64,000 nucleotides of DNA from Streptomyces sp. S4.7 (lineage in GTDB: Bacteria; Actinomycetota; Actinomycetes; Streptomycetales; Streptomycetaceae), in the NCBI RefSeq assembly GCF_010384365.1, contig NZ_CP048397.1, positions 744,001-808,000 of the forward strand. The letters run 5' to 3'. Positions 1 through 64,000 of the stretch are shown here, one piece after another. A model generated the notes under the pieces. That model was not told where the DNA came from. It saw only the letters and a list, made by a program, of their open reading frames with translations, and ran no database searches. The position numbers were made by a program, and so were the translations under genes. Each line of letters begins with the position of its first letter. Positions within the stretch are counted from its first letter, which is position 1.

Positions 1-2
1 AC

Positions 3-1157
3 TCCGACACCACCACCGCGCTGTGGCGGATGCGGGCCACCGTGCGCGACGCCCCCGGTTCGCTGGCCGCGCTGTGCACCGTCCTCGCCCGCCGCCGGGT
101 GGACATCCTCACGCTCCAGACGCACCCGCTGGCCACCGGCACCGTCGACGAGTTCCTGCTGCGCGCGCCCGCCGCGCTGCCCGCGAGGGAGCTCACCGGC
201 GAGATCTCCCTCGCGGGCGGCGGCGACATCTGGATCGAGCGCGCCGACGCGCACGATCTCGTGGACGCGCCGACCCGGGTCCTCGGTCTGGCCACCCGCA
301 CCGCCCTGGACGCCGCCGAACTGCCCCTGGCCCTGCGCCAGCTACTCGGCCGCTGCACGATCCACTCGCTGCCCGCCGTCTCCCCCACCGGTCGCCCGAC
401 CGGCGAGAGCGCCCCCGTCGAGGGGATCCTGGAGAGCACCACGATGCGGATGCGCGACCCGAACGGCGGCACGATCACCGTCGAGCGCCACCATCTGCCG
501 TTCACACCGACCGAGTTCGCCAGGGCCCGCGCCCTGGTCGAACTCGACGCGCGCCTCGGCCCGCGCGTACCGCGCAGCCGGGACGTCCTGACGCTGCCCG
601 AGGGCAGGATCACCGTGCGCCGCGCCGACCAGAGCGACGTCGACGCGGCGACGGCGATGCACGAGCGCTGCTCCGAGCGCACCCTGGGCCTGCGCTACCA
701 CGGTCCGGTGGGCGACGCGGACCGCTATCTCGACCATCTGCTGAGCCCGCGGCACGGTCGGACACTGAAGGTCCAGACGGCGTCCGGACGCCTCGTCGCG
801 CTCGGCCACCTCCTGTGGGACGGCGACGAGACCGAGGTGGCGCTGATCGTCGAGGACGCCTGGCAGCGGCGCGGCATCGGCTCCGAACTCCTCGGCCGGC
901 TGGTCGCGCTCGCCGTCGAGGCGGGCTGCGCCAGCGTGTACGCCGTCACACAGGCTTCCAACACCGGCATGGTCGCCGCCATGCGCGGGCTCGGTCTGCC
1001 GCTCGACTACCAGATAGAGGGTGGCACGCTGGTCGTCACCGCCCGCCTCAGGGGGACGGACGAGCGGCAGACGCCGGCCTCGGACGAGACACCGTACAGA
1101 GCCGCCTCCGGGACGTCGCACGGCATCCGGCCGGGTGCTACGTACGGGACCCGGTAG
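3..1157 (+). CDS. ACT-domain GNAT N-acetyltransferase (5' end probably outside window)
   Basis: The reading frame is open from base 3. The first in-frame ATG is at 30, but the ACT fold already begins there, so the true start probably lies upstream of the window. Counted from base 30 the protein has 375 residues. Residues 1-75 look like an ACT ligand-binding domain (GSLAALCTVLARRRVDIL). Residues 195-345 look like a GNAT acetyltransferase, with the acetyl-CoA pyrophosphate loop WQRRGIGSELL. ACT-GNAT fusions suggest amino-acid-gated acetylation of a protein or metabolite, which is inference. The C-terminal 35 residues are low-complexity, and the 3' end overlaps the convergent PLP-lyase gene by 20 bp. 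The substrate cannot be read from the sequence. Confidence 0.8.
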   Translation, partial: SDTTTALWRMRATVRDAPGSLAALCTVLARRRVDILTLQTHPLATGTVDEFLLRAPAALPARELTGEISLAGGGDIWIERADAHDLVDAPTRVLGLATRTALDAAELPLALRQLLGRCTIHSLPAVSPTGRPTGESAPVEGILESTTMRMRDPNGGTITVERHHLPFTPTEFARARALVELDARLGPRVPRSRDVLTLPEGRITVRRADQSDVDAATAMHERCSERTLGLRYHGPVGDADRYLDHLLSPRHGRTLKVQTASGRLVALGHLLWDGDETEVALIVEDAWQRRGIGSELLGRLVALAVEAGCASVYAVTQASNTGMVAAMRGLGLPLDYQIEGGTLVVTARLRGTDERQTPASDETPYRAASGTSHGIRPGATYGTR

Positions 1158-2391
1158 GAGGCGCGGTCCGAGGCGCCGTACCGGGTGTCGTAAGGACCCC
1201 GGTACGGGACTCCGGAGATCGCGACTCCCGTCCCGACCCGGCACTGAGCGCCTCGGTCAGATCACGCCACAGGTCCTCGACGTCCTCCAGGCCGACCGAC
1301 ATCCGCAGCAGCCGGTCGCTCACCCCGGCCGACCGGCGGTCCCCCTCGGGCACGATCCGGTGGCTGATGGAGGCCGGGTGCTGGATGAGCGTGTCCACGC
1401 TGCCGAGGCTGACCGCCGGGGTGATCAGACGGACGCCCGCGATCACCTCGTGCGGGTCCCCGTACACCTCGAAGGAGACCATCGCCCCGCCGATGCCCGG
1501 GTAGTACACCCGGGCGATGCGCGGGTCGGTGGCCAGCCTGCGGGCCAGGTCGGCCGCGGTGGCCGAGGCCGCCCGTACCCGCACGGGCAGCGTGGACAGA
1601 CCCCGCAGCAGCAGATAGCCGGCCATCGGGTGCAGGACACCGCCGGTCGCGAACCGCACCTGGCGCAGCTTGCGCGCGAACTCCTCGTCGCACGCGACGA
1701 CTCCGCCGAGGACGTCGCCGTGTCCGCCGAGATACTTCGTGGCACTGTGCAGGACGAGCCGGGCGCCGTGCTCGACGGGCCGTTGCAGCACGGGCGTGGC
1801 GAAGGTGTTGTCGACCAGCAGCGGTATGGAGCCGCAGGCATGGGCGACGGCGGCGATGTCCACCTCTGCGAGGGTCGGGTTCGCGGGGGTCTCGACCATC
1901 ACCAGGCCGGTGTCGGGGCGGATCGCGTCGGCGATGCCGGCCGGATCGGTCCATGTCACCTCCGTACCGAGGAGACCGGCGGTCAGCAGGTGGTCGCTGC
2001 ATCCGTAAAGAGGCCGTACCGCGACGACATGGCGCAGCCCCAGGCCGGACCGTACGAGCAGGACGGCGGTGAGCGCCGCCATGCCGCTGGCGAAGGCCAC
2101 CGCGCTCTCGGTGCCCTCCAGACGGGCGAGCGCCGTCTCGAAGCGGGCCGTCGTCGGGTTGTCCAGGCGGGCGTACACGGGCGGGCCCTCGGGGCGGGCG
2201 CCCGTGGTGGCGAACTCGTCGATCCGCGCCGCTTCGTCACGGGTGTCGTAGGAGGGGTAGGTCGTCGACAGATCGATCGGCGCCGCGTGCACACCGAGCC
2301 GCGCGAGATCCTCGCGGCCCGCGTGCACGGCCTCGGTCGCCAGCGCCCGGGGAAGGGCCGCGGACAGGGGTAGGGCTACGGGTTCGCTCAT
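1138..2391 (-). CDS. Cys/Met metabolism PLP-dependent lyase (cystathionine or methionine gamma-lyase-like)
   Basis: The 417-residue protein belongs to the trans-sulfuration family of fold-type I PLP enzymes. It shows the phosphate-binding YARLDNPT segment, the DNTFATP motif with the PLP-ring aspartate, and the Schiff-base lysine in SATKYLGGHGD. These enzymes cleave or exchange side chains of cystathionine, methionine or homoserine esters; the exact substrate is not decidable by eye. I chose the ATG at 2391 (MSEPVALP). An in-frame ATG at 2415 is possible, and neither has a convincing ribosome site. The gene is divergent from an Lrp/AsnC regulator 83 bp away, which is the usual pairing for amino-acid-responsive lyases. 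The last 35 residues are low-complexity and may reflect 3' read-through. Confidence 0.85.
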   Translation of the reverse strand: MSEPVALPLSAALPRALATEAVHAGREDLARLGVHAAPIDLSTTYPSYDTRDEAARIDEFATTGARPEGPPVYARLDNPTTARFETALARLEGTESAVAFASGMAALTAVLLVRSGLGLRHVVAVRPLYGCSDHLLTAGLLGTEVTWTDPAGIADAIRPDTGLVMVETPANPTLAEVDIAAVAHACGSIPLLVDNTFATPVLQRPVEHGARLVLHSATKYLGGHGDVLGGVVACDEEFARKLRQVRFATGGVLHPMAGYLLLRGLSTLPVRVRAASATAADLARRLATDPRIARVYYPGIGGAMVSFEVYGDPHEVIAGVRLITPAVSLGSVDTLIQHPASISHRIVPEGDRRSAGVSDRLLRMSVGLEDVEDLWRDLTEALSAGSGRESRSPESRTGVLTTPGTAPRTAPPTGSRT

Positions 2392-2429
2392 GCCACCGGC
2401 ATCCAGGGAGTCCATGGAGGCACTCTGAA

Positions 2430-2477
2430 CATCCGGCGGGAATCTTGGGCAGTGCCCCGTGTTACGTTCGCCGGATG
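2430..2477. promoter_or_regulatory. Inverted repeat between PLP lyase and Lrp gene, candidate Lrp operator
   Basis: The arms catccggcg (2430-2438) and cgccggatg (2469-2477) are perfect 9-bp inverted repeats in the divergent control region. The right arm covers the lrp start codon. Lrp-type proteins commonly autoregulate and control a divergent neighbour, so this is a plausible operator. That role is inferred from position only. Confidence 0.4.
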
Positions 2478-2975
2478 AGTGAGTCAGTCGTACTGGACAC
2501 GGTCGACCTGCACATATTGCGCCTGTTGCAGAACGACGCACGGACCACCTACCGGGAGATCGCCGCCGAGGTCGGCGTCGCCGCGTCGACCTGTCTGGAC
2601 CGGGTGGCCAGACTTCGCCGCTCCGGGGTGATCCTGGGGCACCAGCTGCGCCTCGATCCGGCCAAACTCGGCCGTGGCCTCCAGGCGTTGCTGTCCGTGC
2701 AGGTCCGGCCACACCGGCGCGAGCTGATCAAGCCGTTCGTGGAGCGGATCCGGGGCCTGCCGGAGTCCCGCTCGCTCTTCCATCTGACCGGGCCGGACGA
2801 CTATCTGGTCCTTGTGGCGGTGGCCGACACGGCGGATCTCCAGCGGCTCGTGGTGGACGAGTTCACCTCACGGCCGGAAGTCGCCCGTGTCGAGACCCGG
2901 TTGGTCTTCCAACAGTGGGACTGCGGTCCCCTTATGCCGCCTTCATCAGCCATTCCACCGGCAACGCGGTCCTGA
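2475..2975 (+). CDS. Lrp/AsnC family transcriptional regulator
   Basis: The 166-residue protein has an N-terminal winged helix-turn-helix (residues 8-55, with LLQNDARTTYREIAAEVGVA) and a C-terminal RAM/ACT-like ligand-binding domain (residues 70-150, with LTGPDDYLVLVAV). The ATG at 2475 gives the canonical Lrp length; an upstream in-frame ATG at 2445 is less likely. It is transcribed divergently from the PLP-dependent Cys/Met lyase and probably controls it in response to an amino acid. An inverted repeat spans the intergenic region. Confidence 0.92.
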   Translation: MSESVVLDTVDLHILRLLQNDARTTYREIAAEVGVAASTCLDRVARLRRSGVILGHQLRLDPAKLGRGLQALLSVQVRPHRRELIKPFVERIRGLPESRSLFHLTGPDDYLVLVAVADTADLQRLVVDEFTSRPEVARVETRLVFQQWDCGPLMPPSSAIPPATRS

Positions 2976-3016
2976 AGTAGGGTGACGCGCGGTCCTCCCT
3001 CGGAGAGGATGTCGCC

Positions 3017-4699
3017 ATGCCAGACACTTCCAGCAGCGCGCTGCCCCGCCAGGTCGCCGACGCCTATGTCGACGCACTCATCGAACTCGATCCGATCACC
3101 GGTACCTTCCTGGGCGTCGCGGCGAGCTCCGGCCGCCTGCCCGATTTCTCACCGGCCGGAGCGCGAGAGGTCGCCGACCTCGCCCGCGCGACCCTCGCCA
3201 AGCTCGACATCGCGACGAAGCTGCCGGGAGCCGACAACGACCAGGAGCGGCGCTGCGCCAGGCTGCTCCGTGAACGGCTGACCGCCGAACTCGCCGTCCA
3301 CGACGCCGAGGAGAACCTGCGCGCCGTCAGCAACATCCACTCCCCCGCCCACCACATCCGCGACATCTTCACCGTGACGCCGACCGAGACGGACGAGGAC
3401 TGGGCGGCTGTGGCCCAGCGCCTGCGCGCCGTACCGGCCGCGCTGAGCGGGTTCCGCGAGTCGCTGGCCCTCGGTCTGGAACGGAATCTGCTCGGCGGGC
3501 CCCGTCCGACCGCGACGTTCGTCGGCCAGCTCACGGAGTGGGCGGGCGACGGCAGCGGCTGGTTCGACGAGTTCGCGGCTTCCGGCCCCGACTCGCTCCG
3601 TACGGAGCTGGACGCGGCGGCGGCCGAGGCCACCGGCGCCGTCGCCGCACTGCGCGACTGGATGCGCGACGTGTACGCGCCGGCCGTCGCGGGCGCGCCC
3701 GACACGGTGGGCCGTGAGCGCTACGCCCGCTGGTCGCGCTACTTCAACGGCACGGACCTCGATCTCGACGAGGCGTACGCCTACGGCTGGTCCGAGTACC
3801 ACCGGCTGCGCGCCGAGATGACCACGGAGGCCGCGAAGATCCTCCCCGGCGCGACCCCCTGGGAGGCGCTGGCCCATCTCGACGAGCACGGGGAGCACAT
3901 CGAGGGCGTCGAGGAGGTGCGCAAGTGGCTCCAGGCGCTGATGGACGAGGCCATCGAGGCGCTGGACGGCACCCACTTCGAACTCGCCGACCGGGTACGG
4001 AAGGTGGAGTCGCGTATCGCCCCGGCGGGCGGCGCGGCGGCGCCGTACTACACCGGCCCGTCGGAGGACTTCTCGCGCCCCGGCACCACCTGGCTGCCGA
4101 CGATGGGCGAGACGCGCTTCCCGGTGTACGACCTGGTGTCGACCTGGTACCACGAGGGTGTCCCCGGCCATCACCTCCAGATCGCGCAGTGGACCCATGT
4201 CGCCGACCAGCTCTCGCGCTACCAGGCGTCCGTGGGCGGTGTCAGCGCGAACGCCGAGGGCTGGGCGCTGTACGCGGAGCGGCTGATGGACGAGCTGGGC
4301 TTCCTGCCCGACGCGGAGCGCAGGCTCGGCTATCTGGACGCGCAGATGATGCGTGCCTGCCGGGTGATCGTGGACATCGGGATGCATCTGGAGCTGGAGA
4401 TCCCGGCGGACTCGCCGTTCCACCCGGGTGAGCGCTGGACACCCGCTCTGGCGCAGGAGTTCTTCGGGAACCACAGCGGCAGGCCGGCGGACTTCGTGGA
4501 GAGCGAGCTGACCCGCTATCTGTCGATGCCGGCCCAGGCGATCGGCTACAAGCTGGGCGAACGGGCGTGGCTGCTGGGCCGGGCGAACGCGCGCAAGCGG
4601 CACGGCGACGCGTTCGACGCGAAGGCGTGGCACATGGCGGCCCTGTCGCAGGGCTCGCTGGGGCTGGACGATCTGGTGGACGAGCTGTCCAAGCTCTGA
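3017..4699 (+). CDS. DUF885 family putative metallopeptidase
   Basis: The 560-residue protein has the length and organisation of DUF885 proteins, which are common in Streptomyces and are related to M2/M3-like zinc peptidases. A zinc-site-like HEGVPGHH follows WY near residue 380, and a conserved downstream NAEGWALYAERLMDE would supply the second-half glutamate ligand. There is no signal peptide, so it is probably cytoplasmic. It follows the Lrp gene by 41 bp on the same strand but has its own strong terminator immediately after the stop codon. Substrate and physiological role are unknown. Confidence 0.88.
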   Translation: MPDTSSSALPRQVADAYVDALIELDPITGTFLGVAASSGRLPDFSPAGAREVADLARATLAKLDIATKLPGADNDQERRCARLLRERLTAELAVHDAEENLRAVSNIHSPAHHIRDIFTVTPTETDEDWAAVAQRLRAVPAALSGFRESLALGLERNLLGGPRPTATFVGQLTEWAGDGSGWFDEFAASGPDSLRTELDAAAAEATGAVAALRDWMRDVYAPAVAGAPDTVGRERYARWSRYFNGTDLDLDEAYAYGWSEYHRLRAEMTTEAAKILPGATPWEALAHLDEHGEHIEGVEEVRKWLQALMDEAIEALDGTHFELADRVRKVESRIAPAGGAAAPYYTGPSEDFSRPGTTWLPTMGETRFPVYDLVSTWYHEGVPGHHLQIAQWTHVADQLSRYQASVGGVSANAEGWALYAERLMDELGFLPDAERRLGYLDAQMMRACRVIVDIGMHLELEIPADSPFHPGERWTPALAQEFFGNHSGRPADFVESELTRYLSMPAQAIGYKLGERAWLLGRANARKRHGDAFDAKAWHMAALSQGSLGLDDLVDELSKL

Positions 4700-4700
4700 A

Positions 4701-4736
4701 GGGCGGCGCCCGGCGTGCTGACGCCGGGCGCCGCCC
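4701..4736 (+). terminator. Strong hairpin terminator after DUF885 gene
   Basis: A perfect 16-bp GC-rich stem (4701-4716 with 4721-4736) and a GCTG tetraloop begin one base after the stop codon at 4699. There is no U-tract, as is common for Streptomyces terminators. Confidence 0.85.
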
Positions 4737-4820
4737 CCGGACCGCCGGTCCGGGGCGCTCGGCCGGGCGCCCCGGACGGGCGTCGAGGACACCGCCCGGG
4801 GCGTGTCCGGAAACTCCCGC

Positions 4821-5190
4821 CTGGCCCACGGCGGCCGGTGCGGTGCATCGCAAGGCGGAGGACCGGAGCGGTGGATGGACCGGCCGCACTCGGCCGACTC
4901 CGACAACGCTGGGGGGCACCTCCCGGGCCCCTTAGGGGGGGAGAGGTGCCGTGCCAGGCGTCGCGGGCAGGGCGCGACTTCGAAAACACGGCCTGGGTCC
5001 TGTCCGGCGGATCTTCGGGGATTGGCCCGGGCCCGCCGCGGAGCGGCTGGTGTCACGTGGTGCGGTGCCTCGCAAGGCGGAGGATCGTGCTCGTACTGGA
5101 TGGACCCGGCCGACTCCCACAACGCAGGGCGCACCTCCCGTGCGCCCCTCGGGGACTACGGGGCAGAGGTGCCGTGCCAGGCGTCGCGGG
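4821..5190. repeat. Two copies of a dispersed Streptomyces intergenic repeat (DAWHGT-encoding type)
   Basis: Copy 1 runs from about 4836 to 4967 and copy 2 from about 5061 to 5190. Both contain tgcggtgc-tcgcaaggcggag near the left end, ccgactcc-acaacgc in the middle, and gaggtgccgtgccaggcgtc followed by gcggg at the right end. A 20-bp inverted repeat with one mismatch brackets copy 2 (5001-5020 with 5192-5211). I recognise this as an element seen repeatedly between Streptomyces genes. Read on the minus strand it encodes ARDAWHGTS, which is why unrelated proteins sometimes end in that string. Its function is unknown to me. The 456 bp from 4700 to 5155 hold no other gene. Confidence 0.75.
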
Positions 5191-6170
5191 CCCCCGAGGA
5201 TCCGCCGGACAAGGCCTGGCGGCCCGGCTCATCGGCCGGGGCCGGGCGTGGGTCCGCCGGGCGTTCGTGGGGCCAGGGGCCGCCCGGGACGGGGGTGAAG
5301 TGTTCCCCGCTCAGCAGGAAACCGCCCTCCGAGTTGATGACCTGGCCGGTGATCCACTCGGCCTCGTCCGTGGCGAGCCACGCGATCAGCCTCGCCGGGT
5401 CGTCCGGCATCCCCCACCGTCCGGCCGGGAACATCCCGGCGATCTTGTCGTACGCCTCGCCGGTGAGGTAATCCGTGTCCACGGGGCCGGGGTTGACGGT
5501 GTTGACCGTGATCCCCATGCCGCCCAGTGACGCGGCCAGGGTGTGGGTGGCCGAGGCGAGGGCGCCCTTGGAGAGGCTGTAGGCGATCTCCTCGGGCATA
5601 CCGGCGCGCAGATCCTGGCCGGAGGTCATCATCATAATGCGGCTGCCGCGCCGGATACGGACCGGATGGGCGGCCCGCAGCTTGGCGTACGCCTGGATCA
5701 GCAGGATCACGGAGCGCGTGTTGGTCGCCCAGTGCGCGTCGAGCAGTTCCGCGTCGATCTCCTTGAGGCTGCCGTCCGAGCCGTCGAGGGGCGTGGTTGG
5801 CCACCAGGATGTCGACCACGCCGCCGAGCGCCTCGCTCGCCGCCGCGAAGACCCGGGCCGGGCCTTCGGGGTCGGAGAGATCGCCGGGCCCGTGCACGAC
5901 TTGGGCGCTGGGATACCCGAGGGCTTCGCGCACGCCCGCCGCGACGCCTTCGGGGCCGTCGGGATCCGCGCCCCGGGGCTGGGTCCGGTCGTGCGGCACA
6001 TGGTGGTGGAGGTAGATGCTCGCGCCGTACGCGGCCAGCCGGCGGGCGACCGCGTCACCGATGCCGCCGCGCCTGCTGGCACCGGTGACGAGGGCTGTAC
6101 GACCCCGCAGGGGCATGTACTCGCGGCGGAGAGATTCGGCGCTGGGCTCGGGGAGTTGAGGCGTGGTCAT
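5156..6170 (-). pseudogene. SDR-family oxidoreductase, frameshifted near 5788-5791
   Basis: The N-terminal half is read from the ATG at 6170: a Rossmann nucleotide site TALVTGASRRGGIGDAVARR, then VVDILVANHAP. The C-terminal half is in another frame: SLKEIDAELLDAHWATNTRS, a YSLSKGALA active-site YxxxK, and a GWITGQ-like end (EWITGQVINSEGGF). The junction is a run of four G (5788-5791). Removing one base restores a continuous protein, so this is either a one-base insertion or a sequencing error. The C-terminus continues past the normal SDR end for about 45 residues and finishes ARDAWHGTSAP inside the dispersed repeat. Probable activity is NAD(P)-dependent 3-oxoacyl or sugar alcohol oxidoreduction; the substrate is unknown. 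Confidence 0.75.
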
Positions 6171-6236
6171 CCATGATGGTCGGCCGTACGGCGTGTGTCA
6201 TACGGATTGCGGGGGGCCAGGTCCTGTCCGGCGTAC

Positions 6237-9200
6237 TCAGCCGTCGGCGCCGCCCGTCCGCAGACCGACCGTCGAGCCCCGGCGGGACTTCGTCACCTCC
6301 AGCTGGGTCGGGATCCGGCGGCGGAGGTCCGCGACATGGCTGACTATGCCGACGCTGCGGTCGCGTTCGCGCAGCGAGTCCAGCACGTCCAGGACCTCGT
6401 CCAGCGTCTGGTCGTCCAGACTGCCGAACCCCTCGTCGATGAAGAGGGTGTCCAGACGGGCGCCGCCCGCCTCGTCGGTGACGACGTCGGCGAGGCCCAG
6501 CGCGAGGGCGAGGGAGACGAAGAACGTCTCCCCGCCGGACAGGGTCGCCGTGTCCCGCGCGCTGCCCGTCCAGGAGTCGACCACGTGAAGTCCGAGCCCG
6601 GACCGTTTGCCGCCGCCGCTCCTCGCGTCCGAGTGGACCAGGGTGTAGCGGCCCGAGGACATGCGCAGCAGCCGCGCGGTGGCCGCCTCCGCGACCTGTT
6701 CGAGCCGGGCGGCCAGGACGTACGACTCGAGGCGCATCTTGCGGTCGTTGTCGGTGGAGGTGCCCGCGGTGAGCGCGGCGAGGCGGGCCACCCGCTCGTA
6801 CTCCGTACGGAGCGGGCCGAGGCGCCGTACCTCCTCCTCGGCCCGGCGGGAGAGCCTGGCCAGCTCGCCGGCGCGCTCGCGGGCGCCCGTCAGCGCCGAG
6901 GACGCGTCGCGCAGGGCGGTCTCGGCCGCCTCGTAGGACATCAGCGCCGTGTCGAGCCGGGCGGGCGGGTCCTGCGCCGCGTCGCGCGCGTCCGGCTCGG
7001 CGAGCCGGTCGGCGACGGTGGCGGCCTCGGCCTGCCAGTCGTCCATCCGGTGGGTCAGGTGGCGCTGCTCCGGGCCGGACAACAGGGCCGCCGCCGCCTC
7101 GCGCGGTGTTTCGAATCCCGCGCGGAACGCGGCGTCCGCGAGCCGCCCGTCCGCGTCCTTCAGGCGCTGGGCCGTGGTGTCGAAGTCCCGTACCGCGTCG
7201 GCCGCTTCGGCGAGCAGCCGGGCCCTGTTCGCCAGCCGTTCGGCGTGCTCGGCGACGGTGGAGGCGTCACCGCGGGCGCGGACCAGTTCCGATTCGAGGC
7301 CGGTCTGTTCGTGGTCGAGCGCCTCGCGCCGTGACGTGCGGGCCGCGACGCGGTTCTCGGCGGACCGCTGCGCGGCGAGCCGGTCCTCGCGCTCCCGTTC
7401 GGCGCGGGCCAGCGCCTCACGGGCGGCGTGGGTGCCGGCGGCGAGGCGGTGCGCCGCCGTGTGCTCGCGGCCCAGGCGCTCGGTGAGCGCGACCAGTTCG
7501 GCGACGGTCGAACCGCCGGCCGCCGATCGTGCCGCCGCGTACTCCTCCCGTACGGAGGCGTGGTCGCGCTCGGCCTCCGTGACGGCCGCCTCGGCTCTGC
7601 GGGAGGCGGCGAACGCGGCGTCCTCCGAGGCCTGGTCGACCTGGCCCGCCCCGGCCCGCGCGGGCGCCGGATGGTCGGCGGAGCCGCAGACGGCGCAGGG
7701 CTCCCCCGCCACGAGCCGGGCGGCGAGTTCGGCGGCGATACCGCGCAGCCGTCGCTCGCGCAGGTCCAGCCAGCTCTCCTTGGCGTCGTTGGCGCGCTCG
7801 CGGGCGGTGTTCAGGAGGCGCTGCGACGCGGCGGCCCGTGCGTCGAGCGCGTCGCGCGCGCGGGCCGCTTCGAGCTGCGCGCGGGCCGGTTCGAGCTGTC
7901 CCGCGAGCTGTTCGGCGCGGGTCGCCGCCTCCTGGGACGTCTCGACGCGTTCCTGGTGTCCCCGGCGGGCGGCGTCCCAGCCGGTGAGCCAGCCGGCGGC
8001 ATCGGCCAGCAGTTCCTCGTCCGCGCGGGCCTGGCGGTCCAGTTCGGCCCGTTCACGGCTGATCTCCGCGCTGCGCCGCTCGGCGCCCCGGGCGGCGTCG
8101 ACCCGGCCCAGCTCCGCCAGCATCTTCCGTTCCAGCGCGGAGAGATGGTCGGCGCCTGTGTCGGTCAGTTCGGCGGGGAGCCGGGCGCGTGCCCGGTCGA
8201 GAGCGGCGGCGGCGGTGCGGTGCGCGCGCTCGGCGTCGTCGCGCAGGGCGAGCGCGGGGGCGACCCGGTCCGCTTTGCGGGCCCGCTCCAGCGCGGCCCG
8301 CGCCGCCTCGTATTCGGGGCGGCGGGCTTCGAGGGCGTCGGCGCGCCGGCGTCCGTCGGCGAACCGCTGTTGCAGCCGCGCCAGTTCGCGCGCGCCGTCG
8401 AGCCGCCGGCGTGCGGCGGCCTGCCTGCTCTCGGCTCCCGCGAGGGCGGACTCGGCGATGTCGCGGCGCTCGCGGGCCGTGGAGCGGGCGACGGCGGCCC
8501 ATTCCAGGACGGCGGGCGCGAGGCCCGGATCGCCGGGCTGCCGTGCGGGCAGCGGCTGTTCGATGCCCCCGCGCGCCGCCCCGGCGATGCGCTGCCCGAT
8601 GTCGAGCAGCCGCTGATCGCCTTCCCGGACCTGCTGTTCGGCGCCCCGGCGCAGTTCGGCGAGCCGCTCCTCCACGGCGGCGAACCGGCGGGTGTCGAAG
8701 AGGCGGCCGAGGAGTCTGCCGCGTGCCTCGGCGTCGGCGCGCAGGAAGCGCGCGAAGTCGCCCTGCGGCAGGAGCACCACCTGGCAGAACTGCTCCCGGC
8801 TCATTCCGAGGAGCTGACCGATCTCCTCGCCGATCTCCTGGTGGGAGCGGCTCAGGGCGCGCCAGTCGCCGCTCGCGGGGTCGCGCTCCCGCAGCCCGCT
8901 GCGGGCCTTCTCGACGGTGACGCCGGTGCCGCGCTTCTTGGGACGTGTCTGCGCGGGGCTGCGGGTGATCTCCAGCCGCCGTCCGCCGACGGTCAGTTCG
9001 AGGCACACCTCCGTGTACGTGTCCGCGTTGGCGTGGTCGCTGCGCAGGGAGGCGTCCTTGGTGGCGCCGCCCTTGATCTGGCGGGCGCCCGGCACGGCGT
9101 CGTACAGCGCGTAGCAGACGGCGTCGAGCACCGAGGTCTTCCCGGCGCCGGTCGCTCCGTGCAGCAGGAAGATCCCCCCGGCGCACAGTGCGTCGAAGTC

Positions 9201-9260
9201 GACCTCCTGGGTGTCGGCGAAGGGACCGAAGGCGGTGACGGTCAGCCGGTGCAGTCTCAT
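6237..9260 (-). CDS. sbcC: Exonuclease subunit SbcC (SMC-like ATPase with zinc hook)
   Basis: The 1007-residue protein has the SMC/Rad50 layout. A Walker A GATGAGKTS lies near residue 35. Long coiled coils follow, interrupted by a CxxC zinc hook (EPCAVCGSADHPAP) near residue 522. The ABC signature LSGGETFFVSLALALGLADV is near residue 906 and the Walker B LFIDEGFGSLD near residue 937. With SbcD it forms an ATP-dependent nuclease that opens DNA hairpins and processes blocked double-strand ends in the cytoplasm. The ATG at 9260 overlaps the sbcD stop codon by 4 bp (ATGA), so translation is coupled; longer upstream frames are out of frame within sbcD. Confidence 0.96.
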   Translation of the reverse strand: MRLHRLTVTAFGPFADTQEVDFDALCAGGIFLLHGATGAGKTSVLDAVCYALYDAVPGARQIKGGATKDASLRSDHANADTYTEVCLELTVGGRRLEITRSPAQTRPKKRGTGVTVEKARSGLRERDPASGDWRALSRSHQEIGEEIGQLLGMSREQFCQVVLLPQGDFARFLRADAEARGRLLGRLFDTRRFAAVEERLAELRRGAEQQVREGDQRLLDIGQRIAGAARGGIEQPLPARQPGDPGLAPAVLEWAAVARSTARERRDIAESALAGAESRQAAARRRLDGARELARLQQRFADGRRRADALEARRPEYEAARAALERARKADRVAPALALRDDAERAHRTAAAALDRARARLPAELTDTGADHLSALERKMLAELGRVDAARGAERRSAEISRERAELDRQARADEELLADAAGWLTGWDAARRGHQERVETSQEAATRAEQLAGQLEPARAQLEAARARDALDARAAASQRLLNTARERANDAKESWLDLRERRLRGIAAELAARLVAGEPCAVCGSADHPAPARAGAGQVDQASEDAAFAASRRAEAAVTEAERDHASVREEYAAARSAAGGSTVAELVALTERLGREHTAAHRLAAGTHAAREALARAEREREDRLAAQRSAENRVAARTSRREALDHEQTGLESELVRARGDASTVAEHAERLANRARLLAEAADAVRDFDTTAQRLKDADGRLADAAFRAGFETPREAAAALLSGPEQRHLTHRMDDWQAEAATVADRLAEPDARDAAQDPPARLDTALMSYEAAETALRDASSALTGARERAGELARLSRRAEEEVRRLGPLRTEYERVARLAALTAGTSTDNDRKMRLESYVLAARLEQVAEAATARLLRMSSGRYTLVHSDARSGGGKRSGLGLHVVDSWTGSARDTATLSGGETFFVSLALALGLADVVTDEAGGARLDTLFIDEGFGSLDDQTLDEVLDVLDSLRERDRSVGIVSHVADLRRRIPTQLEVTKSRRGSTVGLRTGGADG

Positions 9261-10423
9261 CCGGTCACCTCGCGCACGGCGGTGTCGACGCGTACGTGGT
9301 CGAAGGCGCCGCGCAGCACGGTCCGTTCCCGGTCGTCCGGGCCGGCGCCGCTCCTCACGTGCGCCACGAAGTCCTCGGCGATCTCCTGGTCGCCGCGGCC
9401 TTCGAGGCGCCGTGCGTAGGAGGCGACGACGTCCTCGTCGGACCGGTCGGGGTCGAAGACGAGGCTGAGGGTGTGCGGGAAGCGTTCGGCGAGGCGCGCC
9501 ATGGGCTCGGCGGGACGCACCGGGTCGGTGAGCGTCGCCTCGGTCCAGGACTGCTCGTGGCGGGTGAGCGCCGGGTCTTCGAGGAGGTCGGCGAGGGTGC
9601 CGCGGACCCGGGCGAGCGGGCGCGGGACCGGGCAGTCGATCCGCTCGGCGTCGATCTCGCCGTCGGCGCCGAGGTCCACGAGCCACATCGTCTTGCGGTG
9701 GTCGGTCTCGGAGAAGGAGTACGCGAGGGGGGAACCGGAGTAGCGGACACGCTCGGTGAGGGCCTGTGAGCCGTGCAGATGCCCGAGTGCCACATAGTCC
9801 ACGCCGTCGAAGGTCCCGGTCGGCACGGCGGCCACGCCGCCGACGGTGATGTCGCGTTCGCTGTCACTGGCGGCGCCGCCGGCGACGAAGGCGTGCGCGA
9901 GGACGACGGACCTGGTGCCTTCCGGCCGTACGGCGAGGTCGGCCCGTACGCGGTCGAGCGCGGCGGTCAGCACGGCCTCGTGGCCCGTCCCGGCGGCTTT
10001 GAACTCGTCGCGGACCAGGGCCGGTTCGAGGTAGGGCAGGCCGTAGAAGGCCACGTCGCCGTGGGTGTCGGAGAGTACGACGGGGGTGGCGCAGCGGGCC
10101 GGGTCGGTGCGCAGGTGGATTCCGGCGTGGTCGATGAGTCCGGCGCCGACGCCCAGCCGGCGGGCCGAGTCGTGGTTCCCGGAGATCATCACGGTCGGTA
10201 CGCGCGCCTCGGCGAGCCGGTGCAGCGCCCGGTCGAAGAGCTCGACGGCGGAGAGCGGCGGGACCGCCCGGTCGTACACGTCGCCCGCCACGAGGACCGC
10301 GTCGACCTCGTGCGCCAGCGCGGTGGCCACGAGATGGTCGAGGAAGGTTGCCTGTGCGTCGAGAAGGCTGACCCGGTGGAACGACCGTCCCAGGTGCCAG
10401 TCCGACGTGTGCAGGAATCTCAT
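9257..10423 (-). CDS. sbcD: Exonuclease subunit SbcD (Mre11-like phosphodiesterase)
   Basis: The 388-residue calcineurin-like phosphoesterase carries the expected metal-binding motifs in order: TSDWHLG (residues 6-12), VAGDVYDRAVPP (about 46), SGNHDS (about 80), then HAFVAGG and GHLHGSQ. It supplies the manganese-dependent nuclease of the SbcCD complex. Its stop overlaps the sbcC start (ATGA) and the two genes form a two-cistron operon. The length is normal for the family. Confidence 0.96.
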   Translation of the reverse strand: MRFLHTSDWHLGRSFHRVSLLDAQATFLDHLVATALAHEVDAVLVAGDVYDRAVPPLSAVELFDRALHRLAEARVPTVMISGNHDSARRLGVGAGLIDHAGIHLRTDPARCATPVVLSDTHGDVAFYGLPYLEPALVRDEFKAAGTGHEAVLTAALDRVRADLAVRPEGTRSVVLAHAFVAGGAASDSERDITVGGVAAVPTGTFDGVDYVALGHLHGSQALTERVRYSGSPLAYSFSETDHRKTMWLVDLGADGEIDAERIDCPVPRPLARVRGTLADLLEDPALTRHEQSWTEATLTDPVRPAEPMARLAERFPHTLSLVFDPDRSDEDVVASYARRLEGRGDQEIAEDFVAHVRSGAGPDDRERTVLRGAFDHVRVDTAVREVTG

Positions 10424-10516
10424 GATCCTTGAGAGTAACGGTGGGGTCGGACATCAGGTGTGGCCACCGGCATTTCGCCCGTGGGGCGACTGACGGCCCG
10501 TCGGTCCCGGCGGGCG

Positions 10517-11143
10517 TCAGATGTCTCCGTAGGCCTCATCGCCCAGCTCCAGGAGGGCTGTTCCGGAGGTGGTGTCGGCGAGCCATTCACGGAAGGCACC
10601 GATGTCGGAGGCGGGCAGTCCGATCCGCATGGTCACTATCTCCGCGTACCGCACGTCGCGCACGGTACGGCCGGTGGCGCGGAGTTCGTTCTCCAGCTTC
10701 CCGGCCCGCTGGTGGTCGACGATGATCGTGGCGAGCCGGTAGCGGCGGCGGGTGACGGTGCCGACCCGGTCGAGCGCTTCGCCCACGGCGCCTCCGTAGG
10801 CGCGGATCAGCCCGCCCGCCCCGAGCTTGACGCCTCCGTAGTAGCGGGTGACGACGGCGACGACGTACCGCACGTCCCGGCGCATGAGCATCTGGAGCAT
10901 GGGAGCGCCTGCCGTGCCGCCCGGTTCGCCGTCGTCGGCGGCCTTCTGTACGGAGGCGTCGGCGCCGATGACGTAGGCGAAACAGTTGTGTGTGGCGGTG
11001 GGATGTTCCCGGCGGACGCCCGCGACGAAGTCCCGTGCCTCCTCCTCGGTGGCGGCGGGTGCGAGCGCGCAGAGGAAACGTGACCGGTTGACCTCGGTCT
11101 CGTGGGCTCCCCGGCGGGCGACGGTGCGGTACTGCTCATGCAT
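10517..11143 (-). CDS. YigZ/IMPACT family protein
   Basis: The 208-residue protein has the IMPACT N-terminal UPF0029 domain. This includes NRSRFLCALAPAATEEEARDF, the HNCFAYVIG motif, DDGEPGGTAGAP and VTRYYGGVKLGAGGL, followed by the small C-terminal domain (DUF1949-like, residues 140-205). The bacterial family has been linked to translation and proline-dipeptidase-like functions, but the biochemical role is unsettled. It stands alone, 93 bp upstream of sbcD on the same strand. Confidence 0.92.
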   Translation of the reverse strand: MHEQYRTVARRGAHETEVNRSRFLCALAPAATEEEARDFVAGVRREHPTATHNCFAYVIGADASVQKAADDGEPGGTAGAPMLQMLMRRDVRYVVAVVTRYYGGVKLGAGGLIRAYGGAVGEALDRVGTVTRRRYRLATIIVDHQRAGKLENELRATGRTVRDVRYAEIVTMRIGLPASDIGAFREWLADTTSGTALLELGDEAYGDI

Positions 11144-11242
11144 CGCGCCACCCTAGGCCTGCCACCACGGGGCGCGCATGGCGGGCCCTCGCCAACGGGT
11201 GGGACGGGGGAATTGCCGGGCCGGGCCGACCGTTGTCCGGGC

Positions 11243-11650
11243 ATGTACGCAGACGATGAGACGATCCGCAGGATTCTGACCTCCACGGGCGACACCTGGG
11301 CGGTCGTGGGCCTGTCCGGCAACCGTTCGCGGGCGGCCTACGGGGTCGCGGCCGTGCTCCAGGGCTTCGGAAAGCGTGTGGTGCCGGTGCACCCCAAGGC
11401 GGAGACGGTCCACGGCGAGCGGGGGTACGCGTCGCTGGCCGAGATCCCGTTCCCCGTCGACGTGGTGGATGTGTTCGTCAACGGCGAGCTGGCGGGTCCG
11501 GTCGCCGACGAGGCCGCCGCGATCGGCGCGAAGGCGGTCTGGTTCCAGCTCGGCGTGATCGACGAGAAGGCGTACGAGCGCACGCGGGCCGCCGGTCTCG
11601 ACATGGTGATGGACCGCTGCCCCGCCATCGAGATACCGCGCCTGGGCTGA
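11243..11650 (+). CDS. CoA-binding (YccU-like) Rossmann protein
   Basis: The 135-residue protein is one CoA-binding domain: WAVVGLSGNRSRAAYGVAAVLQ, then VVPVHPKAETVHGERGYASL and VDVVDVFVNGELAG, ending with the family's characteristic MDRCPAIEIPRLG. I chose the ATG at 11243 (MYADDETIRRIL) because the family starts there and the upstream in-frame 47 residues are low-complexity. Proteins of this family resemble the succinyl-CoA synthetase alpha domain. No catalytic function is established. Confidence 0.92.
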   Translation: MYADDETIRRILTSTGDTWAVVGLSGNRSRAAYGVAAVLQGFGKRVVPVHPKAETVHGERGYASLAEIPFPVDVVDVFVNGELAGPVADEAAAIGAKAVWFQLGVIDEKAYERTRAAGLDMVMDRCPAIEIPRLG

Positions 11651-11675
11651 GCAGGCCGCCGGGGCCCGACGGTGC

Positions 11676-12239
11676 TCAGTCGGTGGCGACGCCGAGCCCG
11701 TCGACGACCAGGGCGCCCGGCAGGGTGGTGAACGCCTTGCCGGGCACGATGAGCTTGCCCCGGCGGCGTCCGCTGCCGATCAGCACCCACTCGGTGTCCA
11801 CGACGGCCGCGTCCACGAGCAGTGTCCAGCCGGCGGGCAGGCCGATCGGCGTGATGCCGCCGTACTCCATGCCGGTCTCGCCGGTAGCGGAGTCCATCGG
11901 GGCGAACGAGGCCTTGCGGGCGCCGAGTCGCTTGCGTACGACGCCGTTGACGTCGACGCGCGTCCGGGACAGCACGAGACAGGCGGCGAGTGTGGACTCA
12001 CCGCCGCGCTTGCCCGCCACGACGACGCAGTTGGCGGACCGGTCGAGCAGATCGGCCCCGTGGTGTTCCACGAAGGCGGCGGTGTCCGCGATCTCGGGGT
12101 CGGTGTCCACGTAGAGCAGCTGCTCGGCGGGTACGTCGCCCTGCCAGGCCCGTACGGCGGCCGCGACGGGCTCCGTGAGCAGGTCGAGGCAGTCTGGGGC
12201 GGGTCGGGCGTCGGTGAAGTCTCCGATGGGGGCGCGCAT
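11676..12239 (-). CDS. YbaK/ProX-type aminoacyl-tRNA deacylase-like protein
   Basis: The 187-residue protein has the YbaK/EbsC fold: CVVVAGKRGGESTLAACLVL, KRLGARKASFAPMDSATGET, YGGITPIGLPAGWTLLVDAA and the terminal GSGRRRGKLIVPG. The family hydrolyses misacylated tRNAs, such as Cys- or Ala-tRNAPro. I chose the ATG at 12239 (MRAPIGDF) over the ORF start 36 bases upstream because the extra residues are not family-like. It is convergent with the CoA-binding gene, with a 25-bp gap. Confidence 0.88.
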   Translation of the reverse strand: MRAPIGDFTDARPAPDCLDLLTEPVAAAVRAWQGDVPAEQLLYVDTDPEIADTAAFVEHHGADLLDRSANCVVVAGKRGGESTLAACLVLSRTRVDVNGVVRKRLGARKASFAPMDSATGETGMEYGGITPIGLPAGWTLLVDAAVVDTEWVLIGSGRRRGKLIVPGKAFTTLPGALVVDGLGVATD

Positions 12240-12320
12240 GGGCGTCAAGCTAACAGGCGGGCGCCGGCCGGGCACGGGCGTCGGATGAACGGGAGTGCCA
12301 CGGGGCCGGTGTACGGTCGC

Positions 12321-12893
12321 TCAGCGCGCGGGCGGGATGGAGACGGCCATCGTCATCTCTACTGTGGTGTCGCCCTCGTTGCGGTAGGCGTGCGACACGT
12401 TCGCCTCGAAGACCGCGGAGGAGCCCGCGGCCACGGTGTGCCTCGCACCGTCCACGACGAGGGTCAGCTCGCCCGCGGTGACATGCAGCAGCTCGGTCGT
12501 GCCGTCCGGGTGCGCGTCGGAGTCGCTGTGCTCGCCGGGGATCAGCTTCCAGGACCAGAGTTCGAGCGGGCCGCGTGACTCGGTCCCGACCAGCAGGACG
12601 GTGGAGCTGCCCGCGTCGGTGGACCACATGCGGACGGCCTGGTCGGCCGGTACGACCCTGACCTGCGGGCCCTGTTCGTAGTCGAGGAGCGTGGTGATGC
12701 TGATGCCGAGGGCGTCGGCGAGTTTCACCGTCGTGCCGACACTGGGGTTCGTGCGCGCCTGCTCGATCTGGATGATCATGCCCCGGCTCACCCCCGACCG
12801 GGCCGCCAGGGCGTCGAGGGTGAAAGCTCTCTCGCCGCGCCACCGTTTGAGGTTACGGGCGAGCGACTGGGTCAGCTGATCGAGCTCCGACAC
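12321..12893 (-). CDS. XRE-family regulator with C-terminal cupin domain
   Basis: The protein has about 190 residues from a GTG at 12893 (VSELDQLTQSLARNLKRW). Residues 8-65 are a Cro/CI helix-turn-helix (FTLDALAARSGVSRGMIIQIEQ). Residues 110-180 are a cupin sensor domain (TTELLHVTAGELTLVVDGARH). Such regulators usually sense a small molecule and repress an adjacent transporter or catabolic gene. It is divergent from an EamA exporter with a short AT-rich spacer holding an inverted repeat, so it probably controls the exporter. An upstream in-frame ATG at 12926 is less family-like. Confidence 0.9.
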   Translation of the reverse strand: MSELDQLTQSLARNLKRWRGERAFTLDALAARSGVSRGMIIQIEQARTNPSVGTTVKLADALGISITTLLDYEQGPQVRVVPADQAVRMWSTDAGSSTVLLVGTESRGPLELWSWKLIPGEHSDSDAHPDGTTELLHVTAGELTLVVDGARHTVAAGSSAVFEANVSHAYRNEGDTTVEMTMAVSIPPAR

Positions 12894-12940
12894 ATTCCGT
12901 CCAATATATTCAATGGAACAGTTCAATAGAGTGCACTACG

Positions 12941-12967
12941 GTGTGGTGCACCAACCGTCCACCACAC
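12941..12967. promoter_or_regulatory. Inverted repeat in XRE/EamA divergent spacer
   Basis: GTGTGGTG (12941-12948) and CACCACAC (12960-12967) are perfect 8-bp inverted repeats, 21 bp upstream of the EamA start. A shorter GGTGCACC palindrome overlaps the left arm. This is a candidate operator for the divergently encoded XRE-cupin regulator. The function is inferred. Confidence 0.45.
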
Positions 12968-12988
12968 TGTACTGGCGAGGTTCGCTCC

Positions 12989-13855
12989 ATGACCGCTCTG
13001 TTCGCGCTGGCCACCGCCCTGCTCTGGGGTCTGGCCGACTTCGGCGGCGGGCTGCTCACGCGGCGCACGCCCGCCCTGACGGTGGTCGTGGTGTCGCAGT
13101 CGATAGCCGTCGCCGTCCTCGGCGTGATCGTCGTCGCGACCGGCGCGTGGACCGAGACCGGACCTCGGCTCTGGTACGCGGTCGCGGCCGGAGTCGTGGG
13201 CCCCGTCGCCATGCTCGCCTTCTACAAGGCACTCGCGCTCGGCCCGATGGGCGTCGTGTCCCCGCTCGGCTCGATCGGCGTGGCCGTGCCGGTGGGCGTG
13301 GGCATCGTCGTGGGCGAGCGCCCCGGCCTGCTCCAGCTCGCCGGGATCGCCGTGGCCGTCGCGGGCATCGTGCTGGCCGGTGGGCCCGAACTGCGCGGAG
13401 CGGCGGTCCGGCGACAGGCGATCGCGCTGACGCTGGTCGCGGCGATCGGATTCGGCGCGGTCATGGCCCTGATCGCCGAGGCGTCGACGTCGATCACCGG
13501 CCTGTTCCTGGCGCTGTTCGTGCAGCGCGTCACCAACGTCGCGGTCGGCGGGACCGCGCTGTACGTCTCGGTGCGGCGGGGCGCACGCGCGCTGCCGGAG
13601 GAGGGCGGGTTGCGGGTGATCCGGGCGGCCCTGCCCGCGCTGGCGTTCGTCGGCCTCGCCGACGTCGCCGCCAACGGCACCTACTCGATCGCCGCGCAGA
13701 ACGGTCCCGTCACGGTCGCCGCCGTCCTGGCCTCGCTGTATCCCGTGATCACGGCGATGGCCGCGCGTGGCGTACTGAAGGAGAGACTGCGCGCCGTGCA
13801 GGCGGCGGGCGCCGGGCTCGCGCTGGTCGGCACGGTCCTGCTGGCCGCGGGCTGA
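12989..13855 (+). CDS. EamA/DMT-superfamily membrane exporter
   Basis: The 288-residue protein has about ten hydrophobic segments arranged as two EamA repeats (residues 3-135 and 150-285), starting MTALFALATALLWGLADFGG. DMT transporters export amino acids or other small metabolites across the cytoplasmic membrane. I chose the ATG at 12989, where the first membrane helix begins. It lies divergent from the XRE-cupin regulator, the likely control partner. The substrate is unknown. Confidence 0.88.
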   Translation: MTALFALATALLWGLADFGGGLLTRRTPALTVVVVSQSIAVAVLGVIVVATGAWTETGPRLWYAVAAGVVGPVAMLAFYKALALGPMGVVSPLGSIGVAVPVGVGIVVGERPGLLQLAGIAVAVAGIVLAGGPELRGAAVRRQAIALTLVAAIGFGAVMALIAEASTSITGLFLALFVQRVTNVAVGGTALYVSVRRGARALPEEGGLRVIRAALPALAFVGLADVAANGTYSIAAQNGPVTVAAVLASLYPVITAMAARGVLKERLRAVQAAGAGLALVGTVLLAAG

Positions 13856-13915
13856 CCACCGCCCGTACGACGACCGCGCCGGCCGCGCCCCGCGCGCCGG
13901 ACCCCGCCGGGCGCG

Positions 13916-14659
13916 TCACGACAGGTCCGGATCCAACTCGGCCAGCGCCAGCAGTTCCTGCGGGGTGACACCCTCCGGGATCGGTACGGGCGCGGGCGTA
14001 CGCAGCGGCGGCTGCCAGCCCCGCTCCGGGTCCCAGCTCCGCACGATCCGCGCGGGCGCCCCTGCGACCACCGCGTGGTCGGGCACCTCGCCCCGTACGA
14101 CCGCGCCCGCCGCGACCACCACGTTGCGGCCGAGCCGTGCCCCCGGAAGGATCACCGCGCCGGTGCCGAGCCAGCACCCGGGCCCCACCGAGACCCGTTC
14201 ACTGCGCGGCCACTGCTTGCCGACGGGCACCTCCGGATCGTCGTAACTGTGGTTCGTGGACGTGATGTAGACGTACGGCCCGCAGTACGTGTTCGAGCCG
14301 ATGGTCACCGCCGAGTCGGCGATGACATGGCTGCCACGGCCGAGGACGACCCCGTCGCCGAGCCGCAGGACCGGCTCCCCGCCCAGGTCCAGGCCGGGCA
14401 TCATCCCGGCCGTCAGCGTGACGTGTTCGCCGATGACGCAGTGGTCGCCGAGCTCGATCCACGGCTCGCCGAAGACAGTGCCCTGCGGGAAGGCGAGCCG
14501 GGTCCCGGTGCCGATCCGGGCGAAGCGCAGCCTCCCCGGATGCTCGGCGCTCACCGCACCCGCCTCCTGGATCCACCGCCAGCCGCCCTGGACGGCGCGC
14601 GAGACGACCCGACGGCGCCAGGCGGTCAGGGAGGCGGAGGTGTCTCTGCTCTTCGGCAC
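13916..14659 (-). CDS. Left-handed beta-helix acyltransferase (hexapeptide repeat)
   Basis: The 247-residue protein from the GTG at 14659 (VPKSRDTSASL) contains serial hexapeptide repeats (for example IELGDHCVIGEHVTLTAG, AVTIGSNTYCGPYVYITS and PGCWLGTGAVILPGARLGR). It ends the helix with the acyltransferase-typical VVAGAPARIVRSWDP. NHSYDD supplies the likely active-site histidine. It resembles sugar O-acetyltransferases, with residues 1-50 a helical N-terminal domain. The acceptor is unknown and it has no obvious operon partner. Confidence 0.88.
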   Translation of the reverse strand: MPKSRDTSASLTAWRRRVVSRAVQGGWRWIQEAGAVSAEHPGRLRFARIGTGTRLAFPQGTVFGEPWIELGDHCVIGEHVTLTAGMMPGLDLGGEPVLRLGDGVVLGRGSHVIADSAVTIGSNTYCGPYVYITSTNHSYDDPEVPVGKQWPRSERVSVGPGCWLGTGAVILPGARLGRNVVVAAGAVVRGEVPDHAVVAGAPARIVRSWDPERGWQPPLRTPAPVPIPEGVTPQELLALAELDPDLS

Positions 14660-15081
14660 CCGTCCACGGTATCGGCGGGGCCGGGGCGGGCCGGGGCCGC
14701 GTGCTGTGACGTTCACCCCACGGCTCCGCGCCCGTCCCGGCCCCCTCCCGGCTCTTCCGCCTCGGCGTCCCCTCCCGTCCCTCCGTCCCCGGCCTCCCCT
14801 CCCGTCCCTCCGCCCCCGGCCTCCCCTCCCGCGCGGTGACCACGACTTCGGCCTCCGGCGGGGCGAGTTCACGGCCGACTCCCTCGTTGGTGGGCATCGC
14901 CCCGCGACGGCGCTGTCTTCCCGCCGGGCGTGAGTAGCGTGAACGGCACGCATGGCCCGGGAGATTCCCGGGAGATCACCGTTCCAGCCGGTGACCGGCG
15001 CTCCCACCCCCATTACGGCCGACGCGCGCCGCTCGGCCGGTCTGTTTCTCCCCCCGCGCTCGAACACCCAGGGACCGCGGA
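14660..15081. other. Gene-poor spacer with a 27-bp pyrimidine-rich tandem repeat
   Basis: Between the acyltransferase and the next gene I see no credible gene. From about 14768 to 14840 a 27-bp unit beginning gcctcccctcccgtccctcc recurs about 2.6 times. It is strongly strand-asymmetric (C/T on the plus strand). A minus-strand open frame reads repeated REGRPG motifs through it, but codon bias does not support translation. Confidence 0.6.
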
Positions 15082-15905
15082 ATGTCTGTGCCAGTCGCAC
15101 CGAGCCCCCAGCGCATACCTACGACGCGCCCCCTGTGGCTCCTCGGCCCGCCCGCCCTGCTGCTGGGCGCGGGAGCGGCGGCCGGTGCCGCGATCGTGAC
15201 CGCCCCCGCCGCCGCGCGCGCCTGGACGCTGACGACGCTCGCCGTCGCCTGGTGATCCCGGCCGTCGTCGTCGGAGCCGGGCTGCTGCTGCGGCGCCACC
15301 GCCGTGGACCGGCGGCGGCCGGCGGCGAGCTCCAGGCCCTGAACGCGCGTCTGTCCAGGAACAGCGCGGAGTCGGCCCATCTGGTGAACATCACGCTGCC
15401 CACCGTGGTCGAGCGACTCCGCGACGGGGCGGACACCGAGGAGGCCCTGGCCACCGTCCCTCCGCCGTCCGATCCCCAACTCCGGTGTTTCCTGCGGGCG
15501 TTCGCCGACGAGGTGGGGCTCGGCGAGCGCCGCGCCGCCGCCGCGACCGCCGGCCACGAGGCGGTGGTGACCAGGCTCGGCCGGATCGCCGACGATCTGG
15601 ACCTGCTGCCGACGGTGACGCTGCCGGCCGCGCTCGGAGGCCTCCGCGAGGGCCGGGGCGCCGACACCGTACTGGCCGATCTGCAGCGGCCGTCCGATCC
15701 CCGGCTCCGGGCCCTGACCGAAGCGGTCGTCCGGGACTTCGCCATCAGCGAGCGGCGCGGCGGCGGTGGCCATGGAGCTCCCTCGATCGAAGCGACGACA
15801 ACATGCGCCTTGGGCCGGGCTGTTGACCGGCCGTCGGTTCAGACAGGGGTGTCCTGGCCGACCTGGTGCAGGAGCGGGGCCGCCCGTCGCCTACGGTTCC
15901 GGTGA
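15082..15905 (+). pseudogene. Decayed sensor-histidine-kinase-like membrane protein remnant
   Basis: The ATG at 15082 opens a frame with two hydrophobic helices (PLWLLGPPALLLGAGAAAGAA) that stops at 15253-15255. The homologous continuation LVIPAVVVGAGLLLRRHRRG is in another frame and runs to about 15770. That part has a helical region with two repeats of the type LPTVVERLRDGADTEEALA and LPAALGGLREGRGADTVLA. Restoring four bases (tggctggtg to tggtg) would rejoin the parts. No H-box, HATPase or other catalytic domain remains: after ISERRGGGG the frame decays. I infer that it derives from the N-terminal region of a Streptomyces sensor kinase. Confidence 0.55.
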
Positions 15906-16005
15906 ACGCACGCACGCGTGCACGAGCACGGAACACGCACGGGCCACACACGAGGCACGCTCGCACGGCCCACACGCCGGACGGACGGCAGTCGGAGGAG
16001 ACGGC

Positions 16006-16536
16006 ATGACACAGCGGCCACTGATCGCGGGTGTGGGCGGACAGGAGCCCGTGATCGATCCGACGGCGTTCGTGGCGCCGACGGCGGTGGTGATCGGCGA
16101 GGTCACTCTGGCGGCCGGTTCGAGCGTCTGGTACCACACGGTGCTGCGGGCCGACGGGGGCCCGGTCGTCATCGGCGCCGACAGCAACATCCAGGACAAC
16201 TGCACCGTCCATGTCGACCCCGGCTCCCCCGTCACGATCGGCGAGCGGGTCTCGGTGGGGCACAACGCGGTCCTGCACGGCTGCACCGTCGAGGACGACG
16301 TGCTGGTCGGCATGGGCGCCACCGTGCTCAACGGGGCGCACATCGGGGCGGGTTCACTGGTCGCGGCCCAGGCGCTGGTGTCGCAGGGGATGCGCGTACC
16401 GCCGGGTTCGCTGGTCGCCGGGGTGCCGGCCAGGGTGAAGCGGGAGCTGACCGAGGAGGAGCGCGAGGGCATCAGGCTCAACGCGGCGGTCTATCTGGAG
16501 CTGGCGAGCCGCCATCGGGCCGTGCACGAGGAGTGA
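16006..16536 (+). CDS. Gamma-carbonic anhydrase family protein
   Basis: The 176-residue protein starts at an ATG with a GGAGGA ribosome site at 15994. It is a left-handed beta-helix of the gamma-carbonic-anhydrase/YrdA type: GSSVWYHTVLRADGG, DNCTVHVDPG, VGHNAVLHGCTVEDD and VPPGSLVAGVPARVK. The three metal-ligand histidines are visible (HVD, GHN and LHG). Family members bind zinc or iron; catalytic CO2 hydration is not certain for this subgroup. It is convergent with dedA. Confidence 0.92.
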   Translation: MTQRPLIAGVGGQEPVIDPTAFVAPTAVVIGEVTLAAGSSVWYHTVLRADGGPVVIGADSNIQDNCTVHVDPGSPVTIGERVSVGHNAVLHGCTVEDDVLVGMGATVLNGAHIGAGSLVAAQALVSQGMRVPPGSLVAGVPARVKRELTEEEREGIRLNAAVYLELASRHRAVHEE

Positions 16537-16549
16537 GAGGCGGCGGCCG

Positions 16550-17224
16550 TCAGTCGGTGGCGGGTACGGGCTCCGGGTCGAGCGGGCCCGCCGCGCCCCC
16601 GGCGGAAGTCTCGGCCAGCGCGGACGCCTTCTTCGCACGGTTCCTGATGACGAGCATCGAGGTGAGGCCGATCAGTACGGCGAGGACGAGGCCCAGCCAG
16701 GAGAACCGCTTCAGCCATGCCTCGGCGACGATGCCCAGCGAGTAGATGACGGCGGTGGTGCCCGCGGCCCAGACGATTCCGCCCAGGACGTTGGCGACGA
16801 GGAACTTCCAGTAGGGCATCCGCAGCACACCGGCGAGCGGCCCGGCGAAGATCCGCAGGAGTGCGACGGAGCGGCCGAAGAAGACCGCCCCCATGCCCCA
16901 CTTCTGGAACGACCGCTCGGCCATGGCGATCTGCGCCTCGCCGAAGTGGTTCGGGAACCTGCCCCCGAGCCGGGCGAGCAGCGGTCTGCCGCTCTTGCGT
17001 CCGATGGCGTACCCGATCGAGTCACCGATGATCGCGCCGGCGGTGGCGCACGCGCCGAGGATGTACGGATCGATGTCGCCGTGCTGCGAGGCCAGCAGCG
17101 CCGAGCTGACGAGGACGATCTCGCCGGGGAGCGGGATACCGAGGCTTTCGAGCCCGATCACCACCGCGACCAGGGCGTAGACACTGATCGCCGGGACGGT
17201 CTCCAGCCACTCCTGGACGTGCAA
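16550..17224 (-). CDS. DedA family membrane protein
   Basis: The 224-residue inner-membrane protein has the DedA/SNARE-associated domain: GLESLGIPLPGEIVLVSSA near the N-terminus, the re-entrant GDSIGYAIGRKSGR, and FGRSVALLRIFAGPLAGVLRMPYWKF with the conserved arginines. The C-terminal 25 residues are a hydrophilic tail. DedA proteins are linked to lipid flipping and membrane homeostasis, including undecaprenyl-phosphate recycling. Confidence 0.92.
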   Translation of the reverse strand: MHVQEWLETVPAISVYALVAVVIGLESLGIPLPGEIVLVSSALLASQHGDIDPYILGACATAGAIIGDSIGYAIGRKSGRPLLARLGGRFPNHFGEAQIAMAERSFQKWGMGAVFFGRSVALLRIFAGPLAGVLRMPYWKFLVANVLGGIVWAAGTTAVIYSLGIVAEAWLKRFSWLGLVLAVLIGLTSMLVIRNRAKKASALAETSAGGAAGPLDPEPVPATD

Positions 17225-17251
17225 GACCGGTCCTCCTGTGTCGGATGTGCC

Positions 17252-17290
17252 GCTGCCCGGCGTGCGCCTGGAAGGCGCACGCCGGGCAGC
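17252..17290 (-). terminator. 17-bp perfect hairpin terminator downstream of thioesterase gene
   Basis: GCTGCCCGGCGTGCGCC (17252-17268) pairs perfectly with 17274-17290 around a TGGAA loop. It lies 65 bp past the minus-strand thioesterase stop and 27 bp before the dedA start, so it should separate their transcripts. Confidence 0.75.
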
Positions 17291-17355
17291 CTACCCGGGT
17301 GGCACACCCTTCGATGACCGGGGCTGACCCGCCCACGGCGTCGGCGGCGGCCGGG

Positions 17356-17808
17356 TCAGCTGTTGGGACGCAGCGTCCAGACGATGGTCATCTCGCCGGT
17401 GACGGCGCCGTCCTCCCGGTTGAAGACGACGGTGACGGGGATCTCCGGGCGCCCTCCACCGTCGAGTTCGGCGACGACGTCCGCGACCGGGCGGCCGACG
17501 GTGGCGGTCGCCGTGACGACGCCCATGGCGAGCTTCTTGTAGCCGATTTCCGCCTTGACGACGAGCGGTACGGCGCGGGCGAGCTGCTCGCCGAAGGCGG
17601 CGAGCACGACGGCGCCGCTGACGGTGTCGCCGAGGGTGAACATCGCGCCGGCGTGCGGGCCGCCGACGTGGTTGTGGAAGGCGGCCTGGTCCGGAAGCCG
17701 TACGACGGCGCGCTCGGAGGTGGTTTCGAGGAACTCCATGTTGAGAGTCCTCGCCATGGGAACGGTGGCGGCGAGTATCTCGCCGACGGTCATCTGATCG
17801 GAGTTCAT
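17356..17808 (-). CDS. PaaI/DUF4442-type hotdog thioesterase
   Basis: The 150-residue single hotdog-fold protein has the FHNHVGGPHAGAMFTLGDTV helix region with the glycine-rich active-site turn, then VVKAEIGYKKLAMG and TVVFNREDG. It is likely to hydrolyse acyl- or aryl-CoA thioesters, though DUF4442 members lack proven substrates. It is divergent from the secreted Pro/Gln-rich protein. A TACTCGCGAGTA palindrome immediately upstream of its start suggests repression by a TetR-like, fatty-acid-type regulator (inference). Confidence 0.85.
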   Translation of the reverse strand: MNSDQMTVGEILAATVPMARTLNMEFLETTSERAVVRLPDQAAFHNHVGGPHAGAMFTLGDTVSGAVVLAAFGEQLARAVPLVVKAEIGYKKLAMGVVTATATVGRPVADVVAELDGGGRPEIPVTVVFNREDGAVTGEMTIVWTLRPNS

Positions 17809-17820
17809 GCGGGGCGATAT

Positions 17821-17832
17821 TACTCGCGAGTA
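17821..17832. promoter_or_regulatory. TACTCGCGAGTA palindrome, candidate operator
   Basis: A perfect 12-bp palindrome begins 13 bp upstream of the thioesterase start codon. A half-site (gttactcgcc) recurs at 17892-17901, just before the divergent gene. Perfect TACTCGCGAGTA-type palindromes are typical of TetR-family sites near lipid genes. The cognate regulator is not in this window. Confidence 0.5.
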
Positions 17833-17901
17833 GCGTCAGTTGCCATCCTGCGACAGGGCGGCCGTAGCAGTGCGGGGAGGACCCATCTATCGTTACTCGC
17901 C

Positions 17902-18972
17902 ATGTGGCCAGGACAGCAGCCGCCCGGGGGCGAGCAAAACCCGCAGGATCCGAATTCCAACCCGTACCAGCAGCCGGGGTACCAGCAGCCGAATCCCTAT
18001 CAGCAGCCGGGACAGCAGCAGCCCGGGTATCAGCAGCAGCCCGGCTACCCGCCGCAGCCGGGACAGCAGCAGCCCAATCCGTACCAGCAGCCGACCGTGC
18101 CGCAGCAGTACGCGGTGCCGGGGCACGGCGGCGGGCCGGGCGGCCCCGGCGGTCCCGATCCCTCGCAGGACAAGAAGCGCACGAAGACGGTGGCGATCAT
18201 CGCCGCTTCGGCGGTCGTCGTCGCGGCGGCGGCCACGGCCTTCTTCGTACTCGGCAAGGACGACGACAAGAGCACGAACGTCGCCGACGACCCCAAGGCT
18301 TCCGAGTCGAAGGAGCCGGAGGCGAAAAAGACGCCCGAGGACAACCCGCGCGACGGTTCGGGCGTGGGCAAGCCCACCGTCGCGGGCTGGAAGGTCGTGA
18401 CCAACCCCAATCACGGGACGCAGTTCGACGTCCCCGCCGACTGGGTGGTCGAGAAGCCCGACACCTTCTCGGGCTTCGAGGACGTCGAGAAGGGTGACGG
18501 CTCGCCCGCCATCACCTTCTCCGCGCCGGCCTTCCTGAAGACCGCCTGGTGCGAGCAGGACACGGACAAGGACGGCGAGATCGAGGACGTCAGCCTCGGC
18601 GGCACCGGCACCAAGGGCGGCAAGGGCGCCAAGGACACGGCGACCGCCGCCAGCAACGAGTCCGGCAGCTGGGTCTGGGCCGCGTACGCGCAGGAAGCGA
18701 CCGAGGCGCAGCAGCAGAAGGCGATCAAGGTCGAGAAGTCCAAGGCGTACACGACCAAGGCCGGGCTCAAGGGGCACTACTCGACGGCCGCGAGCACGGG
18801 ACTGCCCAAGAAGGAGAAGTGCGACACCGACGGCAAGTCGATCGCGTTCACCTTCACCAACGCCAAGGGTGACTTCACGACGTGGGTCCTGTACGGCGCC
18901 AAGGGCGTCGACGACGAGATCCCCGACGAGACGCTGATGAAGATCATGAGCACCGTCCGGCTGGCCGAGTAG
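17902..18972 (+). CDS. Pro/Gln-rich single-span membrane protein with extracytoplasmic domain
   Basis: The 356-residue protein has three parts. Residues 1-90 are a low-complexity P/Q/Y/G-rich cytoplasmic tail (repeats of NPYQQPGQQQPGYQQ type). Residues 95-117 form one transmembrane helix (TVAIIAASAVVVAAAATAFF). A charged linker then leads to an extracytoplasmic domain (residues 150-356) with FDVPADWVVEKPD. Two cysteines (AWCEQD and EKCDTDG) could form a disulfide. Streptomyces carries many such proteins of unknown function. The gene has its own promoter region, divergent from the thioesterase. Confidence 0.82.
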   Translation: MWPGQQPPGGEQNPQDPNSNPYQQPGYQQPNPYQQPGQQQPGYQQQPGYPPQPGQQQPNPYQQPTVPQQYAVPGHGGGPGGPGGPDPSQDKKRTKTVAIIAASAVVVAAAATAFFVLGKDDDKSTNVADDPKASESKEPEAKKTPEDNPRDGSGVGKPTVAGWKVVTNPNHGTQFDVPADWVVEKPDTFSGFEDVEKGDGSPAITFSAPAFLKTAWCEQDTDKDGEIEDVSLGGTGTKGGKGAKDTATAASNESGSWVWAAYAQEATEAQQQKAIKVEKSKAYTTKAGLKGHYSTAASTGLPKKEKCDTDGKSIAFTFTNAKGDFTTWVLYGAKGVDDEIPDETLMKIMSTVRLAE

Positions 18973-18992
18973 CCGACCGGTCAGGAGGGGCC

Positions 18993-19030
18993 GAGCCCCG
19001 GGCCCCGCGTGTGTGGCGGGCTCGGGGCTC
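18993..19030. terminator. Bidirectional hairpin terminator
   Basis: GAGCCCCG (18993-19000) pairs with CGGGGCTC (19023-19030), and GC-rich flanks extend the stem with mismatches. It sits between two convergent genes and overlaps the stop codon of the spermidine-synthase-like gene. Confidence 0.6.
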
Positions 19031-19874
19031 AGCCGATGCCGAACGCTCCCTCGGGCGGCTCGGGGGACGCCACCGCGTCGGCGTCCCGCACGATCGGCGC
19101 GGCCCCGGTGAACCGCCGTAGCGACGCCCCGTGTTCGACACGCGCCGCAAAGGCGTCGGACGCGGTCCGGCGGGCCAGGGCCGCCGTGTCGATCGGCGCG
19201 TGCGAGGCCAGGAGTACGGCGTTGCCGAAGCGGCGCCCGCGGAGCACCGACGGCTCGGCGATGAGCGCCAGCTCCTCGAACACCGCGGCGAACGTGGCCA
19301 GTTGGGACGTCAGGAAGGCGAAGGGCGCGCCGTCGGCGAGGTTGGCCGCGTAGAGGCCGTCGGCCCGCAGCACCCGCTCCGCGAGGCCCGCGTACTCCAC
19401 GGACGTCAGATGGGCGGGCACCCGCGAGCCGCCGAAGACGTCGCCGATGAGCAGATCCACCGAGCGGGCCGGCGCCGAGGCGAGCCACTCGCGGGCGTCG
19501 GCGCCGTGCACGGCGATCCCGGCCCCGTCCGGGAGCGGCAACTCCTCGGCGACCAGGGCGAGCAGCGCCCCGTCGGCGTCGACGACGTCCTGTGTCGAGC
19601 CCGGCCGGGTCGCGCTGACATAGCGGGGCAGGGTGAGGGCTCCGCCGCCGAGATGGAGCACGGTCAGTGGGTCGCCCTCGTCCGCGGCGAGATCGACGAC
19701 GTGCCCGAGGCGCCGGGTGTACTCGAATTCGAGATGGGCCGGATCGTCCAGGTCGACGTACGACTGGGGGGCGCCGTCGACCGTCAGCAGCCATGCCCGT
19801 TCCCGGTCCACGTCCGGCAGCAGCCGGGCGGTGCCGCAGTCGACGGCCCTGATGACGGGGATCGCTTCGCTCAC
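19029..19874 (-). CDS. Spermidine-synthase-like methyltransferase-fold protein
   Basis: The 281-residue protein has a Rossmann spermidine-synthase-like core. PLTVLHLGGGALTLPRYV is the nucleotide or decarboxylated-SAM loop, VVDADGALLALVAEELPL follows, then VDLLIGDVFGGSRVPAHLTSVEYA, which replaces the usual DxxD-containing gate. Because the loop lacks the classical polyamine motif, true spermidine synthase activity is doubtful. Many Streptomyces paralogues are annotated only as fused MFS/spermidine synthase or methyltransferase. The gene is convergent with the secreted protein. Confidence 0.8.
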   Translation of the reverse strand: MSEAIPVIRAVDCGTARLLPDVDRERAWLLTVDGAPQSYVDLDDPAHLEFEYTRRLGHVVDLAADEGDPLTVLHLGGGALTLPRYVSATRPGSTQDVVDADGALLALVAEELPLPDGAGIAVHGADAREWLASAPARSVDLLIGDVFGGSRVPAHLTSVEYAGLAERVLRADGLYAANLADGAPFAFLTSQLATFAAVFEELALIAEPSVLRGRRFGNAVLLASHAPIDTAALARRTASDAFAARVEHGASLRRFTGAAPIVRDADAVASPEPPEGAFGIG

Positions 19875-19962
19875 CGTCCCATTGTGCGTGCCGTGCTCCG
19901 TGGACCTGACAGCGCCCGCCTCCCCCGGAGCGGAGGAGACGGGCGCGGGGCCCGGCGGGCGG

Positions 19963-21141
19963 TCAGATCAGCTCGGTCACCGTGCCCGCGCCGACCGTGC
20001 GCCCGCCCTCGCGGATCGCGAAGCCGAGCCCGGACTCCACCGGCACGTCCCTGCCCAGCTCCACGGTCAGGGAGACCGTGTCACCGGGCCGCGCGACGGC
20101 GAGCTCGCCGAGGTCGATGTCACCGACCACGTCCGCCGTGCGGATGTAGAACTGCGGCCGATACCCCGTCGTCACCGGTGTCGTACGTCCGCCCTCCTTC
20201 GCCGACAGGACGTACACCCGCGCGGTGAACCGCCTGCTCGGCACGGTGCTGTCCGGCGCGGCCACCACATGGCCCCGGCGGATCGCGTCGCGTGGCACAC
20301 CGCGCAGCAGCAGGGCGACGTTGTCGCCCGCCTCGGCGAACTCCATCGGCTTCCCGAAGGTCTCCAGCGAGGTGACCGTACTGAACTGCGGCCCGGACCC
20401 GGCGCCGAGCACCTCGATACGGTCGCCGACACGGACCGTGCCGCGCTCGACGGCGCCGGTGACGACCGTGCCGCGCCCGGTGATGGTCAGGACGTTCTCC
20501 ACCGGGAGCAGGAACGGCGCGTCGGTGTACCTGACGGGGATCGGGACGTACGTGTCGACGGCGTCGAGCAGCGCCTGCACGGCGTCCGTCCAGCGCGGGT
20601 CGCCCTCCAGCGCCCGGAGTCCGGAGACCCGGACGACGGGGACGCTCTCCCCGCCGTACCCGTGCGCGCTGAGCAGTTCGCGCACTTCCAGCTCGACCAG
20701 GTCGGTCAGTTCGTCGTCGCTCGCGTCCGCCTTGTTGAGGGCGACGACGATGTGGTCGACGCCGACCTGACGGGCGAGCAGGACGTGCTCGGCGGTCTGC
20801 GGCATGATCCCGTCGAGCGCGGACACGACGAGGATGGCGCCGTCGAGCTGCGCCGCGCCGGTGACCATGTTCTTGATGTAGTCGGCGTGGCCGGGCATGT
20901 CGATGTGCGCGTAGTGCCGGGTGTCCGTCTCGTACTCGACGTGCGAGATGTTGATGGTGATGCCGCGGGCGGCCTCCTCGGGGGCCCGGTCGATCCGGTC
21001 GAACGGCACGAACGTGCCGGTCCCGCGCTCGCTGAGGACCTTGGTGATGGCCGCGGTCAGGGTGGTCTTGCCGTGGTCGACATGGCCCATGGTGCCGATG
21101 TTGAGGTGCGGCTTGGTGCGCACGTATGCCGTCTTGGGCAT
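19963..21141 (-). CDS. tuf3: Divergent elongation factor Tu (EF-Tu3 type)
   Basis: The 392-residue protein has all GTPase motifs: G1 GHVDHGKT (19-26), G2 ARGITIN, G3 DMPGHADY (Cys in ordinary EF-Tu replaced by Met), G4 NKAD and G5 SGL (usually SAL). Domains 2 and 3 follow. It is shorter and more divergent than the main ribosomal-operon tuf1 and lies in an isolated locus, as known for Streptomyces tuf3, whose expression in S. coelicolor is tied to the stringent response. The 340-bp leader contains a strong hairpin and a GGGACATGTCCC palindrome. It may be a conditionally used or antibiotic-tolerant factor; that is inference. Confidence 0.92.
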
Positions 21142-21481
21142 GGCTGACGTGTTCCTTCCAGGAACTCGAAGCGTGAAGGGGACCCCGGGGCCTTGCCGAC
21201 CCTTCCCCTGTGGGGTCCGCCGGACGATCCGGGAAGGGTCAGCTTCGGGCGCCGTCGAGCAGCGCCGCCGCGGGGGCCGCTGCCGCGGCCGCTTCCGCGT
21301 GCGCCGCCAGGAACGCGGCAGCCTTCGGCGCGTCCGCGACTGCGGACGGCGCTGCGTGGAAGGCGTACCGGGACATGTCCCCGATGATGTCCGACCGGCG
21401 TCGTGGCGTCGACAGATTTACGGGCGTACGGCTCCGCGGGCACAGGGCATCGGGCGCGTACGGGGCCTGTCGGCGTAGGGC
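21142..21481 (-). promoter_or_regulatory. Long tuf3 leader/promoter region with hairpin and palindrome
   Basis: No gene fits these 340 bp. GACCCTTCCC (21198-21207) pairs perfectly with 21231-21240 and encloses a smaller gtcc/ggac stem. The hairpin is 57-99 bp upstream of tuf3 on the transcribed strand. A 12-bp perfect palindrome GGGACATGTCCC lies at 21370-21381. The hairpin could be the terminator of the upstream alkD-like gene or a leader attenuator, and the palindrome is a candidate operator. Confidence 0.5.
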
Positions 21482-22180
21482 TCAGAGGTTCTTCAGGGCC
21501 TCGCGCACGGAGAGCGGGGAGAGCCGGTCGCGGGCGTCCTCGACGAAGTCCCGGACGGCGGCCGGGTCGGTCTTGGCGTACTCGCGCAGGCACCAGCCGA
21601 TCGCCTTGCGGATGAAGAAGTCGGGGTGCCCGGACTGCCGGAGGCAGTAGCCGAACAGCCGCTCGGTGTCGGTCGCGTCCTTGTAGGTGAGCTGGTGCAG
21701 CAGCGCGGTGCGCGCGATCCACATGTTCTCGTCCGCGATCCAGGTGTCCAGCTCGGCCGCGAGCGCGCGGTCGGCGGCGACGAGACCGCCGGCGAGATGG
21801 GCGGCGAGGGCGTCGACGGTGTCCCACCAGGAGACCGTGGAGACGAGATGCCGGACGACGGGGAGGAAGCCGGACGACAGACGGCCGACGTGACGGCGGA
21901 GGTAGTCGACCGCGAAGTACTGGTACTCCCGCTCGGGCAGCTCCCAGCAGCGCAGGGCGATCGCCACGCAGTCCCTCTCGTCGGGACGCGGCAGCGCGTC
22001 GAGCACCTGCCGTGACAGCGCGCGGCGTTGGGGCGCGGGGATGCCGAGGAAGGGGGCCACGCCCTTGAGATACGCGGCGGACCGCTCGGCCCGTACCGGA
22101 TCGGCCGCTGTGGCGTAACCGACGACGAGCCGTGCCAGCACGGTGTCGGCGAGATCGCTGGGCGGCGGTGCGAGGGTCAT
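21482..22180 (-). CDS. DNA alkylation repair (AlkD-like HEAT repeat) protein
   Basis: The 232-residue protein from the ATG at 22180 (MTLAPPPSDLADTV) is an all-helical ALK repeat protein: VAPFLGIPAPQRRALSRQ, CWELPEREYQYFAVDYLRRH, VSWWDTVDALAAHLAGGLV, then ENMWIARTALLHQLTYKD and FFIRKAIGWCLREYAKTDP. The conserved Trp/Asp pair (SWWDTVD) is the base-excision site in AlkD, which removes bulky or cationic alkylpurines. An in-frame ATG 30 bases upstream is possible. Confidence 0.9.
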   Translation of the reverse strand: MTLAPPPSDLADTVLARLVVGYATAADPVRAERSAAYLKGVAPFLGIPAPQRRALSRQVLDALPRPDERDCVAIALRCWELPEREYQYFAVDYLRRHVGRLSSGFLPVVRHLVSTVSWWDTVDALAAHLAGGLVAADRALAAELDTWIADENMWIARTALLHQLTYKDATDTERLFGYCLRQSGHPDFFIRKAIGWCLREYAKTDPAAVRDFVEDARDRLSPLSVREALKNL

Positions 22181-22319
22181 GACGTGCAGGTTATGCGCCG
22201 CCACTGACAATGCGCGGTGGTCCGCGTACGGCCCCGGGCGGGCCGAGCGAGCGCCCGAGTGGCGGTTGTCTCGCGGCTCTTGATGACAATCACATCTCTT
22301 CGTCGGTTAGTCTCCCCGA

Positions 22320-23063
22320 ATGCTCGACCCTGTCGACAGGCCGTCCGCCGGCCTCACGGTCCGCTGTACGAGGGTGCTGCTCTCACCCTGGTCCAGGCTC
22401 TCCCTCCTCGTGCTCCTGCTGGCGTGCGCGGGGACCGCTGTGCTGGTCTACGAGCCGCAGAGATTCGTCTCGGCCGGCTGGCCGCAGCTGAGCGGCGGCG
22501 CGGCAGTGGTGCTGTTCGCCGCCGCTTACGGGGTGTGCACGGCGGCCTTCGTGCCGCGTCCGCTGCTCAACCTCGCCGCGGGCGCCCTGTTCGGTACGCA
22601 GCTCGGCCTCCCCGCGGCGATCGCGGGAACGGTGCTGGGCGCGGGCATCGCCTTCGGCCTCGGCCGCTTCCTCGGTCAGGAGGCGCTGCGTCCGCTGCTG
22701 CGGGGCCGCTGGCTGACGGCGGCCGACGGGCAGTTGAGCCGGCACGGCTTCCGCTCGATGATGGCGGTACGGCTGTTCCCCGGAGTCCCGTTCGTGGCCG
22801 CCAACTACTGTGCGGCGGTGTCGAAGATGGGCTGGCCGCCGTTCCTGCTGGCGACGGGCATCGGCTGCGTCCCGAACACGGCGGCGTACGTGATCGCGGG
22901 GTGCGAGGCGGGATCGCCGACATCGCCCGCGTTCCTGCTGGCCATGGGGTTCATCGTGCTGACGGGGGCCGGGGCGGGGCTGCTGGCCTGGTTGAAGCGC
23001 CACCGGCTGCGTCCGGCGAGCCCGACGCCCACGGAGGCCAGGGTCCCGGAGCCGGTCGCCTGA
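22320..23063 (+). CDS. TVP38/TMEM64 (VTT) family membrane protein
   Basis: The 247-residue multi-spanning protein has a VTT domain (residues 60-190): FVPRPLLNLAAGALFGTQLG, FGLGRFLGQEALRPLL and the motif VRLFPGVPFVAANYCAAVS. The family is related to DedA and has proposed lipid-scramblase activity. It is divergent from alkD and convergent with the CoA-hydrolase gene. Confidence 0.88.
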   Translation: MLDPVDRPSAGLTVRCTRVLLSPWSRLSLLVLLLACAGTAVLVYEPQRFVSAGWPQLSGGAAVVLFAAAYGVCTAAFVPRPLLNLAAGALFGTQLGLPAAIAGTVLGAGIAFGLGRFLGQEALRPLLRGRWLTAADGQLSRHGFRSMMAVRLFPGVPFVAANYCAAVSKMGWPPFLLATGIGCVPNTAAYVIAGCEAGSPTSPAFLLAMGFIVLTGAGAGLLAWLKRHRLRPASPTPTEARVPEPVA

Positions 23064-23065
23064 CC

Positions 23066-23098
23066 GGTCCGCCCTCGATCGCCGGACGGGCTCGGACC
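23066..23098. terminator. Possible bidirectional terminator
   Basis: GGTCCGCCC (23066-23074) pairs with GGGCTCGGACC (23088-23098) with a two-base bulge, between convergent genes. No U-tract follows. Confidence 0.4.
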
Positions 23099-23121
23099 AC
23101 GCCCTCAATCGCCCGGCACGC

Positions 23122-24189
23122 TCAGGAGAGCGCGCCCGACAGCCCCAGGTCCCCGCCCGGCGGCACCGCCGAGAAGCGCGCCACGTCCGCCGGCGTGACC
23201 GCGCCCAGCTCTCCCGGCACCCACTTCGGCATGCGGTCCTTGTCGATCACCTGCGCCCTGATCCCCTCCACCAGATCCGGTGTCCGCAGCGCCGCGCACG
23301 ACGCCCGGTACTCGACGTCCAGCACCTCTTCCAGTGTCCCGGCCGTCCGCGCCCGCCGTACGGCGGCCAACGTCGCCTTCAGCGCGGTCGGTGACTTCGT
23401 CAGGATGGTCTCCGCCGTCTGCTTCGCCCCGTGGTGCCCGTCGGCGAAGAGCCGGTCCACGATCTCCTCGACCGAGTCGGCGGCGTAGCACGCGTCGATC
23501 CACTCACGGGCGGCGGCCAACTCCCCCTCGGGCGGCGCCGACGCGTGGCGCCGTACGGCCACCGGCACGTCCGAGTCGGCGAGTCGGCCCGCCAGTTCGG
23601 CCAGCCGTTCGGAGGGCACGTAGTGGTCGGCGAGCCCGCAGAGGATCGCGTCGGCGGCGCCCACCGCCGCGCCGGTGAGGGCAAGATGCGTACCGAGTTC
23701 GCCGGGTGCCCGGGAGAGCAGGTACGTGCCGCCGACGTCCGGCACGAGACCGATACCGGTCTCGGGCATGGCGACACGGGAGCGTTCGGTGACGATCCGG
23801 ACGTCGCCGTGTGCCGAGAGGCCCACCCCGCCGCCCATGACGATGCCGTCCATGAAGGCGACGTATGGCATCGGACAGCGCGCGATCCGGGCGTTGAGGC
23901 GGTACTCGTCGCGCCAGAACGCGGGCGACGCCGAACCGCCCGTACGCGCGTCCTCGTGGATGGCCCGGATGTCGCCGCCCGCGCACAGTCCACGCCCGCC
24001 GGCGCCGTCGATGACCACCGCGTGCACGTCCGGGTCCCGCTCCCACACGGTGAGCGCCGCGCCGATGCGCGACACCATGGCGTGGGTGAGGGCGTTGAGC
24101 GCGCGCGGCCGGTTGAGCGTGAGCCGCCCCACGCGTCCGTCGCGGCGTGCGAGGACGGTCTCGTCCTCCGTAGGAGGTCGTTCGGTCAT
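23122..24189 (-). CDS. 3-hydroxyisobutyryl-CoA hydrolase-like / enoyl-CoA hydratase-isomerase family
   Basis: The 355-residue crotonase-fold protein is longer than ordinary enoyl-CoA hydratases and carries the HIBCH-type signature MPETGIGLVPDVGGTYLLSR. The oxyanion hole residues are in GLCAGGDIRAIHED and GGGVGLSAHGD. HIBYL-CoA hydrolase acts in valine catabolism, releasing 3-hydroxyisobutyrate, which feeds propionyl-CoA and methylmalonyl-CoA. The ATG at 24189 overlaps the meaB stop codon by 4 bp (ATGA), so it is the last gene of the mutA-mutB-meaB operon. That coupling supports a role in branched-chain or propionate metabolism. Confidence 0.88.
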   Translation of the reverse strand: MTERPPTEDETVLARRDGRVGRLTLNRPRALNALTHAMVSRIGAALTVWERDPDVHAVVIDGAGGRGLCAGGDIRAIHEDARTGGSASPAFWRDEYRLNARIARCPMPYVAFMDGIVMGGGVGLSAHGDVRIVTERSRVAMPETGIGLVPDVGGTYLLSRAPGELGTHLALTGAAVGAADAILCGLADHYVPSERLAELAGRLADSDVPVAVRRHASAPPEGELAAAREWIDACYAADSVEEIVDRLFADGHHGAKQTAETILTKSPTALKATLAAVRRARTAGTLEEVLDVEYRASCAALRTPDLVEGIRAQVIDKDRMPKWVPGELGAVTPADVARFSAVPPGGDLGLSGALS

Positions 24190-25196
24190 CGGTCCACTCC
24201 CCCGGCCGGCAGGTCCAGCGCCTCGACGATCCGCTCGGCGGCCAGCGTCGCCGTCAACGAGCCCTCCCGCACCTGCTGTTCGAGCGCGGGAGCCAGGTGG
24301 CGTACGCCCGGATGGCTGCGCAGCCGGTCCAGCAGGTGGTCCCTGACCATCGACCAGGTCCAGTCGACCTGCTGGTCGCTGCGCTTGTGCTGGAGGCGTC
24401 CGCTGGTGTCGAGGACCTTCCTGTGCTGCTCCAGGCGCTCCCATACGGTGTCGAGACCGGTGCCCTCGCGGGCGCTGCAACTGAGCACCGGCGGTGTCCA
24501 CGCGGCGTCGGCGGGGTGCATCAGGCGCAGCGCGCCCGCGAGTTCACGCGCGGCGGACCGGGCGTCGCGCTCGTGCGGCCCGTCGGCCTTGTTGACGGCG
24601 ATGAGGTCCGCCAGTTCGAGGACGCCCTTCTTGATTCCCTGGAGCTGGTCGCCGGTACGGGCGAGGCTCAGCAGGAGGAAGGAGTCGACCATGTTGGCGA
24701 CGGCGGTCTCCGACTGGCCCACGCCGACGGTCTCGACGAGGACCACGTCGTAGCCCGCCGCCTCCATGACGATGATCGTCTCGCGGGTGGCCTTGGCGAC
24801 GCCGCCCAGGGTGCCGGCCGTGGGTGAGGGCCGGACGAAGGCCGCCGGGTCGACGGACAGGCGTTCCATACGGGTCTTGTCGCCCAGGATGGAGCCGCCG
24901 GTCCTGCTGGACGACGGGTCGACGGCCAGGACGGCGACCCGGTGCCCGAGGCCGGTGAGCATCGTGCCGAGGGCGTCGATGAAGGTGGACTTGCCGACGC
25001 CGGGTACGCCGCTGATGCCGATCCTGCGCGCCGTGCCGGAGTACGGCAGCAGCGCGGTCAGGAGCCGCTGCGCGAGTTCCCGGTGGTCGGCCCTGGTGGA
25101 CTCCACGAGGGTGATGGCGCGCGCGACGGCCGAACGGGAGCCGTCGAGCACCCCTTTGGTGTAGGTGTCGATGTCGATGCCGGTCCGAGCTGTCAC
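24186..25196 (-). CDS. meaB: Methylmalonyl-CoA mutase-associated GTPase MeaB
   Basis: The 336-residue G3E-type GTPase has the Walker A GVPGVGKSTFIDALG, the Walker B region VLAVDPSSSRTGGSILGDKTRM and the guanine-specificity motif NKAD. A C-terminal dimerisation helix follows. MeaB gates adenosylcobalamin loading and protects methylmalonyl-CoA mutase from inactivation. I chose the GTG at 25196 (VTARTGIDID), just downstream of the mutB stop, because the in-frame extension runs back into mutB. It overlaps the downstream hydrolase by 4 bp. Confidence 0.94.
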   Translation of the reverse strand: MTARTGIDIDTYTKGVLDGSRSAVARAITLVESTRADHRELAQRLLTALLPYSGTARRIGISGVPGVGKSTFIDALGTMLTGLGHRVAVLAVDPSSSRTGGSILGDKTRMERLSVDPAAFVRPSPTAGTLGGVAKATRETIIVMEAAGYDVVLVETVGVGQSETAVANMVDSFLLLSLARTGDQLQGIKKGVLELADLIAVNKADGPHERDARSAARELAGALRLMHPADAAWTPPVLSCSAREGTGLDTVWERLEQHRKVLDTSGRLQHKRSDQQVDWTWSMVRDHLLDRLRSHPGVRHLAPALEQQVREGSLTATLAAERIVEALDLPAGGVDR

Positions 25197-25200
25197 CGGC

Positions 25201-27398
<2,198 letters not shown>

Positions 27399-27402
<4 letters not shown>

Positions 27403-29279
27403 GGCGCCACTCCCAGGTGGTCGAGGGCGGAGGTGAGTTGGGCGACGGCGTCCTCGCCCGCGGCGACGAACTCGTCGACACCGGACCGGGTGAGGCTCTC
27501 GCGCAGCTCGCCCGGGCGCCCCGCGAGGTACACGCGGGTGGCACCGGCCGATTTCAGGGCCGCGGCGACTTCCGCGGCCTGTTCGGCGTAGAGCGGATCG
27601 CTGGAACAGAGGCAGGCGATGGCGGCGCCGCTGCGTTCGAAGGCGTCGGCGGCTGTGGGGGCGTCGACGGTGACGGGGTCGTGGACCGGTTCGACGCCGC
27701 CGGACTGGAAGAGGTTCGACGCGAAGGTCACCCGCGCCGTGTGCGCGGCGGCCGGGCCGAGGGCGGCGAGGAAGACGCGGGGGCGGGCGCCGGTCGACGC
27801 GAGGTGGGCGTCGGAGCGGGAGCGCAGGGCCTCGAAGGCGTCGTCGCGGTGGACGGTGGGCAGTCCGCCGGTCGCGGCCGGGGGTGACGCGTCGCGTACG
27901 ACGGGCGCCTCGGCCAGTTGGGGGAACTCGCTGACGCCGGTGACCGGTTCGCGTCGGCGGGCCAGCTTCTCGGAGCGGGCCGCCCAGGTCGCGGCGAGGC
28001 GTTCGGCGACCAGTCCGTCGCGGAGCGCGGCGCGCTGGCCGCCGGCCCGCTCGATCTCCTGGAACCATGCCCAGGCGGCGTGCGCGAGGTCGTCGGTGAG
28101 CCGCTCCACGTACCAGGAGCCGCCGGCCGGGTCGATCACGCGCCCGAGGTGGGACTCCTCGATGAGGATGGTCGAGGTGTTGCGGGCGATGCGCCGGGCG
28201 AAGGCGTCGGGGAGTCCGAGGCCGTGGTCGAAGGGGAGCACGGTCACGGAGTCGGCGCCGCCGAGGCCGGCGGCGAGCGAGGCGACCGTGGTGCGCAGCA
28301 TGTTCACCCACGGGTCGCGCCGGGTCATCATCACCGACGAGGTGACGGCGTGCTGGCGCTGGGCGGCGCCGGCCGGTCCGGCTCCGCTGACCTCGGCGAC
28401 GCGGGCCCACAGCCGGCGCGCCGCGCGGAGTTTGGCGATGGTGAGGAACTGGTCGGCGGTGGCGGCGTACCTGAACTCCAGCTGGCCGCAGGCCGCTTCG
28501 ACGGACAGCCCGGCGGCGTCGAGGTCGCGCAGCGCGGCGACGCCTGCCGCGAGCGAGCAGCCGAGTTCCTGCGCGGCCGAGCCGCCCGCCTCGTGGTAGG
28601 GCAGGGCGTCGACGACGAGGGCGCGCAGCGCGGGGTACTCGCGGTGGCACAGCCCGGCGAGTTCGGCCGCGGCGTCCCGGAGGCCGGGAGCCTCGTGGCC
28701 GGTGCGGGCGAGGCGGCCGACCGGGTCGGCGCCGAGGGTGCCGCGCGCCTCCCCTCGCGGGACGTCGCGTTGGTCGTACAGACGCAGCAACTCGGCCGCC
28801 GCGTCGGGGAATTCGTCGCCCGCGTCGAGCGCGACCGGGGCGAGGTCGAGATAGACACCGGCGAGGGCCTCGGCCAGGCCGGAGACCGGCACACCGGAGC
28901 GGCCCACGGCCAGCCAGAGGGAGGTGGTGCCGTTGGCGAGGTCGTCGAGCACGGCTTCGTTGGTGCGTGCCGGGTCGGTGCGCGCGTGGCGCTGGCGCAC
29001 GTCCCAGCCGCCCGGCGCGGCGCCTGCGGGAGTGCCGCCGCGGGTGAACGGCGCGAAGCCCGGCAGGCCGCCGTCACCGGGGTCGTCGGCGGCGGTGTAG
29101 AGGGGACGGGTGGTCAGTCCGTCTTCGAGCGTGGTCGAGAGTGCGTCCTCGGCGGCGGCGCCCGAGACGTCCCGGCCGGATTTGCGGAGTACGCCCTCAA
29201 CCAGACCCTGCCACTGCTCATGGGTGGGTTCGGGGAACTCGGCTGCCAGCGAAAGCCCGCTGTCGGGCAGGAGCGTCAT
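27399..29279 (-). CDS. mutA: Methylmalonyl-CoA mutase small subunit
   Basis: The 626-residue protein is homologous to MutB ([32 protein letters not shown]) but its C-terminal cobalamin-like domain lacks the DxHxxG motif, as expected for the non-catalytic subunit of the heterodimer. It starts at the ATG at 29279 without a strong ribosome site and opens the mutA-mutB-meaB-hydrolase operon. Confidence 0.95.
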
Positions 29280-29716
29280 GCCGAGATGTTAGGACAGCTC
29301 GTTCCACGGTTATCAGGTTGAACCGATGTGACCTTGAACTCCCCTCCGTGCACCCCCTGGACGCCACCCCAAGCGCCCCCTGCGCGCCCCCGATCCCGCA
29401 CGCCGCCCGGATGGTTCCGGGCCTCCTGGGACCCGTCGCCGGGGCCTGGCGCGGCCTCGTAACTCGCAGCGGCTACGCTGCCCCCGTCCGGCGCGCGACC
29501 ACTCCTCCCGGGAAGGGGAGTGGATATCCCTCGCGCCGCCGGGCACCGCACCGCCATCCGTCGAGTACTCCTGCGAGCAGTGATGAGTCCGCGTGAGCAC
29601 ATCCACACCCCGCTCCATATGAACGACTCCGCACCCCGCCCGTCGGCACACATTCCGCCACCGGCCCGCGTTCGCACGGGTCGGTGCACGATTTTTCTTG
29701 GATGGCTTAGCACCCA
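29280..29716. other. Divergent promoter region mutA / uppP
   Basis: These 437 bp hold no gene I can support. They must contain the promoters of the mut operon (left) and uppP (right). A short T-rich tract (atttttcttgg) lies about 25 bp before the uppP start. No convincing -35/-10 pair or riboswitch fold was recognised; a cobalamin riboswitch before mutA was looked for and not seen. Confidence 0.5.
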
Positions 29717-30589
29717 ATGTCTTGGTTCGAATCACTCATCCTCGGACTCGTCCAGGGACTGACCGAGTTCCTGCCCATCTCCTCCAGCGCGCATCTGCGG
29801 CTGACCGCCGCCTTCGCGGGCTGGCACGATCCGGGCGCGGCGTTCACCGCGATCACCCAGATCGGTACGGAGGCCGCGGTTCTCATCTACTTCCGCAAGG
29901 ACATCGCCCGCATCGTCTCGGCGTGGTTCCGCTCGCTGACGGACAAGGCGATGCGCTCCGACCACGACGCCAAGATGGGCTGGCTGGTGATCGTCGGCTC
30001 GATCCCCATCGGTGTGCTCGGGCTCGCGTTCAAGGACCACATCGAGGGGCCGTTCCGTGATCTGCGGCTGATCGCGACGACGCTGATCGCGATGGGCATC
30101 ATCCTCGGCATCGCGGACCGGCTGGCCGCGCGCGACGAGGCCGGCGGCAAGCACCGCGCCGTCAGGGAGCGCAAGTCGCTTCAGGAACTGGGCGTCAGGG
30201 ACGGTCTGGTCTTCGGCTTCTGCCAGGCCCTGGCGCTGATCCCGGGTGTCTCGCGCTCGGGTGCCACGATCAGCGGCGGCCTGCTGATGGGCTACACCCG
30301 TGAGGCGGCGGCGCGTTACTCGTTCCTGCTGGCCGTTCCCGCCGTACTGGCCTCGGGGGCCTTCGAGTTGAGGAACGCGGGCGAGGGACATGTCTCGTGG
30401 GGCCCGACGATCTTCGCGACGATCATCGCCTTTGTCGTGGGATACGCCGTGATCGCATGGTTCATGAAGTTCATCTCGACCAAGAGCTTCATGCCGTTCG
30501 TCTGGTACCGCATCGCACTCGGCATCGTCATCATTGTGCTGGTCAGCGCGGGTGTGCTGAGTCCTCATGCGGCCGAATCCGGCGGCTGA
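29717..30589 (+). CDS. uppP: Undecaprenyl-diphosphatase UppP (BacA)
   Basis: The 290-residue polytopic membrane protein has both family signatures: GLVQGLTEFLPISSSAHLRL (residues 10-29) and IPGVSRSGATISGGLLMGYT (about 175-194). It dephosphorylates undecaprenyl pyrophosphate to recycle the peptidoglycan lipid carrier and can confer bacitracin resistance. It is the last recognisable core gene before the accessory island that begins at about 30.6 kb. Confidence 0.96.
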   Translation: MSWFESLILGLVQGLTEFLPISSSAHLRLTAAFAGWHDPGAAFTAITQIGTEAAVLIYFRKDIARIVSAWFRSLTDKAMRSDHDAKMGWLVIVGSIPIGVLGLAFKDHIEGPFRDLRLIATTLIAMGIILGIADRLAARDEAGGKHRAVRERKSLQELGVRDGLVFGFCQALALIPGVSRSGATISGGLLMGYTREAAARYSFLLAVPAVLASGAFELRNAGEGHVSWGPTIFATIIAFVVGYAVIAWFMKFISTKSFMPFVWYRIALGIVIIVLVSAGVLSPHAAESGG

Positions 30590-30602
30590 ACCAGGGCCGC
30601 AC

Positions 30603-30634
30603 AGATAGCGCTATCTAGCATTTCCTAGCACCTG
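30603..30634. repeat. AGATAGCGCTATCT palindrome plus ctagca direct repeats
   Basis: A perfect 14-bp palindrome (30603-30616) is followed by two ctagca hexamers spaced 10 bp apart (30615-30620, 30625-30630), all AT-richer than the surroundings. It sits at the edge of the accessory island, just after uppP and before the RHH-like protein's 3' end. It could be a binding site for that protein, an attachment or partition site, or an island junction. Confidence 0.4.
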
Positions 30635-30723
30635 ACTGCGCACCACGCCATGATCATCTCCCACTTGTCTCCCACCTGGGAGGCGGGACGCACTCCCTCT
30701 GAAGGGTGTTGCAATAGTCGGCA

Positions 30724-30758
30724 GGGGCGGCCGCACCGCGGCGCTGGTCGGCCGCCCC
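30724..30758 (-). terminator. Hairpin terminator after the accessory operon
   Basis: GGGGCGGCCG (30724-30733) pairs perfectly with CGGCCGCCCC (30749-30758) with a 15-base loop, 20 bp beyond the last stop codon (30778) of the minus-strand operon. Confidence 0.7.
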
Positions 30759-30777
30759 TCGTGCACTGCGCTCGGGT

Positions 30778-31411
30778 TCAGAAGCCGCGGGTGGTGAGCC
30801 ACTCATCCAGCGCGACGGAAACGATGTCGCCGATGGGCAGGTGGTCGAGTTCATTGTCCAGGGCTAAGCGTTTGATCCGCTTCTTCAGCTTCAGCGCGGC
30901 GGGGACCGACGAGTCGAGACCCTCGCGCGGGATGATGCACTGGTTGAGGACGATGGCGGCCTCGGAGATGTTCTTGGGACGGCCGGGACCGTGGGCGTAC
31001 GGCGTGCCCTCGCTGTGCCTCTCATGCGATTGCACGTCCTGTTCCTGGTGAGGTCTGGGTGCATCGGTCCTGACCGGAAACGCCGTACCGCCTGCCGCCG
31101 GAGCAACTGCCGGGCGTATGGCCACCTCGGCGGTCGGTGCCGTATTAGAAGCCGCTGACGTGATGTCGGCTGGGCTGTGCTGCGCAACGGGCTCGGCGGG
31201 CTGAGTGGGTTGGACCAAGGCCTCCAGGCTGGGAAGCGGAAACCACTGGCGGCAGCAGTCGCTCGTCCAGCTCGGCCATGGCTTCCGTCCCTGCCTCGGC
31301 GCCGAGGTTTTCGGCCGGGCCCTGCGCCGATGCCGCCAAGGGATGGTTCGGATTACCGCTGCTGCTTGGAGCGGGGGTCCTCGATCTCGTTGTGTGCCGC
31401 GACATGTCCAT
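30778..31411 (-). pseudogene. Ribbon-helix-helix/partition-like protein, frameshifted near 31230-31245
   Basis: The C-terminal half (30778-31230) is clearly coding. It ends with a basic, RHH-like segment: GPGRPKNISEAA, then LKLKKRIKRLALDN and HLPIGDIVSVALDEWL. The N-terminal half reads in a different frame from the ATG at 31411 (MDMSRHTTRSRTP... to MAELDERLLPP) and joins PLPSLEALVQPTQPAEPV after a one-base shift. The central 100 residues are Pro/Ala-rich linker. It resembles small DNA-binding or partition proteins of Streptomyces plasmids. As the last gene of the accessory operon it could be its regulator. An assembly error is possible. Confidence 0.55.
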
Positions 31412-31565
31412 GCTGCTGATAGGGCATGTCGTCCGGGTGCCGTTCGAGCCGGATGCGCCGCCATGCTGCGTCGAAGGAGAGATTGCCCTGGCTGGCCCGT
31501 GCCAGCTGCCACGCCCGCCAGCTCGTCCAGGGCGAGAGCAGCCATCGCCACACTGACGTGCTCAC
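31353..31565 (-). CDS. Small hypothetical protein of the accessory operon
   Basis: The 70-residue protein starts at a GTG at 31565 (VSTSVWRWLLSPW) and ends in a basic, Gln-rich tail. It has a Trp-rich amphipathic N-terminus (WTSWRAWQLARASQ) and a WRRIRLERHPDDMPYQQHG segment. It lies 46 bp after the 255-aa gene and overlaps the next gene's start by 59 bp, so it is probably co-translated. I do not recognise a family. Confidence 0.5.
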   Translation of the reverse strand: MSTSVWRWLLSPWTSWRAWQLARASQGNLSFDAAWRRIRLERHPDDMPYQQHGHVAAHNEIEDPRSKQQR

Positions 31566-31611
31566 CGGACCACCACCCCCAGGGGGACGAGACGGAATCC
31601 TGCCACTCGGC

Positions 31612-32379
31612 TCACGACTCGGCCCCTCGCTCCGCCGGGGCGTGCCCGTTGACCGGGGCTTGTGCCTTCGCGGCGTGGAGTGGCCGGTGGGCGCTGTCCA
31701 TGCCGGCGGCAAGAAGCGTGTACAGCATGCGTTTTTGAGTGTGGTCAGGGAAGCCGGCGAGGAACTCGCGCAATAGTTCGACGGCCTCGTGCTCGACGCT
31801 CCGCTCGTCCTCGGGGCGATGCCGGGCGAAGGCCTCCGCGAGTGTGTTTGCCTCGTCCGCGAAGCGCGCGAGTTGGGACCAGTCGGCGTTGTCCCGCTCG
31901 AGCCATCGCACCAACAGCGCGGCAGGAGCGGCCAGTTCAGCGGCAAGTGCGTCGGTCTTCTGCTGCCGCAGGATGTCGGTCACGGCCTGCCGGCGCTGAG
32001 CGGCAAGCAGCGCGGCCACGGCGGCCCGGTCGTCCGGCAGTAGATCGAGTGTGAGCTCCGCCGTGAACTCGACAGGAGGGTCGGTGGGCAGCTGACGTAC
32101 TCGGGCAAGGCGCTGGCCGCAGAGGTCCCGCGCCGAGGCGAGGTCGGCCGGGTCGCACGTCTTCGAAACCTTGCTCGCAGCGTCCCTGAGCGAGGTGCGC
32201 ACGGCGCCTGCGATCTCCTCGACGGGGCTGGGGTAGGGAGGCTCGGTGAGCACGGTGGCCGTGATCCGGGCGGTGAAGCCGATCCCGGGACAGGCGCTAC
32301 GTAGGCGGACCTCGAAGCGGGTCAGACCGCGCTGCACCGCTTTGCGCGCGCGGCGGCGCGACCAATGGGTGGAGGCCAT
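31612..32379 (-). CDS. Hypothetical protein of the accessory operon
   Basis: This 255-residue, mostly helical cytoplasmic protein starts 3 bp after the NTPase stop, so it is tightly co-transcribed. Residues 1-25 are basic (SRRRARKAVQRGLTRFEVRL). The middle contains RQAVTDILRQQKTDALAAEL, typical of SPFH/band-7-like helical regions, and the C-terminus has LLREFLAGFPDHTQKRMLYT. I cannot assign a function; the operon context suggests a partner of the NTPase. Confidence 0.7.
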   Translation of the reverse strand: MASTHWSRRRARKAVQRGLTRFEVRLRSACPGIGFTARITATVLTEPPYPSPVEEIAGAVRTSLRDAASKVSKTCDPADLASARDLCGQRLARVRQLPTDPPVEFTAELTLDLLPDDRAAVAALLAAQRRQAVTDILRQQKTDALAAELAAPAALLVRWLERDNADWSQLARFADEANTLAEAFARHRPEDERSVEHEAVELLREFLAGFPDHTQKRMLYTLLAAGMDSAHRPLHAAKAQAPVNGHAPAERGAES

Positions 32380-32382
32380 CGG

Positions 32383-34229
32383 TCAGGACTCCGCAGAGGC
32401 GCGCTCGTGCGCGGTGATCAGGAAGGACAGCATCGGGGGCAGTCGGAGGTCCTTGCGCAGGTCGATGACCGCCTCGCCGTCGGCGACTCCGGGTTCGCCG
32501 AAGATGAGCGCCGCGACGGGGGAGGCGACCAGGTGGCCCAGCATGATCTGGTTGAGGAGGTCCGTCAGGAGCTCGGTCGGCATGTCCGCTGTCTTCCGCG
32601 CCTCGGCCCAGGCGGTCAGCAGTTGCCGGCATTCGGCTTCGACCCGGGTGTCGGCCAAGGCCGCGTTCCAACCGTCCAGGAGCGCTTCCTTGATGTCTTC
32701 CTTCTGTTCGGCCGCCGCCAGCATGACTTGCAGAACGTACGGGTCCACCCGCGGATCCAGCAGCGACAAGAAGGCCCGGTGTCCCGCCAGGTGCATATTC
32801 TCAGTGGCCCATTTGATGACGGTGCTCCACACCCGCGGCAGCTGGCCGTCGCGTGCGGCGATGTCCCGCAGCGACTCCTGCGCTGTCCGTACGGCCTCGT
32901 CCGTCTCAGGCCGGTCGAGGATGTGCCGCAGGCGCACGAGGGCCTGACGCGGGTAGTGCTCGGCGAACTCGCCCCGGCAGACCAGCGCGACGACTGTCGC
33001 AACGGCCTCCGATTCGTCCTGAGCCGAGTCCAGCAGCAGGGCACGCACCTGGACGCCCAGCGTGTCCGCCTCGGCGGCGACCGTCAGGACACGGGCGATC
33101 AACTCGCGGTGCTCAGCGCTGTAGACCGTACGTTCGTTGACCTCGGCGCCCATCTTCGTTAGCCGGGTGGTCAGATCGGGCCCGGTCAGGATGGTACGGA
33201 CGTCCGTTTCCGGATCATCGCCCAGCAGCGCTCGGGCGCTGTTCTGGATGGTGAGCGCGTCCTTGCCGTTGAGGAACAGGGAAGAGATGAGCAGGGCGCG
33301 GTCCTCGGGCTTGTCCTCGGTCTCCGTGAAAACGTTCTGCACGGCCGTGCGCCACTCCCGGAAGGCGCTCAGGGCGTTTTTGAGGCCCTCCGTAGAGTCC
33401 TCCGCGGAGGCAAGCTGGGCGGCCAGACGGGCGGCGTCGTCGGGACGGCTGCTGTCGGTCAGCAGATGCCCGGCCTCACCGGCCGAGCCTTCTTCCGTCG
33501 GAGTGGTGAGCCAGCGGATCCTGTCCGGCACGTGGTGAACGTACTCCAGGTGAGACCTGGCCACGCGGTGCGGGGAAGGCCGGGCCGTGGCGCGGGCGAC
33601 GACGCCGGCAACGGCTCCCGACACGCCCTCGGGCCACCCGTGTTCGTCGGCGATCACGACAAGGAAGGAGCCCGAGAACTTCAATTCCTCGGCGTGACTC
33701 ACCAGTTGCTGGGCGACAAGACCGGGCTTGCGCCAGGAGCTGATCTCCGAGGCCACGTCCAGCAGATAGCACCGTCCCGGCTCATCGGGCAGCTCGCCGA
33801 TGTCCGGTAGGCCGGGCTTTTCCCAGTCCGGCGCGATCGATTGGAGCTTCTGCGCCTTGCCCCTGGAGCGCTCCTCCGCCTGCGAGACCTCCCACAACGC
33901 CTTGATGCCGGCAGCGCGTTTGCCGTATCCGGGAGGGCCGGCGACGACGGCCAGCCGTGGCCCGCCCCCGGTAAGCCGCTCGATCGCGTCGATGCCGTCC
34001 GCACCCTTTCGTCGCGCACGCTCAGCTCCACCCACGCCCGGCGTACGGCGCGGAGTTCGCTCTGCGGGATGTCGGTGACCGGCAGCGGTGGTCTGCTCGT
34101 CATCGTGACGGAGCCCGCAGCCACGATGATCTTCGAGTTCTGGTTGCCGCGGATCTGCACCTGTTGGCCGGGCGTCGGCGGGACGGCGGGCGGAGGCGGT
34201 ACGGCCCCAGGAGCGGTTTCCTCGCTCAC
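32383..34229 (-). CDS. P-loop NTPase with N-terminal amyloid-like motif (frameshift at 34004-34010)
   Basis: The GTG at 34229 overlaps the stop of the preceding gene (GTGA). Residues 1-20 are Pro-rich. Residues 24-44 form a short Asn/Ser/Val motif (RGNQNSKIIVAAGSVTM) resembling bacterial amyloid signalling sequences. After residue 74 the frame must shift by -1 within gaaaggg to continue as KGADGIDAIERL. The P-loop AGPPGYGKRA and a Walker-B-like FLVVIADEHGWPE follow, and then about 400 residues of helical repeat-like sequence, reminiscent of STAND/NLR sensors. A missing A in the DNA or a sequencing error explains the shift. Biochemical activity is inferred from motifs only. Confidence 0.65.
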
Positions 34230-34657
34230 AAGCTCTGCTCCGGAGCGCGGTAGTGGAAGCCACCCGAGGCGTTGATATCACCGCCGGAGACGACGACCAT
34301 GCTTTCGGTGTTGTGGTGCACGCTCGTCCGTGCCCCGTCACCGTCGCTGGCTTCCTTGGCCTGGTCAGCCAGGGCTTGCAACTCCTGCGCCGCGTCCGGA
34401 TGCTTCTGCAGGAACGCCGCCAGCTGGATCATCAGCTCGGTCCGCAGCCGGTCCTCCACCGACCCGCGTTCGCTCTCCGGGCTCTCGACAAGCCGCTGCC
34501 GCGCGACGTCAATCAGCTGCAGATCCTGCGCGGCGCTCTCCTCCCCGCCACGCCGGAAGAGACGGGCCACAGCGGCCCGCATGGAATCCCACGTGCTCTT
34601 GGCCATCTCGGTGACCAGAGCTCCGGCCCCCACGCCCGCGACCTGCATGATGTCCAA
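34226..34657 (-). CDS. Small helical protein with C-terminal amyloid-like motif (Bell-like candidate effector)
   Basis: The 143-residue protein has three parts. Residues 1-20 are a hydrophobic Gly/Ala-rich N-terminus (MDIMQVAGVGAGALVTEMAK). Residues 21-103 are a helical charged domain. Residues 113-136 hold HHNTESMVVVSGGDINASGG. Aligned with the NTPase motif it shows N-x-x-S-x-[VI]-[VI]-V-x-x-G-x-[IV]. Its stop overlaps the NTPase start. In known amyloid-signalling pairs the effector carries the motif at its C-terminus, next to an NLR with the motif at the N-terminus, exactly as here. The Bell/HeLo-like, membrane-acting assignment is inference. Confidence 0.65.
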   Translation of the reverse strand: MDIMQVAGVGAGALVTEMAKSTWDSMRAAVARLFRRGGEESAAQDLQLIDVARQRLVESPESERGSVEDRLRTELMIQLAAFLQKHPDAAQELQALADQAKEASDGDGARTSVHHNTESMVVVSGGDINASGGFHYRAPEQSL

Positions 34658-34985
34658 CGCGTCCCCCTGGGTCGTATCCCCTGCTCGACGAGACGCGCAG
34701 GGGTCGGCGGCATATTCGACACATCAGAGTGGACGCCTGTGCAAGGGTCGGCAATCGAAAGCATTTGCCACATATCTGAACGCGTAATTCTCAACTGGTC
34801 GGAACCGGGCAGTCCTTGTGGGCGTGGTGAGGCGTGTGTGAGGCGAGGCGACGAAAACTCCGACAAAACGGTCTGCTGGCGGATAGTTCGCGAGACTATT
34901 TGGCCAATGGATTGCTTTAAGTAATTGTCCTGAAATGGGCGTAGTAGGCAGATGTGGGCCCCGAGTGTCGGTTAAGCGGGTGATG
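34658..34985 (-). promoter_or_regulatory. Promoter region of the accessory NTPase operon
   Basis: About 330 bp without a gene. A hairpin with arms CCCCTGC (34678-34684) and GCAGGGG (34697-34703) lies 20-46 bp upstream of the operon start. The DNA from 34740 to 34930 is AT-richer than its neighbours. The right end abuts the truncated IS1380 element. Confidence 0.4.
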
Positions 34986-34986
34986 C

Positions 34987-36164
34987 ATGAGCGGCGAGCG
35001 GGGGCGTGCGGGCCATGGGTTTCGTTGCTCGGGCCGGAGCGCGGTGATCGCGATCGACCTCGACGGGGTGCTGGTGATCGCACACTCGGACAAGGAGGAC
35101 GCCGCACCGACGTGGAAGCGAACCCACGGCCACCACCCGCTGATGGGGTTCGTCGACCACGGACCGGGCGGCACGGGTGAACCGGTCGCGGCCCTGCTCA
35201 GGCCAGGCAACGCGGGAGCGAACACGGCCACCGACCACATCACCGCCGCTCAACTGGTTTTGGCCCAGCCACCGAAGAAGTACCGGCGCGGGCACCGGAC
35301 CCTGATCCGCACCGACTGCGCGGGCGGCACCCACGACTTCGTCGCCTGGCTCGCTCAGCGGGGACGGTGGCTGTCCTACTCGGTCGGCATGGTGATCACC
35401 GAGGCGATCCACCAGCATGTGCTGAAGGTTCCGGCATCGGCATGGACGGCGGCCGTCGAAGCGGACGGCGAGATCCGCGACGGCGCCTGGGTCGCTGAAC
35501 TCACCGGCGACGTTCTGGACGGCTGGCCCAAGGGCATACGGCTGATCGTCAGGAAGGAACGGCCGCACCCCGGGGCCCAGTTACGGCTCACGGATGCGGA
35601 CGGCATGCGGCTGACCCGCTTCGCCACCAACACCTTGGGCCAGCCGATCGCCGAGCTCGAGCTCCGTCACCGGCTGCGGGCGAGGGCCGAGGACCGCATC
35701 CGCGCCGCCCGGGCCACCGGCCTGCGCAACCTGCCCCTGCACCGCACGGCCCAGAACCGCATCTGGCTGGAGATCGTGCAGATCGCCCTCGACCTGCTGG
35801 CCTGGATGCCGATGCTCGCCCTGACCGGTAAGGCCAGGCTCTGGGAGCCCCGCCGACTACGGCTCCGCCTGTTCACCGCGGCCCGACAGCTCGTCACCAC
35901 CGGCCGCCGGCGAATCCTCCGCCTGGCCCGGCACTGGCCCTGGACCAGCCACATCACCGCAGCCCTCGAACGCCTCGCACTCCTGCCGAACCCCGGCTGA
36001 CCAGCCCGCCCCCGTCCCTACGAGAGACCCCTCCGGCCGGAGCAGTGGAACCCGGCGTCCACCCGAGACGACACTCGGGCCCTCAACCTGCCCCACCTCG
36101 ATCCACGGCACGAAGACGGGCCACCGACTCCGTCGGCGGCCCGTCACGCAAGATCGAGGCTAAC
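34987..36164 (+). mobile_element. IS1380-family remnant, 5'-truncated transposase plus right end
   Basis: The 337-residue frame (34987-36000) carries the C-terminal two thirds of an IS1380 DDE transposase: VIAIDLDGVLVIAHSDKEDA, HPLMGFVDHGPGGTGEP, RTDCAGGTHDF, WPKGIRLIVRKERPHPGA, and ELRHRLRARAEDRIRAARATG. The N-terminal 100 or so residues are missing and the first 18 codons are not family-like. The element runs to a right end near 36164 (acgcaagatcgaggctaac), shared with the second remnant at 39.0 kb. Confidence 0.85.
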
Positions 36165-36421
36165 GAGTGCTGCAGCTGAGGGTGGAGATGGGCTTCTGGC
36201 TCCTCGATGATGACCGTTGCGTGAAACGGGGCCGTGGAGAAGAAGGAGTCTGCCTCGGAAGCCGCCTCCGCTTGTGTTTGAGCCAGGTTCTCGAGCGCCT
36301 GCCATGCCTGCTCCTCCTCGGATGGCACTTCGCGCTCAAAGTCCCCGGTCGCGGCAGCCACACAGCGATCATCCCCATCGGATGCGCGCTCACCGACGAT
36401 GTGCGACGCTGCGAAGCGCGC
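36165..36421 (-). pseudogene. OLD/RecF-like AAA ATPase fragment cut by IS1380
   Basis: A minus-strand frame reads [16 protein letters not shown], then the Walker [18 protein letters not shown] and ends exactly at the IS1380 right end (36165). The [12 protein letters not shown] motif is typical of OLD-family and related ABC-type ATPases that pair with nuclease domains or work with defence genes. Only about 85 residues remain. The Walker A part and the nuclease part have been lost. Confidence 0.7.
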
Positions 36422-36772
36422 CTACTTCGTCTCGTTCGGGTGGCTCGTGTGCACCTGCTCCAGGAAGACCGTGCGCTCGTGGACGTAGAACCAGATGCGC
36501 GCGGTGCCCTTCGCAGTCGGTTTGTGCTGCCACCGCTCATGGGTCGCGCCGCCACGCTCGATGACGCCGAGCTCACCCTTGAGCCGATAGTTCGTCGGCG
36601 TCGTGGACAGTGGCGTCCGCGTGAGGAAGTCCCAGGTCTCCGTCATGGGGTTGCGGATCGTCGCAACGAGGTCGCGCCATCCCTTCTGCGCTTCGGCTGT
36701 GGCGAAACGGATCTCGTACTCGATCTTCTTCGGAGGGCGAGGAACCAGCTCGCCCTTCCTGGCGGCCGCCAC
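36422..36772 (-). CDS. RelE/ParE-like toxin
   Basis: The 116-residue protein from a GTG at 36772 has a RelE/YoeB-type compact fold: PPKKIEYEIRFATAEAQKGW, TRTPLSTTPTNYRLKGELG, WQHKPTAKGTARIWFYVHER and the terminal VFLEQVHTSHPNETK with conserved histidines. It is likely a ribosome-dependent mRNA endoribonuclease. It begins 2 bp after the antitoxin stop, so the pair is co-transcribed. Confidence 0.82.
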   Translation of the reverse strand: MAAARKGELVPRPPKKIEYEIRFATAEAQKGWRDLVATIRNPMTETWDFLTRTPLSTTPTNYRLKGELGVIERGGATHERWQHKPTAKGTARIWFYVHERTVFLEQVHTSHPNETK

Positions 36773-36774
36773 GG

Positions 36775-37239
36775 CTACGGACGCTCCACGGTCTGATCGT
36801 CGTCGAACCACTCCAGACCGGCGCTGCCGCTGCTGAGCCCGGCCGCGACGGCCGTGGCCGTCTCCTTCCAGGAGGTCAGCTCTGCGATCGCGAGGTGCGG
36901 CTGGTCGGTGGCGAACGACGCGCGCGCCGCATCGACGAGGTCCTGCGCGCAGGACTCCCGGTCGGCCGGCGACAGCGCGAGCATCCAAGGGAAGGCCTTG
37001 GACATCCGCTCGGCGAGCGAGCCGCGGTCGTCGAGGGTGACGGTGATGAGCTGCGCGGCAAAGTTCAGCAAGCGGGCACGACCCTCGGCCTCGCGCTGCG
37101 ACATCAGGACCAGAGCCTCGCCGTCGCGCCGGGTCACCGTCACGGGGTGGTCCTCGGCCTCGGCGAAGACCTCGGCGGAGTGCTTACTCAGGTCCGAGGA
37201 GCGCCGAGTCGCCACGGGGAGGTCTGCTGCTATGGTCAT
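36775..37239 (-). CDS. Phd/YefM-like antitoxin
   Basis: The 154-residue protein has a Phd/YefM-type N-terminal DNA-binding region (residues 10-75: RRSSDLSKHSAEVFAEAEDH, then PVTVTRRDGEALVLMSQREA) and a helical C-terminal extension that would bind the toxin. It is longer than a classical Phd. Antitoxin-first order and 2-bp spacing to a RelE-like toxin support a type II toxin-antitoxin module. Upstream direct repeats tattcgga (37250-37257 and 37261-37268) are a candidate autorepression operator. Confidence 0.8.
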   Translation of the reverse strand: MTIAADLPVATRRSSDLSKHSAEVFAEAEDHPVTVTRRDGEALVLMSQREAEGRARLLNFAAQLITVTLDDRGSLAERMSKAFPWMLALSPADRESCAQDLVDAARASFATDQPHLAIAELTSWKETATAVAAGLSSGSAGLEWFDDDQTVERP

Positions 37240-37249
37240 GGATCCATAG

Positions 37250-37268
37250 TATTCGGAACGTATTCGGA
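37250..37268. promoter_or_regulatory. Direct repeats upstream of the toxin-antitoxin pair
   Basis: tattcgga occurs at 37250-37257 and 37261-37268, 11 bp apart, directly before the antitoxin start at 37239 on the minus strand. Antitoxins of this type usually repress their own promoter. The operator role is inferred. Confidence 0.4.
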
Positions 37269-37539
37269 AGTCTAGGGGAGGCCGCAGAGTGCGTGCGCCA
37301 GACTCGACCTCCGGATGCGGTCCGATGCCAGATCTCAGCCTTCCTTGACGGCTGAGTCAGACCCGAACTCACAGCCGGTCGATCGTCGAGATGGGGCGCG
37401 CACTTACAGAGCTGCTTACCTTGCGCCTGCCGAAAAACTCATCCGTCCTGGTGGGGGCTGGTGTACGGGTGGTGTCGAGCGGGGGCGTCTGGGCGGGTGC
37501 TCTGGGCACCTGGTGGTCGCCCCGGCATGATGGCCGGTC
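37269..37539. other. Spacer without a recognisable gene
   Basis: I see no credible coding frame here. A small hairpin (ctcagcc at 37334-37340 with ggctgag at 37350-37356) is the only structure noticed. Confidence 0.4.
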
Positions 37540-37765
37540 GTGCTGCTGCGACTGGCCTATCTGGGTGTGACGAACGTGTTCGCCCTGCTGCGCCTTGCCG
37601 ATGAGCGGCCATGGCAAGGACGCCGAGATCCGCGCTCTTCGCCATCAGATCGGGGTACTCCACCGCGAGACGTCGTCGAGCCCGCCGTGAACGCCGGCCT
37701 CACCTTGCCTACCACAACGGCCGCACCGAAGGCGTCAACACCCGCACCAAAAGGATCATGAGACC
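37540..37765 (+). mobile_element. Fragments of an integrase-type and an ISL3-type transposase
   Basis: At 37540 a frame starts VLLRLAYLGVTNVFALLRL and continues, shifted, as MSGHGKDAEIRALRHQIGVL, which matches the N-terminus common to IS3/integrase-core transposases of Streptomyces. From about 37695 a different frame reads HLAYHNGRTEGVNTRTKRIM, the C-terminal end typical of ISL3 transposases. Both are short remnants. Confidence 0.55.
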
Positions 37766-37978
37766 GCAGCCGCACAGCGCACGGATGCCGATGCCCTGGC
37801 CCGAGGGCGCTTGGGTCCCCGGGGGGACCGGACGACGGGCCGGCGCTGCCGGAGCCCACGGAGCTGCCTCACTCCCCTGCCGGCCGTCGGAATGCATGCC
37901 GCGAATTGCCCCGCCCAGCGACGCCGCGATCCAGCATCACGGCCGTCGCCGTCGGGGATGTACACCTTGGCAAGGAGA

Positions 37979-38545
37979 TCACTGACAGTGAGGATGTGAC
38001 GTGGTGACGCTGCTGGTGGGTCTGACCCCTCGGCTGACAGTGAAGCCATCGCGCAACTGGCGCAGCACACTGCGCAGGCTCTTCCCCCGCAGCGCGTCGA
38101 TCTCGTCGAAGAACAGCACCAGCGGACGCGGACAGCTCCGCACCCACTCAGCCAGCCCCCGCGTGAGCCGGGACCCGGGCACCGCGTCGGGCCGGGAGGC
38201 GCAGGGCGCGAGCCCATCAGGAAGCCCAGCGGACTCCGCGGACCGCCGAATCGCCTCCAGCACCAGCAGCTCGGCCTGGCCGTAGTCCTCCCCGGCCACC
38301 TCCCCGCTCTCGCACGAGAAGTGCAGCGCCGCGTACACGCGAGTGGAGGCCATGCTGCCGGGCCAGGCCAGGACCGAAGCCGAAGCATGGATCAGCCGGA
38401 CGTCAGCCACCGTGGAGCACCTCGACCCCCTGAGCACGCCGCCCCGGCTGCCGACATCCCCGAACCACGAGCCGACGGCCTGAAGCCATTCCTCGGGCAC
38501 TGGAGCCCCTACAGCCCACGACACGCCGCCCGACTGAGGCTCCAC
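37979..38545 (-). pseudogene. AAA-like ATPase fragment
   Basis: A 188-codon frame reads YAALHFSCESGEVAGEDYGQ, EAIRRSAESAGLPDGL and the Walker B LVLFFDEIDALRGKSLRSV, which is the central part of an AAA-like ATPase common in actinobacterial mobile islands. The Walker A portion should lie upstream but is replaced by the IS1380 fragment, and the C-terminal region diverges after LRDGF. It is therefore truncated at both ends. Confidence 0.6.
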
Positions 38546-38570
38546 CCAGCGTCACGGAACGTCAGCATCG

Positions 38571-39001
38571 AAGGTTCCGGCCTCGGCCTGGACGCCGGCC
38601 GTCGAGGCGGACGGCGAGGTCCGGGACGAGGCCCGGGTCGCCGAGCTCACCGGCGACGTCCTGGACGGCTGGCCCAAGGGCATGCGGCTGATCGTCCGCA
38701 AGGAAAGACCTCATCCCGGGGCCCAGTTGAGGCTCACGGACGCGGACGGCATGCGGCTGACCTGTTTCGCGATCAACACCGTCGGCCGGCCGATTGCCGC
38801 TCGAACGACTCGCACTCCTGCCGAACCCCGGCTGACCAGCGGATCCACCCGTCCCTACAACAGCCCTTCCCCACCCGGAGCAGTGGAACCCGGCGCCACC
38901 CCGAGACGACACTCGGGCCCTCGCCCTGCCCGACCTCAGCCCAGAACACGAAAACGGTCCACCGACTCCGTCGGCGGACCGTCACGCAAGATCGAGGCTA
39001 A
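38571..39001 (+). mobile_element. Second IS1380 remnant with internal deletion
   Basis: Homologous to 35425-36164: it shares the VEADGEVRDEARVAELTGDV coding part and the right end (cgcaagatcgaggctaa). A deletion removes everything between PIA and the last LERLALLPNPG-like residues. The first IS5-type copy is inserted directly at its right end. Confidence 0.75.
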
Positions 39002-40050
39002 CGAGCTCGTGCATGGTTGGCGGTGAGACGCCGAGTCCTTGATCGTTGATCATGGTTGCGTGGTGGGGAACTCGGCTCGTGCACTGGTCATCAGCAACCG
39101 GCGGATCACGGGCCTGACGGCCGATGTGATCGCTGAACTCGTCGCCGAAGTGGGTCCGTTGTGGCACGAGCGCCACCAGGCCAGGCTTGCCTCCCGGCCG
39201 CGCAAGCGGGCCATGGGCGCCGGCGCGAAGCACCGGCTGGTGTTTGTCGACCGGCTGCTGGCCACTCTCGTCCATCTCCGTCACGGGACTACCCACGACG
39301 TGCTGGCCTGCTGGTTTGGCGTGGACCGCTCCACCATCACCCGGGCCATCAACGAGGTGCGGCCCCTGCTCGCCGAGCGAGGGTGCACCATCAGCCCCGA
39401 CGTACGGCTGCGGACTCTGGCCGAAGTCGTCGACCATCTCGGCGCGACAGGGAAGACCGGCATCATCGACGGCACCGAGATCCGGGTCCGGCGGCCGGCC
39501 CAAGGACGCAAGGACCGGGACAAGTTCATCTCCGGCAAGAACAAGCAGAACGCCGTCAAATCCATGGTGGTCACGGACGGCGAAGGACGCATGCTGTGGT
39601 GCAGCCCGACCAAGCCCGGGAGTTGCGCGGACATCACCCACGCACGCCAGTTGGGGCTGGTGGAGCTCCTGGCCGGTGGGCCTGCGGTCGAGATCCTCGC
39701 CGATGCCGGCTACCAGGGGCTCGGCGCACAGACCGGCGGACGCGTGGTGACGCCACCGCACCGCAAGTTCAAGAAGAACGCCCCGGACTGGTACGAGGAT
39801 ATGTACGAGCGCCAGCGCAAGGCGCACTCCTCACGCCGTATCCGGGTCGAGCACGGCATCGCACATCTCAAGAACTGGCGGGCACTCGCACGCCACCTCG
39901 GCCGCCGCGAGCACATGAGCGACACGGTCCAGGCCATCGCCGGCCTGCTGTCTCATCAGCAGGGCGCAGACCTGACATCGGCACGGCAGATGTGACCCCC
40001 GGGCCCCACCGAAGTCCTCGACGTCTCACCGCCAACCATGCACGAGCTCG
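39002..40050 (+). mobile_element. IS5-type insertion sequence, copy 1 (1049 bp)
   Basis: Perfect inverted ends start CGAGCTCGTGCATGGTTGGC (39002 rightward; 40050 leftward) and extend 29 bp. The element is flanked by a 3-bp target duplication TAA (38999-39001 and 40051-40053). It carries one transposase. The TNA target matches the IS1031-like group of the IS5 family. It is identical in length and inferred protein to the inverted copy at 40924-41972. Confidence 0.9.
39039..39995 (+). CDS. IS5-family DDE transposase (copy 1)
   Basis: The 318-residue transposase has a helix-turn-helix region (HDVLACWFGVDRSTITRAIN, residues 80-99) and the DDE triad in TGIIDGTEIRV, VEILADAGYQG and RIRVEHGIAHLKN. 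It appears full length and intact. A start at the ATG at 39039 gives the same protein as copy 2; a start at the GTG at 39063 is possible. Confidence 0.92.
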   Translation: MIVDHGCVVGNSARALVISNRRITGLTADVIAELVAEVGPLWHERHQARLASRPRKRAMGAGAKHRLVFVDRLLATLVHLRHGTTHDVLACWFGVDRSTITRAINEVRPLLAERGCTISPDVRLRTLAEVVDHLGATGKTGIIDGTEIRVRRPAQGRKDRDKFISGKNKQNAVKSMVVTDGEGRMLWCSPTKPGSCADITHARQLGLVELLAGGPAVEILADAGYQGLGAQTGGRVVTPPHRKFKKNAPDWYEDMYERQRKAHSSRRIRVEHGIAHLKNWRALARHLGRREHMSDTVQAIAGLLSHQQGADLTSARQM

Positions 40051-40053
40051 TAA

Positions 40054-40920
40054 GCGTTGTCCCGTAAATGATCTACGACGTGTTTGTTGACCTGCCTGCT
40101 TCTTCGTCAGCCGGCGAGGGTGAGGTTGTGCAGGCGGGCGATGCCGAGCATGGCGTGGTGGACGCCGTCGCCTTTGAGTCGGCAGTCGCGAAGGATCTTC
40201 CAGGTCTTCATCCGGGCGAAGGTGTGTTCGACGCGGGCACGGACCTTGCGGTGGGAGGTGTTGTGTTCCTCTTTCCAGGCGGGGAGTTCGGTCTGGCCGG
40301 GTTCGCGGCGGTGCGGGATTATCAGGCCGGTGCCCCTGTAGCCGCCGTCCGCGATCACCGTGGCGCGGCCGACGGCGTCCTTCGCGCCGGACAACTCCCA
40401 TGCCTTGCAGTCGTTGCGGTTGCCCGGCAACGGCCGTCCAACCGCTACGACCAGCCGGGTATCGGCGTCGATGACGACCTGGTGGTTGGTCGAGTACCGA
40501 TAGTTCTTCGACTGCTCTGCGACCGTGTGGTCGCGGGTGGGGACGAGGGTGCCGTCAACGATCAGCACGGCGTCACGGCGGAACCGTTTACGTGGCTGCA
40601 GTGTCAGTGCCGGGCCGAGGTGATTGACGATCCGGTCGGCCGCGGACTTGGACACCCCGAACAACGGCGCCAGTTGGCGCAGGGTCAGGTTGGTCCGCCA
40701 GTACGCGGCGACCAGCAGGACTCGGTCCTCCAGAGGCAGGCTCCACGGCCGGCCCTTGCGGACCGGATCGGTGCCTTCGCGCCGCAACGCTGTGATCATC
40801 TTGCCGAACCGACGCGGGCTCAGCCCAGTGAACGGGGCTATCCAGGACGGCTCCGACGCCGTGATCACACCAGACACGGCAAGATCATCTCACTCGTGAC
40901 CGGCAGTTACGGGACAGCCC
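40054..40920 (-). mobile_element. IS5-family element between the two IS5-type copies (about 867 bp)
   Basis: The ends carry imperfect inverted repeats containing TGTCCCGTAA (40059-40068; reverse complement 40907-40916). The flanks are TAA on the left and TTA on the right, so an identical target duplication is not visible, perhaps because its own flanks were later remodelled by the two outer elements. Confidence 0.7.
40107..40877 (-). CDS. IS5-family transposase (IS112-like)
   Basis: The 256-residue DDE transposase has an N-terminal helix-turn-helix (NLTLRQLAPLFGVSKSAADR) and catalytic residues in DAVLIVDGTLVPTRD, TVIADGGYRGTG and ARVEHTFARMKTWKILR. It appears complete and potentially active. 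Confidence 0.88.
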   Translation of the reverse strand: MSGVITASEPSWIAPFTGLSPRRFGKMITALRREGTDPVRKGRPWSLPLEDRVLLVAAYWRTNLTLRQLAPLFGVSKSAADRIVNHLGPALTLQPRKRFRRDAVLIVDGTLVPTRDHTVAEQSKNYRYSTNHQVVIDADTRLVVAVGRPLPGNRNDCKAWELSGAKDAVGRATVIADGGYRGTGLIIPHRREPGQTELPAWKEEHNTSHRKVRARVEHTFARMKTWKILRDCRLKGDGVHHAMLGIARLHNLTLAG

Positions 40921-40923
40921 TTA

Positions 40924-41972
40924 CGAGCTCGTGCATGGTTGGCGGTGAGACGTCGAGGACTTCGGTGGGGCCCGGGGGTCACATCTGCCGTGCCGATGTC
41001 AGGTCTGCGCCCTGCTGATGAGACAGCAGGCCGGCGATGGCCTGGACCGTGTCGCTCATGTGCTCGCGGCGGCCGAGGTGGCGTGCGAGTGCCCGCCAGT
41101 TCTTGAGATGTGCGATGCCGTGCTCGACCCGGATACGGCGTGAGGAGTGCGCCTTGCGCTGGCGCTCGTACATATCCTCGTACCAGTCCGGGGCGTTCTT
41201 CTTGAACTTGCGGTGCGGTGGCGTCACCACGCGTCCGCCGGTCTGTGCGCCGAGCCCCTGGTAGCCGGCATCGGCGAGGATCTCGACCGCAGGCCCACCG
41301 GCCAGGAGCTCCACCAGCCCCAACTGGCGTGCGTGGGTGATGTCCGCGCAACTCCCGGGCTTGGTCGGGCTGCACCACAGCATGCGTCCTTCGCCGTCCG
41401 TGACCACCATGGATTTGACGGCGTTCTGCTTGTTCTTGCCGGAGATGAACTTGTCCCGGTCCTTGCGTCCTTGGGCCGGCCGCCGGACCCGGATCTCGGT
41501 GCCGTCGATGATGCCGGTCTTCCCTGTCGCGCCGAGATGGTCGACGACTTCGGCCAGAGTCCGCAGCCGTACGTCGGGGCTGATGGTGCACCCTCGCTCG
41601 GCGAGCAGGGGCCGCACCTCGTTGATGGCCCGGGTGATGGTGGAGCGGTCCACGCCAAACCAGCAGGCCAGCACGTCGTGGGTAGTCCCGTGACGGAGAT
41701 GGACGAGAGTGGCCAGCAGCCGGTCGACAAACACCAGCCGGTGCTTCGCGCCGGCGCCCATGGCCCGCTTGCGCGGCCGGGAGGCAAGCCTGGCCTGGTG
41801 GCGCTCGTGCCACAACGGACCCACTTCGGCGACGAGTTCAGCGATCACATCGGCCGTCAGGCCCGTGATCCGCCGGTTGCTGATGACCAGTGCACGAGCC
41901 GAGTTCCCCACCACGCAACCATGATCAACGATCAAGGACTCGGCGTCTCACCGCCAACCATGCACGAGCTCG
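40924..41972 (-). mobile_element. IS5-type insertion sequence, copy 2, inverted (1049 bp)
   Basis: Same ends and length as copy 1 but in opposite orientation, flanked by its own 3-bp duplication TTA (40921-40923 and 41973-41975). The different duplications (TAA and TTA) show two separate insertions rather than one duplicated block. Confidence 0.9.
40979..41935 (-). CDS. IS5-family DDE transposase (copy 2)
   Basis: The 318-residue protein is identical to the copy 1 transposase, with the same DDE motifs. The identity indicates recent transposition or gene conversion. Confidence 0.92.
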   Translation of the reverse strand: MIVDHGCVVGNSARALVISNRRITGLTADVIAELVAEVGPLWHERHQARLASRPRKRAMGAGAKHRLVFVDRLLATLVHLRHGTTHDVLACWFGVDRSTITRAINEVRPLLAERGCTISPDVRLRTLAEVVDHLGATGKTGIIDGTEIRVRRPAQGRKDRDKFISGKNKQNAVKSMVVTDGEGRMLWCSPTKPGSCADITHARQLGLVELLAGGPAVEILADAGYQGLGAQTGGRVVTPPHRKFKKNAPDWYEDMYERQRKAHSSRRIRVEHGIAHLKNWRALARHLGRREHMSDTVQAIAGLLSHQQGADLTSARQM

Positions 41973-42022
41973 TTAGCGCTCTCTCACTGGACTTGAAATC
42001 TTCCGTTCCGTGAGGTGCTGAC

Positions 42023-42952
42023 CTACACGGCCTGATACGTCCTGACCCAGCGGTAGTAGATGTTGTTGATGCTGGGGTCTGCGAGTTCCGCGTCCGTGGG
42101 TTCGATACCTCGGTCGACGCGCCACTGATGACTCTCGGTGTTGAGGATCAGATGCATTGGCTGGTCGAAGAACCGGCTCCGGGGGTCCCTGAGGTCGTTC
42201 GACCGGTTCAGCCGGCGCACCAACCTGCCGTTGAAGTAGAAATCGAATTCGGTGGCGCTTATCCAGTGCACGCCGTAGCGGTGGAATCCATTCCGAAGAA
42301 GAGGTTGCCCGGCGCCGTCCCCAAACACCTGCCCAGTCTCACCATTGTACCCGTAGCTCCCATCTGCGAAATACCCCTTCTGGCTTCTCGCCAGTTCAGT
42401 GAAGGGGTTCCGCTGGAATATGTGGTAGGCGGTGTTCATGTGCTTTCCGTGCAATGACTCGTTGCCGTAGCATTCGATCACGTCAATCTCGTTGACGTCG
42501 TCTCTGCTCAGGAGCCAGAAATTCGATGAGAGCTTCAGCCCGCTCACACGCATGAGTACTTCGGTGTAGAGAGGGTACTCGACTGGGGTGCGGGAGGTCA
42601 CGTAGCCGCAGTAGACCCTCCCGTCCGGCGCCCTGCGGCCCTCGACGATGAGATTTCCGTCAGCCACCCAGGAATGGCGCGCACTGTAGAGGCTGTTGGC
42701 CGGGCCCGACCAGTCATCCTTGTGCTGGTCCAGCCATCTGCCCCTGAAGGTTTGAGGCTTGCCGGTGTAGTTGAAGTCGTCCGAATGGCTGGGGAGAAGC
42801 TGCCAGGACCTGTTTCCGCCAGGGGCGGCCGGCACGGGGTACTGTTCCCATTCGAGGTCTGCGGCATGAGCGGCGGGTGCGGGACCCGCGAGCCCCGCAC
42901 CCGCTCCGAGTGCGACGGCACTCCACTTGATGAGATCACGTCGGTTGACCAC
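42023..42952 (-). CDS. dagA: Extracellular GH16 beta-agarase DagA
   Basis: The 309-residue protein starts at a GTG at 42952 with an AAGGAG ribosome site 8 bp upstream. The signal VVNRRDLIKWSAVALGAGAG has a twin-arginine motif, so it is exported by Tat, and cleavage probably follows AHA-A. The GH16 catalytic motif NEIDVIECYG gives the nucleophile and acid/base glutamates (residues 155 and 160 from this start). It endo-hydrolyses beta-1,4 bonds of agarose to neoagaro-oligosaccharides. From memory it is nearly identical to S. coelicolor DagA. It lies 47 bp from the IS5-type element. Confidence 0.96.
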   Translation of the reverse strand: MVNRRDLIKWSAVALGAGAGLAGPAPAAHAADLEWEQYPVPAAPGGNRSWQLLPSHSDDFNYTGKPQTFRGRWLDQHKDDWSGPANSLYSARHSWVADGNLIVEGRRAPDGRVYCGYVTSRTPVEYPLYTEVLMRVSGLKLSSNFWLLSRDDVNEIDVIECYGNESLHGKHMNTAYHIFQRNPFTELARSQKGYFADGSYGYNGETGQVFGDGAGQPLLRNGFHRYGVHWISATEFDFYFNGRLVRRLNRSNDLRDPRSRFFDQPMHLILNTESHQWRVDRGIEPTDAELADPSINNIYYRWVRTYQAV

Positions 42953-43163
42953 GATCGTTCTCCTTCTTCGATTCCCGCCTGGCTGAAGAATCTTATATTT
43001 GGCGATGACTTCCGCAGCCCCTGGGCGCCAAAATTCGAGAGCTCGCGTGCGTGCAAAAAGTTCCGGAACGCCCACGTGGCACGATCATTCCACGGCGCAG
43101 GAGGAGCTAGGCTCCAGGAGGTAAGTTTCTGGGCTTTCGCTCGCTTGATCATTCAATGAGGTG

Positions 43164-43171
43164 AACCGGTT
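43164..43171. promoter_or_regulatory. AACCGGTT palindrome (DagR box 1) upstream of dagA
   Basis: gtgAACCGGTTtccc lies 212 bp upstream of the dagA start, within the range of its multiple promoters. The same octamer occurs upstream of four other agar-utilisation units. It is a candidate DagR (LacI-type) operator. Confidence 0.65.
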
Positions 43172-43442
43172 TCCCGAATGCTACAGCGGAGTGTCGCAGG
43201 GTGACAATCGGTACGGCTGCAGTAGTTCCCAGGATTTCGTGCCGTGCCCGACTGTGATCCAGCGGCGACCTCGGTCACTCGCCCCGTCGCGCCGGTCACG
43301 ATTCATCAAGCCGGCCTTCCTGTGCATGGCATCCCCAGGGCCCGCCGTGGCAGGTGAGGATGCCCCGCCGAAGCCCCGACGCATCGTCCCCTCGTCTCTG
43401 GAGTCCGACTGAAGTCTCTACCGAACCCGTACCGAACCTGGA

Positions 43443-43569
43443 ACGGTTCACTCCGGCTGATCCCGAGCTCCCGGGCGGCCTCGGTCACCGTCCGGCCCGA
43501 CGACCGCACGAGCTCGATTGCGTCCCGCTTGTACTCCTCCAAGTACCGCTTCGTGTACTTGCTTCCCAC
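43443..43569 (-). mobile_element. IS3-family OrfA N-terminal remnant
   Basis: About 42 codons from a GTG at 43569 match the helix-turn-helix start of IS3-family OrfA (VGSKYTKRYLEEYKRDAIEL; SSGRTVTEAARELGIS). The frame then loses similarity, so it is a broken copy. Confidence 0.65.
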
Positions 43570-43953
43570 CTGGCACTGCTTCCTCTGGGCTCTCACATCT
43601 CAGTCTCCAGGTGTCCACGATCACGGGAAGGCTTCACACGACCACCTCTCCCCCAGCGCCGACACCCACCACGACGACTGCCCGGCCAGAGCGTGTCGTG
43701 GCCTCCTGCGGACGTGGACAGACGAGTCGGAATGCCGGCAGACAGGAGCCTTCGACCGGATCCACCGGGTCCGGAGAGGCGGAGCTGCCTGCCGCCGGCG
43801 AACTCGCCTGGTCGCTCGGCATCGGGGGAGGTGACGACGAGTACGCCTGGCGGTTGCTGATCCCCGCCGGCACCAGTGCCGTCAGAGGGCAAGGTTGGGC
43901 CGCCGTCGGGATTCCATGGTCACGACTGGCCCGCGAGCGGTTCACATGCTCTG

Positions 43954-44733
43954 TCACGTCGTCGCCCGCCGGGGACCGCTGAACATGCGGCACGGCCACG
44001 CCTCCAGAGCAGGCAGGGAGCCAAGGGGCACAGGCAACTCCTGTTGCGGCGCCCATCCGAGGTCGCGCGTTGCGTTTTCGACGTCCCAGGCCCGTGCACC
44101 GTGGATCGAGACTCCGTGGTAGACACCCGACCCGGAGGCGGACAGGGCTTGTCGCACCAACGCGGCCGCATCCGCGTCACCCAGCCAGCCGTCTGCCAGT
44201 TCGCGATGTGTCAGGGGCCAGCCGGTGAGCCCTAGCCGCAGGCAAGAAGCCCCAGCGCCCGTAGCATCGTGATAGAGTGCGGCAGCCACCTCCATCGCCG
44301 CCTTGCCGGTGCCGTAGTGGCAGCACGGGCGCGCAGGCCGATCGGTTGCAACGGGAACGTGCCCTTCTCGGTAGGCTCCGCCGGCGGCGTGCACCGAGCT
44401 GGCCAGCACCACGGTGGGCACACTCTCCTCAGCGGCGGCGTCGAGCGTGTTCTGTGCCAGTGTCAGGTTGTCGATCGCGACGGGCCACGGCGACCACGGA
44501 CTGGCGTTTGCGGCGAGATGGAGCACCGCGTCGGCGCCCCGCATCGCCCGTCGCAGAGGTCCCGGGTCGCGCATGTCGCTGATCGTGATTCGCTCAGGTG
44601 AGAATGAAGGGTCTCCCGCAGACCTGTCAATGACATGAATACGCCAGTTCTTGGCCAGCGGAGGTACAACTACTCTCGCGACCCGGCCGGAGCCCCCTGT
44701 TACCACCAGCCGCCGGGACTCAGTACGTCGCAT
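43954..44733 (-). CDS. NAD(P)-dependent epimerase/uronate-dehydrogenase-like SDR
   Basis: The 259-residue extended SDR has the N-terminal glycine motif VVTGGSGRVARVVV, a DAVLHLAANAS segment, SSVHAAGG and the catalytic YGTGKAAME, which matches YxxxK. It resembles uronate dehydrogenase and sugar-nucleotide epimerases. Its position between dagA and the KDPG-type genes suggests oxidation of a sugar or sugar acid from agar. The substrate is unknown. It starts at the ATG at 44733. Confidence 0.75.
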   Translation of the reverse strand: MRRTESRRLVVTGGSGRVARVVVPPLAKNWRIHVIDRSAGDPSFSPERITISDMRDPGPLRRAMRGADAVLHLAANASPWSPWPVAIDNLTLAQNTLDAAAEESVPTVVLASSVHAAGGAYREGHVPVATDRPARPCCHYGTGKAAMEVAAALYHDATGAGASCLRLGLTGWPLTHRELADGWLGDADAAALVRQALSASGSGVYHGVSIHGARAWDVENATRDLGWAPQQELPVPLGSLPALEAWPCRMFSGPRRATT

Positions 44734-45006
44734 CGAATGCTCCTCATTGCATCAGCAAGCGTCGACGGAGACCCGAAGTCTCCAGGCTCTCCCGGGACCG
44801 AGGCTCAGGCAGAAAGACGAAAGGTTCCAGTCGGACACACAGACCGTCTTCTCCTCTCTTCTCGATCGCCCTCACGGCTCGCCCGGCGCGTTGGCTGCTG
44901 CTCGGCCCAGCCGCAACCGTCATCCAGCCGAAGGCACAACCACCAGCGCGCGCCCACGCCACGCCGCGCCGCGTGGAAGTGCCTTCCGCCCTGTCAGACA
45001 GGGTGG

Positions 45007-45654
45007 TCATGCTCTCGCCGTGCGCTCGGCCTTCTCTCGGGCCACCGCAGTGCGCAACTGCCGCACCCTGCCCTCGATCGAGCGAGGGTCTCCTGAAGTC
45101 AGTTCGCTGCCGATTCCCACAGCCACCGCACCGGCGCGGATGTAGTCGGGCGCCAGCTCGAGGGGCACACCACCGGTGGGAACCAGAGCGAGCTGTGGGA
45201 AGGGAGCAAGCAGATGCCTCACGACGTCCGCACCGTAGACGCTCGCGGGGAACAACTTGACGAAGTCGGCGCCTTCCTCAATCGCCGTGACGGCCTCGGT
45301 GGGGCTCAGTGCGCCCGCCAGGGTCGCCATGCCGTAGCGATGTGCGGCTCGGAGGACGGTGCGGTTCACCGTGGGAGATACGACGAATCGTGCGCCGGCG
45401 AGCTCGCTCATGCGCACGGTGGCTTCGTCCAGGACGGTTCCGACACCGATCAGAGCTTCGTGCGCCGGCCAGCCGTGGCTCAGGTCCGCGACGACATCAA
45501 GGGCCCCGGGAGTGGTCATCGACACCTCCACGACGCGCTGACCGGCTTTCAACAGGGCCAATGCCTGCTCACGGGCGAGATCAGGGCTCTGTGAGCGGAC
45601 CACAGCGACGACCCCATCTCGGGCGATGCGGCTGGCAGTCTCGTAACGCGGCAT
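45007..45654 (-). CDS. KDPG/KDPGal aldolase
   Basis: The 215-residue class I aldolase has GDVVAVVR-like (VVAVVRSQSPDLAREQALAL), EVSMTTPGALDV, the Schiff-base lysine in GADFVKLFPASVYGADVVRH and VPTGGVPLE. It cleaves 2-keto-3-deoxy-6-phosphogluconate or -galactonate to pyruvate and glyceraldehyde-3-phosphate. The ATG at 45654 has a GGAGGA ribosome site. It follows the kinase by 38 bp and completes the sugar-acid branch of the operon. Confidence 0.93.
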   Translation of the reverse strand: MPRYETASRIARDGVVAVVRSQSPDLAREQALALLKAGQRVVEVSMTTPGALDVVADLSHGWPAHEALIGVGTVLDEATVRMSELAGARFVVSPTVNRTVLRAAHRYGMATLAGALSPTEAVTAIEEGADFVKLFPASVYGADVVRHLLAPFPQLALVPTGGVPLELAPDYIRAGAVAVGIGSELTSGDPRSIEGRVRQLRTAVAREKAERTARA

Positions 45655-45692
45655 GACTCCTCCGACGACGGTGTCCGTGGGGTGCTTGGTAT

Positions 45693-46694
45693 TCAGGGGT
45701 GTGGGCTCGCCTCGGCAGGGGAAGCGTGTCCGGGCCATTCGTTGCCGTGCTTCGCCCGTGCTACCAGCGCTGCCGGGGCGGTAGGCAGGTCGGCGACGTC
45801 CGAGAGCGATGTCATCGCGGCACCGGCCAGCAGGTGCCCGAGTCGCAGGCAACCGGCATCGTCAAGACCCACGAGGGCTCCGTGAATCCATCCTGCGGCG
45901 AACGCGTCGCCTGCACCGACGGGTTCGACCACGTCGACCGGCAGCGCGGGCACCGCGGTCCGACGGCCTCCGCGGAAGGCGACGGCCTCACTGCCACCGT
46001 CCTTCACCACGACGACGTCCGGACTCGGGAGGTGGTCCCGAACCGCTCCCGCGGTGCGAGAAGCCCACAGGGTCTGCGCCTCGTCGAGGCCGACGAAAAC
46101 CACATCGCAACGATCGGCGATGGCCATGAGCGGCTGTGCCGCAGCGTCGCGGGCGGGCCAGAGGGACGGGCGGTAGTTGACGTCGAAACTGACACTCGCT
46201 CCCGTGTCACCCGCGAGCTCAATCAGCGAGATGACCGCTTCACGACAGTTCTCCGACAAGGCCGGCGTCACACCGGTCAGGTGGATCCAGCGCGGACGCA
46301 CCGCAGCGATCCGTTCCGCGTAGTCTCCGTCCATGAGCGTGGCGGCCGAGCCGGACCGGTAATAGTAGATGTCGGACCCTTCGGGCGCGGGGTCCTTGAA
46401 GTAGACACCCGTTCTGCGTCCCGGCATCGTACGCGCGAGCTTCGTCACCACGCCGTGCCGACGGAGTTCGCCAAGGACACGGAGACCCATCGGATCGTCT
46501 CCGACGAATCCGGCCCAGAACGCCGCTGTGCCCAGCCTCGAGAGGGAGACCGCGACGTTCGACTCCGCGCCCGCCACCCCGAAGGCACAGGCGGACGCCT
46601 CGTATAGACGAAGGCCGTCGATCGGCACGATCTGCGCCATCGTCTCGCCCAGACAGACGACGGCAGGCCCTCCTTCCACGACAGGCCGGGTCAT
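45693..46694 (-). CDS. PfkB-family 2-keto-3-deoxy sugar-acid kinase
   Basis: The 333-residue ribokinase-family protein has GAESNVAVSLSRLGTAAFWA near the N-terminus and the PfkB signature EPVGAGDAFAAGWIHG, with the catalytic aspartate in GAGD. It phosphorylates 2-keto-3-deoxygluconate or -galactonate. It sits between the dehydratase and the aldolase. The start is the ATG at 46694. Confidence 0.9.
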   Translation of the reverse strand: MTRPVVEGGPAVVCLGETMAQIVPIDGLRLYEASACAFGVAGAESNVAVSLSRLGTAAFWAGFVGDDPMGLRVLGELRRHGVVTKLARTMPGRRTGVYFKDPAPEGSDIYYYRSGSAATLMDGDYAERIAAVRPRWIHLTGVTPALSENCREAVISLIELAGDTGASVSFDVNYRPSLWPARDAAAQPLMAIADRCDVVFVGLDEAQTLWASRTAGAVRDHLPSPDVVVVKDGGSEAVAFRGGRRTAVPALPVDVVEPVGAGDAFAAGWIHGALVGLDDAGCLRLGHLLAGAAMTSLSDVADLPTAPAALVARAKHGNEWPGHASPAEASPHP

Positions 46695-46821
46695 CGGACT
46701 TCCGCCTCGTGCATGGTCACGGACGTTCCGACGGCTCCCTCGTCCGGCCGGTGCCCGGATTTCCTGGTCCCCATTCTGTCCCGCCTCTTCGAGGTGTCGA
46801 GTGCTTCGCTGTCGGCCCGCG

Positions 46822-47955
46822 TCACCAGTCACCGTGCGATCCGTCCTGGTGGGTGAAGCGGGGTGTGGTCCAGTCGCCGGCGTAGACACGGTCCATGAGC
46901 TGTGCTTCGTCGACTTCGATGCCCAGGCCCGGCCCGGTGGGTACGGCTATGTGTCCGTTCTCGACCGAGAACGGCACCGCCAGGATCCCGGCGCCGAGAT
47001 CGGCCCCGTCGTCCAGTGCCAGATACTCCTGGATCAGGAAATTGGGTGTGCTGGCAGCCACTTGAAGGCAGGCGGCCAGCGAGACGGGCCCCAGGGGGTT
47101 GTGCGGGGCGAGCGCGACGTAGTGGGCCTCGGCCATGGCGGCGATCCGACGGACTTCGCTGATCCCGCCGGCATGGCAGAGGTCGGGCTGGACGACGGAC
47201 ACGGCCCGGCGTTCGAGGAGTTCCCGGAAGCCCCACTTGGTGAAGATCCGTTCGCCGGCCGCGATCGGCACGTTCGTCGCCCTGGCGATCTCCGCCAGGG
47301 CGTCGACGTTCTCCGGGAGACACGGTTCCTCGATGAAAAGGGGGCCCAGCGGACTCAGGCGTTCTGCCAGGCGTCGGGCCATGGCAGGTGACGTGCGGCC
47401 GTGGAAGTCGAGCGCGATGTCGAAGGCGGGACCCACAGCCTCGCGAACCGCAGCGACCCGGGCAACCTGGCGGTCGACGTACGCCACCGAGTCGAGCGCC
47501 CTTACCGGTCCGTCCAACCCGAACTTGATCGCCGTCATTCCCGCGGACCGTGAGCGCCGCGCGACGTGGGCGAACTCCTCGTCCGTGACACCCCGCGCGT
47601 GCCCGTACATGCGCACCGAATCACGGACAGCGCCGCCCAGCAATGCGTGGACGGGGACTCCCAGGTCCCTGGCGGTGATGTCCCACAGCGCCTGGTCGAT
47701 TCCACTGATCGCACTGCACAGGACGGCTCCGCCGCGGTAGAAGGCCCCACGGTACATTCCCTGCCAGTGGTGTTCGATCCGTCTGGGGTCACGCCCTGCG
47801 AGGTATTCCGCGAGGTCGCCGATCATGCGCTCGACGACCCTCGCCTGCCCTTCCACAACGGCCTCACCCCATCCGATGACACCCTTGTCGGTCTCCACCG
47901 CCACGAACAACCATCTGGGGCGAACGTGGAAGGTGCGGACCTTCACTATTCTCAC
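46822..47955 (-). CDS. MR/MLE-family galactonate-type dehydratase
   Basis: The 377-residue enolase-superfamily enzyme starts at a GTG at 47955 with a GAGGAG site. Metal ligands and acid/base residues resemble D-galactonate dehydratase: DFHGR (Asp and His), IEEP, AGER and LCHAGGISE followed by APHNPLGP (the second His). It dehydrates a sugar acid to a 2-keto-3-deoxy acid. In this cluster it would process galactonate from the D-galactose released from agar. Confidence 0.9.
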   Translation of the reverse strand: MRIVKVRTFHVRPRWLFVAVETDKGVIGWGEAVVEGQARVVERMIGDLAEYLAGRDPRRIEHHWQGMYRGAFYRGGAVLCSAISGIDQALWDITARDLGVPVHALLGGAVRDSVRMYGHARGVTDEEFAHVARRSRSAGMTAIKFGLDGPVRALDSVAYVDRQVARVAAVREAVGPAFDIALDFHGRTSPAMARRLAERLSPLGPLFIEEPCLPENVDALAEIARATNVPIAAGERIFTKWGFRELLERRAVSVVQPDLCHAGGISEVRRIAAMAEAHYVALAPHNPLGPVSLAACLQVAASTPNFLIQEYLALDDGADLGAGILAVPFSVENGHIAVPTGPGLGIEVDEAQLMDRVYAGDWTTPRFTHQDGSHGDW

Positions 47956-48165
47956 CGCGAATCTCCTCTTGGGGCGATATTCCTCGCCCTTTGACGACAA
48001 GCTGTAGATTCCTGAGCGGTGCGCCCGGCGGGTAGCCCGCGTACCTGCATCTGCCGCTCGGTGTCCCCGTCCCACGCGACCTTCCGGACGTGGCGGTGGT
48101 GCCGCGCTCCCCGGCCCGCGTGGACGGCGCCTCGACTCACGTCACCGAACTCCGGCGCCCAGCGC

Positions 48166-48921
48166 CTACCGGGCAAGCCAACCCCCGTCGACAGCGAGGA
48201 CCTGGCCATGGACGTATGCCGCCGCGCGGGAAGCCAGGAAGACCGCCACGTCGCCCACATCGTCCGGGCCTCCCCATCGGCCGGCCGGGATGCGGACCGA
48301 GAGCTGCTCCAGCCGGACGGGGTCCGCAAGCAGTGCCGTGTTCATCTCTGTGGCCATGTATCCGGGCGCTATCGCGTTGACGTTGACTCCCCGGCCCGCC
48401 CATTCATTGCACAGAGCCTTGGTGAGCTGCGCGACGGCACCCTTGCTCGCCGCGTACGCGGCCACGGTGAATCCGCCCTGAAAGCTGAGCAGTGATGCGA
48501 GGTTGATGATCTTACCCTCACCGCGCTGGATCATGGGCCGCCCGAAGATCTGGCACAGCTGGACCACCGAGCGCAGGTTGACGTCGATCACCGCGTCCCA
48601 GGCATCGAGCGGGAAGTCCTCGGCAGGATGCCGGACCTGCGCTCCGGCGTTGTTGACCAGGATGTCGACCTGGTGACCGGCGAGCACTTCGGCCCCCGCG
48701 GCCGCGACGCCTTCGCGGTCCCTGAGATCGACGCCGACGTGACTCACCGAGCGTCCGAGATCTGCGGCTGTCCGCCTCAGCCGGTCGTCCAGGGCGCTCC
48801 GGCTGAGCACGACCACATCGGCGCCCGCGGTCAACAACGCGCGGCTGATACCCAGTCCGAGGCCGCGTCCTCCGCCCGTGACGACGGCGGTACGGCCCGT
48901 GAGGTCGAATGGGGAGATCAT
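48166..48921 (-). CDS. KduD-like SDR oxidoreductase
   Basis: The 251-residue classical SDR has VVTGGGRGLGLGISRALL (TGxxxGxG site), VDILVNNAGAQV, the YAASKGAV active site and AIAPGYMATEMN. It is closest in style to 2-dehydro-3-deoxygluconate 5-dehydrogenase (KduD). In the agar pathway such an enzyme could convert 2-keto-3-deoxy-L-galactonate to the 2,5-diketo acid or reduce that intermediate. The ATG at 48921 has GGGAGG and overlaps the preceding stop by 4 bp. Confidence 0.87.
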   Translation of the reverse strand: MISPFDLTGRTAVVTGGGRGLGLGISRALLTAGADVVVLSRSALDDRLRRTAADLGRSVSHVGVDLRDREGVAAAGAEVLAGHQVDILVNNAGAQVRHPAEDFPLDAWDAVIDVNLRSVVQLCQIFGRPMIQRGEGKIINLASLLSFQGGFTVAAYAASKGAVAQLTKALCNEWAGRGVNVNAIAPGYMATEMNTALLADPVRLEQLSVRIPAGRWGGPDDVGDVAVFLASRAAAYVHGQVLAVDGGWLAR

Positions 48922-49955
48922 GAGACTGCCTCCCTGTGTGTGCTGAGGAGAACTTTCAGTCCGTCCGAGCCTGTGGCCGCTGCGTCGAAGGCGTCGGAAA
49001 TCCGGTCGAACCCGTAGACGGACACTGGAATCCTGTCCAGCCCCAGCGCGTTGTGCGCTATCAGGTCGATCGCGGTGCGGACGTCTTCGCGCGTGTAGAC
49101 CCGCACGCCGACCACGGACTGCTCTTTGAAGCACACGGCCTGAAGGTCGACCGCGGCTGGTTCCTTGTACACACCGACGATGACTACGCGGCCGAGGACA
49201 CGGGTGACATCGGCGAGTTCGGCGGCCACAGCGGGGTGAGCCGCGCTGTCGAACGTCGTGTCGGCTCCGTCGCCCTGCGAGAGCTCCGCGACCGTATCCC
49301 GCAGCTGTGCACCGTCAGGGACCGCGATCAGCCCCATGTCGCTCACCACCGCACGACGGCGGGCATTCGGCTCGGCGACCACTACGTGCGATGCCCCCTC
49401 GTGCCGGGCCACCAGTGCGGTAAGTATGCCCATCGGTCCCGCGCCGAAGACAGCCACCACATCCCCGGCTTCCATCCCCGAGCGGCGGACCGCGTGCACG
49501 GCGACCGCCAACGGCTCGGTCAACGCCGCCTGCGTGGGTTCGACGCCCGCCGGAACCTGATGCAGCACCGACGGCGGCAGCGCCACGAACTGCGCGGCGC
49601 CTCCTGGCGCGTCGATACCGAACAGACCCAGCCGGGCGCACACATGGCTGTGGCCTTCCCGGCACGCACGGCATTCTCCGCAGGAGATCAGCGGTTCGGC
49701 GACCACCAGCGTCCCTTCCGGAGGCCCGCCCGGCGCCGTGACCTCGACCCAGCCCGAGATCTCGTGACCGAGGATCAGCCCCCGTCGTGCCCGCGGGTGC
49801 TTGCCGCGCACGATCCCCAGGTCCGTGCCACATATCCCGGTGCAGGCGACCCGGACCAGCGCCCATCCCGGCGGCACCTCGGGCAGCGACACCTCCTCCA
49901 CGCGGACATCGTTGACGCCGGCCCACACCACGGCGCTCATGCCGCCGCCCGTCAT
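48918..49955 (-). CDS. Zinc-dependent medium-chain dehydrogenase
   Basis: The 345-residue MDR protein has the catalytic-zinc motif CTGICGTDLG and GHEISG, the structural-zinc cysteines CGECRACREGHSHVCARLG, and the NAD site VAVFGAGPMGILTA. It is probably a sugar-alcohol or keto-sugar-acid dehydrogenase of the 2,5-diketo-3-deoxygalactonate step. The ATG at 49955 overlaps the upstream stop (ATGA) and follows a GGAGG site. Confidence 0.88.
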   Translation of the reverse strand: MTGGGMSAVVWAGVNDVRVEEVSLPEVPPGWALVRVACTGICGTDLGIVRGKHPRARRGLILGHEISGWVEVTAPGGPPEGTLVVAEPLISCGECRACREGHSHVCARLGLFGIDAPGGAAQFVALPPSVLHQVPAGVEPTQAALTEPLAVAVHAVRRSGMEAGDVVAVFGAGPMGILTALVARHEGASHVVVAEPNARRRAVVSDMGLIAVPDGAQLRDTVAELSQGDGADTTFDSAAHPAVAAELADVTRVLGRVVIVGVYKEPAAVDLQAVCFKEQSVVGVRVYTREDVRTAIDLIAHNALGLDRIPVSVYGFDRISDAFDAAATGSDGLKVLLSTHREAVS

Positions 49956-50974
49956 CGCCGGGCCTCCGACCGCTGCGCAGCCGCCGGCAGTGCCTCGGGA
50001 TTCACCACGCCCCGGGGCATGCGCCCAGCGCAGGCGTCGACGACATTCTCCACGGTGCGCCTCTTGAGCTCGGCGTAGGACTCCTCGCTGTACCAGGCGA
50101 GATGCGGCGTGAGTACGACGTTGTCGAACGACGTCAGCGGGTGATCCCGCGGGACCGGCTCGATCTCGTGGACGTCGATGCCCGCTCCTGCGACGGCGCC
50201 GCGCTCGAGGGCGTCGACGAGAGCACCCGTATCGATCACCCCGCCTCGGCTCGTGTTGACAACGATCGCGTCGGAACGCATCCGCGCGAACGCGTCGGCG
50301 CCCAGCAGACCGCGCGTCTGCTCCGTGAGGGGCGTATGCACGGAGACGACCTGTGCCCGCTCGAGCAGCTCGTCGAGGCCGACGGAGCGAAAACCGCGGA
50401 ACGTCTGCGAGTCCGGGTCTGCGGCACTGTCATAAACGATGACTTCATAGCCGAGGCCTGCCGCCTTGCGTGCGGTGGCCGCGCCGATAAGGCCCATCCC
50501 GACGACTCCGAAGACTCGTTGGCCCACTTGGTACAGGGGACGCACCGCAGGGAGGTCGAACGAGCCGGCGCGCACGCCCCGGTCGAGCCGGGGGATGCCC
50601 CGCGCGACGGACAGGGCAAGCCCTATCGCGTGGTCCGATACCGCCTCCGTGCCGTAGTCGGGCACGTTGCACACGAGAATGCCACGCCGCGTCGCCGCCT
50701 CCACGTCCACCGAGTCGACACCGACGCCGTAGCGCCCGATCACCTTGAGGCGTGGGAGACGGTCCATCACCTGCGCCGTGATCGCCGCGTACTGCACCAC
50801 GATCGCGTCGGCGCCGGCACAATTGACCACCAGAGCGTCGGCGTCCCGGGACTGGGTGACGAGGAGTTGCCCCCCTGCGGAGGCGACTACGTCTCGTTCT
50901 ATGTCGAAGGAATCATGGTCGCACTCCGTGATGGCCACCAGCGGGCCACCGCCTGTCGTTCTCATAGCCGTCAT
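49952..50974 (-). CDS. D-isomer-specific 2-hydroxyacid dehydrogenase
   Basis: The 340-residue protein has FGVVGMGLIGAATARKAAGLG for NAD(P) binding, VVNTSRGGVIDTGAL with the catalytic arginine, and the terminal TPHLAWYSEES with the catalytic histidine. It is the first gene of the operon that runs to the aldolase, and a DagR box lies about 360 bp upstream. I chose the ATG at 50974, with GGAGA 10-13 bp upstream; a GTG at 50986 is possible. Confidence 0.9.
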   Translation of the reverse strand: MTAMRTTGGGPLVAITECDHDSFDIERDVVASAGGQLLVTQSRDADALVVNCAGADAIVVQYAAITAQVMDRLPRLKVIGRYGVGVDSVDVEAATRRGILVCNVPDYGTEAVSDHAIGLALSVARGIPRLDRGVRAGSFDLPAVRPLYQVGQRVFGVVGMGLIGAATARKAAGLGYEVIVYDSAADPDSQTFRGFRSVGLDELLERAQVVSVHTPLTEQTRGLLGADAFARMRSDAIVVNTSRGGVIDTGALVDALERGAVAGAGIDVHEIEPVPRDHPLTSFDNVVLTPHLAWYSEESYAELKRRTVENVVDACAGRMPRGVVNPEALPAAAQRSEARR

Positions 50975-51336
50975 CAGGCGGATCACTCTCCAGGCTCTGT
51001 GTGATGTGTGATGGTGCTCGACGGAACACCGCCCTGACGCCCCGCGTGACTCCCTCCCACCGGCGATCGCTCGGTGGGACGCCTTCCTCCGCGGTGCAGA
51101 GCGTCTGCTACGGCTTGTTCAGTTCGCCAGGCGCCGTACTCGCGAACACCCGGTACCGGCGGCGAAGCGGTCCGAACCGCGCCGACGGCGGCCTAGGTGG
51201 CGGTTCAGGCGTCTTGACTGTCGTCGGCAGCCGGCTGGACCACTTCGCCGCAGTCGAACGACCCGCCCGTCTTCGGCCACGGCCCCTACGTCCGCCTGTC
51301 GACCAGGTCGCGCCAGTCACCGCAACCCAGGTAGAT
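50975..51336 (-). other. Promoter region of the dehydrogenase-aldolase operon
   Basis: These 362 bp hold no gene; they must carry the operon promoter. The DagR box lies at the far end (51337-51346). No clear -10/-35 pair was identified. Confidence 0.5.
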
Positions 51337-51346
51337 AAACCGGTTT
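51337..51346. promoter_or_regulatory. AAACCGGTTT palindrome (DagR box 2)
   Basis: A perfect 10-bp palindrome ends one base before the GH2 gene's 3' boundary (51348) and about 360 bp upstream of the dehydrogenase operon. It is a candidate DagR operator for that operon. Confidence 0.7.
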
Positions 51347-51347
51347 T

Positions 51348-54335
51348 TCACCCTACATGACGGTCCTTGCACTGACTACCGCCACCCGATGCGGCACGCG
51401 ATGAGTCCTGGGGGTGCGGCGGCGCCCCCGCCACCCCCTGCACCGCGGGGACCAGTTCCATCCGGTAGGCCAGCTCGTATCGTCCCGGTCCGATCCGGTA
51501 CTCCGGGAGGACGTCGGGCCCGCATGCCCCGGTCCCGACCCCCCTGTGCGCCGCATCCAGGCACACGACCAGTCGGCCGTCCTCGCGCAGATCACTGGCG
51601 TTCTCGGCGGCGAACAGCGCCTGAGGCGCATACCGCGTCGCCGACCAGCAGAAGTCACCACCGAGCGAGGTCAGCCGAAGGCGGTCGCCGCGATCGTCGT
51701 CGATCAGCTCAAGCCAGAGTGTCCCGGTGCGCAGCCCGAATTCCTGCGGCACGAGGTAGGGAGAGGGTTCCACATGCGACGACCAGCGGCCCAACATCGC
51801 CGACCGGTTCCGGTCCGGGTAGTTCTCGTGCGGGCCCCGCCCGAACCAGACGAACCGGTCGAATCGGGGGTCCACTCGGAACAGCACGCCGACACGCGGC
51901 AGGTCCGCCGCCTCGTCGGGCACCTCGAACCGGTGACGGTAATCCGCACCGCTCGCGCTCCTGGACACGGAGACGGTGTGGTCCACGATCTCGTGCGCGG
52001 GCCGCGTGTCCAGACCGGCGTCCCTCCAGCGGATAAGGGTGCGTGATCCCATCTCTCTCACACGGACGATGTGCTCCATCAGCTTGAGCCCATCGTTGTC
52101 CGTCGCAGCGCGCCACACGTTGGGCACCGGGTCGTCCGCCGTCTCGCCCGGCACCGCGACAGCCCCGTTCACCGGCGGGCCGGGGGCGGTTCTTCCGTCC
52201 CGCAGAGCGAGCTGGTCCCACGCGACGGGATGCCCCGCCGGTGCGAACCACGACTCTGTTCGGGTCCGCCACGTAATGGTCAGCAGGGCTTGCGCGGCGC
52301 CCGCGCGCGCCGCGTCCGCGGGCAGCGGCACGGCCACGCTCCCACCGGGCGCGATGTCGGGGACGTCGAGCGTGCCGGAGGCCGACGGAGCGCCGTCCAG
52401 AAGGAGTTCCCAGCCTGCCGCGAGGTTTCCCGTGCCGGCGAAACGACGTCGGTTGGTCACGTACAACCCGCCGTCCACGTACTCAGTGGTCACAGGCCGG
52501 TACACCCAGGCGACTTCGGCCGTTCCGGGGTGAGGCTCGACATCGGCGGAAACCAGGCCGTCCGCGACGAAGTTCGCGTCGTGGGGCGCGTCGCCGAACT
52601 GCCCACCGTACGCGAGGCGGGTGGTTCCGTCGGGGAGCCGCTGTCGCAGGCCGTGGTCCTTCCACTCCCAGATGAAGCCGCCCTGGAGTCCGGGCGTGGA
52701 GGTGATGACGTCCCAGTAGTCGGCCAGTGAGCCGTTGCTGTTACCCATGGCGTGCGAGTACTCGCACATGATCAAGGGGCGGTCCGCCGCCCCGGCGGCC
52801 ACCTGCTCCCCGTAGGCCCGGATCTCCTCGATGCCGGGATACATCGGGCAGACGACGTCCGTGGCGTGACGGCCCCCGTCGGTCCACCCGGAGTTCCGGA
52901 TGGCGTCCTCGTAGTGGAGCGGACGCGAGCGGTCGGCGCGGCGGATCCACCCCGCGAGAGCGTCGTGGTTGACGCCGTACCCGCTCTCGTTGCCCAGACT
53001 CCACTGGACCACGCAGGGATGGTTGCGGTCACGCGCCACCATGCGGGCCCCGCGCTCCAGCCAGGTCGCGCGGTACCGCGGGTCGCCGCAGAGGTACCAG
53101 TTGAACGCGTGCGACTCGATGTTGGCCTCGTCGACGACGTAGAAGCCCAGTTCGTCGCAGAGGTCGTAGAAGGCGGGATCGTTCGGATAGTGGGATGTGC
53201 GGATGGCATTGATGTTCATCCGGCGCATGGCCGCCAGGTCGGCACGCATGTCCTCCGCGGTGACCGCGGCACCGGTGTCGGGGTGGTGGTCGTGCCGGTT
53301 GACCCCGAAGATCCATACACGTCGGCCGTTCACGAGGAAGTCCGGCCCGTCGATCTCGACGCGTCGGAAACCCACGCGTACCCGGGTCGCGTCGACCACG
53401 TCTCCGGCCGGGTCGATGAGCTCCGCTGCGACTTCGTAGAGCGTCGGCGTCTCCGCCGACCAGGGGAGGATCCGAAGCCCGTCCCAGTGCAGCCGGGCGA
53501 TGTGCCCGGAGAACTCGTAGGTGTTGTTGACCGCATGGGGAACCGGAGCGTCCTGAGGCCCCGCCACTCCCGCACCGTCGCGGCCCGACAGCGAAACCCG
53601 GACGCGATATCCCTCCGCCGCCGTGCTCTCGCCGAAGTCGACCGTGGCGCGGACATCGAGCGATCCTTCACCAGAGCGGGGATCGAGGTCCGCCCGGGCA
53701 TCCAGGTCGACGAGTCCGACAGGCGGGCGGGCCTCGACACGCACACCGCGGTGGAGACCGGCGAGCCACCATCCGTCCTGGTCCTCGAGGAAGCTGTGCG
53801 CCGAGTACCTCACGACGACCACGGCAAGCTGGTTCCTCCCCACGCGGGCCGCTTCGGTCACGTCGTACTCGCTCCCGAGACGGGCGTCGGTGCCGTATCC
53901 GACGAACACGCCGTTGAGGTAGACGGCATGCACACTGTCAGTCCCACCCACGTGCAGCAGCAGCCGTTGGCCCTCCCAGTGGGACGGGACGTCGAAGCCC
54001 GTGCGGTACACACCTGTGGGGTTGCGCGACGGGAGCCGCGGCGGAGGCTCGGCGAACGGCATCTGGATGTTCGTGTAGTGCGGAATGTCGTCGGCCACCT
54101 GGACCGGCCAGCTACCGGGCACGTCGACCGATTGCCATTGCCCGGGCGCCCGCTCTCCTCTCACGGCATCGGCAGGCACCTGGTCGGGAGAGGGGAACAG
54201 CCGGAAGGACCAGGTGCCGTCCAGCGACAGCCGGCGGTCCCCCTCGGCGGCGGGACGCGCGCGCATCGGGAGTCGGAGCAGGGATGTCATCGTAGGGTCC
54301 GCCCACGGGCGGAGAGCACCGATGATGGGGAGCAC
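51348..54335 (-). CDS. GH2 beta-galactosidase
   Basis: The 995-residue LacZ-type enzyme has a sugar-binding domain (residues 50-210), an immunoglobulin-like domain, the catalytic TIM barrel (about 330-620) and the C-terminal beta-gal small chain. The acid/base glutamate is in SLGNESGYG (about 446) and the nucleophile in IMCEYSHAMGNSNG (about 521). There is no signal peptide, so it is intracellular, and in agar utilisation it would hydrolyse galactose from imported agaro-oligosaccharides. The GTG at 54335 has AAGGA 7 bp upstream; an ATG at 54290 is an alternative. Confidence 0.95.
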   Translation of the reverse strand: MLPIIGALRPWADPTMTSLLRLPMRARPAAEGDRRLSLDGTWSFRLFPSPDQVPADAVRGERAPGQWQSVDVPGSWPVQVADDIPHYTNIQMPFAEPPPRLPSRNPTGVYRTGFDVPSHWEGQRLLLHVGGTDSVHAVYLNGVFVGYGTDARLGSEYDVTEAARVGRNQLAVVVVRYSAHSFLEDQDGWWLAGLHRGVRVEARPPVGLVDLDARADLDPRSGEGSLDVRATVDFGESTAAEGYRVRVSLSGRDGAGVAGPQDAPVPHAVNNTYEFSGHIARLHWDGLRILPWSAETPTLYEVAAELIDPAGDVVDATRVRVGFRRVEIDGPDFLVNGRRVWIFGVNRHDHHPDTGAAVTAEDMRADLAAMRRMNINAIRTSHYPNDPAFYDLCDELGFYVVDEANIESHAFNWYLCGDPRYRATWLERGARMVARDRNHPCVVQWSLGNESGYGVNHDALAGWIRRADRSRPLHYEDAIRNSGWTDGGRHATDVVCPMYPGIEEIRAYGEQVAAGAADRPLIMCEYSHAMGNSNGSLADYWDVITSTPGLQGGFIWEWKDHGLRQRLPDGTTRLAYGGQFGDAPHDANFVADGLVSADVEPHPGTAEVAWVYRPVTTEYVDGGLYVTNRRRFAGTGNLAAGWELLLDGAPSASGTLDVPDIAPGGSVAVPLPADAARAGAAQALLTITWRTRTESWFAPAGHPVAWDQLALRDGRTAPGPPVNGAVAVPGETADDPVPNVWRAATDNDGLKLMEHIVRVREMGSRTLIRWRDAGLDTRPAHEIVDHTVSVSRSASGADYRHRFEVPDEAADLPRVGVLFRVDPRFDRFVWFGRGPHENYPDRNRSAMLGRWSSHVEPSPYLVPQEFGLRTGTLWLELIDDDRGDRLRLTSLGGDFCWSATRYAPQALFAAENASDLREDGRLVVCLDAAHRGVGTGACGPDVLPEYRIGPGRYELAYRMELVPAVQGVAGAPPHPQDSSRAASGGGSQCKDRHVG

Positions 54336-54474
54336 GTCGATTCCTTACGTCATGGGACGTCACGGGGGGGAGGAGGCGGCCGGTCCCGGCCACCGCCCGC
54401 TCATCGTCATACCGGCCGTGGGTCGGTGATCCGCCGACGGTGCCGACTGGGTCAGCCGCAGGCCGGGCGACCGG

Positions 54475-55560
54475 TCACCCCACCGCCAGCCGGCCGAGGC
54501 GCTCGAAGTCCAGCACCACGCCGTGCCCGGGGCGGTCGGGAGCGGAGACGCATCCGTCCGTGACGGCCATCGGCTCGGCCATGTAGGCGTGCAGGCCGAA
54601 GCCGTGTGCCTCCATGTAGGTCCGGTGGGGGACCGAGGCGAGCGCATGCACCGTGAGGTCGTGCACGCCGTGCGACGTCAGCAGCATGTTGTTCGCCTCC
54701 GCCAGTGCGGCGACCTTCCTGAACGTCGTGTACCCGCCGATGTTGCTGACGTCCGGCTCGGGAAGCGTCAGGGAGCCGGCGCGGACAGCGTTGTGGAAGT
54801 CGTACAGGGTGTGGAGGTTTTCGCCGCCCGCGATGGTGTGACCGCTTTCCCGAACGATCCGGGCGTTGCCGACGAGGTCGTCGGGAATCGTCGGCTCCTC
54901 GATCCAGTGCAGGTCGAAGGGCGCGAGCGCCCGAGCCGCGCGGATCGCGCCGTCGACCGTCCACTTCATGTTGGCGTCGACCATCAGCGGGAAGGAGTCG
55001 CCGAGGTGCTCACGCAACGCCGACACCCGGTCGACGTCCTCCTTGAGGTCCGGGCGGCCCACCTTCATCTTGATGGCCCGGAATCCCCCGGCCAGGAAAC
55101 GGTCCGCCTGCGTCTTCAGATCGGCGACCGGCAGTTCCAGGTCGATGCCGCCGGCATACACGGGCACGACAGGGTCGTACCCCCCGAACAGCTTCCACAG
55201 CGGCGTCCGTGCCCGGATTCCCTTCAGGTCCCACAGGGCGATGTCGACGGCCGAGATCGCCGATGTGGCGTGCCCCCCGCGGCCGGCGTAGTGCAGCCGC
55301 CACCACATCGACTGCCATATCTTCTCGATCTGCTCGGCGTCGGCACCGAGCAGGCAGCCCCTCAGGTCCTTGTCCACCATCGTCGCCACGGCCGCCCCAC
55401 CATGGTTGACCGTGTAGGTGTAGCCCAGACCTGTCGCCCCGTCGCTGTCCTCGATCCGCACGGTGATGAGCTCGAAGTCCATCATGGCGCCGTGCGTCGA
55501 GTCGGTGAGCCTGGTCGGGAGCGGTATGCGATAGAGGTCGGTGCATACCCGTTCGATCAT
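54475..55560 (-). CDS. Probable 3,6-anhydro-L-galactonate cycloisomerase (MR/MLE family)
   Basis: The 361-residue enolase-superfamily protein has AIKMKVGRPD (KxK base), LMVDANMKW, WIEEPTIPDD, AGGENLHT and a SHGVHD terminal histidine. This KxK / D-E-E / H arrangement is that of the cycloisomerases acting on 3,6-anhydro-L-galactonate. Together with the aldehyde dehydrogenase it would feed 2-keto-3-deoxy-L-galactonate. It lies 61 bp downstream of the GH117 gene on the same strand. Function by cluster and family, not by direct test. Confidence 0.87.
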   Translation of the reverse strand: MIERVCTDLYRIPLPTRLTDSTHGAMMDFELITVRIEDSDGATGLGYTYTVNHGGAAVATMVDKDLRGCLLGADAEQIEKIWQSMWWRLHYAGRGGHATSAISAVDIALWDLKGIRARTPLWKLFGGYDPVVPVYAGGIDLELPVADLKTQADRFLAGGFRAIKMKVGRPDLKEDVDRVSALREHLGDSFPLMVDANMKWTVDGAIRAARALAPFDLHWIEEPTIPDDLVGNARIVRESGHTIAGGENLHTLYDFHNAVRAGSLTLPEPDVSNIGGYTTFRKVAALAEANNMLLTSHGVHDLTVHALASVPHRTYMEAHGFGLHAYMAEPMAVTDGCVSAPDRPGHGVVLDFERLGRLAVG

Positions 55561-55621
55561 GCCTTGTACCGTCTCTCTCTGAGGTGTGCGTCTGACCCGG
55601 CCTCACGGCAGGGAGCTGAGG

Positions 55622-56734
55622 TCACTTTTCGTGCGGAGCGGGAAGCACGTCGACCGCCGTCGATTCCGCCGTCTCGGGGCTCAGGCCGCGGGTGTAGAAC
55701 ATCTTCTGTCTCTCGTCGGCCGCGAACCCCTGGATGTAGTGCCACGATGCCGTGACGTCGTGGCACAATCCCCAGCGAACCCCGTCCAGTGGCGCGACGG
55801 CGTGGTCGGGGAGCCTGAGGGGACCGGCGGCGACGGGTGGGTTCGCGATGTGGGCCATGATCTCGAAGTTGATCCCGTCGGGCGCGAACTGGATCGTGTT
55901 GCGTTCCGGTCCGTCGGTGGTGAGCATCGCGGCGATGCCGTCGCCGTATCGCCAGACGCAGGTCTCGTGTCCGCTGTTCGTCACGGGGTTGGCCGGACAT
56001 CGGTGGTACGGTCCCTCGATGTCGTCGGCGATCACCAGGCCCCACCGGGTCGTGCGTCCGCCGGCGGAGAACCCTTCCCCCATCTGCTCGCCCTTGTAGT
56101 AGAGGAAGAATCTGCCTTGGAACGGGACAAGGATCGGGTCGTGCACCTTGTGGCTGTCGAAGGACCCCTGGGAGACGACGCTCAGCCGGTTGTCCTCCTC
56201 TCCCGCCCACTCACCGTCCGCCTGGGGTCGGAGAATCGGCCGGGGGGACCTGACCCACGGACCGTCCGGGCTCGGTGCCTTCGCCATCGCGATCGACTCG
56301 AAGCTCCGTAGCGCGTAGGGCGACCGGATCACCTGGTAGACGAGGTAGAACCAGCCTTGGTGCTCCAGGACCTCCGGGGTGAACACGCTCCGGTCGTCGT
56401 AGCTGCCTGGCTCGCCCCTGCCGAGGGCACGCCCCTGCTCGACCCAGGTGGCGCCGTCGTCGGACGTCGCATGCCAGATCTCGGACCAGTCCCAGGGAAA
56501 GACCTTGGCCATCGGGTCGCCGGTTCCGAAGCCGTCGGTCTCCCCGGTCGAGCGGGTGTACCAGACGTGGTACCGCCCGTCGACCGTGAGGACGGAGCTC
56601 GGGTCCCGGCGGTGTACGCCTACCTCTGGACCGAGTCCCTGGACAGGGAAGGTCCGGAAGTCGCAGAACCACTCGGGATCAGCCGGGTACCGCCTGCCTC
56701 GAACGGTCGCCGCGCTCTCTGCGGGCATGGTCAT
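55622..56734 (-). CDS. GH117 alpha-1,3-neoagarobiose hydrolase
   Basis: The 370-residue five-bladed propeller enzyme starts at an ATG at 56734 with GAGGAG 10 bp upstream. Motifs include VHRRDPSSVLTVDGRYHVWY, DDRSVFTPEVLEHQG and SHKVHDPILVPFQGRFFLYY, which carry catalytic Asp and His residues. It lacks a signal peptide, so it acts in the cytoplasm on imported neoagarobiose, releasing D-galactose and 3,6-anhydro-L-galactose. Confidence 0.93.
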   Translation of the reverse strand: MTMPAESAATVRGRRYPADPEWFCDFRTFPVQGLGPEVGVHRRDPSSVLTVDGRYHVWYTRSTGETDGFGTGDPMAKVFPWDWSEIWHATSDDGATWVEQGRALGRGEPGSYDDRSVFTPEVLEHQGWFYLVYQVIRSPYALRSFESIAMAKAPSPDGPWVRSPRPILRPQADGEWAGEEDNRLSVVSQGSFDSHKVHDPILVPFQGRFFLYYKGEQMGEGFSAGGRTTRWGLVIADDIEGPYHRCPANPVTNSGHETCVWRYGDGIAAMLTTDGPERNTIQFAPDGINFEIMAHIANPPVAAGPLRLPDHAVAPLDGVRWGLCHDVTASWHYIQGFAADERQKMFYTRGLSPETAESTAVDVLPAPHEK

Positions 56735-56760
56735 GCGCTCGTACTCCTCATGGGGGGTGG

Positions 56761-57642
56761 TCACTTGATCGCTCCGCCGATCCCTCCGATGGAGAAGAAG
56801 CGGTTGAGCACGGCGAACACGATCACCGGCGGCAGCAGCATGACGACCGACATCGCCATCACGGGCCCCCAGTCGGTGGCGTTCTGCTGGAAGTAGGTCT
56901 GGAGCCCGATCGGCAGCGTGAAGTTGCTCTGCGACCTCAGGAAGACGGTGGCGACCAGGTAGTCGTTCCACGCGACGAGGAAGCTGAAGATCGCCGCCGA
57001 GAGAATGCCCGGGTACGAGTTGCGCAGCACCACACGGACGAATCCTCCCCACAGGGAGGCCCCGTCGACCCAGGCGGCCTCCTCCAGCTCGACGGGGATG
57101 GAGTCGTAGTAGGCAGCCATCATCCAGCACGTGACGGCCATGCTGCCGGCGATGAAGATGACGGCCACACCGCTGAGCGTGTCCGCCATTCCGATCTTCG
57201 CGAAGACAACGAAGAGCGGGATGACGAAGACGATGACGGGCAGGCTCTGGACGACGAAGAGCGAGAGCGTGTAGCCGCCGATGAACCTGTTGCGCAGTCT
57301 CGACATCGGATAGCCCGCCAGCGCCCCGATCACGACCGCGAACACGGTCGTCCCCAGGGTGACGGCAAGGCTGTTGTAGAGGTAGTCGAGGACAGGAGTC
57401 TTGGAGAAGATCTCGACGTAGTTCGAGAAGTTCCACGAGTACGTCCCGGAGGCGGTCTGTCCCGAGCGGACCGACAGGACCAGGATCATGATGATGGGTG
57501 CCAGGGCCACGAGTGTGACGACGGACATGACCGCTGTCTTGGCCCACCCGGCAGCGGATTCCCGCCGCTGCTTGCGCGTGATGCGGTCGGCGGCGGGGGT
57601 GGCTGTGCCGGCCCGGAGGGCGGAATGTACTGGAGTGGTCAT
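56761..57642 (-). CDS. ABC sugar transporter permease (MalG-like)
   Basis: The 293-residue permease has six predicted membrane helices and the EAA loop SIPVELEEAAWVDGASLWGG. It ends in NRFFSIGGIGGAIK. It pairs with the MalF-like permease 11 bp upstream, and the substrate-binding lipoprotein precedes both. The ATPase is not in the cluster, so the importer probably uses a shared multitasking ATPase such as MsiK. Confidence 0.92.
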   Translation of the reverse strand: MTTPVHSALRAGTATPAADRITRKQRRESAAGWAKTAVMSVVTLVALAPIIMILVLSVRSGQTASGTYSWNFSNYVEIFSKTPVLDYLYNSLAVTLGTTVFAVVIGALAGYPMSRLRNRFIGGYTLSLFVVQSLPVIVFVIPLFVVFAKIGMADTLSGVAVIFIAGSMAVTCWMMAAYYDSIPVELEEAAWVDGASLWGGFVRVVLRNSYPGILSAAIFSFLVAWNDYLVATVFLRSQSNFTLPIGLQTYFQQNATDWGPVMAMSVVMLLPPVIVFAVLNRFFSIGGIGGAIK

Positions 57643-57653
57643 CTGTACCGCCC

Positions 57654-58601
57654 TCAGCCGTTCGCCGACGCACGGTTGATGCGACGGAAGAAGTAGATGG
57701 ACATGGCGATCAGGGCGGTGGTGATGAGGAAGGCGACCGCGACGCCGTAACCGGTGCGGAAGTCCTGGAACACGAGCCGGTAGGCGAACACGACCAGCGT
57801 CGAGGTCGACCCGACGGGTCCTCCCCCGGTCAGCAGGAAGACGGAGGGGAAGTCGTTGATCGTGAAGATCGAGGCGAGTACCCACGCGATGTAGACGGGC
57901 TTCGACATGATCGGCAGGATGACGTGCCGGATGCGTTGCCAACGACTGGCCCCGTCGAGCCGGCAGGCTTCCTCGACACTGGGGTCCACCGCCTGCAGCG
58001 CGGAACTCATCATCATCATCATGAAGGGGACCGTCCCCCAGATCTTGAAGATGATCACGATCGCCATCGCCGAACCGGGGTTGGCCAGGATCTGGACGTC
58101 ACCGAACCCGAGCTCACGCAGGAGCGTGGGCACCGGGCTGGACGGCGTCGCGACCAGGAAGTTCCAGCTCGTCGTGCTGACAACCACCGGGACCACCCAG
58201 GGCAGCAGGAGCAGCACCCGGAACACCGATCTGCCGGGGAAGGACCGGCGCAGCACGAGAGCGAGGGCCGTGCCGATCACCCAGGCCACGAACACCGAGA
58301 CCACCGTGAACAGGAGGGTGAAGCGCACGGCTTCCCAGAACGCGGGGTCCTGCAAGGCGGTCGTGTAGTTCTCCAGGCCGATGAACTCCCCGGGCCCCGC
58401 GATCCCACCGTCACGCAGCGACTGGGAAACCGCGTAGAAGAGCGGATAGGCGTTGAGAGCGATGAGCAGGAAGATCGACGGGGCGAGCATCGCCGCCATC
58501 GTCTTCTTGCTCCCGGGGTGCCGGCTCTCGGCCTTCCTCTCTCGGCCCCGAGGCCTGTCCTTCCTCGCCGCCGATCTCGTCGGCACCGACACGTCCGTCA
58601 T
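57654..58601 (-). CDS. ABC sugar transporter permease (MalF-like)
   Basis: The 315-residue permease has six helices and the EAA-type loop DPSVEEACRLDGASRWQRIR. It starts at an ATG at 58601 with an AAGGAGG ribosome site and lies 35 bp after the binding-protein stop, in the same operon. It forms the heterodimeric channel with the MalG-like partner for neoagaro-oligosaccharide import. Confidence 0.92.
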   Translation of the reverse strand: MTDVSVPTRSAARKDRPRGRERKAESRHPGSKKTMAAMLAPSIFLLIALNAYPLFYAVSQSLRDGGIAGPGEFIGLENYTTALQDPAFWEAVRFTLLFTVVSVFVAWVIGTALALVLRRSFPGRSVFRVLLLLPWVVPVVVSTTSWNFLVATPSSPVPTLLRELGFGDVQILANPGSAMAIVIIFKIWGTVPFMMMMMSSALQAVDPSVEEACRLDGASRWQRIRHVILPIMSKPVYIAWVLASIFTINDFPSVFLLTGGGPVGSTSTLVVFAYRLVFQDFRTGYGVAVAFLITTALIAMSIYFFRRINRASANG

Positions 58602-58636
58602 GGACGCCTCCTTCTGTGCGTCAGATGACCCGTGGG

Positions 58637-59947
58637 TCACATGACCTTCTCGATGCCGTCCTGCAAGGTCCGAAGGGTCTGCTCGCCACTGCTCTTTGCC
58701 TGGATGACCTGCTGGGCCCACTGGGTGATGGCCTGTCCCCCGTCGACCGCGTTGATCTCGGGGAAGGGCTCACCGGCGAGCTGGGTGAGGGACTTGCCCA
58801 CGGGCAGCCACTCCTTGGTCGCCTTGACCAGGTTGGGCTGCGCCTGCACCTCGGGCAGGTCGAGGATGCTCTGGCGCACCGGGACCTTGTTGAGGACGCC
58901 CTTCTTCCAGTACGCCGACATGGCGTCGAGGTAGTAGACCGCGAAGTCCTCGACCACGTCCGTGTCCCAGTCACCGGTGTAGAGGATCAGGTCCGACGTG
59001 TACGCCATGGTGCCCTTGGTACCGTTCGGGCTGGTCAGGGGGCTTCCCAACGTGATGTCGGCCTTGAGCCGCGGGTCTTCGAAGGAATTGGCGATGTCCG
59101 GTGGCAGGATCGACAACGCCGCGGCGCCCGAGGAGAACTGGTCGTTCAGGTTCGCCACCGTGTAGCTCACGCTGCCCGGGTCCATGATTCCGTCCTTGGC
59201 CAGCTTCATGAGGAACTCCACCGCCTCCACGTTCGCGTCCGTCACGCACTGCGGCTCGCCGTCCTTGTCGAACAGGCCGCCACCGTTGTTGAACACGAAC
59301 GACAGGAACGTCTGGTAGGCGTTGCCCCCGGCACCGCCCGAGGCGACCATGCCGTACACGTCGTTCTTCTTCAGCGCCACACCAACCCGGTACAGGTCGT
59401 CCCAGCTGCGCGGCTCCTCCACACCGGCCTTCTCCAGCAGCGACTTGCGGTACCAGAGCAGCCGCGAGTCCACGTTCCACGGCAGTGCGGTGTACGCGCC
59501 CTTGTACTTGAACACATCGAGCGTGCCCGGCAGGAAGTCGTCCAGCTGCCCCTTGGACCTCAGCTTCGCGATGACCCCGTCGGCCGGATGGACCGCGTCC
59601 TGGACGTAGTACTGCAACGACTGGAACGCCCCGCCCGTGGATATGGCCGGCCCGGTCCCAGCGGCGATGGCCGAGCTGAAGGTCTGAAGCCACCCGTCCC
59701 AGCTGATCGACTGGTATGTCGCCGAGCCACCCGAGAACGCTGCGGAGATCTCCTTGCCCGCGGCGAGGTAGTCCGGCCCGGGGGACCCCCAGGGCATGTC
59801 CCAGAACGCGAACTTCGAGCCACCGGAGCCTTGGGACGAGTTTCCGCCACCAGAGCACGCGGCCAACAGCACCGCCCCTGCCACACCTAGTGAGCCGCCC
59901 AGGAATCCCCGTCGGGACACACCGCTGGGCACAACAGGCTTGGTCAT
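58637..59947 (-). CDS. Sugar-binding lipoprotein of ABC importer
   Basis: The 436-residue CUT1 binding protein has a Tat-like N-terminus (SRRGFLGGSLG), a lipobox LLAAC and the periplasmic binding fold with WVDSRLLWYRK-type (ALPWNVDSRLLWYRKSLLEK) substrate segments. It starts at the ATG at 59947 with GAGGGAGA. As the first gene of the importer operon it has a DagR box 50 bp upstream and would deliver neoagaro-oligosaccharides. Confidence 0.93.
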   Translation of the reverse strand: MTKPVVPSGVSRRGFLGGSLGVAGAVLLAACSGGGNSSQGSGGSKFAFWDMPWGSPGPDYLAAGKEISAAFSGGSATYQSISWDGWLQTFSSAIAAGTGPAISTGGAFQSLQYYVQDAVHPADGVIAKLRSKGQLDDFLPGTLDVFKYKGAYTALPWNVDSRLLWYRKSLLEKAGVEEPRSWDDLYRVGVALKKNDVYGMVASGGAGGNAYQTFLSFVFNNGGGLFDKDGEPQCVTDANVEAVEFLMKLAKDGIMDPGSVSYTVANLNDQFSSGAAALSILPPDIANSFEDPRLKADITLGSPLTSPNGTKGTMAYTSDLILYTGDWDTDVVEDFAVYYLDAMSAYWKKGVLNKVPVRQSILDLPEVQAQPNLVKATKEWLPVGKSLTQLAGEPFPEINAVDGGQAITQWAQQVIQAKSSGEQTLRTLQDGIEKVM

Positions 59948-59996
59948 CGAACATCTCCCTCGAGCGTCGTTGCATCGGGATGTTCCCCCACTGGAG

Positions 59997-60004
59997 AACC
60001 GGTT
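59997..60004. promoter_or_regulatory. AACCGGTT palindrome (DagR box 3) upstream of importer operon
   Basis: gagAACCGGTTttcc lies 50 bp upstream of the binding-protein start, an ideal position for repression. Confidence 0.7.
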
Positions 60005-60055
60005 TTCCACCGTAGCGTGGCGGCCCGTACCCCACAACCCTCGATCTCATACACG

Positions 60056-60103
60056 TCGACGGGCGGCTGTCTCCCGGGTCCGCGGGAGACAGCCGCCCGT
60101 CGA
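60056..60103 (-). terminator. 21-bp perfect hairpin terminator after dagR
   Basis: The arms 60056-60076 and 60083-60103 pair perfectly over 21 bp with a 6-base loop, 26 bp past the dagR stop (60129). It is among the strongest hairpins in the window and should insulate dagR from the importer operon. Confidence 0.85.
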
Positions 60104-60128
60104 TCAGCTCACGACCGCCTCGAGGTCG

Positions 60129-61178
60129 TCAGACTCGCGGAACGGCGACCGAGGCCCGCTCCACGATCTCGTACCCCCCCAGCACCTGACGGCTGCCGAT
60201 CACACGGCCCTCTATCTGGTCGACGAGAGCGTCGACGGCCGCGGCTCCCAGCGTCGCCAGCGGCATGGCGAGCGTGGTGAGGGGAGGATCGAGGAACTCC
60301 GCCATGGGGAGGTCGTCGTACGCGATCAGCGACACGTCGTCGGGCACCTTCCACCCTCGGTCACGCACCGCCTTCATCACCCCGACGGCCTGCGGGAACG
60401 TGCTGGCGTACAGTGCGGTCAGCTCCGGCCGCGCGTCAAGCAGTCCATGTGCCGCCGCGCATCCGCCGGCCTCGCTGAAGGTTCCGGCGAAGTGGGCGGT
60501 GTCGTCCAGGCCCAGCTCGCGCAGCCTGCCCTGGAACCCGTCCAGCCGGGACCGGGCCGGAGCGAGGTCCAGGGGACCCGTCACCATTCCGATACGCCGA
60601 TGCCCCCTGTCATGAAGGTGGTCGACGACCAGGGCGCTCGCCCCCCGCATATCCATGCCGACGTTACGGTTGGACCCCTGGACCTCCCGGTTGAGAAAGA
60701 CGTGCGCCAGCCCACCGCGATCGGCGAGGAGGCGCTCGACCAGGGGGTGCTCCGGCCGGGACGACGCGACGAGGAGACCGTCCACCCGCCCGGCCGTCAC
60801 CAGCTCCGCATAGGCCGCGTCGTCGTCCCCTGCTGCGTCCTCGGCGATGAGCAGCACGTAGCCGTGGTCACGCGCCCTGCGGAAGGCTCCGCGGGTGACC
60901 GCGGCGTACACGGAGTTCGACAGATCAGGGATGAGCAGCGCGAACGCCCTGGTCCGCGACACCGACAGCGCGCGCGCCGTGACGTTGGGCCGATACCCGA
61001 GTTCCGCGGCGACGGCGAGGACGCGCTCACGCGTCTCGGGCCTGATCCGGAGCGTGGTGTCGTCGTTCAGGATCCGTGAGACGACGGACTTGGTCACCCC
61101 CGCGCGCTTCGCCACGTCGACGAGCCGCGCTCGCGCCGGAAGCGCTTTCGCCTGGCCCGCCCCTGCCTCCGATGTCAT
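60129..61178 (-). CDS. dagR: LacI-family repressor DagR
   Basis: The 349-residue LacI/GalR protein starts at an ATG at 61178 with GGAGAGG. Residues 18-40 hold the helix-turn-helix (LVDVAKRAGVTKSVVSRILN) and the hinge follows. The effector domain runs to the C-terminus. In S. coelicolor the orthologous regulator next to this cluster represses agar genes. Here five AACCGGTT boxes, one between dagR and the aldehyde dehydrogenase, support the same role and autoregulation. Confidence 0.92.
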   Translation of the reverse strand: MTSEAGAGQAKALPARARLVDVAKRAGVTKSVVSRILNDDTTLRIRPETRERVLAVAAELGYRPNVTARALSVSRTRAFALLIPDLSNSVYAAVTRGAFRRARDHGYVLLIAEDAAGDDDAAYAELVTAGRVDGLLVASSRPEHPLVERLLADRGGLAHVFLNREVQGSNRNVGMDMRGASALVVDHLHDRGHRRIGMVTGPLDLAPARSRLDGFQGRLRELGLDDTAHFAGTFSEAGGCAAAHGLLDARPELTALYASTFPQAVGVMKAVRDRGWKVPDDVSLIAYDDLPMAEFLDPPLTTLAMPLATLGAAAVDALVDQIEGRVIGSRQVLGGYEIVERASVAVPRV

Positions 61179-61281
61179 TCCGTGCCCCTCTCCTACCGCC
61201 GCTGCCACGAGCATCTTGCCTGGCAGAGGATCGTGGCGTGCTCCGATGCCCGTTGTCGACCAGGCGTGTCACCGTATGGTA

Positions 61282-61289
61282 AACCGGTT
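61282..61289. promoter_or_regulatory. AACCGGTT palindrome (DagR box 4) in dagR/aldehyde dehydrogenase spacer
   Basis: ggtaAACCGGTTatc is in the divergent region, 51 bp upstream of the aldehyde dehydrogenase start and 104 bp upstream of dagR. It could control both directions. Confidence 0.72.
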
Positions 61290-61339
61290 ATCTGTGACGC
61301 GCGGACGTGATTCAGGCGTCCTCGGCGGGAAGGAACGAC

Positions 61340-62818
61340 GTGACTCACGAACTCTTCGACAGCAAGGGGCTGCTGGGCAGCGCACCGGCGGCCTTCGTCG
61401 CCGGTGAATGCGAGTTCGACTCCTCGCACGGCACGCTTCCGGTGATCAATCCCGCCAACGGGGAACTCGTCGCCGAGGTGCCCAGCAGCTCTTCCTCGAC
61501 GGTGGACCGGGCCGTGACGGCGGCGGTGGCCGCGCAGCGCGAGTGGGGGCGCCGCAGTCACGTCGCGCGCGCGGCCGTGCTGGAGGCTGTGCGCGACGCG
61601 ATCGCGGTGCACGCCGATGAGCTGGCGCGGATCGTCTCGGTGGAGCAGGGCAAGCCTCTCTCCGACGCCCGTGACGAGACGGAGGGCGCGTGCGCCTTCT
61701 TCGACTTCGCGATCAGCCAGAAGTACCGGGCCGTGGGCTCCATGATGGCGAGTGAGCCGGGCCGGTCGCTCGGCGTGCGTGAGGAACCTATTGGCGTGGT
61801 GGCGGCGATCCTTCCCTGGAACTTCCCGGTCGCCATCTTCGCCCGCAAGGTCGCTCCCGCGCTCATGGCCGGCAACGCCGTCGTTCTGAAGCCGTCGGAG
61901 CTCACTCCCCTCTCCGCGCTCGCTCTGGCCCGGCTCTGCCGGCTGGCCGGGGTGCCTGACGGGCTGCTGAGCGTCGTGTGCGGAGAGGGCAGGGACACCG
62001 GACGGACCCTCGTCACCCATCCAGGCGTCGGGATGGTCACCATGACGGGCTCGACACGCGGCGGCCGGGAGATTCTGGCCCAGGTGGCCGACCAGATCAT
62101 CCCCGTCTCCCTCGAGCTCGGCGGGAAGGCTCCGTTCATCGTCTTCGAGGACGCGGACCTGGACGCCGCGGTCGAGGCCGCTGCCGACGCACGGCTCTGG
62201 AACACGGGACAGGTCTGCACGTGCAACGAGGTGACCTATGTGCACGCCGATCTGCACGACGAGTTCGTGCGCCGCGTGGTCGACCGGTTCGCCTCGGTCA
62301 CCCCGCTCGATCCGTTCGCGGCCGGCTCGCGACTGGGCCCACTCGTGGCGGAGCGGGAACGGACCAGGGTCCAGGGGATGGTTGATGCGGCCGTCGCGTC
62401 CGGTGCCCGCGTCCGGACCGGAGGCGGCCGTCCCGACGGGGAGCAGTACCAGTCCGGCGCGTGGTTCGCGCCCACGGTGCTCACGGGCGTGCGTCCCGAG
62501 ATGGACATAGCGCGGCGGGAGGTTTTCGGGCCGGTCCTGCCCATCATTCCGTTCGACGCCGAGGCCGAGGTCGTCTCCGCGGCCAATTCGACCGCATACG
62601 GTCTGACCGCCTACGTCTACACCCGAGACCTCTCCCGGGCGATGCGCATGATCGACGCCCTGGAATTCGGGGAGGTCTACGTCAACCAGGCCGGGCCCGA
62701 ACAGGTGCAGGGCTTCCACACGGGCTGGAAGAGCTCCGGCCTCGGAGGCGACGACGGCCCGCACGGCTATGAGAAGTACCTCCGGCGCAAGACCGTGTAC
62801 GTGCGGCACGCTGTCTGA
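61340..62818 (+). CDS. 3,6-anhydro-L-galactose dehydrogenase (aldehyde dehydrogenase family)
   Basis: The 492-residue ALDH starts at a GTG at 61340 (GGAAGG 7 bp upstream). It has the NAD site TGSTRGGREI, the general-base glutamate in SLELGGKAPF (about residue 259) and the catalytic cysteine in NTGQVCTCNE (about 292). In this cluster it would oxidise 3,6-anhydro-L-galactose to anhydrogalactonate, the first step of the specialised branch. It stands alone on the plus strand, divergent from dagR. Confidence 0.92.
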   Translation: MTHELFDSKGLLGSAPAAFVAGECEFDSSHGTLPVINPANGELVAEVPSSSSSTVDRAVTAAVAAQREWGRRSHVARAAVLEAVRDAIAVHADELARIVSVEQGKPLSDARDETEGACAFFDFAISQKYRAVGSMMASEPGRSLGVREEPIGVVAAILPWNFPVAIFARKVAPALMAGNAVVLKPSELTPLSALALARLCRLAGVPDGLLSVVCGEGRDTGRTLVTHPGVGMVTMTGSTRGGREILAQVADQIIPVSLELGGKAPFIVFEDADLDAAVEAAADARLWNTGQVCTCNEVTYVHADLHDEFVRRVVDRFASVTPLDPFAAGSRLGPLVAERERTRVQGMVDAAVASGARVRTGGGRPDGEQYQSGAWFAPTVLTGVRPEMDIARREVFGPVLPIIPFDAEAEVVSAANSTAYGLTAYVYTRDLSRAMRMIDALEFGEVYVNQAGPEQVQGFHTGWKSSGLGGDDGPHGYEKYLRRKTVYVRHAV

Positions 62819-63090
62819 CGGCGAGGCCCCGCCGGGGGACGTCCTACCCACCCGGCCCACCCAACCCGCCCGGCGCTCGGGTGCGGCCCCGGCGGAGCGT
62901 CCGGGCCCCTCCGGGCGGGGCTCATCTTGTCGTCGCAGCCGTGTGGACAGGGCGTTGTTCCACCCGCCCCGATGCTCGCCCTGCCCTCCACCGAGCCGTC
63001 AACCCTTCTCTGAGCTGCGCTTTTGTCCCGTCACATGGTTGAACGCAGCACAGGACGCAATCTGGTGCAGATACTTGCCCCGCATAAAAA
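62819..63090. other. Spacer and promoter region upstream of GH50 agarase
   Basis: These 270 bp hold no gene. A GC-rich inverted repeat (62823-62833 with 62914-62923, one bulge) after the dehydrogenase stop may be a weak terminator. The remainder is the GH50 promoter region, which ends at the DagR box. Confidence 0.45.
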
Positions 63091-63098
63091 AACCGGTT
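63091..63098. promoter_or_regulatory. AACCGGTT palindrome (DagR box 5) upstream of GH50 agarase
   Basis: aaaaAACCGGTTtacc lies 103 bp upstream of the GH50 start, preceded by a run of seven A. Confidence 0.7.
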
Positions 63099-63200
63099 TA
63101 CCATCGGGCCGCGCCCCTTCGGTCACGGTAGATCGAGGCGCAGCGTGCGCAGAGACCGTGCGAGCCGGTCCTCTGCTCACCTTCCCAGATGGAGGGAGGC

Positions 63201-64000
63201 ATGACCGTGCACAAGCGCGCTTGCACCACTCCGCCGCCGCGAGCCAGCAGGTCGTTCCGCGTGAGGTGGCCTGTCCTGATAGCGGCCGCCTGCGCCGGGT
63301 CAGTCCTGACGACCACCAGCCCTCCGGCCTTCGCGGCCGGAGCTCATGACCTCGGCGACGAGACGATGCTCTACGACTTCCAGGACGGCCGGGTACCCAC
63401 CGAGGTCGGCCCGTACCAGGCGAAGACGACAATCGTCGGTCGCGGCGACAAGAAGCTCCGGGTCGATTTCCAGGCCCGGAAGAACTACTACTCCTCGTTC
63501 TCCGTACGCCCCGAGCCCGTGTGGAACTGGTCGGCGGAGAAGTCCGAGTCGCTCGGCATCGCGATGGAGCTCACGAACCCGGGCAACCGCTCCATCCAGC
63601 TCACGATCGATCTGGAGAGCTCGACCGGCGTCGCCACCCGCAGTGTCAACGTCCCGGCCGGCGGCGGTGGCACGTACTACTTCGACGTCGACAGCCCCGC
63701 GCTCCACCGCGACACCGGGCTGCGCGCCGATCCGTCCTGGCTCGCGGACAAGGACGTCACCTCTGCGGTCTGGATGTGGGGCTCCAAGGAGACGGATACG
63801 AGCCGCATCAGCCAGCTGAACTTCTACGTCGCCGGCCTGCTGCACGACCGGTCGGTCATCGTGGACGACATCCGCGTCGTCCGTGACGCGCCGGCAGACC
63901 CCGGTTACCTCAAGGGCCTGGTCGACGCCCTCGGTCAGAACAGCAAGGTCGACTACGAGGGGAAGGTCTCCAGAACGTGGGAGATCCTTCGGCAGCGCGC
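63201..64000 (+). CDS. dagB: Extracellular GH50 beta-agarase, partial (3' end beyond window)
   Basis: An open frame begins at an ATG at 63201 with a GGAGGGAG ribosome site and continues to the window end (266 codons visible), so it has no stop here. Residues 1-50 carry a signal peptide (R-rich start, WPVLIAAACAGSVL core, cleavage near FAAGA). A beta-sandwich-like domain follows (MLYDFQDGRVPTEV, QLTIDLESSTGVATRSVNV, LNFYVAGLLHD). This is the N-terminal part of GH50 exo-beta-agarases, which release neoagarobiose. The assignment rests on the cluster and on fold-like N-terminal segments. Confidence 0.8.
   Translation, partial: MTVHKRACTTPPPRASRSFRVRWPVLIAAACAGSVLTTTSPPAFAAGAHDLGDETMLYDFQDGRVPTEVGPYQAKTTIVGRGDKKLRVDFQARKNYYSSFSVRPEPVWNWSAEKSESLGIAMELTNPGNRSIQLTIDLESSTGVATRSVNVPAGGGGTYYFDVDSPALHRDTGLRADPSWLADKDVTSAVWMWGSKETDTSRISQLNFYVAGLLHDRSVIVDDIRVVRDAPADPGYLKGLVDALGQNSKVDYEGKVSRTWEILRQR

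Follow-up and report, generated by a model that had tools for sequence, protein, structure and literature searches.

A fixed PAISt-type island at uppP as the probable vehicle of agar catabolism in Streptomyces sp. S4.7

How does a complete agar-degrading pathway come to lie in a Streptomyces chromosome directly beside a group of insertion sequences? The question is raised by a stretch of 64,000 bp from Streptomyces sp. S4.7 (genome of 7.94 Mb in 3 contigs; C1:744001-808000, i.e., positions 744,001 to 808,000 of NZ_CP048397.1), hereafter called the window. An initial annotation had taken the arrangement as a sign of acquisition by transfer, with the IS elements as vehicle or boundary. Much of what it described is indeed there: the section to which it drew attention, 41973-43170, starts exactly at an IS end, the region from 30.6 to 42 kb next to uppP contains mobile elements (an IS5-type composite, an IS1380 transposase and an IS1380 fragment) and a complete catabolic locus, the 23.6-kb dag locus, follows the IS end. 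The annotation also named uppP as the neighboring core gene; it is adjacent, but it turned out to be the attachment site itself.

The dag locus spans 42023-65597 (23,575 bp). It starts with dagA, encoding a GH16 beta-agarase (minus strand; PF00722, E 5.2e-7), for which the gene call gives 42023-42952, while the open frame extends to 43075. Catabolic genes assigned with Pfam follow on the minus strand at 43954-61178 in the order epimerase-like protein, KDPG aldolase, PfkB kinase, enolase-superfamily protein, three dehydrogenases, GH2, a second enolase-superfamily protein (361 aa), GH43-like protein, two permeases, a binding protein and a LacI regulator. On the plus strand lie the gene for an aldehyde dehydrogenase of 492 aa, the counterpart of SCO3486 (61340-62818; PF00171; the published primers have 0 and 1 mismatch), and dagB, encoding an agarase with an Agarase_CBM domain (PF17992), whose called 5′ part occupies 63261-64000 of the window and whose 3′ end lies beyond it at 65597 (L010:1261-3597). 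Primers published for SCO3480 and SCO3486, four in all, fit the dag locus with 0 or 1 mismatch each. In the gap that separates dagA from the gene after it, the minus strand at 43438-43600 resembles, by eye, a remnant of an IS3-type OrfA.

The locus is rare. Among 392 genomes of the genus, dagA and dagB were found in the genome under study only, and the same holds for dagA among 394 genomes of the family, a draw that overlaps the first. A scan across genomes of 84,980 species, of a search type that reaches close relatives, retrieved only Streptomyces sp. SM1, and a search of plasmids with dagA gave six records, all below 60% identity and none from Streptomyces. An earlier study likewise lists SCO3480 homologues with 98–99% identity only in Streptomyces sp. 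SM1 and S4.7 (PMC9706016).

The acquired DNA is delimited not by IS ends but by duplicated 3′ ends of uppP, at 30460 and 81108. uppP, also known as bacA (PF02673, “BacA”), was identified at 29717-30589 on the plus strand with NCBIfam and Pfam models, and its last ~120 bp are derived from the element. A direct repeat of 42 bp with one mismatch marks both borders: the left attachment site at 30460-30501 (plus strand), with the palindrome TTCATGAA at 30461-30468 inside uppP, and its partner outside the window at 81108-81149 in extended coordinates (L010:19108-19149), within an orphan uppP 3′ end of 139 bp (81108-81246). Both palindromes, at 30461 and 81109, are intact, and the 142 kb examined contain a single further TTCATGAA. 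The island is thus 50.6 kb long, of which 30460-64000 lie in the window, with its right end at ~81149 (C1:825149). The related genome G344 has the exact empty site: the counterparts of window positions 26389-30600 (94.4% identity) and 81108-91778 (94.8%) are contiguous there, with an overlap of ~139 bp. In addition, the body of uppP is 95.6% identical to that of G344, whereas identity falls to 74.8% at the left 3′ end (last 119 bp) and amounts to 96.6% at the orphan right 3′ end. This contrast, together with the empty site, is the signature of a site-specific insertion into the end of a gene. A tRNA gene as attachment site was not found in the window. As to base composition, which the initial annotation had proposed to compare, GC is 68.2% in the island and 72.2% and 70.0% in the flanks; the tetranucleotide profile (0.80–0.90 in the island, 0.83–0.94 outside) is not informative.

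Some other features of the island ends deserve mention. Near the right end (L010:17963-18535) lies a gene for a putative Uma2-type endonuclease that matches the PADLOC candidate PDC-S03 (E 6e-15). On the left, a weak match to Phd/YefM antitoxins at 36775-37239 (E 5.7e-6, below the Pfam cut-off) is next to a 116-aa frame at 36422-36772; the two are perhaps a toxin-antitoxin pair. Where collinearity of the right flank with G344 ends (window 91778), that genome has a weak PF00589 fragment (L057 ~5181-5303; G344:C1:7046181-7046303), perhaps another insertion.

SM1, although available only as a draft assembly, provides the comparison that points to a recent transfer of the dag block. There too the block adjoins the strain's own uppP, and five collinear island blocks are 99.46% identical between the two strains over 36,116 bp, but four flanking blocks only 79.7% over 4,330 bp (these means exclude two inverted blocks within the island and, in the flanks, matches shorter than 500 bp). 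The same contrast is seen at fourfold-degenerate sites, which were compared for six dag genes and three flanking genes: uppP and two neighbors differ at 38, 45 and 38% of these sites, dagA at 0.7, the GH2 gene at 0.3, the cycloisomerase gene at 0, the GH43-like gene at 0.5, the LacI gene at 4.2 and dagB at 1.9%. Taken together, the empty site in G344, the identity contrast with SM1 and the rarity of dagA (1 of the 392 genus genomes) strongly support acquisition of the dag block by transfer, and this part of the initial annotation holds. In the SM1 dag island, the right palindrome is damaged. Behind its right border, SM1 contig C857 (L024) carries at ~56184-57706 a segment that resembles the 3′ end of SM1's own uppP and the DNA downstream of it (88% over 319 bp), as if a second element were present in tandem.

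Which enzyme could have inserted the island? The Pfam recombinase models PF00589 and PF00239 have no match inside it, but 16 and 3 elsewhere in the genome, and PF00589 found nothing at the uppP islands of ten related genomes in the stretches examined, apart from the weak G344 fragment near 7046181. An island devoid of an integrase was considered and dropped, since open frames at the right end of related islands revealed one, which was confirmed with PHROGs. The right-end stretch is conserved and gave matches (E up to 1e-10) in 58 of the 392 genus genomes, many of which match solely via an unrelated repeat of ~70 bp (query 70-144) and are not counted as islands. In 24 of the 30 loci listed, our own genome included, a C-terminal piece of uppP is no more than 100 bp away from the conserved right end, and 4 of the 14 loci whose frames were read individually have an open frame of 454–488 codons that ends there. 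Five aligned integrases have R210, R368, H391 and Y400 in common, and a PHROGs integrase family matches the frames of all four relatives scanned (E 4e-17 to 2e-20). The Pfam integrase model misses all four, one of which has a weak arm-binding domain, and the integrase alignment, used for a profile search of the PDB, gave no match; the assignment is therefore based on PHROGs and the motifs.

In the island itself, only a remnant of this integrase is left in front of the right border. It corresponds to residues 354-449 of the reference and has a histidine in place of the catalytic tyrosine. The integrase of the dag island is dead in both carriers, S4.7 and SM1, and both show this exchange of Tyr for His. 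Apart from the remnant, our own genome has one match at E 1e-5, a 29%-identical stretch of a different integrase. A full-length integrase was present in 6 of 26 loci compared (L084, L085, L094, L097, L101 and L113); in the others it is shortened, broken or undetectable. SM1 has a full-length integrase frame, 66% identical, on another contig (C596), where it adjoins another C-terminal piece of uppP.

Islands at uppP are indeed not confined to the two dag carriers. In 15 of 21 genomes, which had been chosen for an orphan uppP piece already seen (so that its presence in 21 of 21 is by construction and only linkage and strand are new), the full uppP and the orphan share a contig and a strand, and the orphan lies downstream at a distance of 14.6 to 480 kb; in the remaining six they are on different contigs. 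One genome, G226, has two orphans. Of 26 right junctions, 21 have an unaltered TTCATGAA palindrome; in the other five, which include that of the SM1 dag island, it is changed. The largest distances, ~480 kb from uppP to the orphan 3′ end, were seen in two complete or near-complete chromosomes (G090:C1:718496-1194569 and G284:C1:9157104-9636950). G160 and G358 carry uppP islands without dag genes, and both share sequence with the island of S4.7. Its left segment (30590-37660) has no match in SM1, and three pieces of it are 97–99.6% identical to the G160 island. At 38030-38335 (minus strand) lies a fragment of an AAA-ATPase gene, residues 64-165, that is 93% identical to the protein of G358; in SM1, two AAA-ATPase fragments flank the dag block. 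The gene is intact in related uppP islands, and in G376, G333, G226, G358, G290, G220 and G296 it adjoins the integrase remnant, although the loci extend only 1.5 kb past the match and the ATPase genes there are seen in part. The G160-like left end and the scattered ATPase fragments show that uppP islands recombine with one another. Since the two dag carriers differ in their left ends, the island is to be regarded as a mosaic and not as the product of one clean transfer.

The AAA-ATPase itself was seen at full length as a protein of 527 aa (L061:3654-5237, minus strand); in several uppP islands its gene adjoins the integrase remnant. PADLOC gave one weak match only for it (E 0.00078). By eye, its C-terminal part looks like a PD-(D/E)XK nuclease. 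Being conserved, the ATPase may have a role in maintenance or transfer of the islands. In six genomes (G376, G333, G226, G358, G290 and G296) the right end starts at the same position, the integrase is cut at about the same codon and the ATPase gene adjoins; the ATPases of the other five are 94.6–97.6% identical to that of G358, and the uppP genes of these five (G376, G333, G226, G290 and G296) are 79–89% identical to that of our genome. An integrase-dead lineage common to several species suggests mobilization in trans. It is conceivable, though less likely than not, that such a lineage circulates among Streptomyces species with the help of the integrase of related elements and that its cargoes include the dag locus.

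The reading that we favor, with a probability of roughly 0.88, is that the dag locus is the cargo of a PAISt-type uppP island that integrated site-specifically and is now fixed. A tyrosine integrase of the IntSt kind, as encoded at the right end of intact relatives, would join a circular element to uppP; the element would supply a replacement 3′ end, by which uppP stays whole, and the old 3′ end of the host would be pushed to the far border. Because the integrase is broken here, the integration event is read from the traces it left. An IntSt-type enzyme for this particular integration, a circular intermediate and conjugative transfer are presumed from these traces and from the relatives, as would be any mobilization in trans. 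With a C-terminal remnant and a histidine at the position of the catalytic tyrosine, the island is expected to be immobile, except where some related integrase could act on it in trans.

How the dag genes entered the island is a separate matter, and here the older IS elements have to be considered. According to a two-step scenario, they first moved the dag cassette into a uppP island, and transfer between species followed with this island as the carrier. This is compatible with site-specific integration at uppP, and we regard it as a possibility somewhat short of an even chance. There is an IS1380 fragment on the dagA side (plus strand, about 38570-39000, up to 39005), 86–87% identical to the IS1380 copy in the left segment and present in SM1 as well, and an IS3-type OrfA on the dagB side; in SM1, a frame with an HTH_Tnp_1 domain (32439-32729) is located just past dagB, where the identity breaks off at 66009. 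Moreover, S. coelicolor is reported to have a dag cluster of the same size, 23.6 kb, flanked by transposase genes (PMC9706016) on the genomic island GI-2 (PMC1934918), with its bacA free (PMC4057263). On the other hand, the fragments belong to different IS families, and no IS was seen with copies to the left as well as to the right of the dag locus. The IS1380 repeats, i.e., the fragment and the transposase gene at 34987-36000 (plus strand; NCBIfam, above the cut-off) in the left segment, are both left of dagA. A role of the older fragments as vehicle or boundary is unproven.

Homologous exchange of chromosomal DNA around uppP, in place of site-specific recombination, could also have brought in the island. 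It would do without an integrase, which is dead in both carriers with the identical Tyr to His change, and uppP islands do recombine with one another, as the G160-like left 7 kb illustrate. Such an exchange should have left imported flanks, but outside the repeats the flanks of S4.7 are sister-like on both sides right up to the 42-bp core, and we consider this route improbable.

The element that catches the eye beside dagA is the late IS composite at 39001-41973 (2,973 bp). It consists of two inverted IS-A copies of 1,074 bp, 100% complementary, around a different IS5-type element with a second IS5-type transposase (40107-40868); both transposases match NCBIfam IS5 models below the curated cut-offs. 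The copy next to dagA is the right arm and ends at 41973, 49 bases from the dagA stop; the distance of 47 bp given in the initial annotation is correct when counted after the 2-bp TA target duplication (38999-39000 and 41974-41975). A second composite of three IS is found at C1:6520548-6523538 (L119:2548-5538), with the outer IS-A copies turned the opposite way relative to the middle element. For the composite beside dagA as the carrier of the locus, or as the limit of the acquired DNA, only its position speaks, and both ideas are highly improbable. In SM1 (L009, NZ_NEUB01001033.1), the equivalent of window 37661-39000 is joined directly to that of 41974 onward at an uninterrupted site with a single TA, with 99.8% identity on the left and 99.7% on the right, so identity continues on the far side of the supposed edge. 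From this clean site it follows that the dag block already had its present form when the composite arrived. Among the matches listed, IS-A copies within the island are found left of dagA only, none on the dagB side. A composite transposon carrying the dag locus was likewise rejected, as no copies of the same IS were found on both sides of the cargo. SM1 represents a distant Streptomyces with the locus in the same place and free of the composite, albeit with the older IS1380 fragment; as far as the IS5 composite is concerned, this refutes the claim of an IS vehicle, not the claim of transfer.

Finally, an ancestral dag locus that was lost from most Streptomyces would agree with its rarity, but the contrast at fourfold-degenerate sites to SM1 and the empty site in G344 make this explanation hardly credible.

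Placing the dag locus on an island at uppP gives a rare trait of soil Streptomyces, growth on agar, a physical vehicle of a type that has so far been studied mainly for virulence genes of potato scab. It also sets right an easy error, namely to take a conspicuous IS beside a catabolic locus for its carrier. The spread of agar catabolism among soil actinomycetes becomes testable, since the element has defined ends and its excision and reintegration at TTCATGAA can be looked for. Neither islands at bacA nor the dag locus on GI-2 are new; the dag cargo at the uppP site is a new member of a known group. Our search, which did not cover most subscription papers, gave no publication in which the dag locus is connected with the bacA site.

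Integrase-less elements that are mobilized in trans are known as CIMEs and IMEs. The dag island resembles them in that the attachment sites are kept and the integrase is lost; mobilization in trans would be hypothetical here.

The dag locus of S4.7 has the same gene set as that of S. coelicolor (SCO3471-3487), the same size (23,575 bp versus 23.6 kb) and the enzymes of 361 and 492 aa. They are set apart by location, judged from the published description: dagA of S. coelicolor is reported at another chromosomal place, on GI-2 (SCO3437-3506, 75 kb, with a 61-bp repeat and five transposon-related genes; PMC1934918). Closer with respect to the site are the bacA islands of strains WI04-05A/B, which carry genes for sugar transport and catabolism (PMC10711302) and thus also have a non-virulence sugar cargo; agar genes are not mentioned there, and “agarase” occurs 0 times.

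The closest counterpart is PAISt of Streptomyces turgidiscabies, as described in PMC4057263. Its integration site is TTCATGAA, within the 3′ end of bacA; it leaves a 141-bp bacA duplication at attR with intSt at that end, and moves into S. coelicolor, whose bacA is free to take IntSt plasmids. The dag island shares the insertion into the 3′ end of bacA/uppP, as seen from the empty site and the junction identities, the presence of TTCATGAA at both ends (30461 and 81109), the duplicated 3′ end at the far border (139 bp in the dag island, 141 or 138 bp in the PAISt group) and a tyrosine integrase gene at that border which is missed by Pfam. IntSt and the integrases described here also agree in size, motif layout and silence in Pfam, IntSt being likened by its published description. 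The cargo differs, with virulence genes there and agar catabolism here, as does the size: PAISt is reported to have 674 kb, with modules of 105 and 569 kb, compared to 50.6 kb. The recombinase at the far border of PAISt is intact, whereas here only a dead remnant is left. For this, too, there are precedents in the same source: the fixed homologues PAISs1 and PAISa1 of S. scabies and S. acidiscabies have an eroded intSt, like the C-terminal remnant found here, and the integrase remnant at the internal site of PAISt has Tyr407 changed to His (PMC4057263). In light of these homologues, the dag island would be a fixed, not an active, member of the PAISt group.
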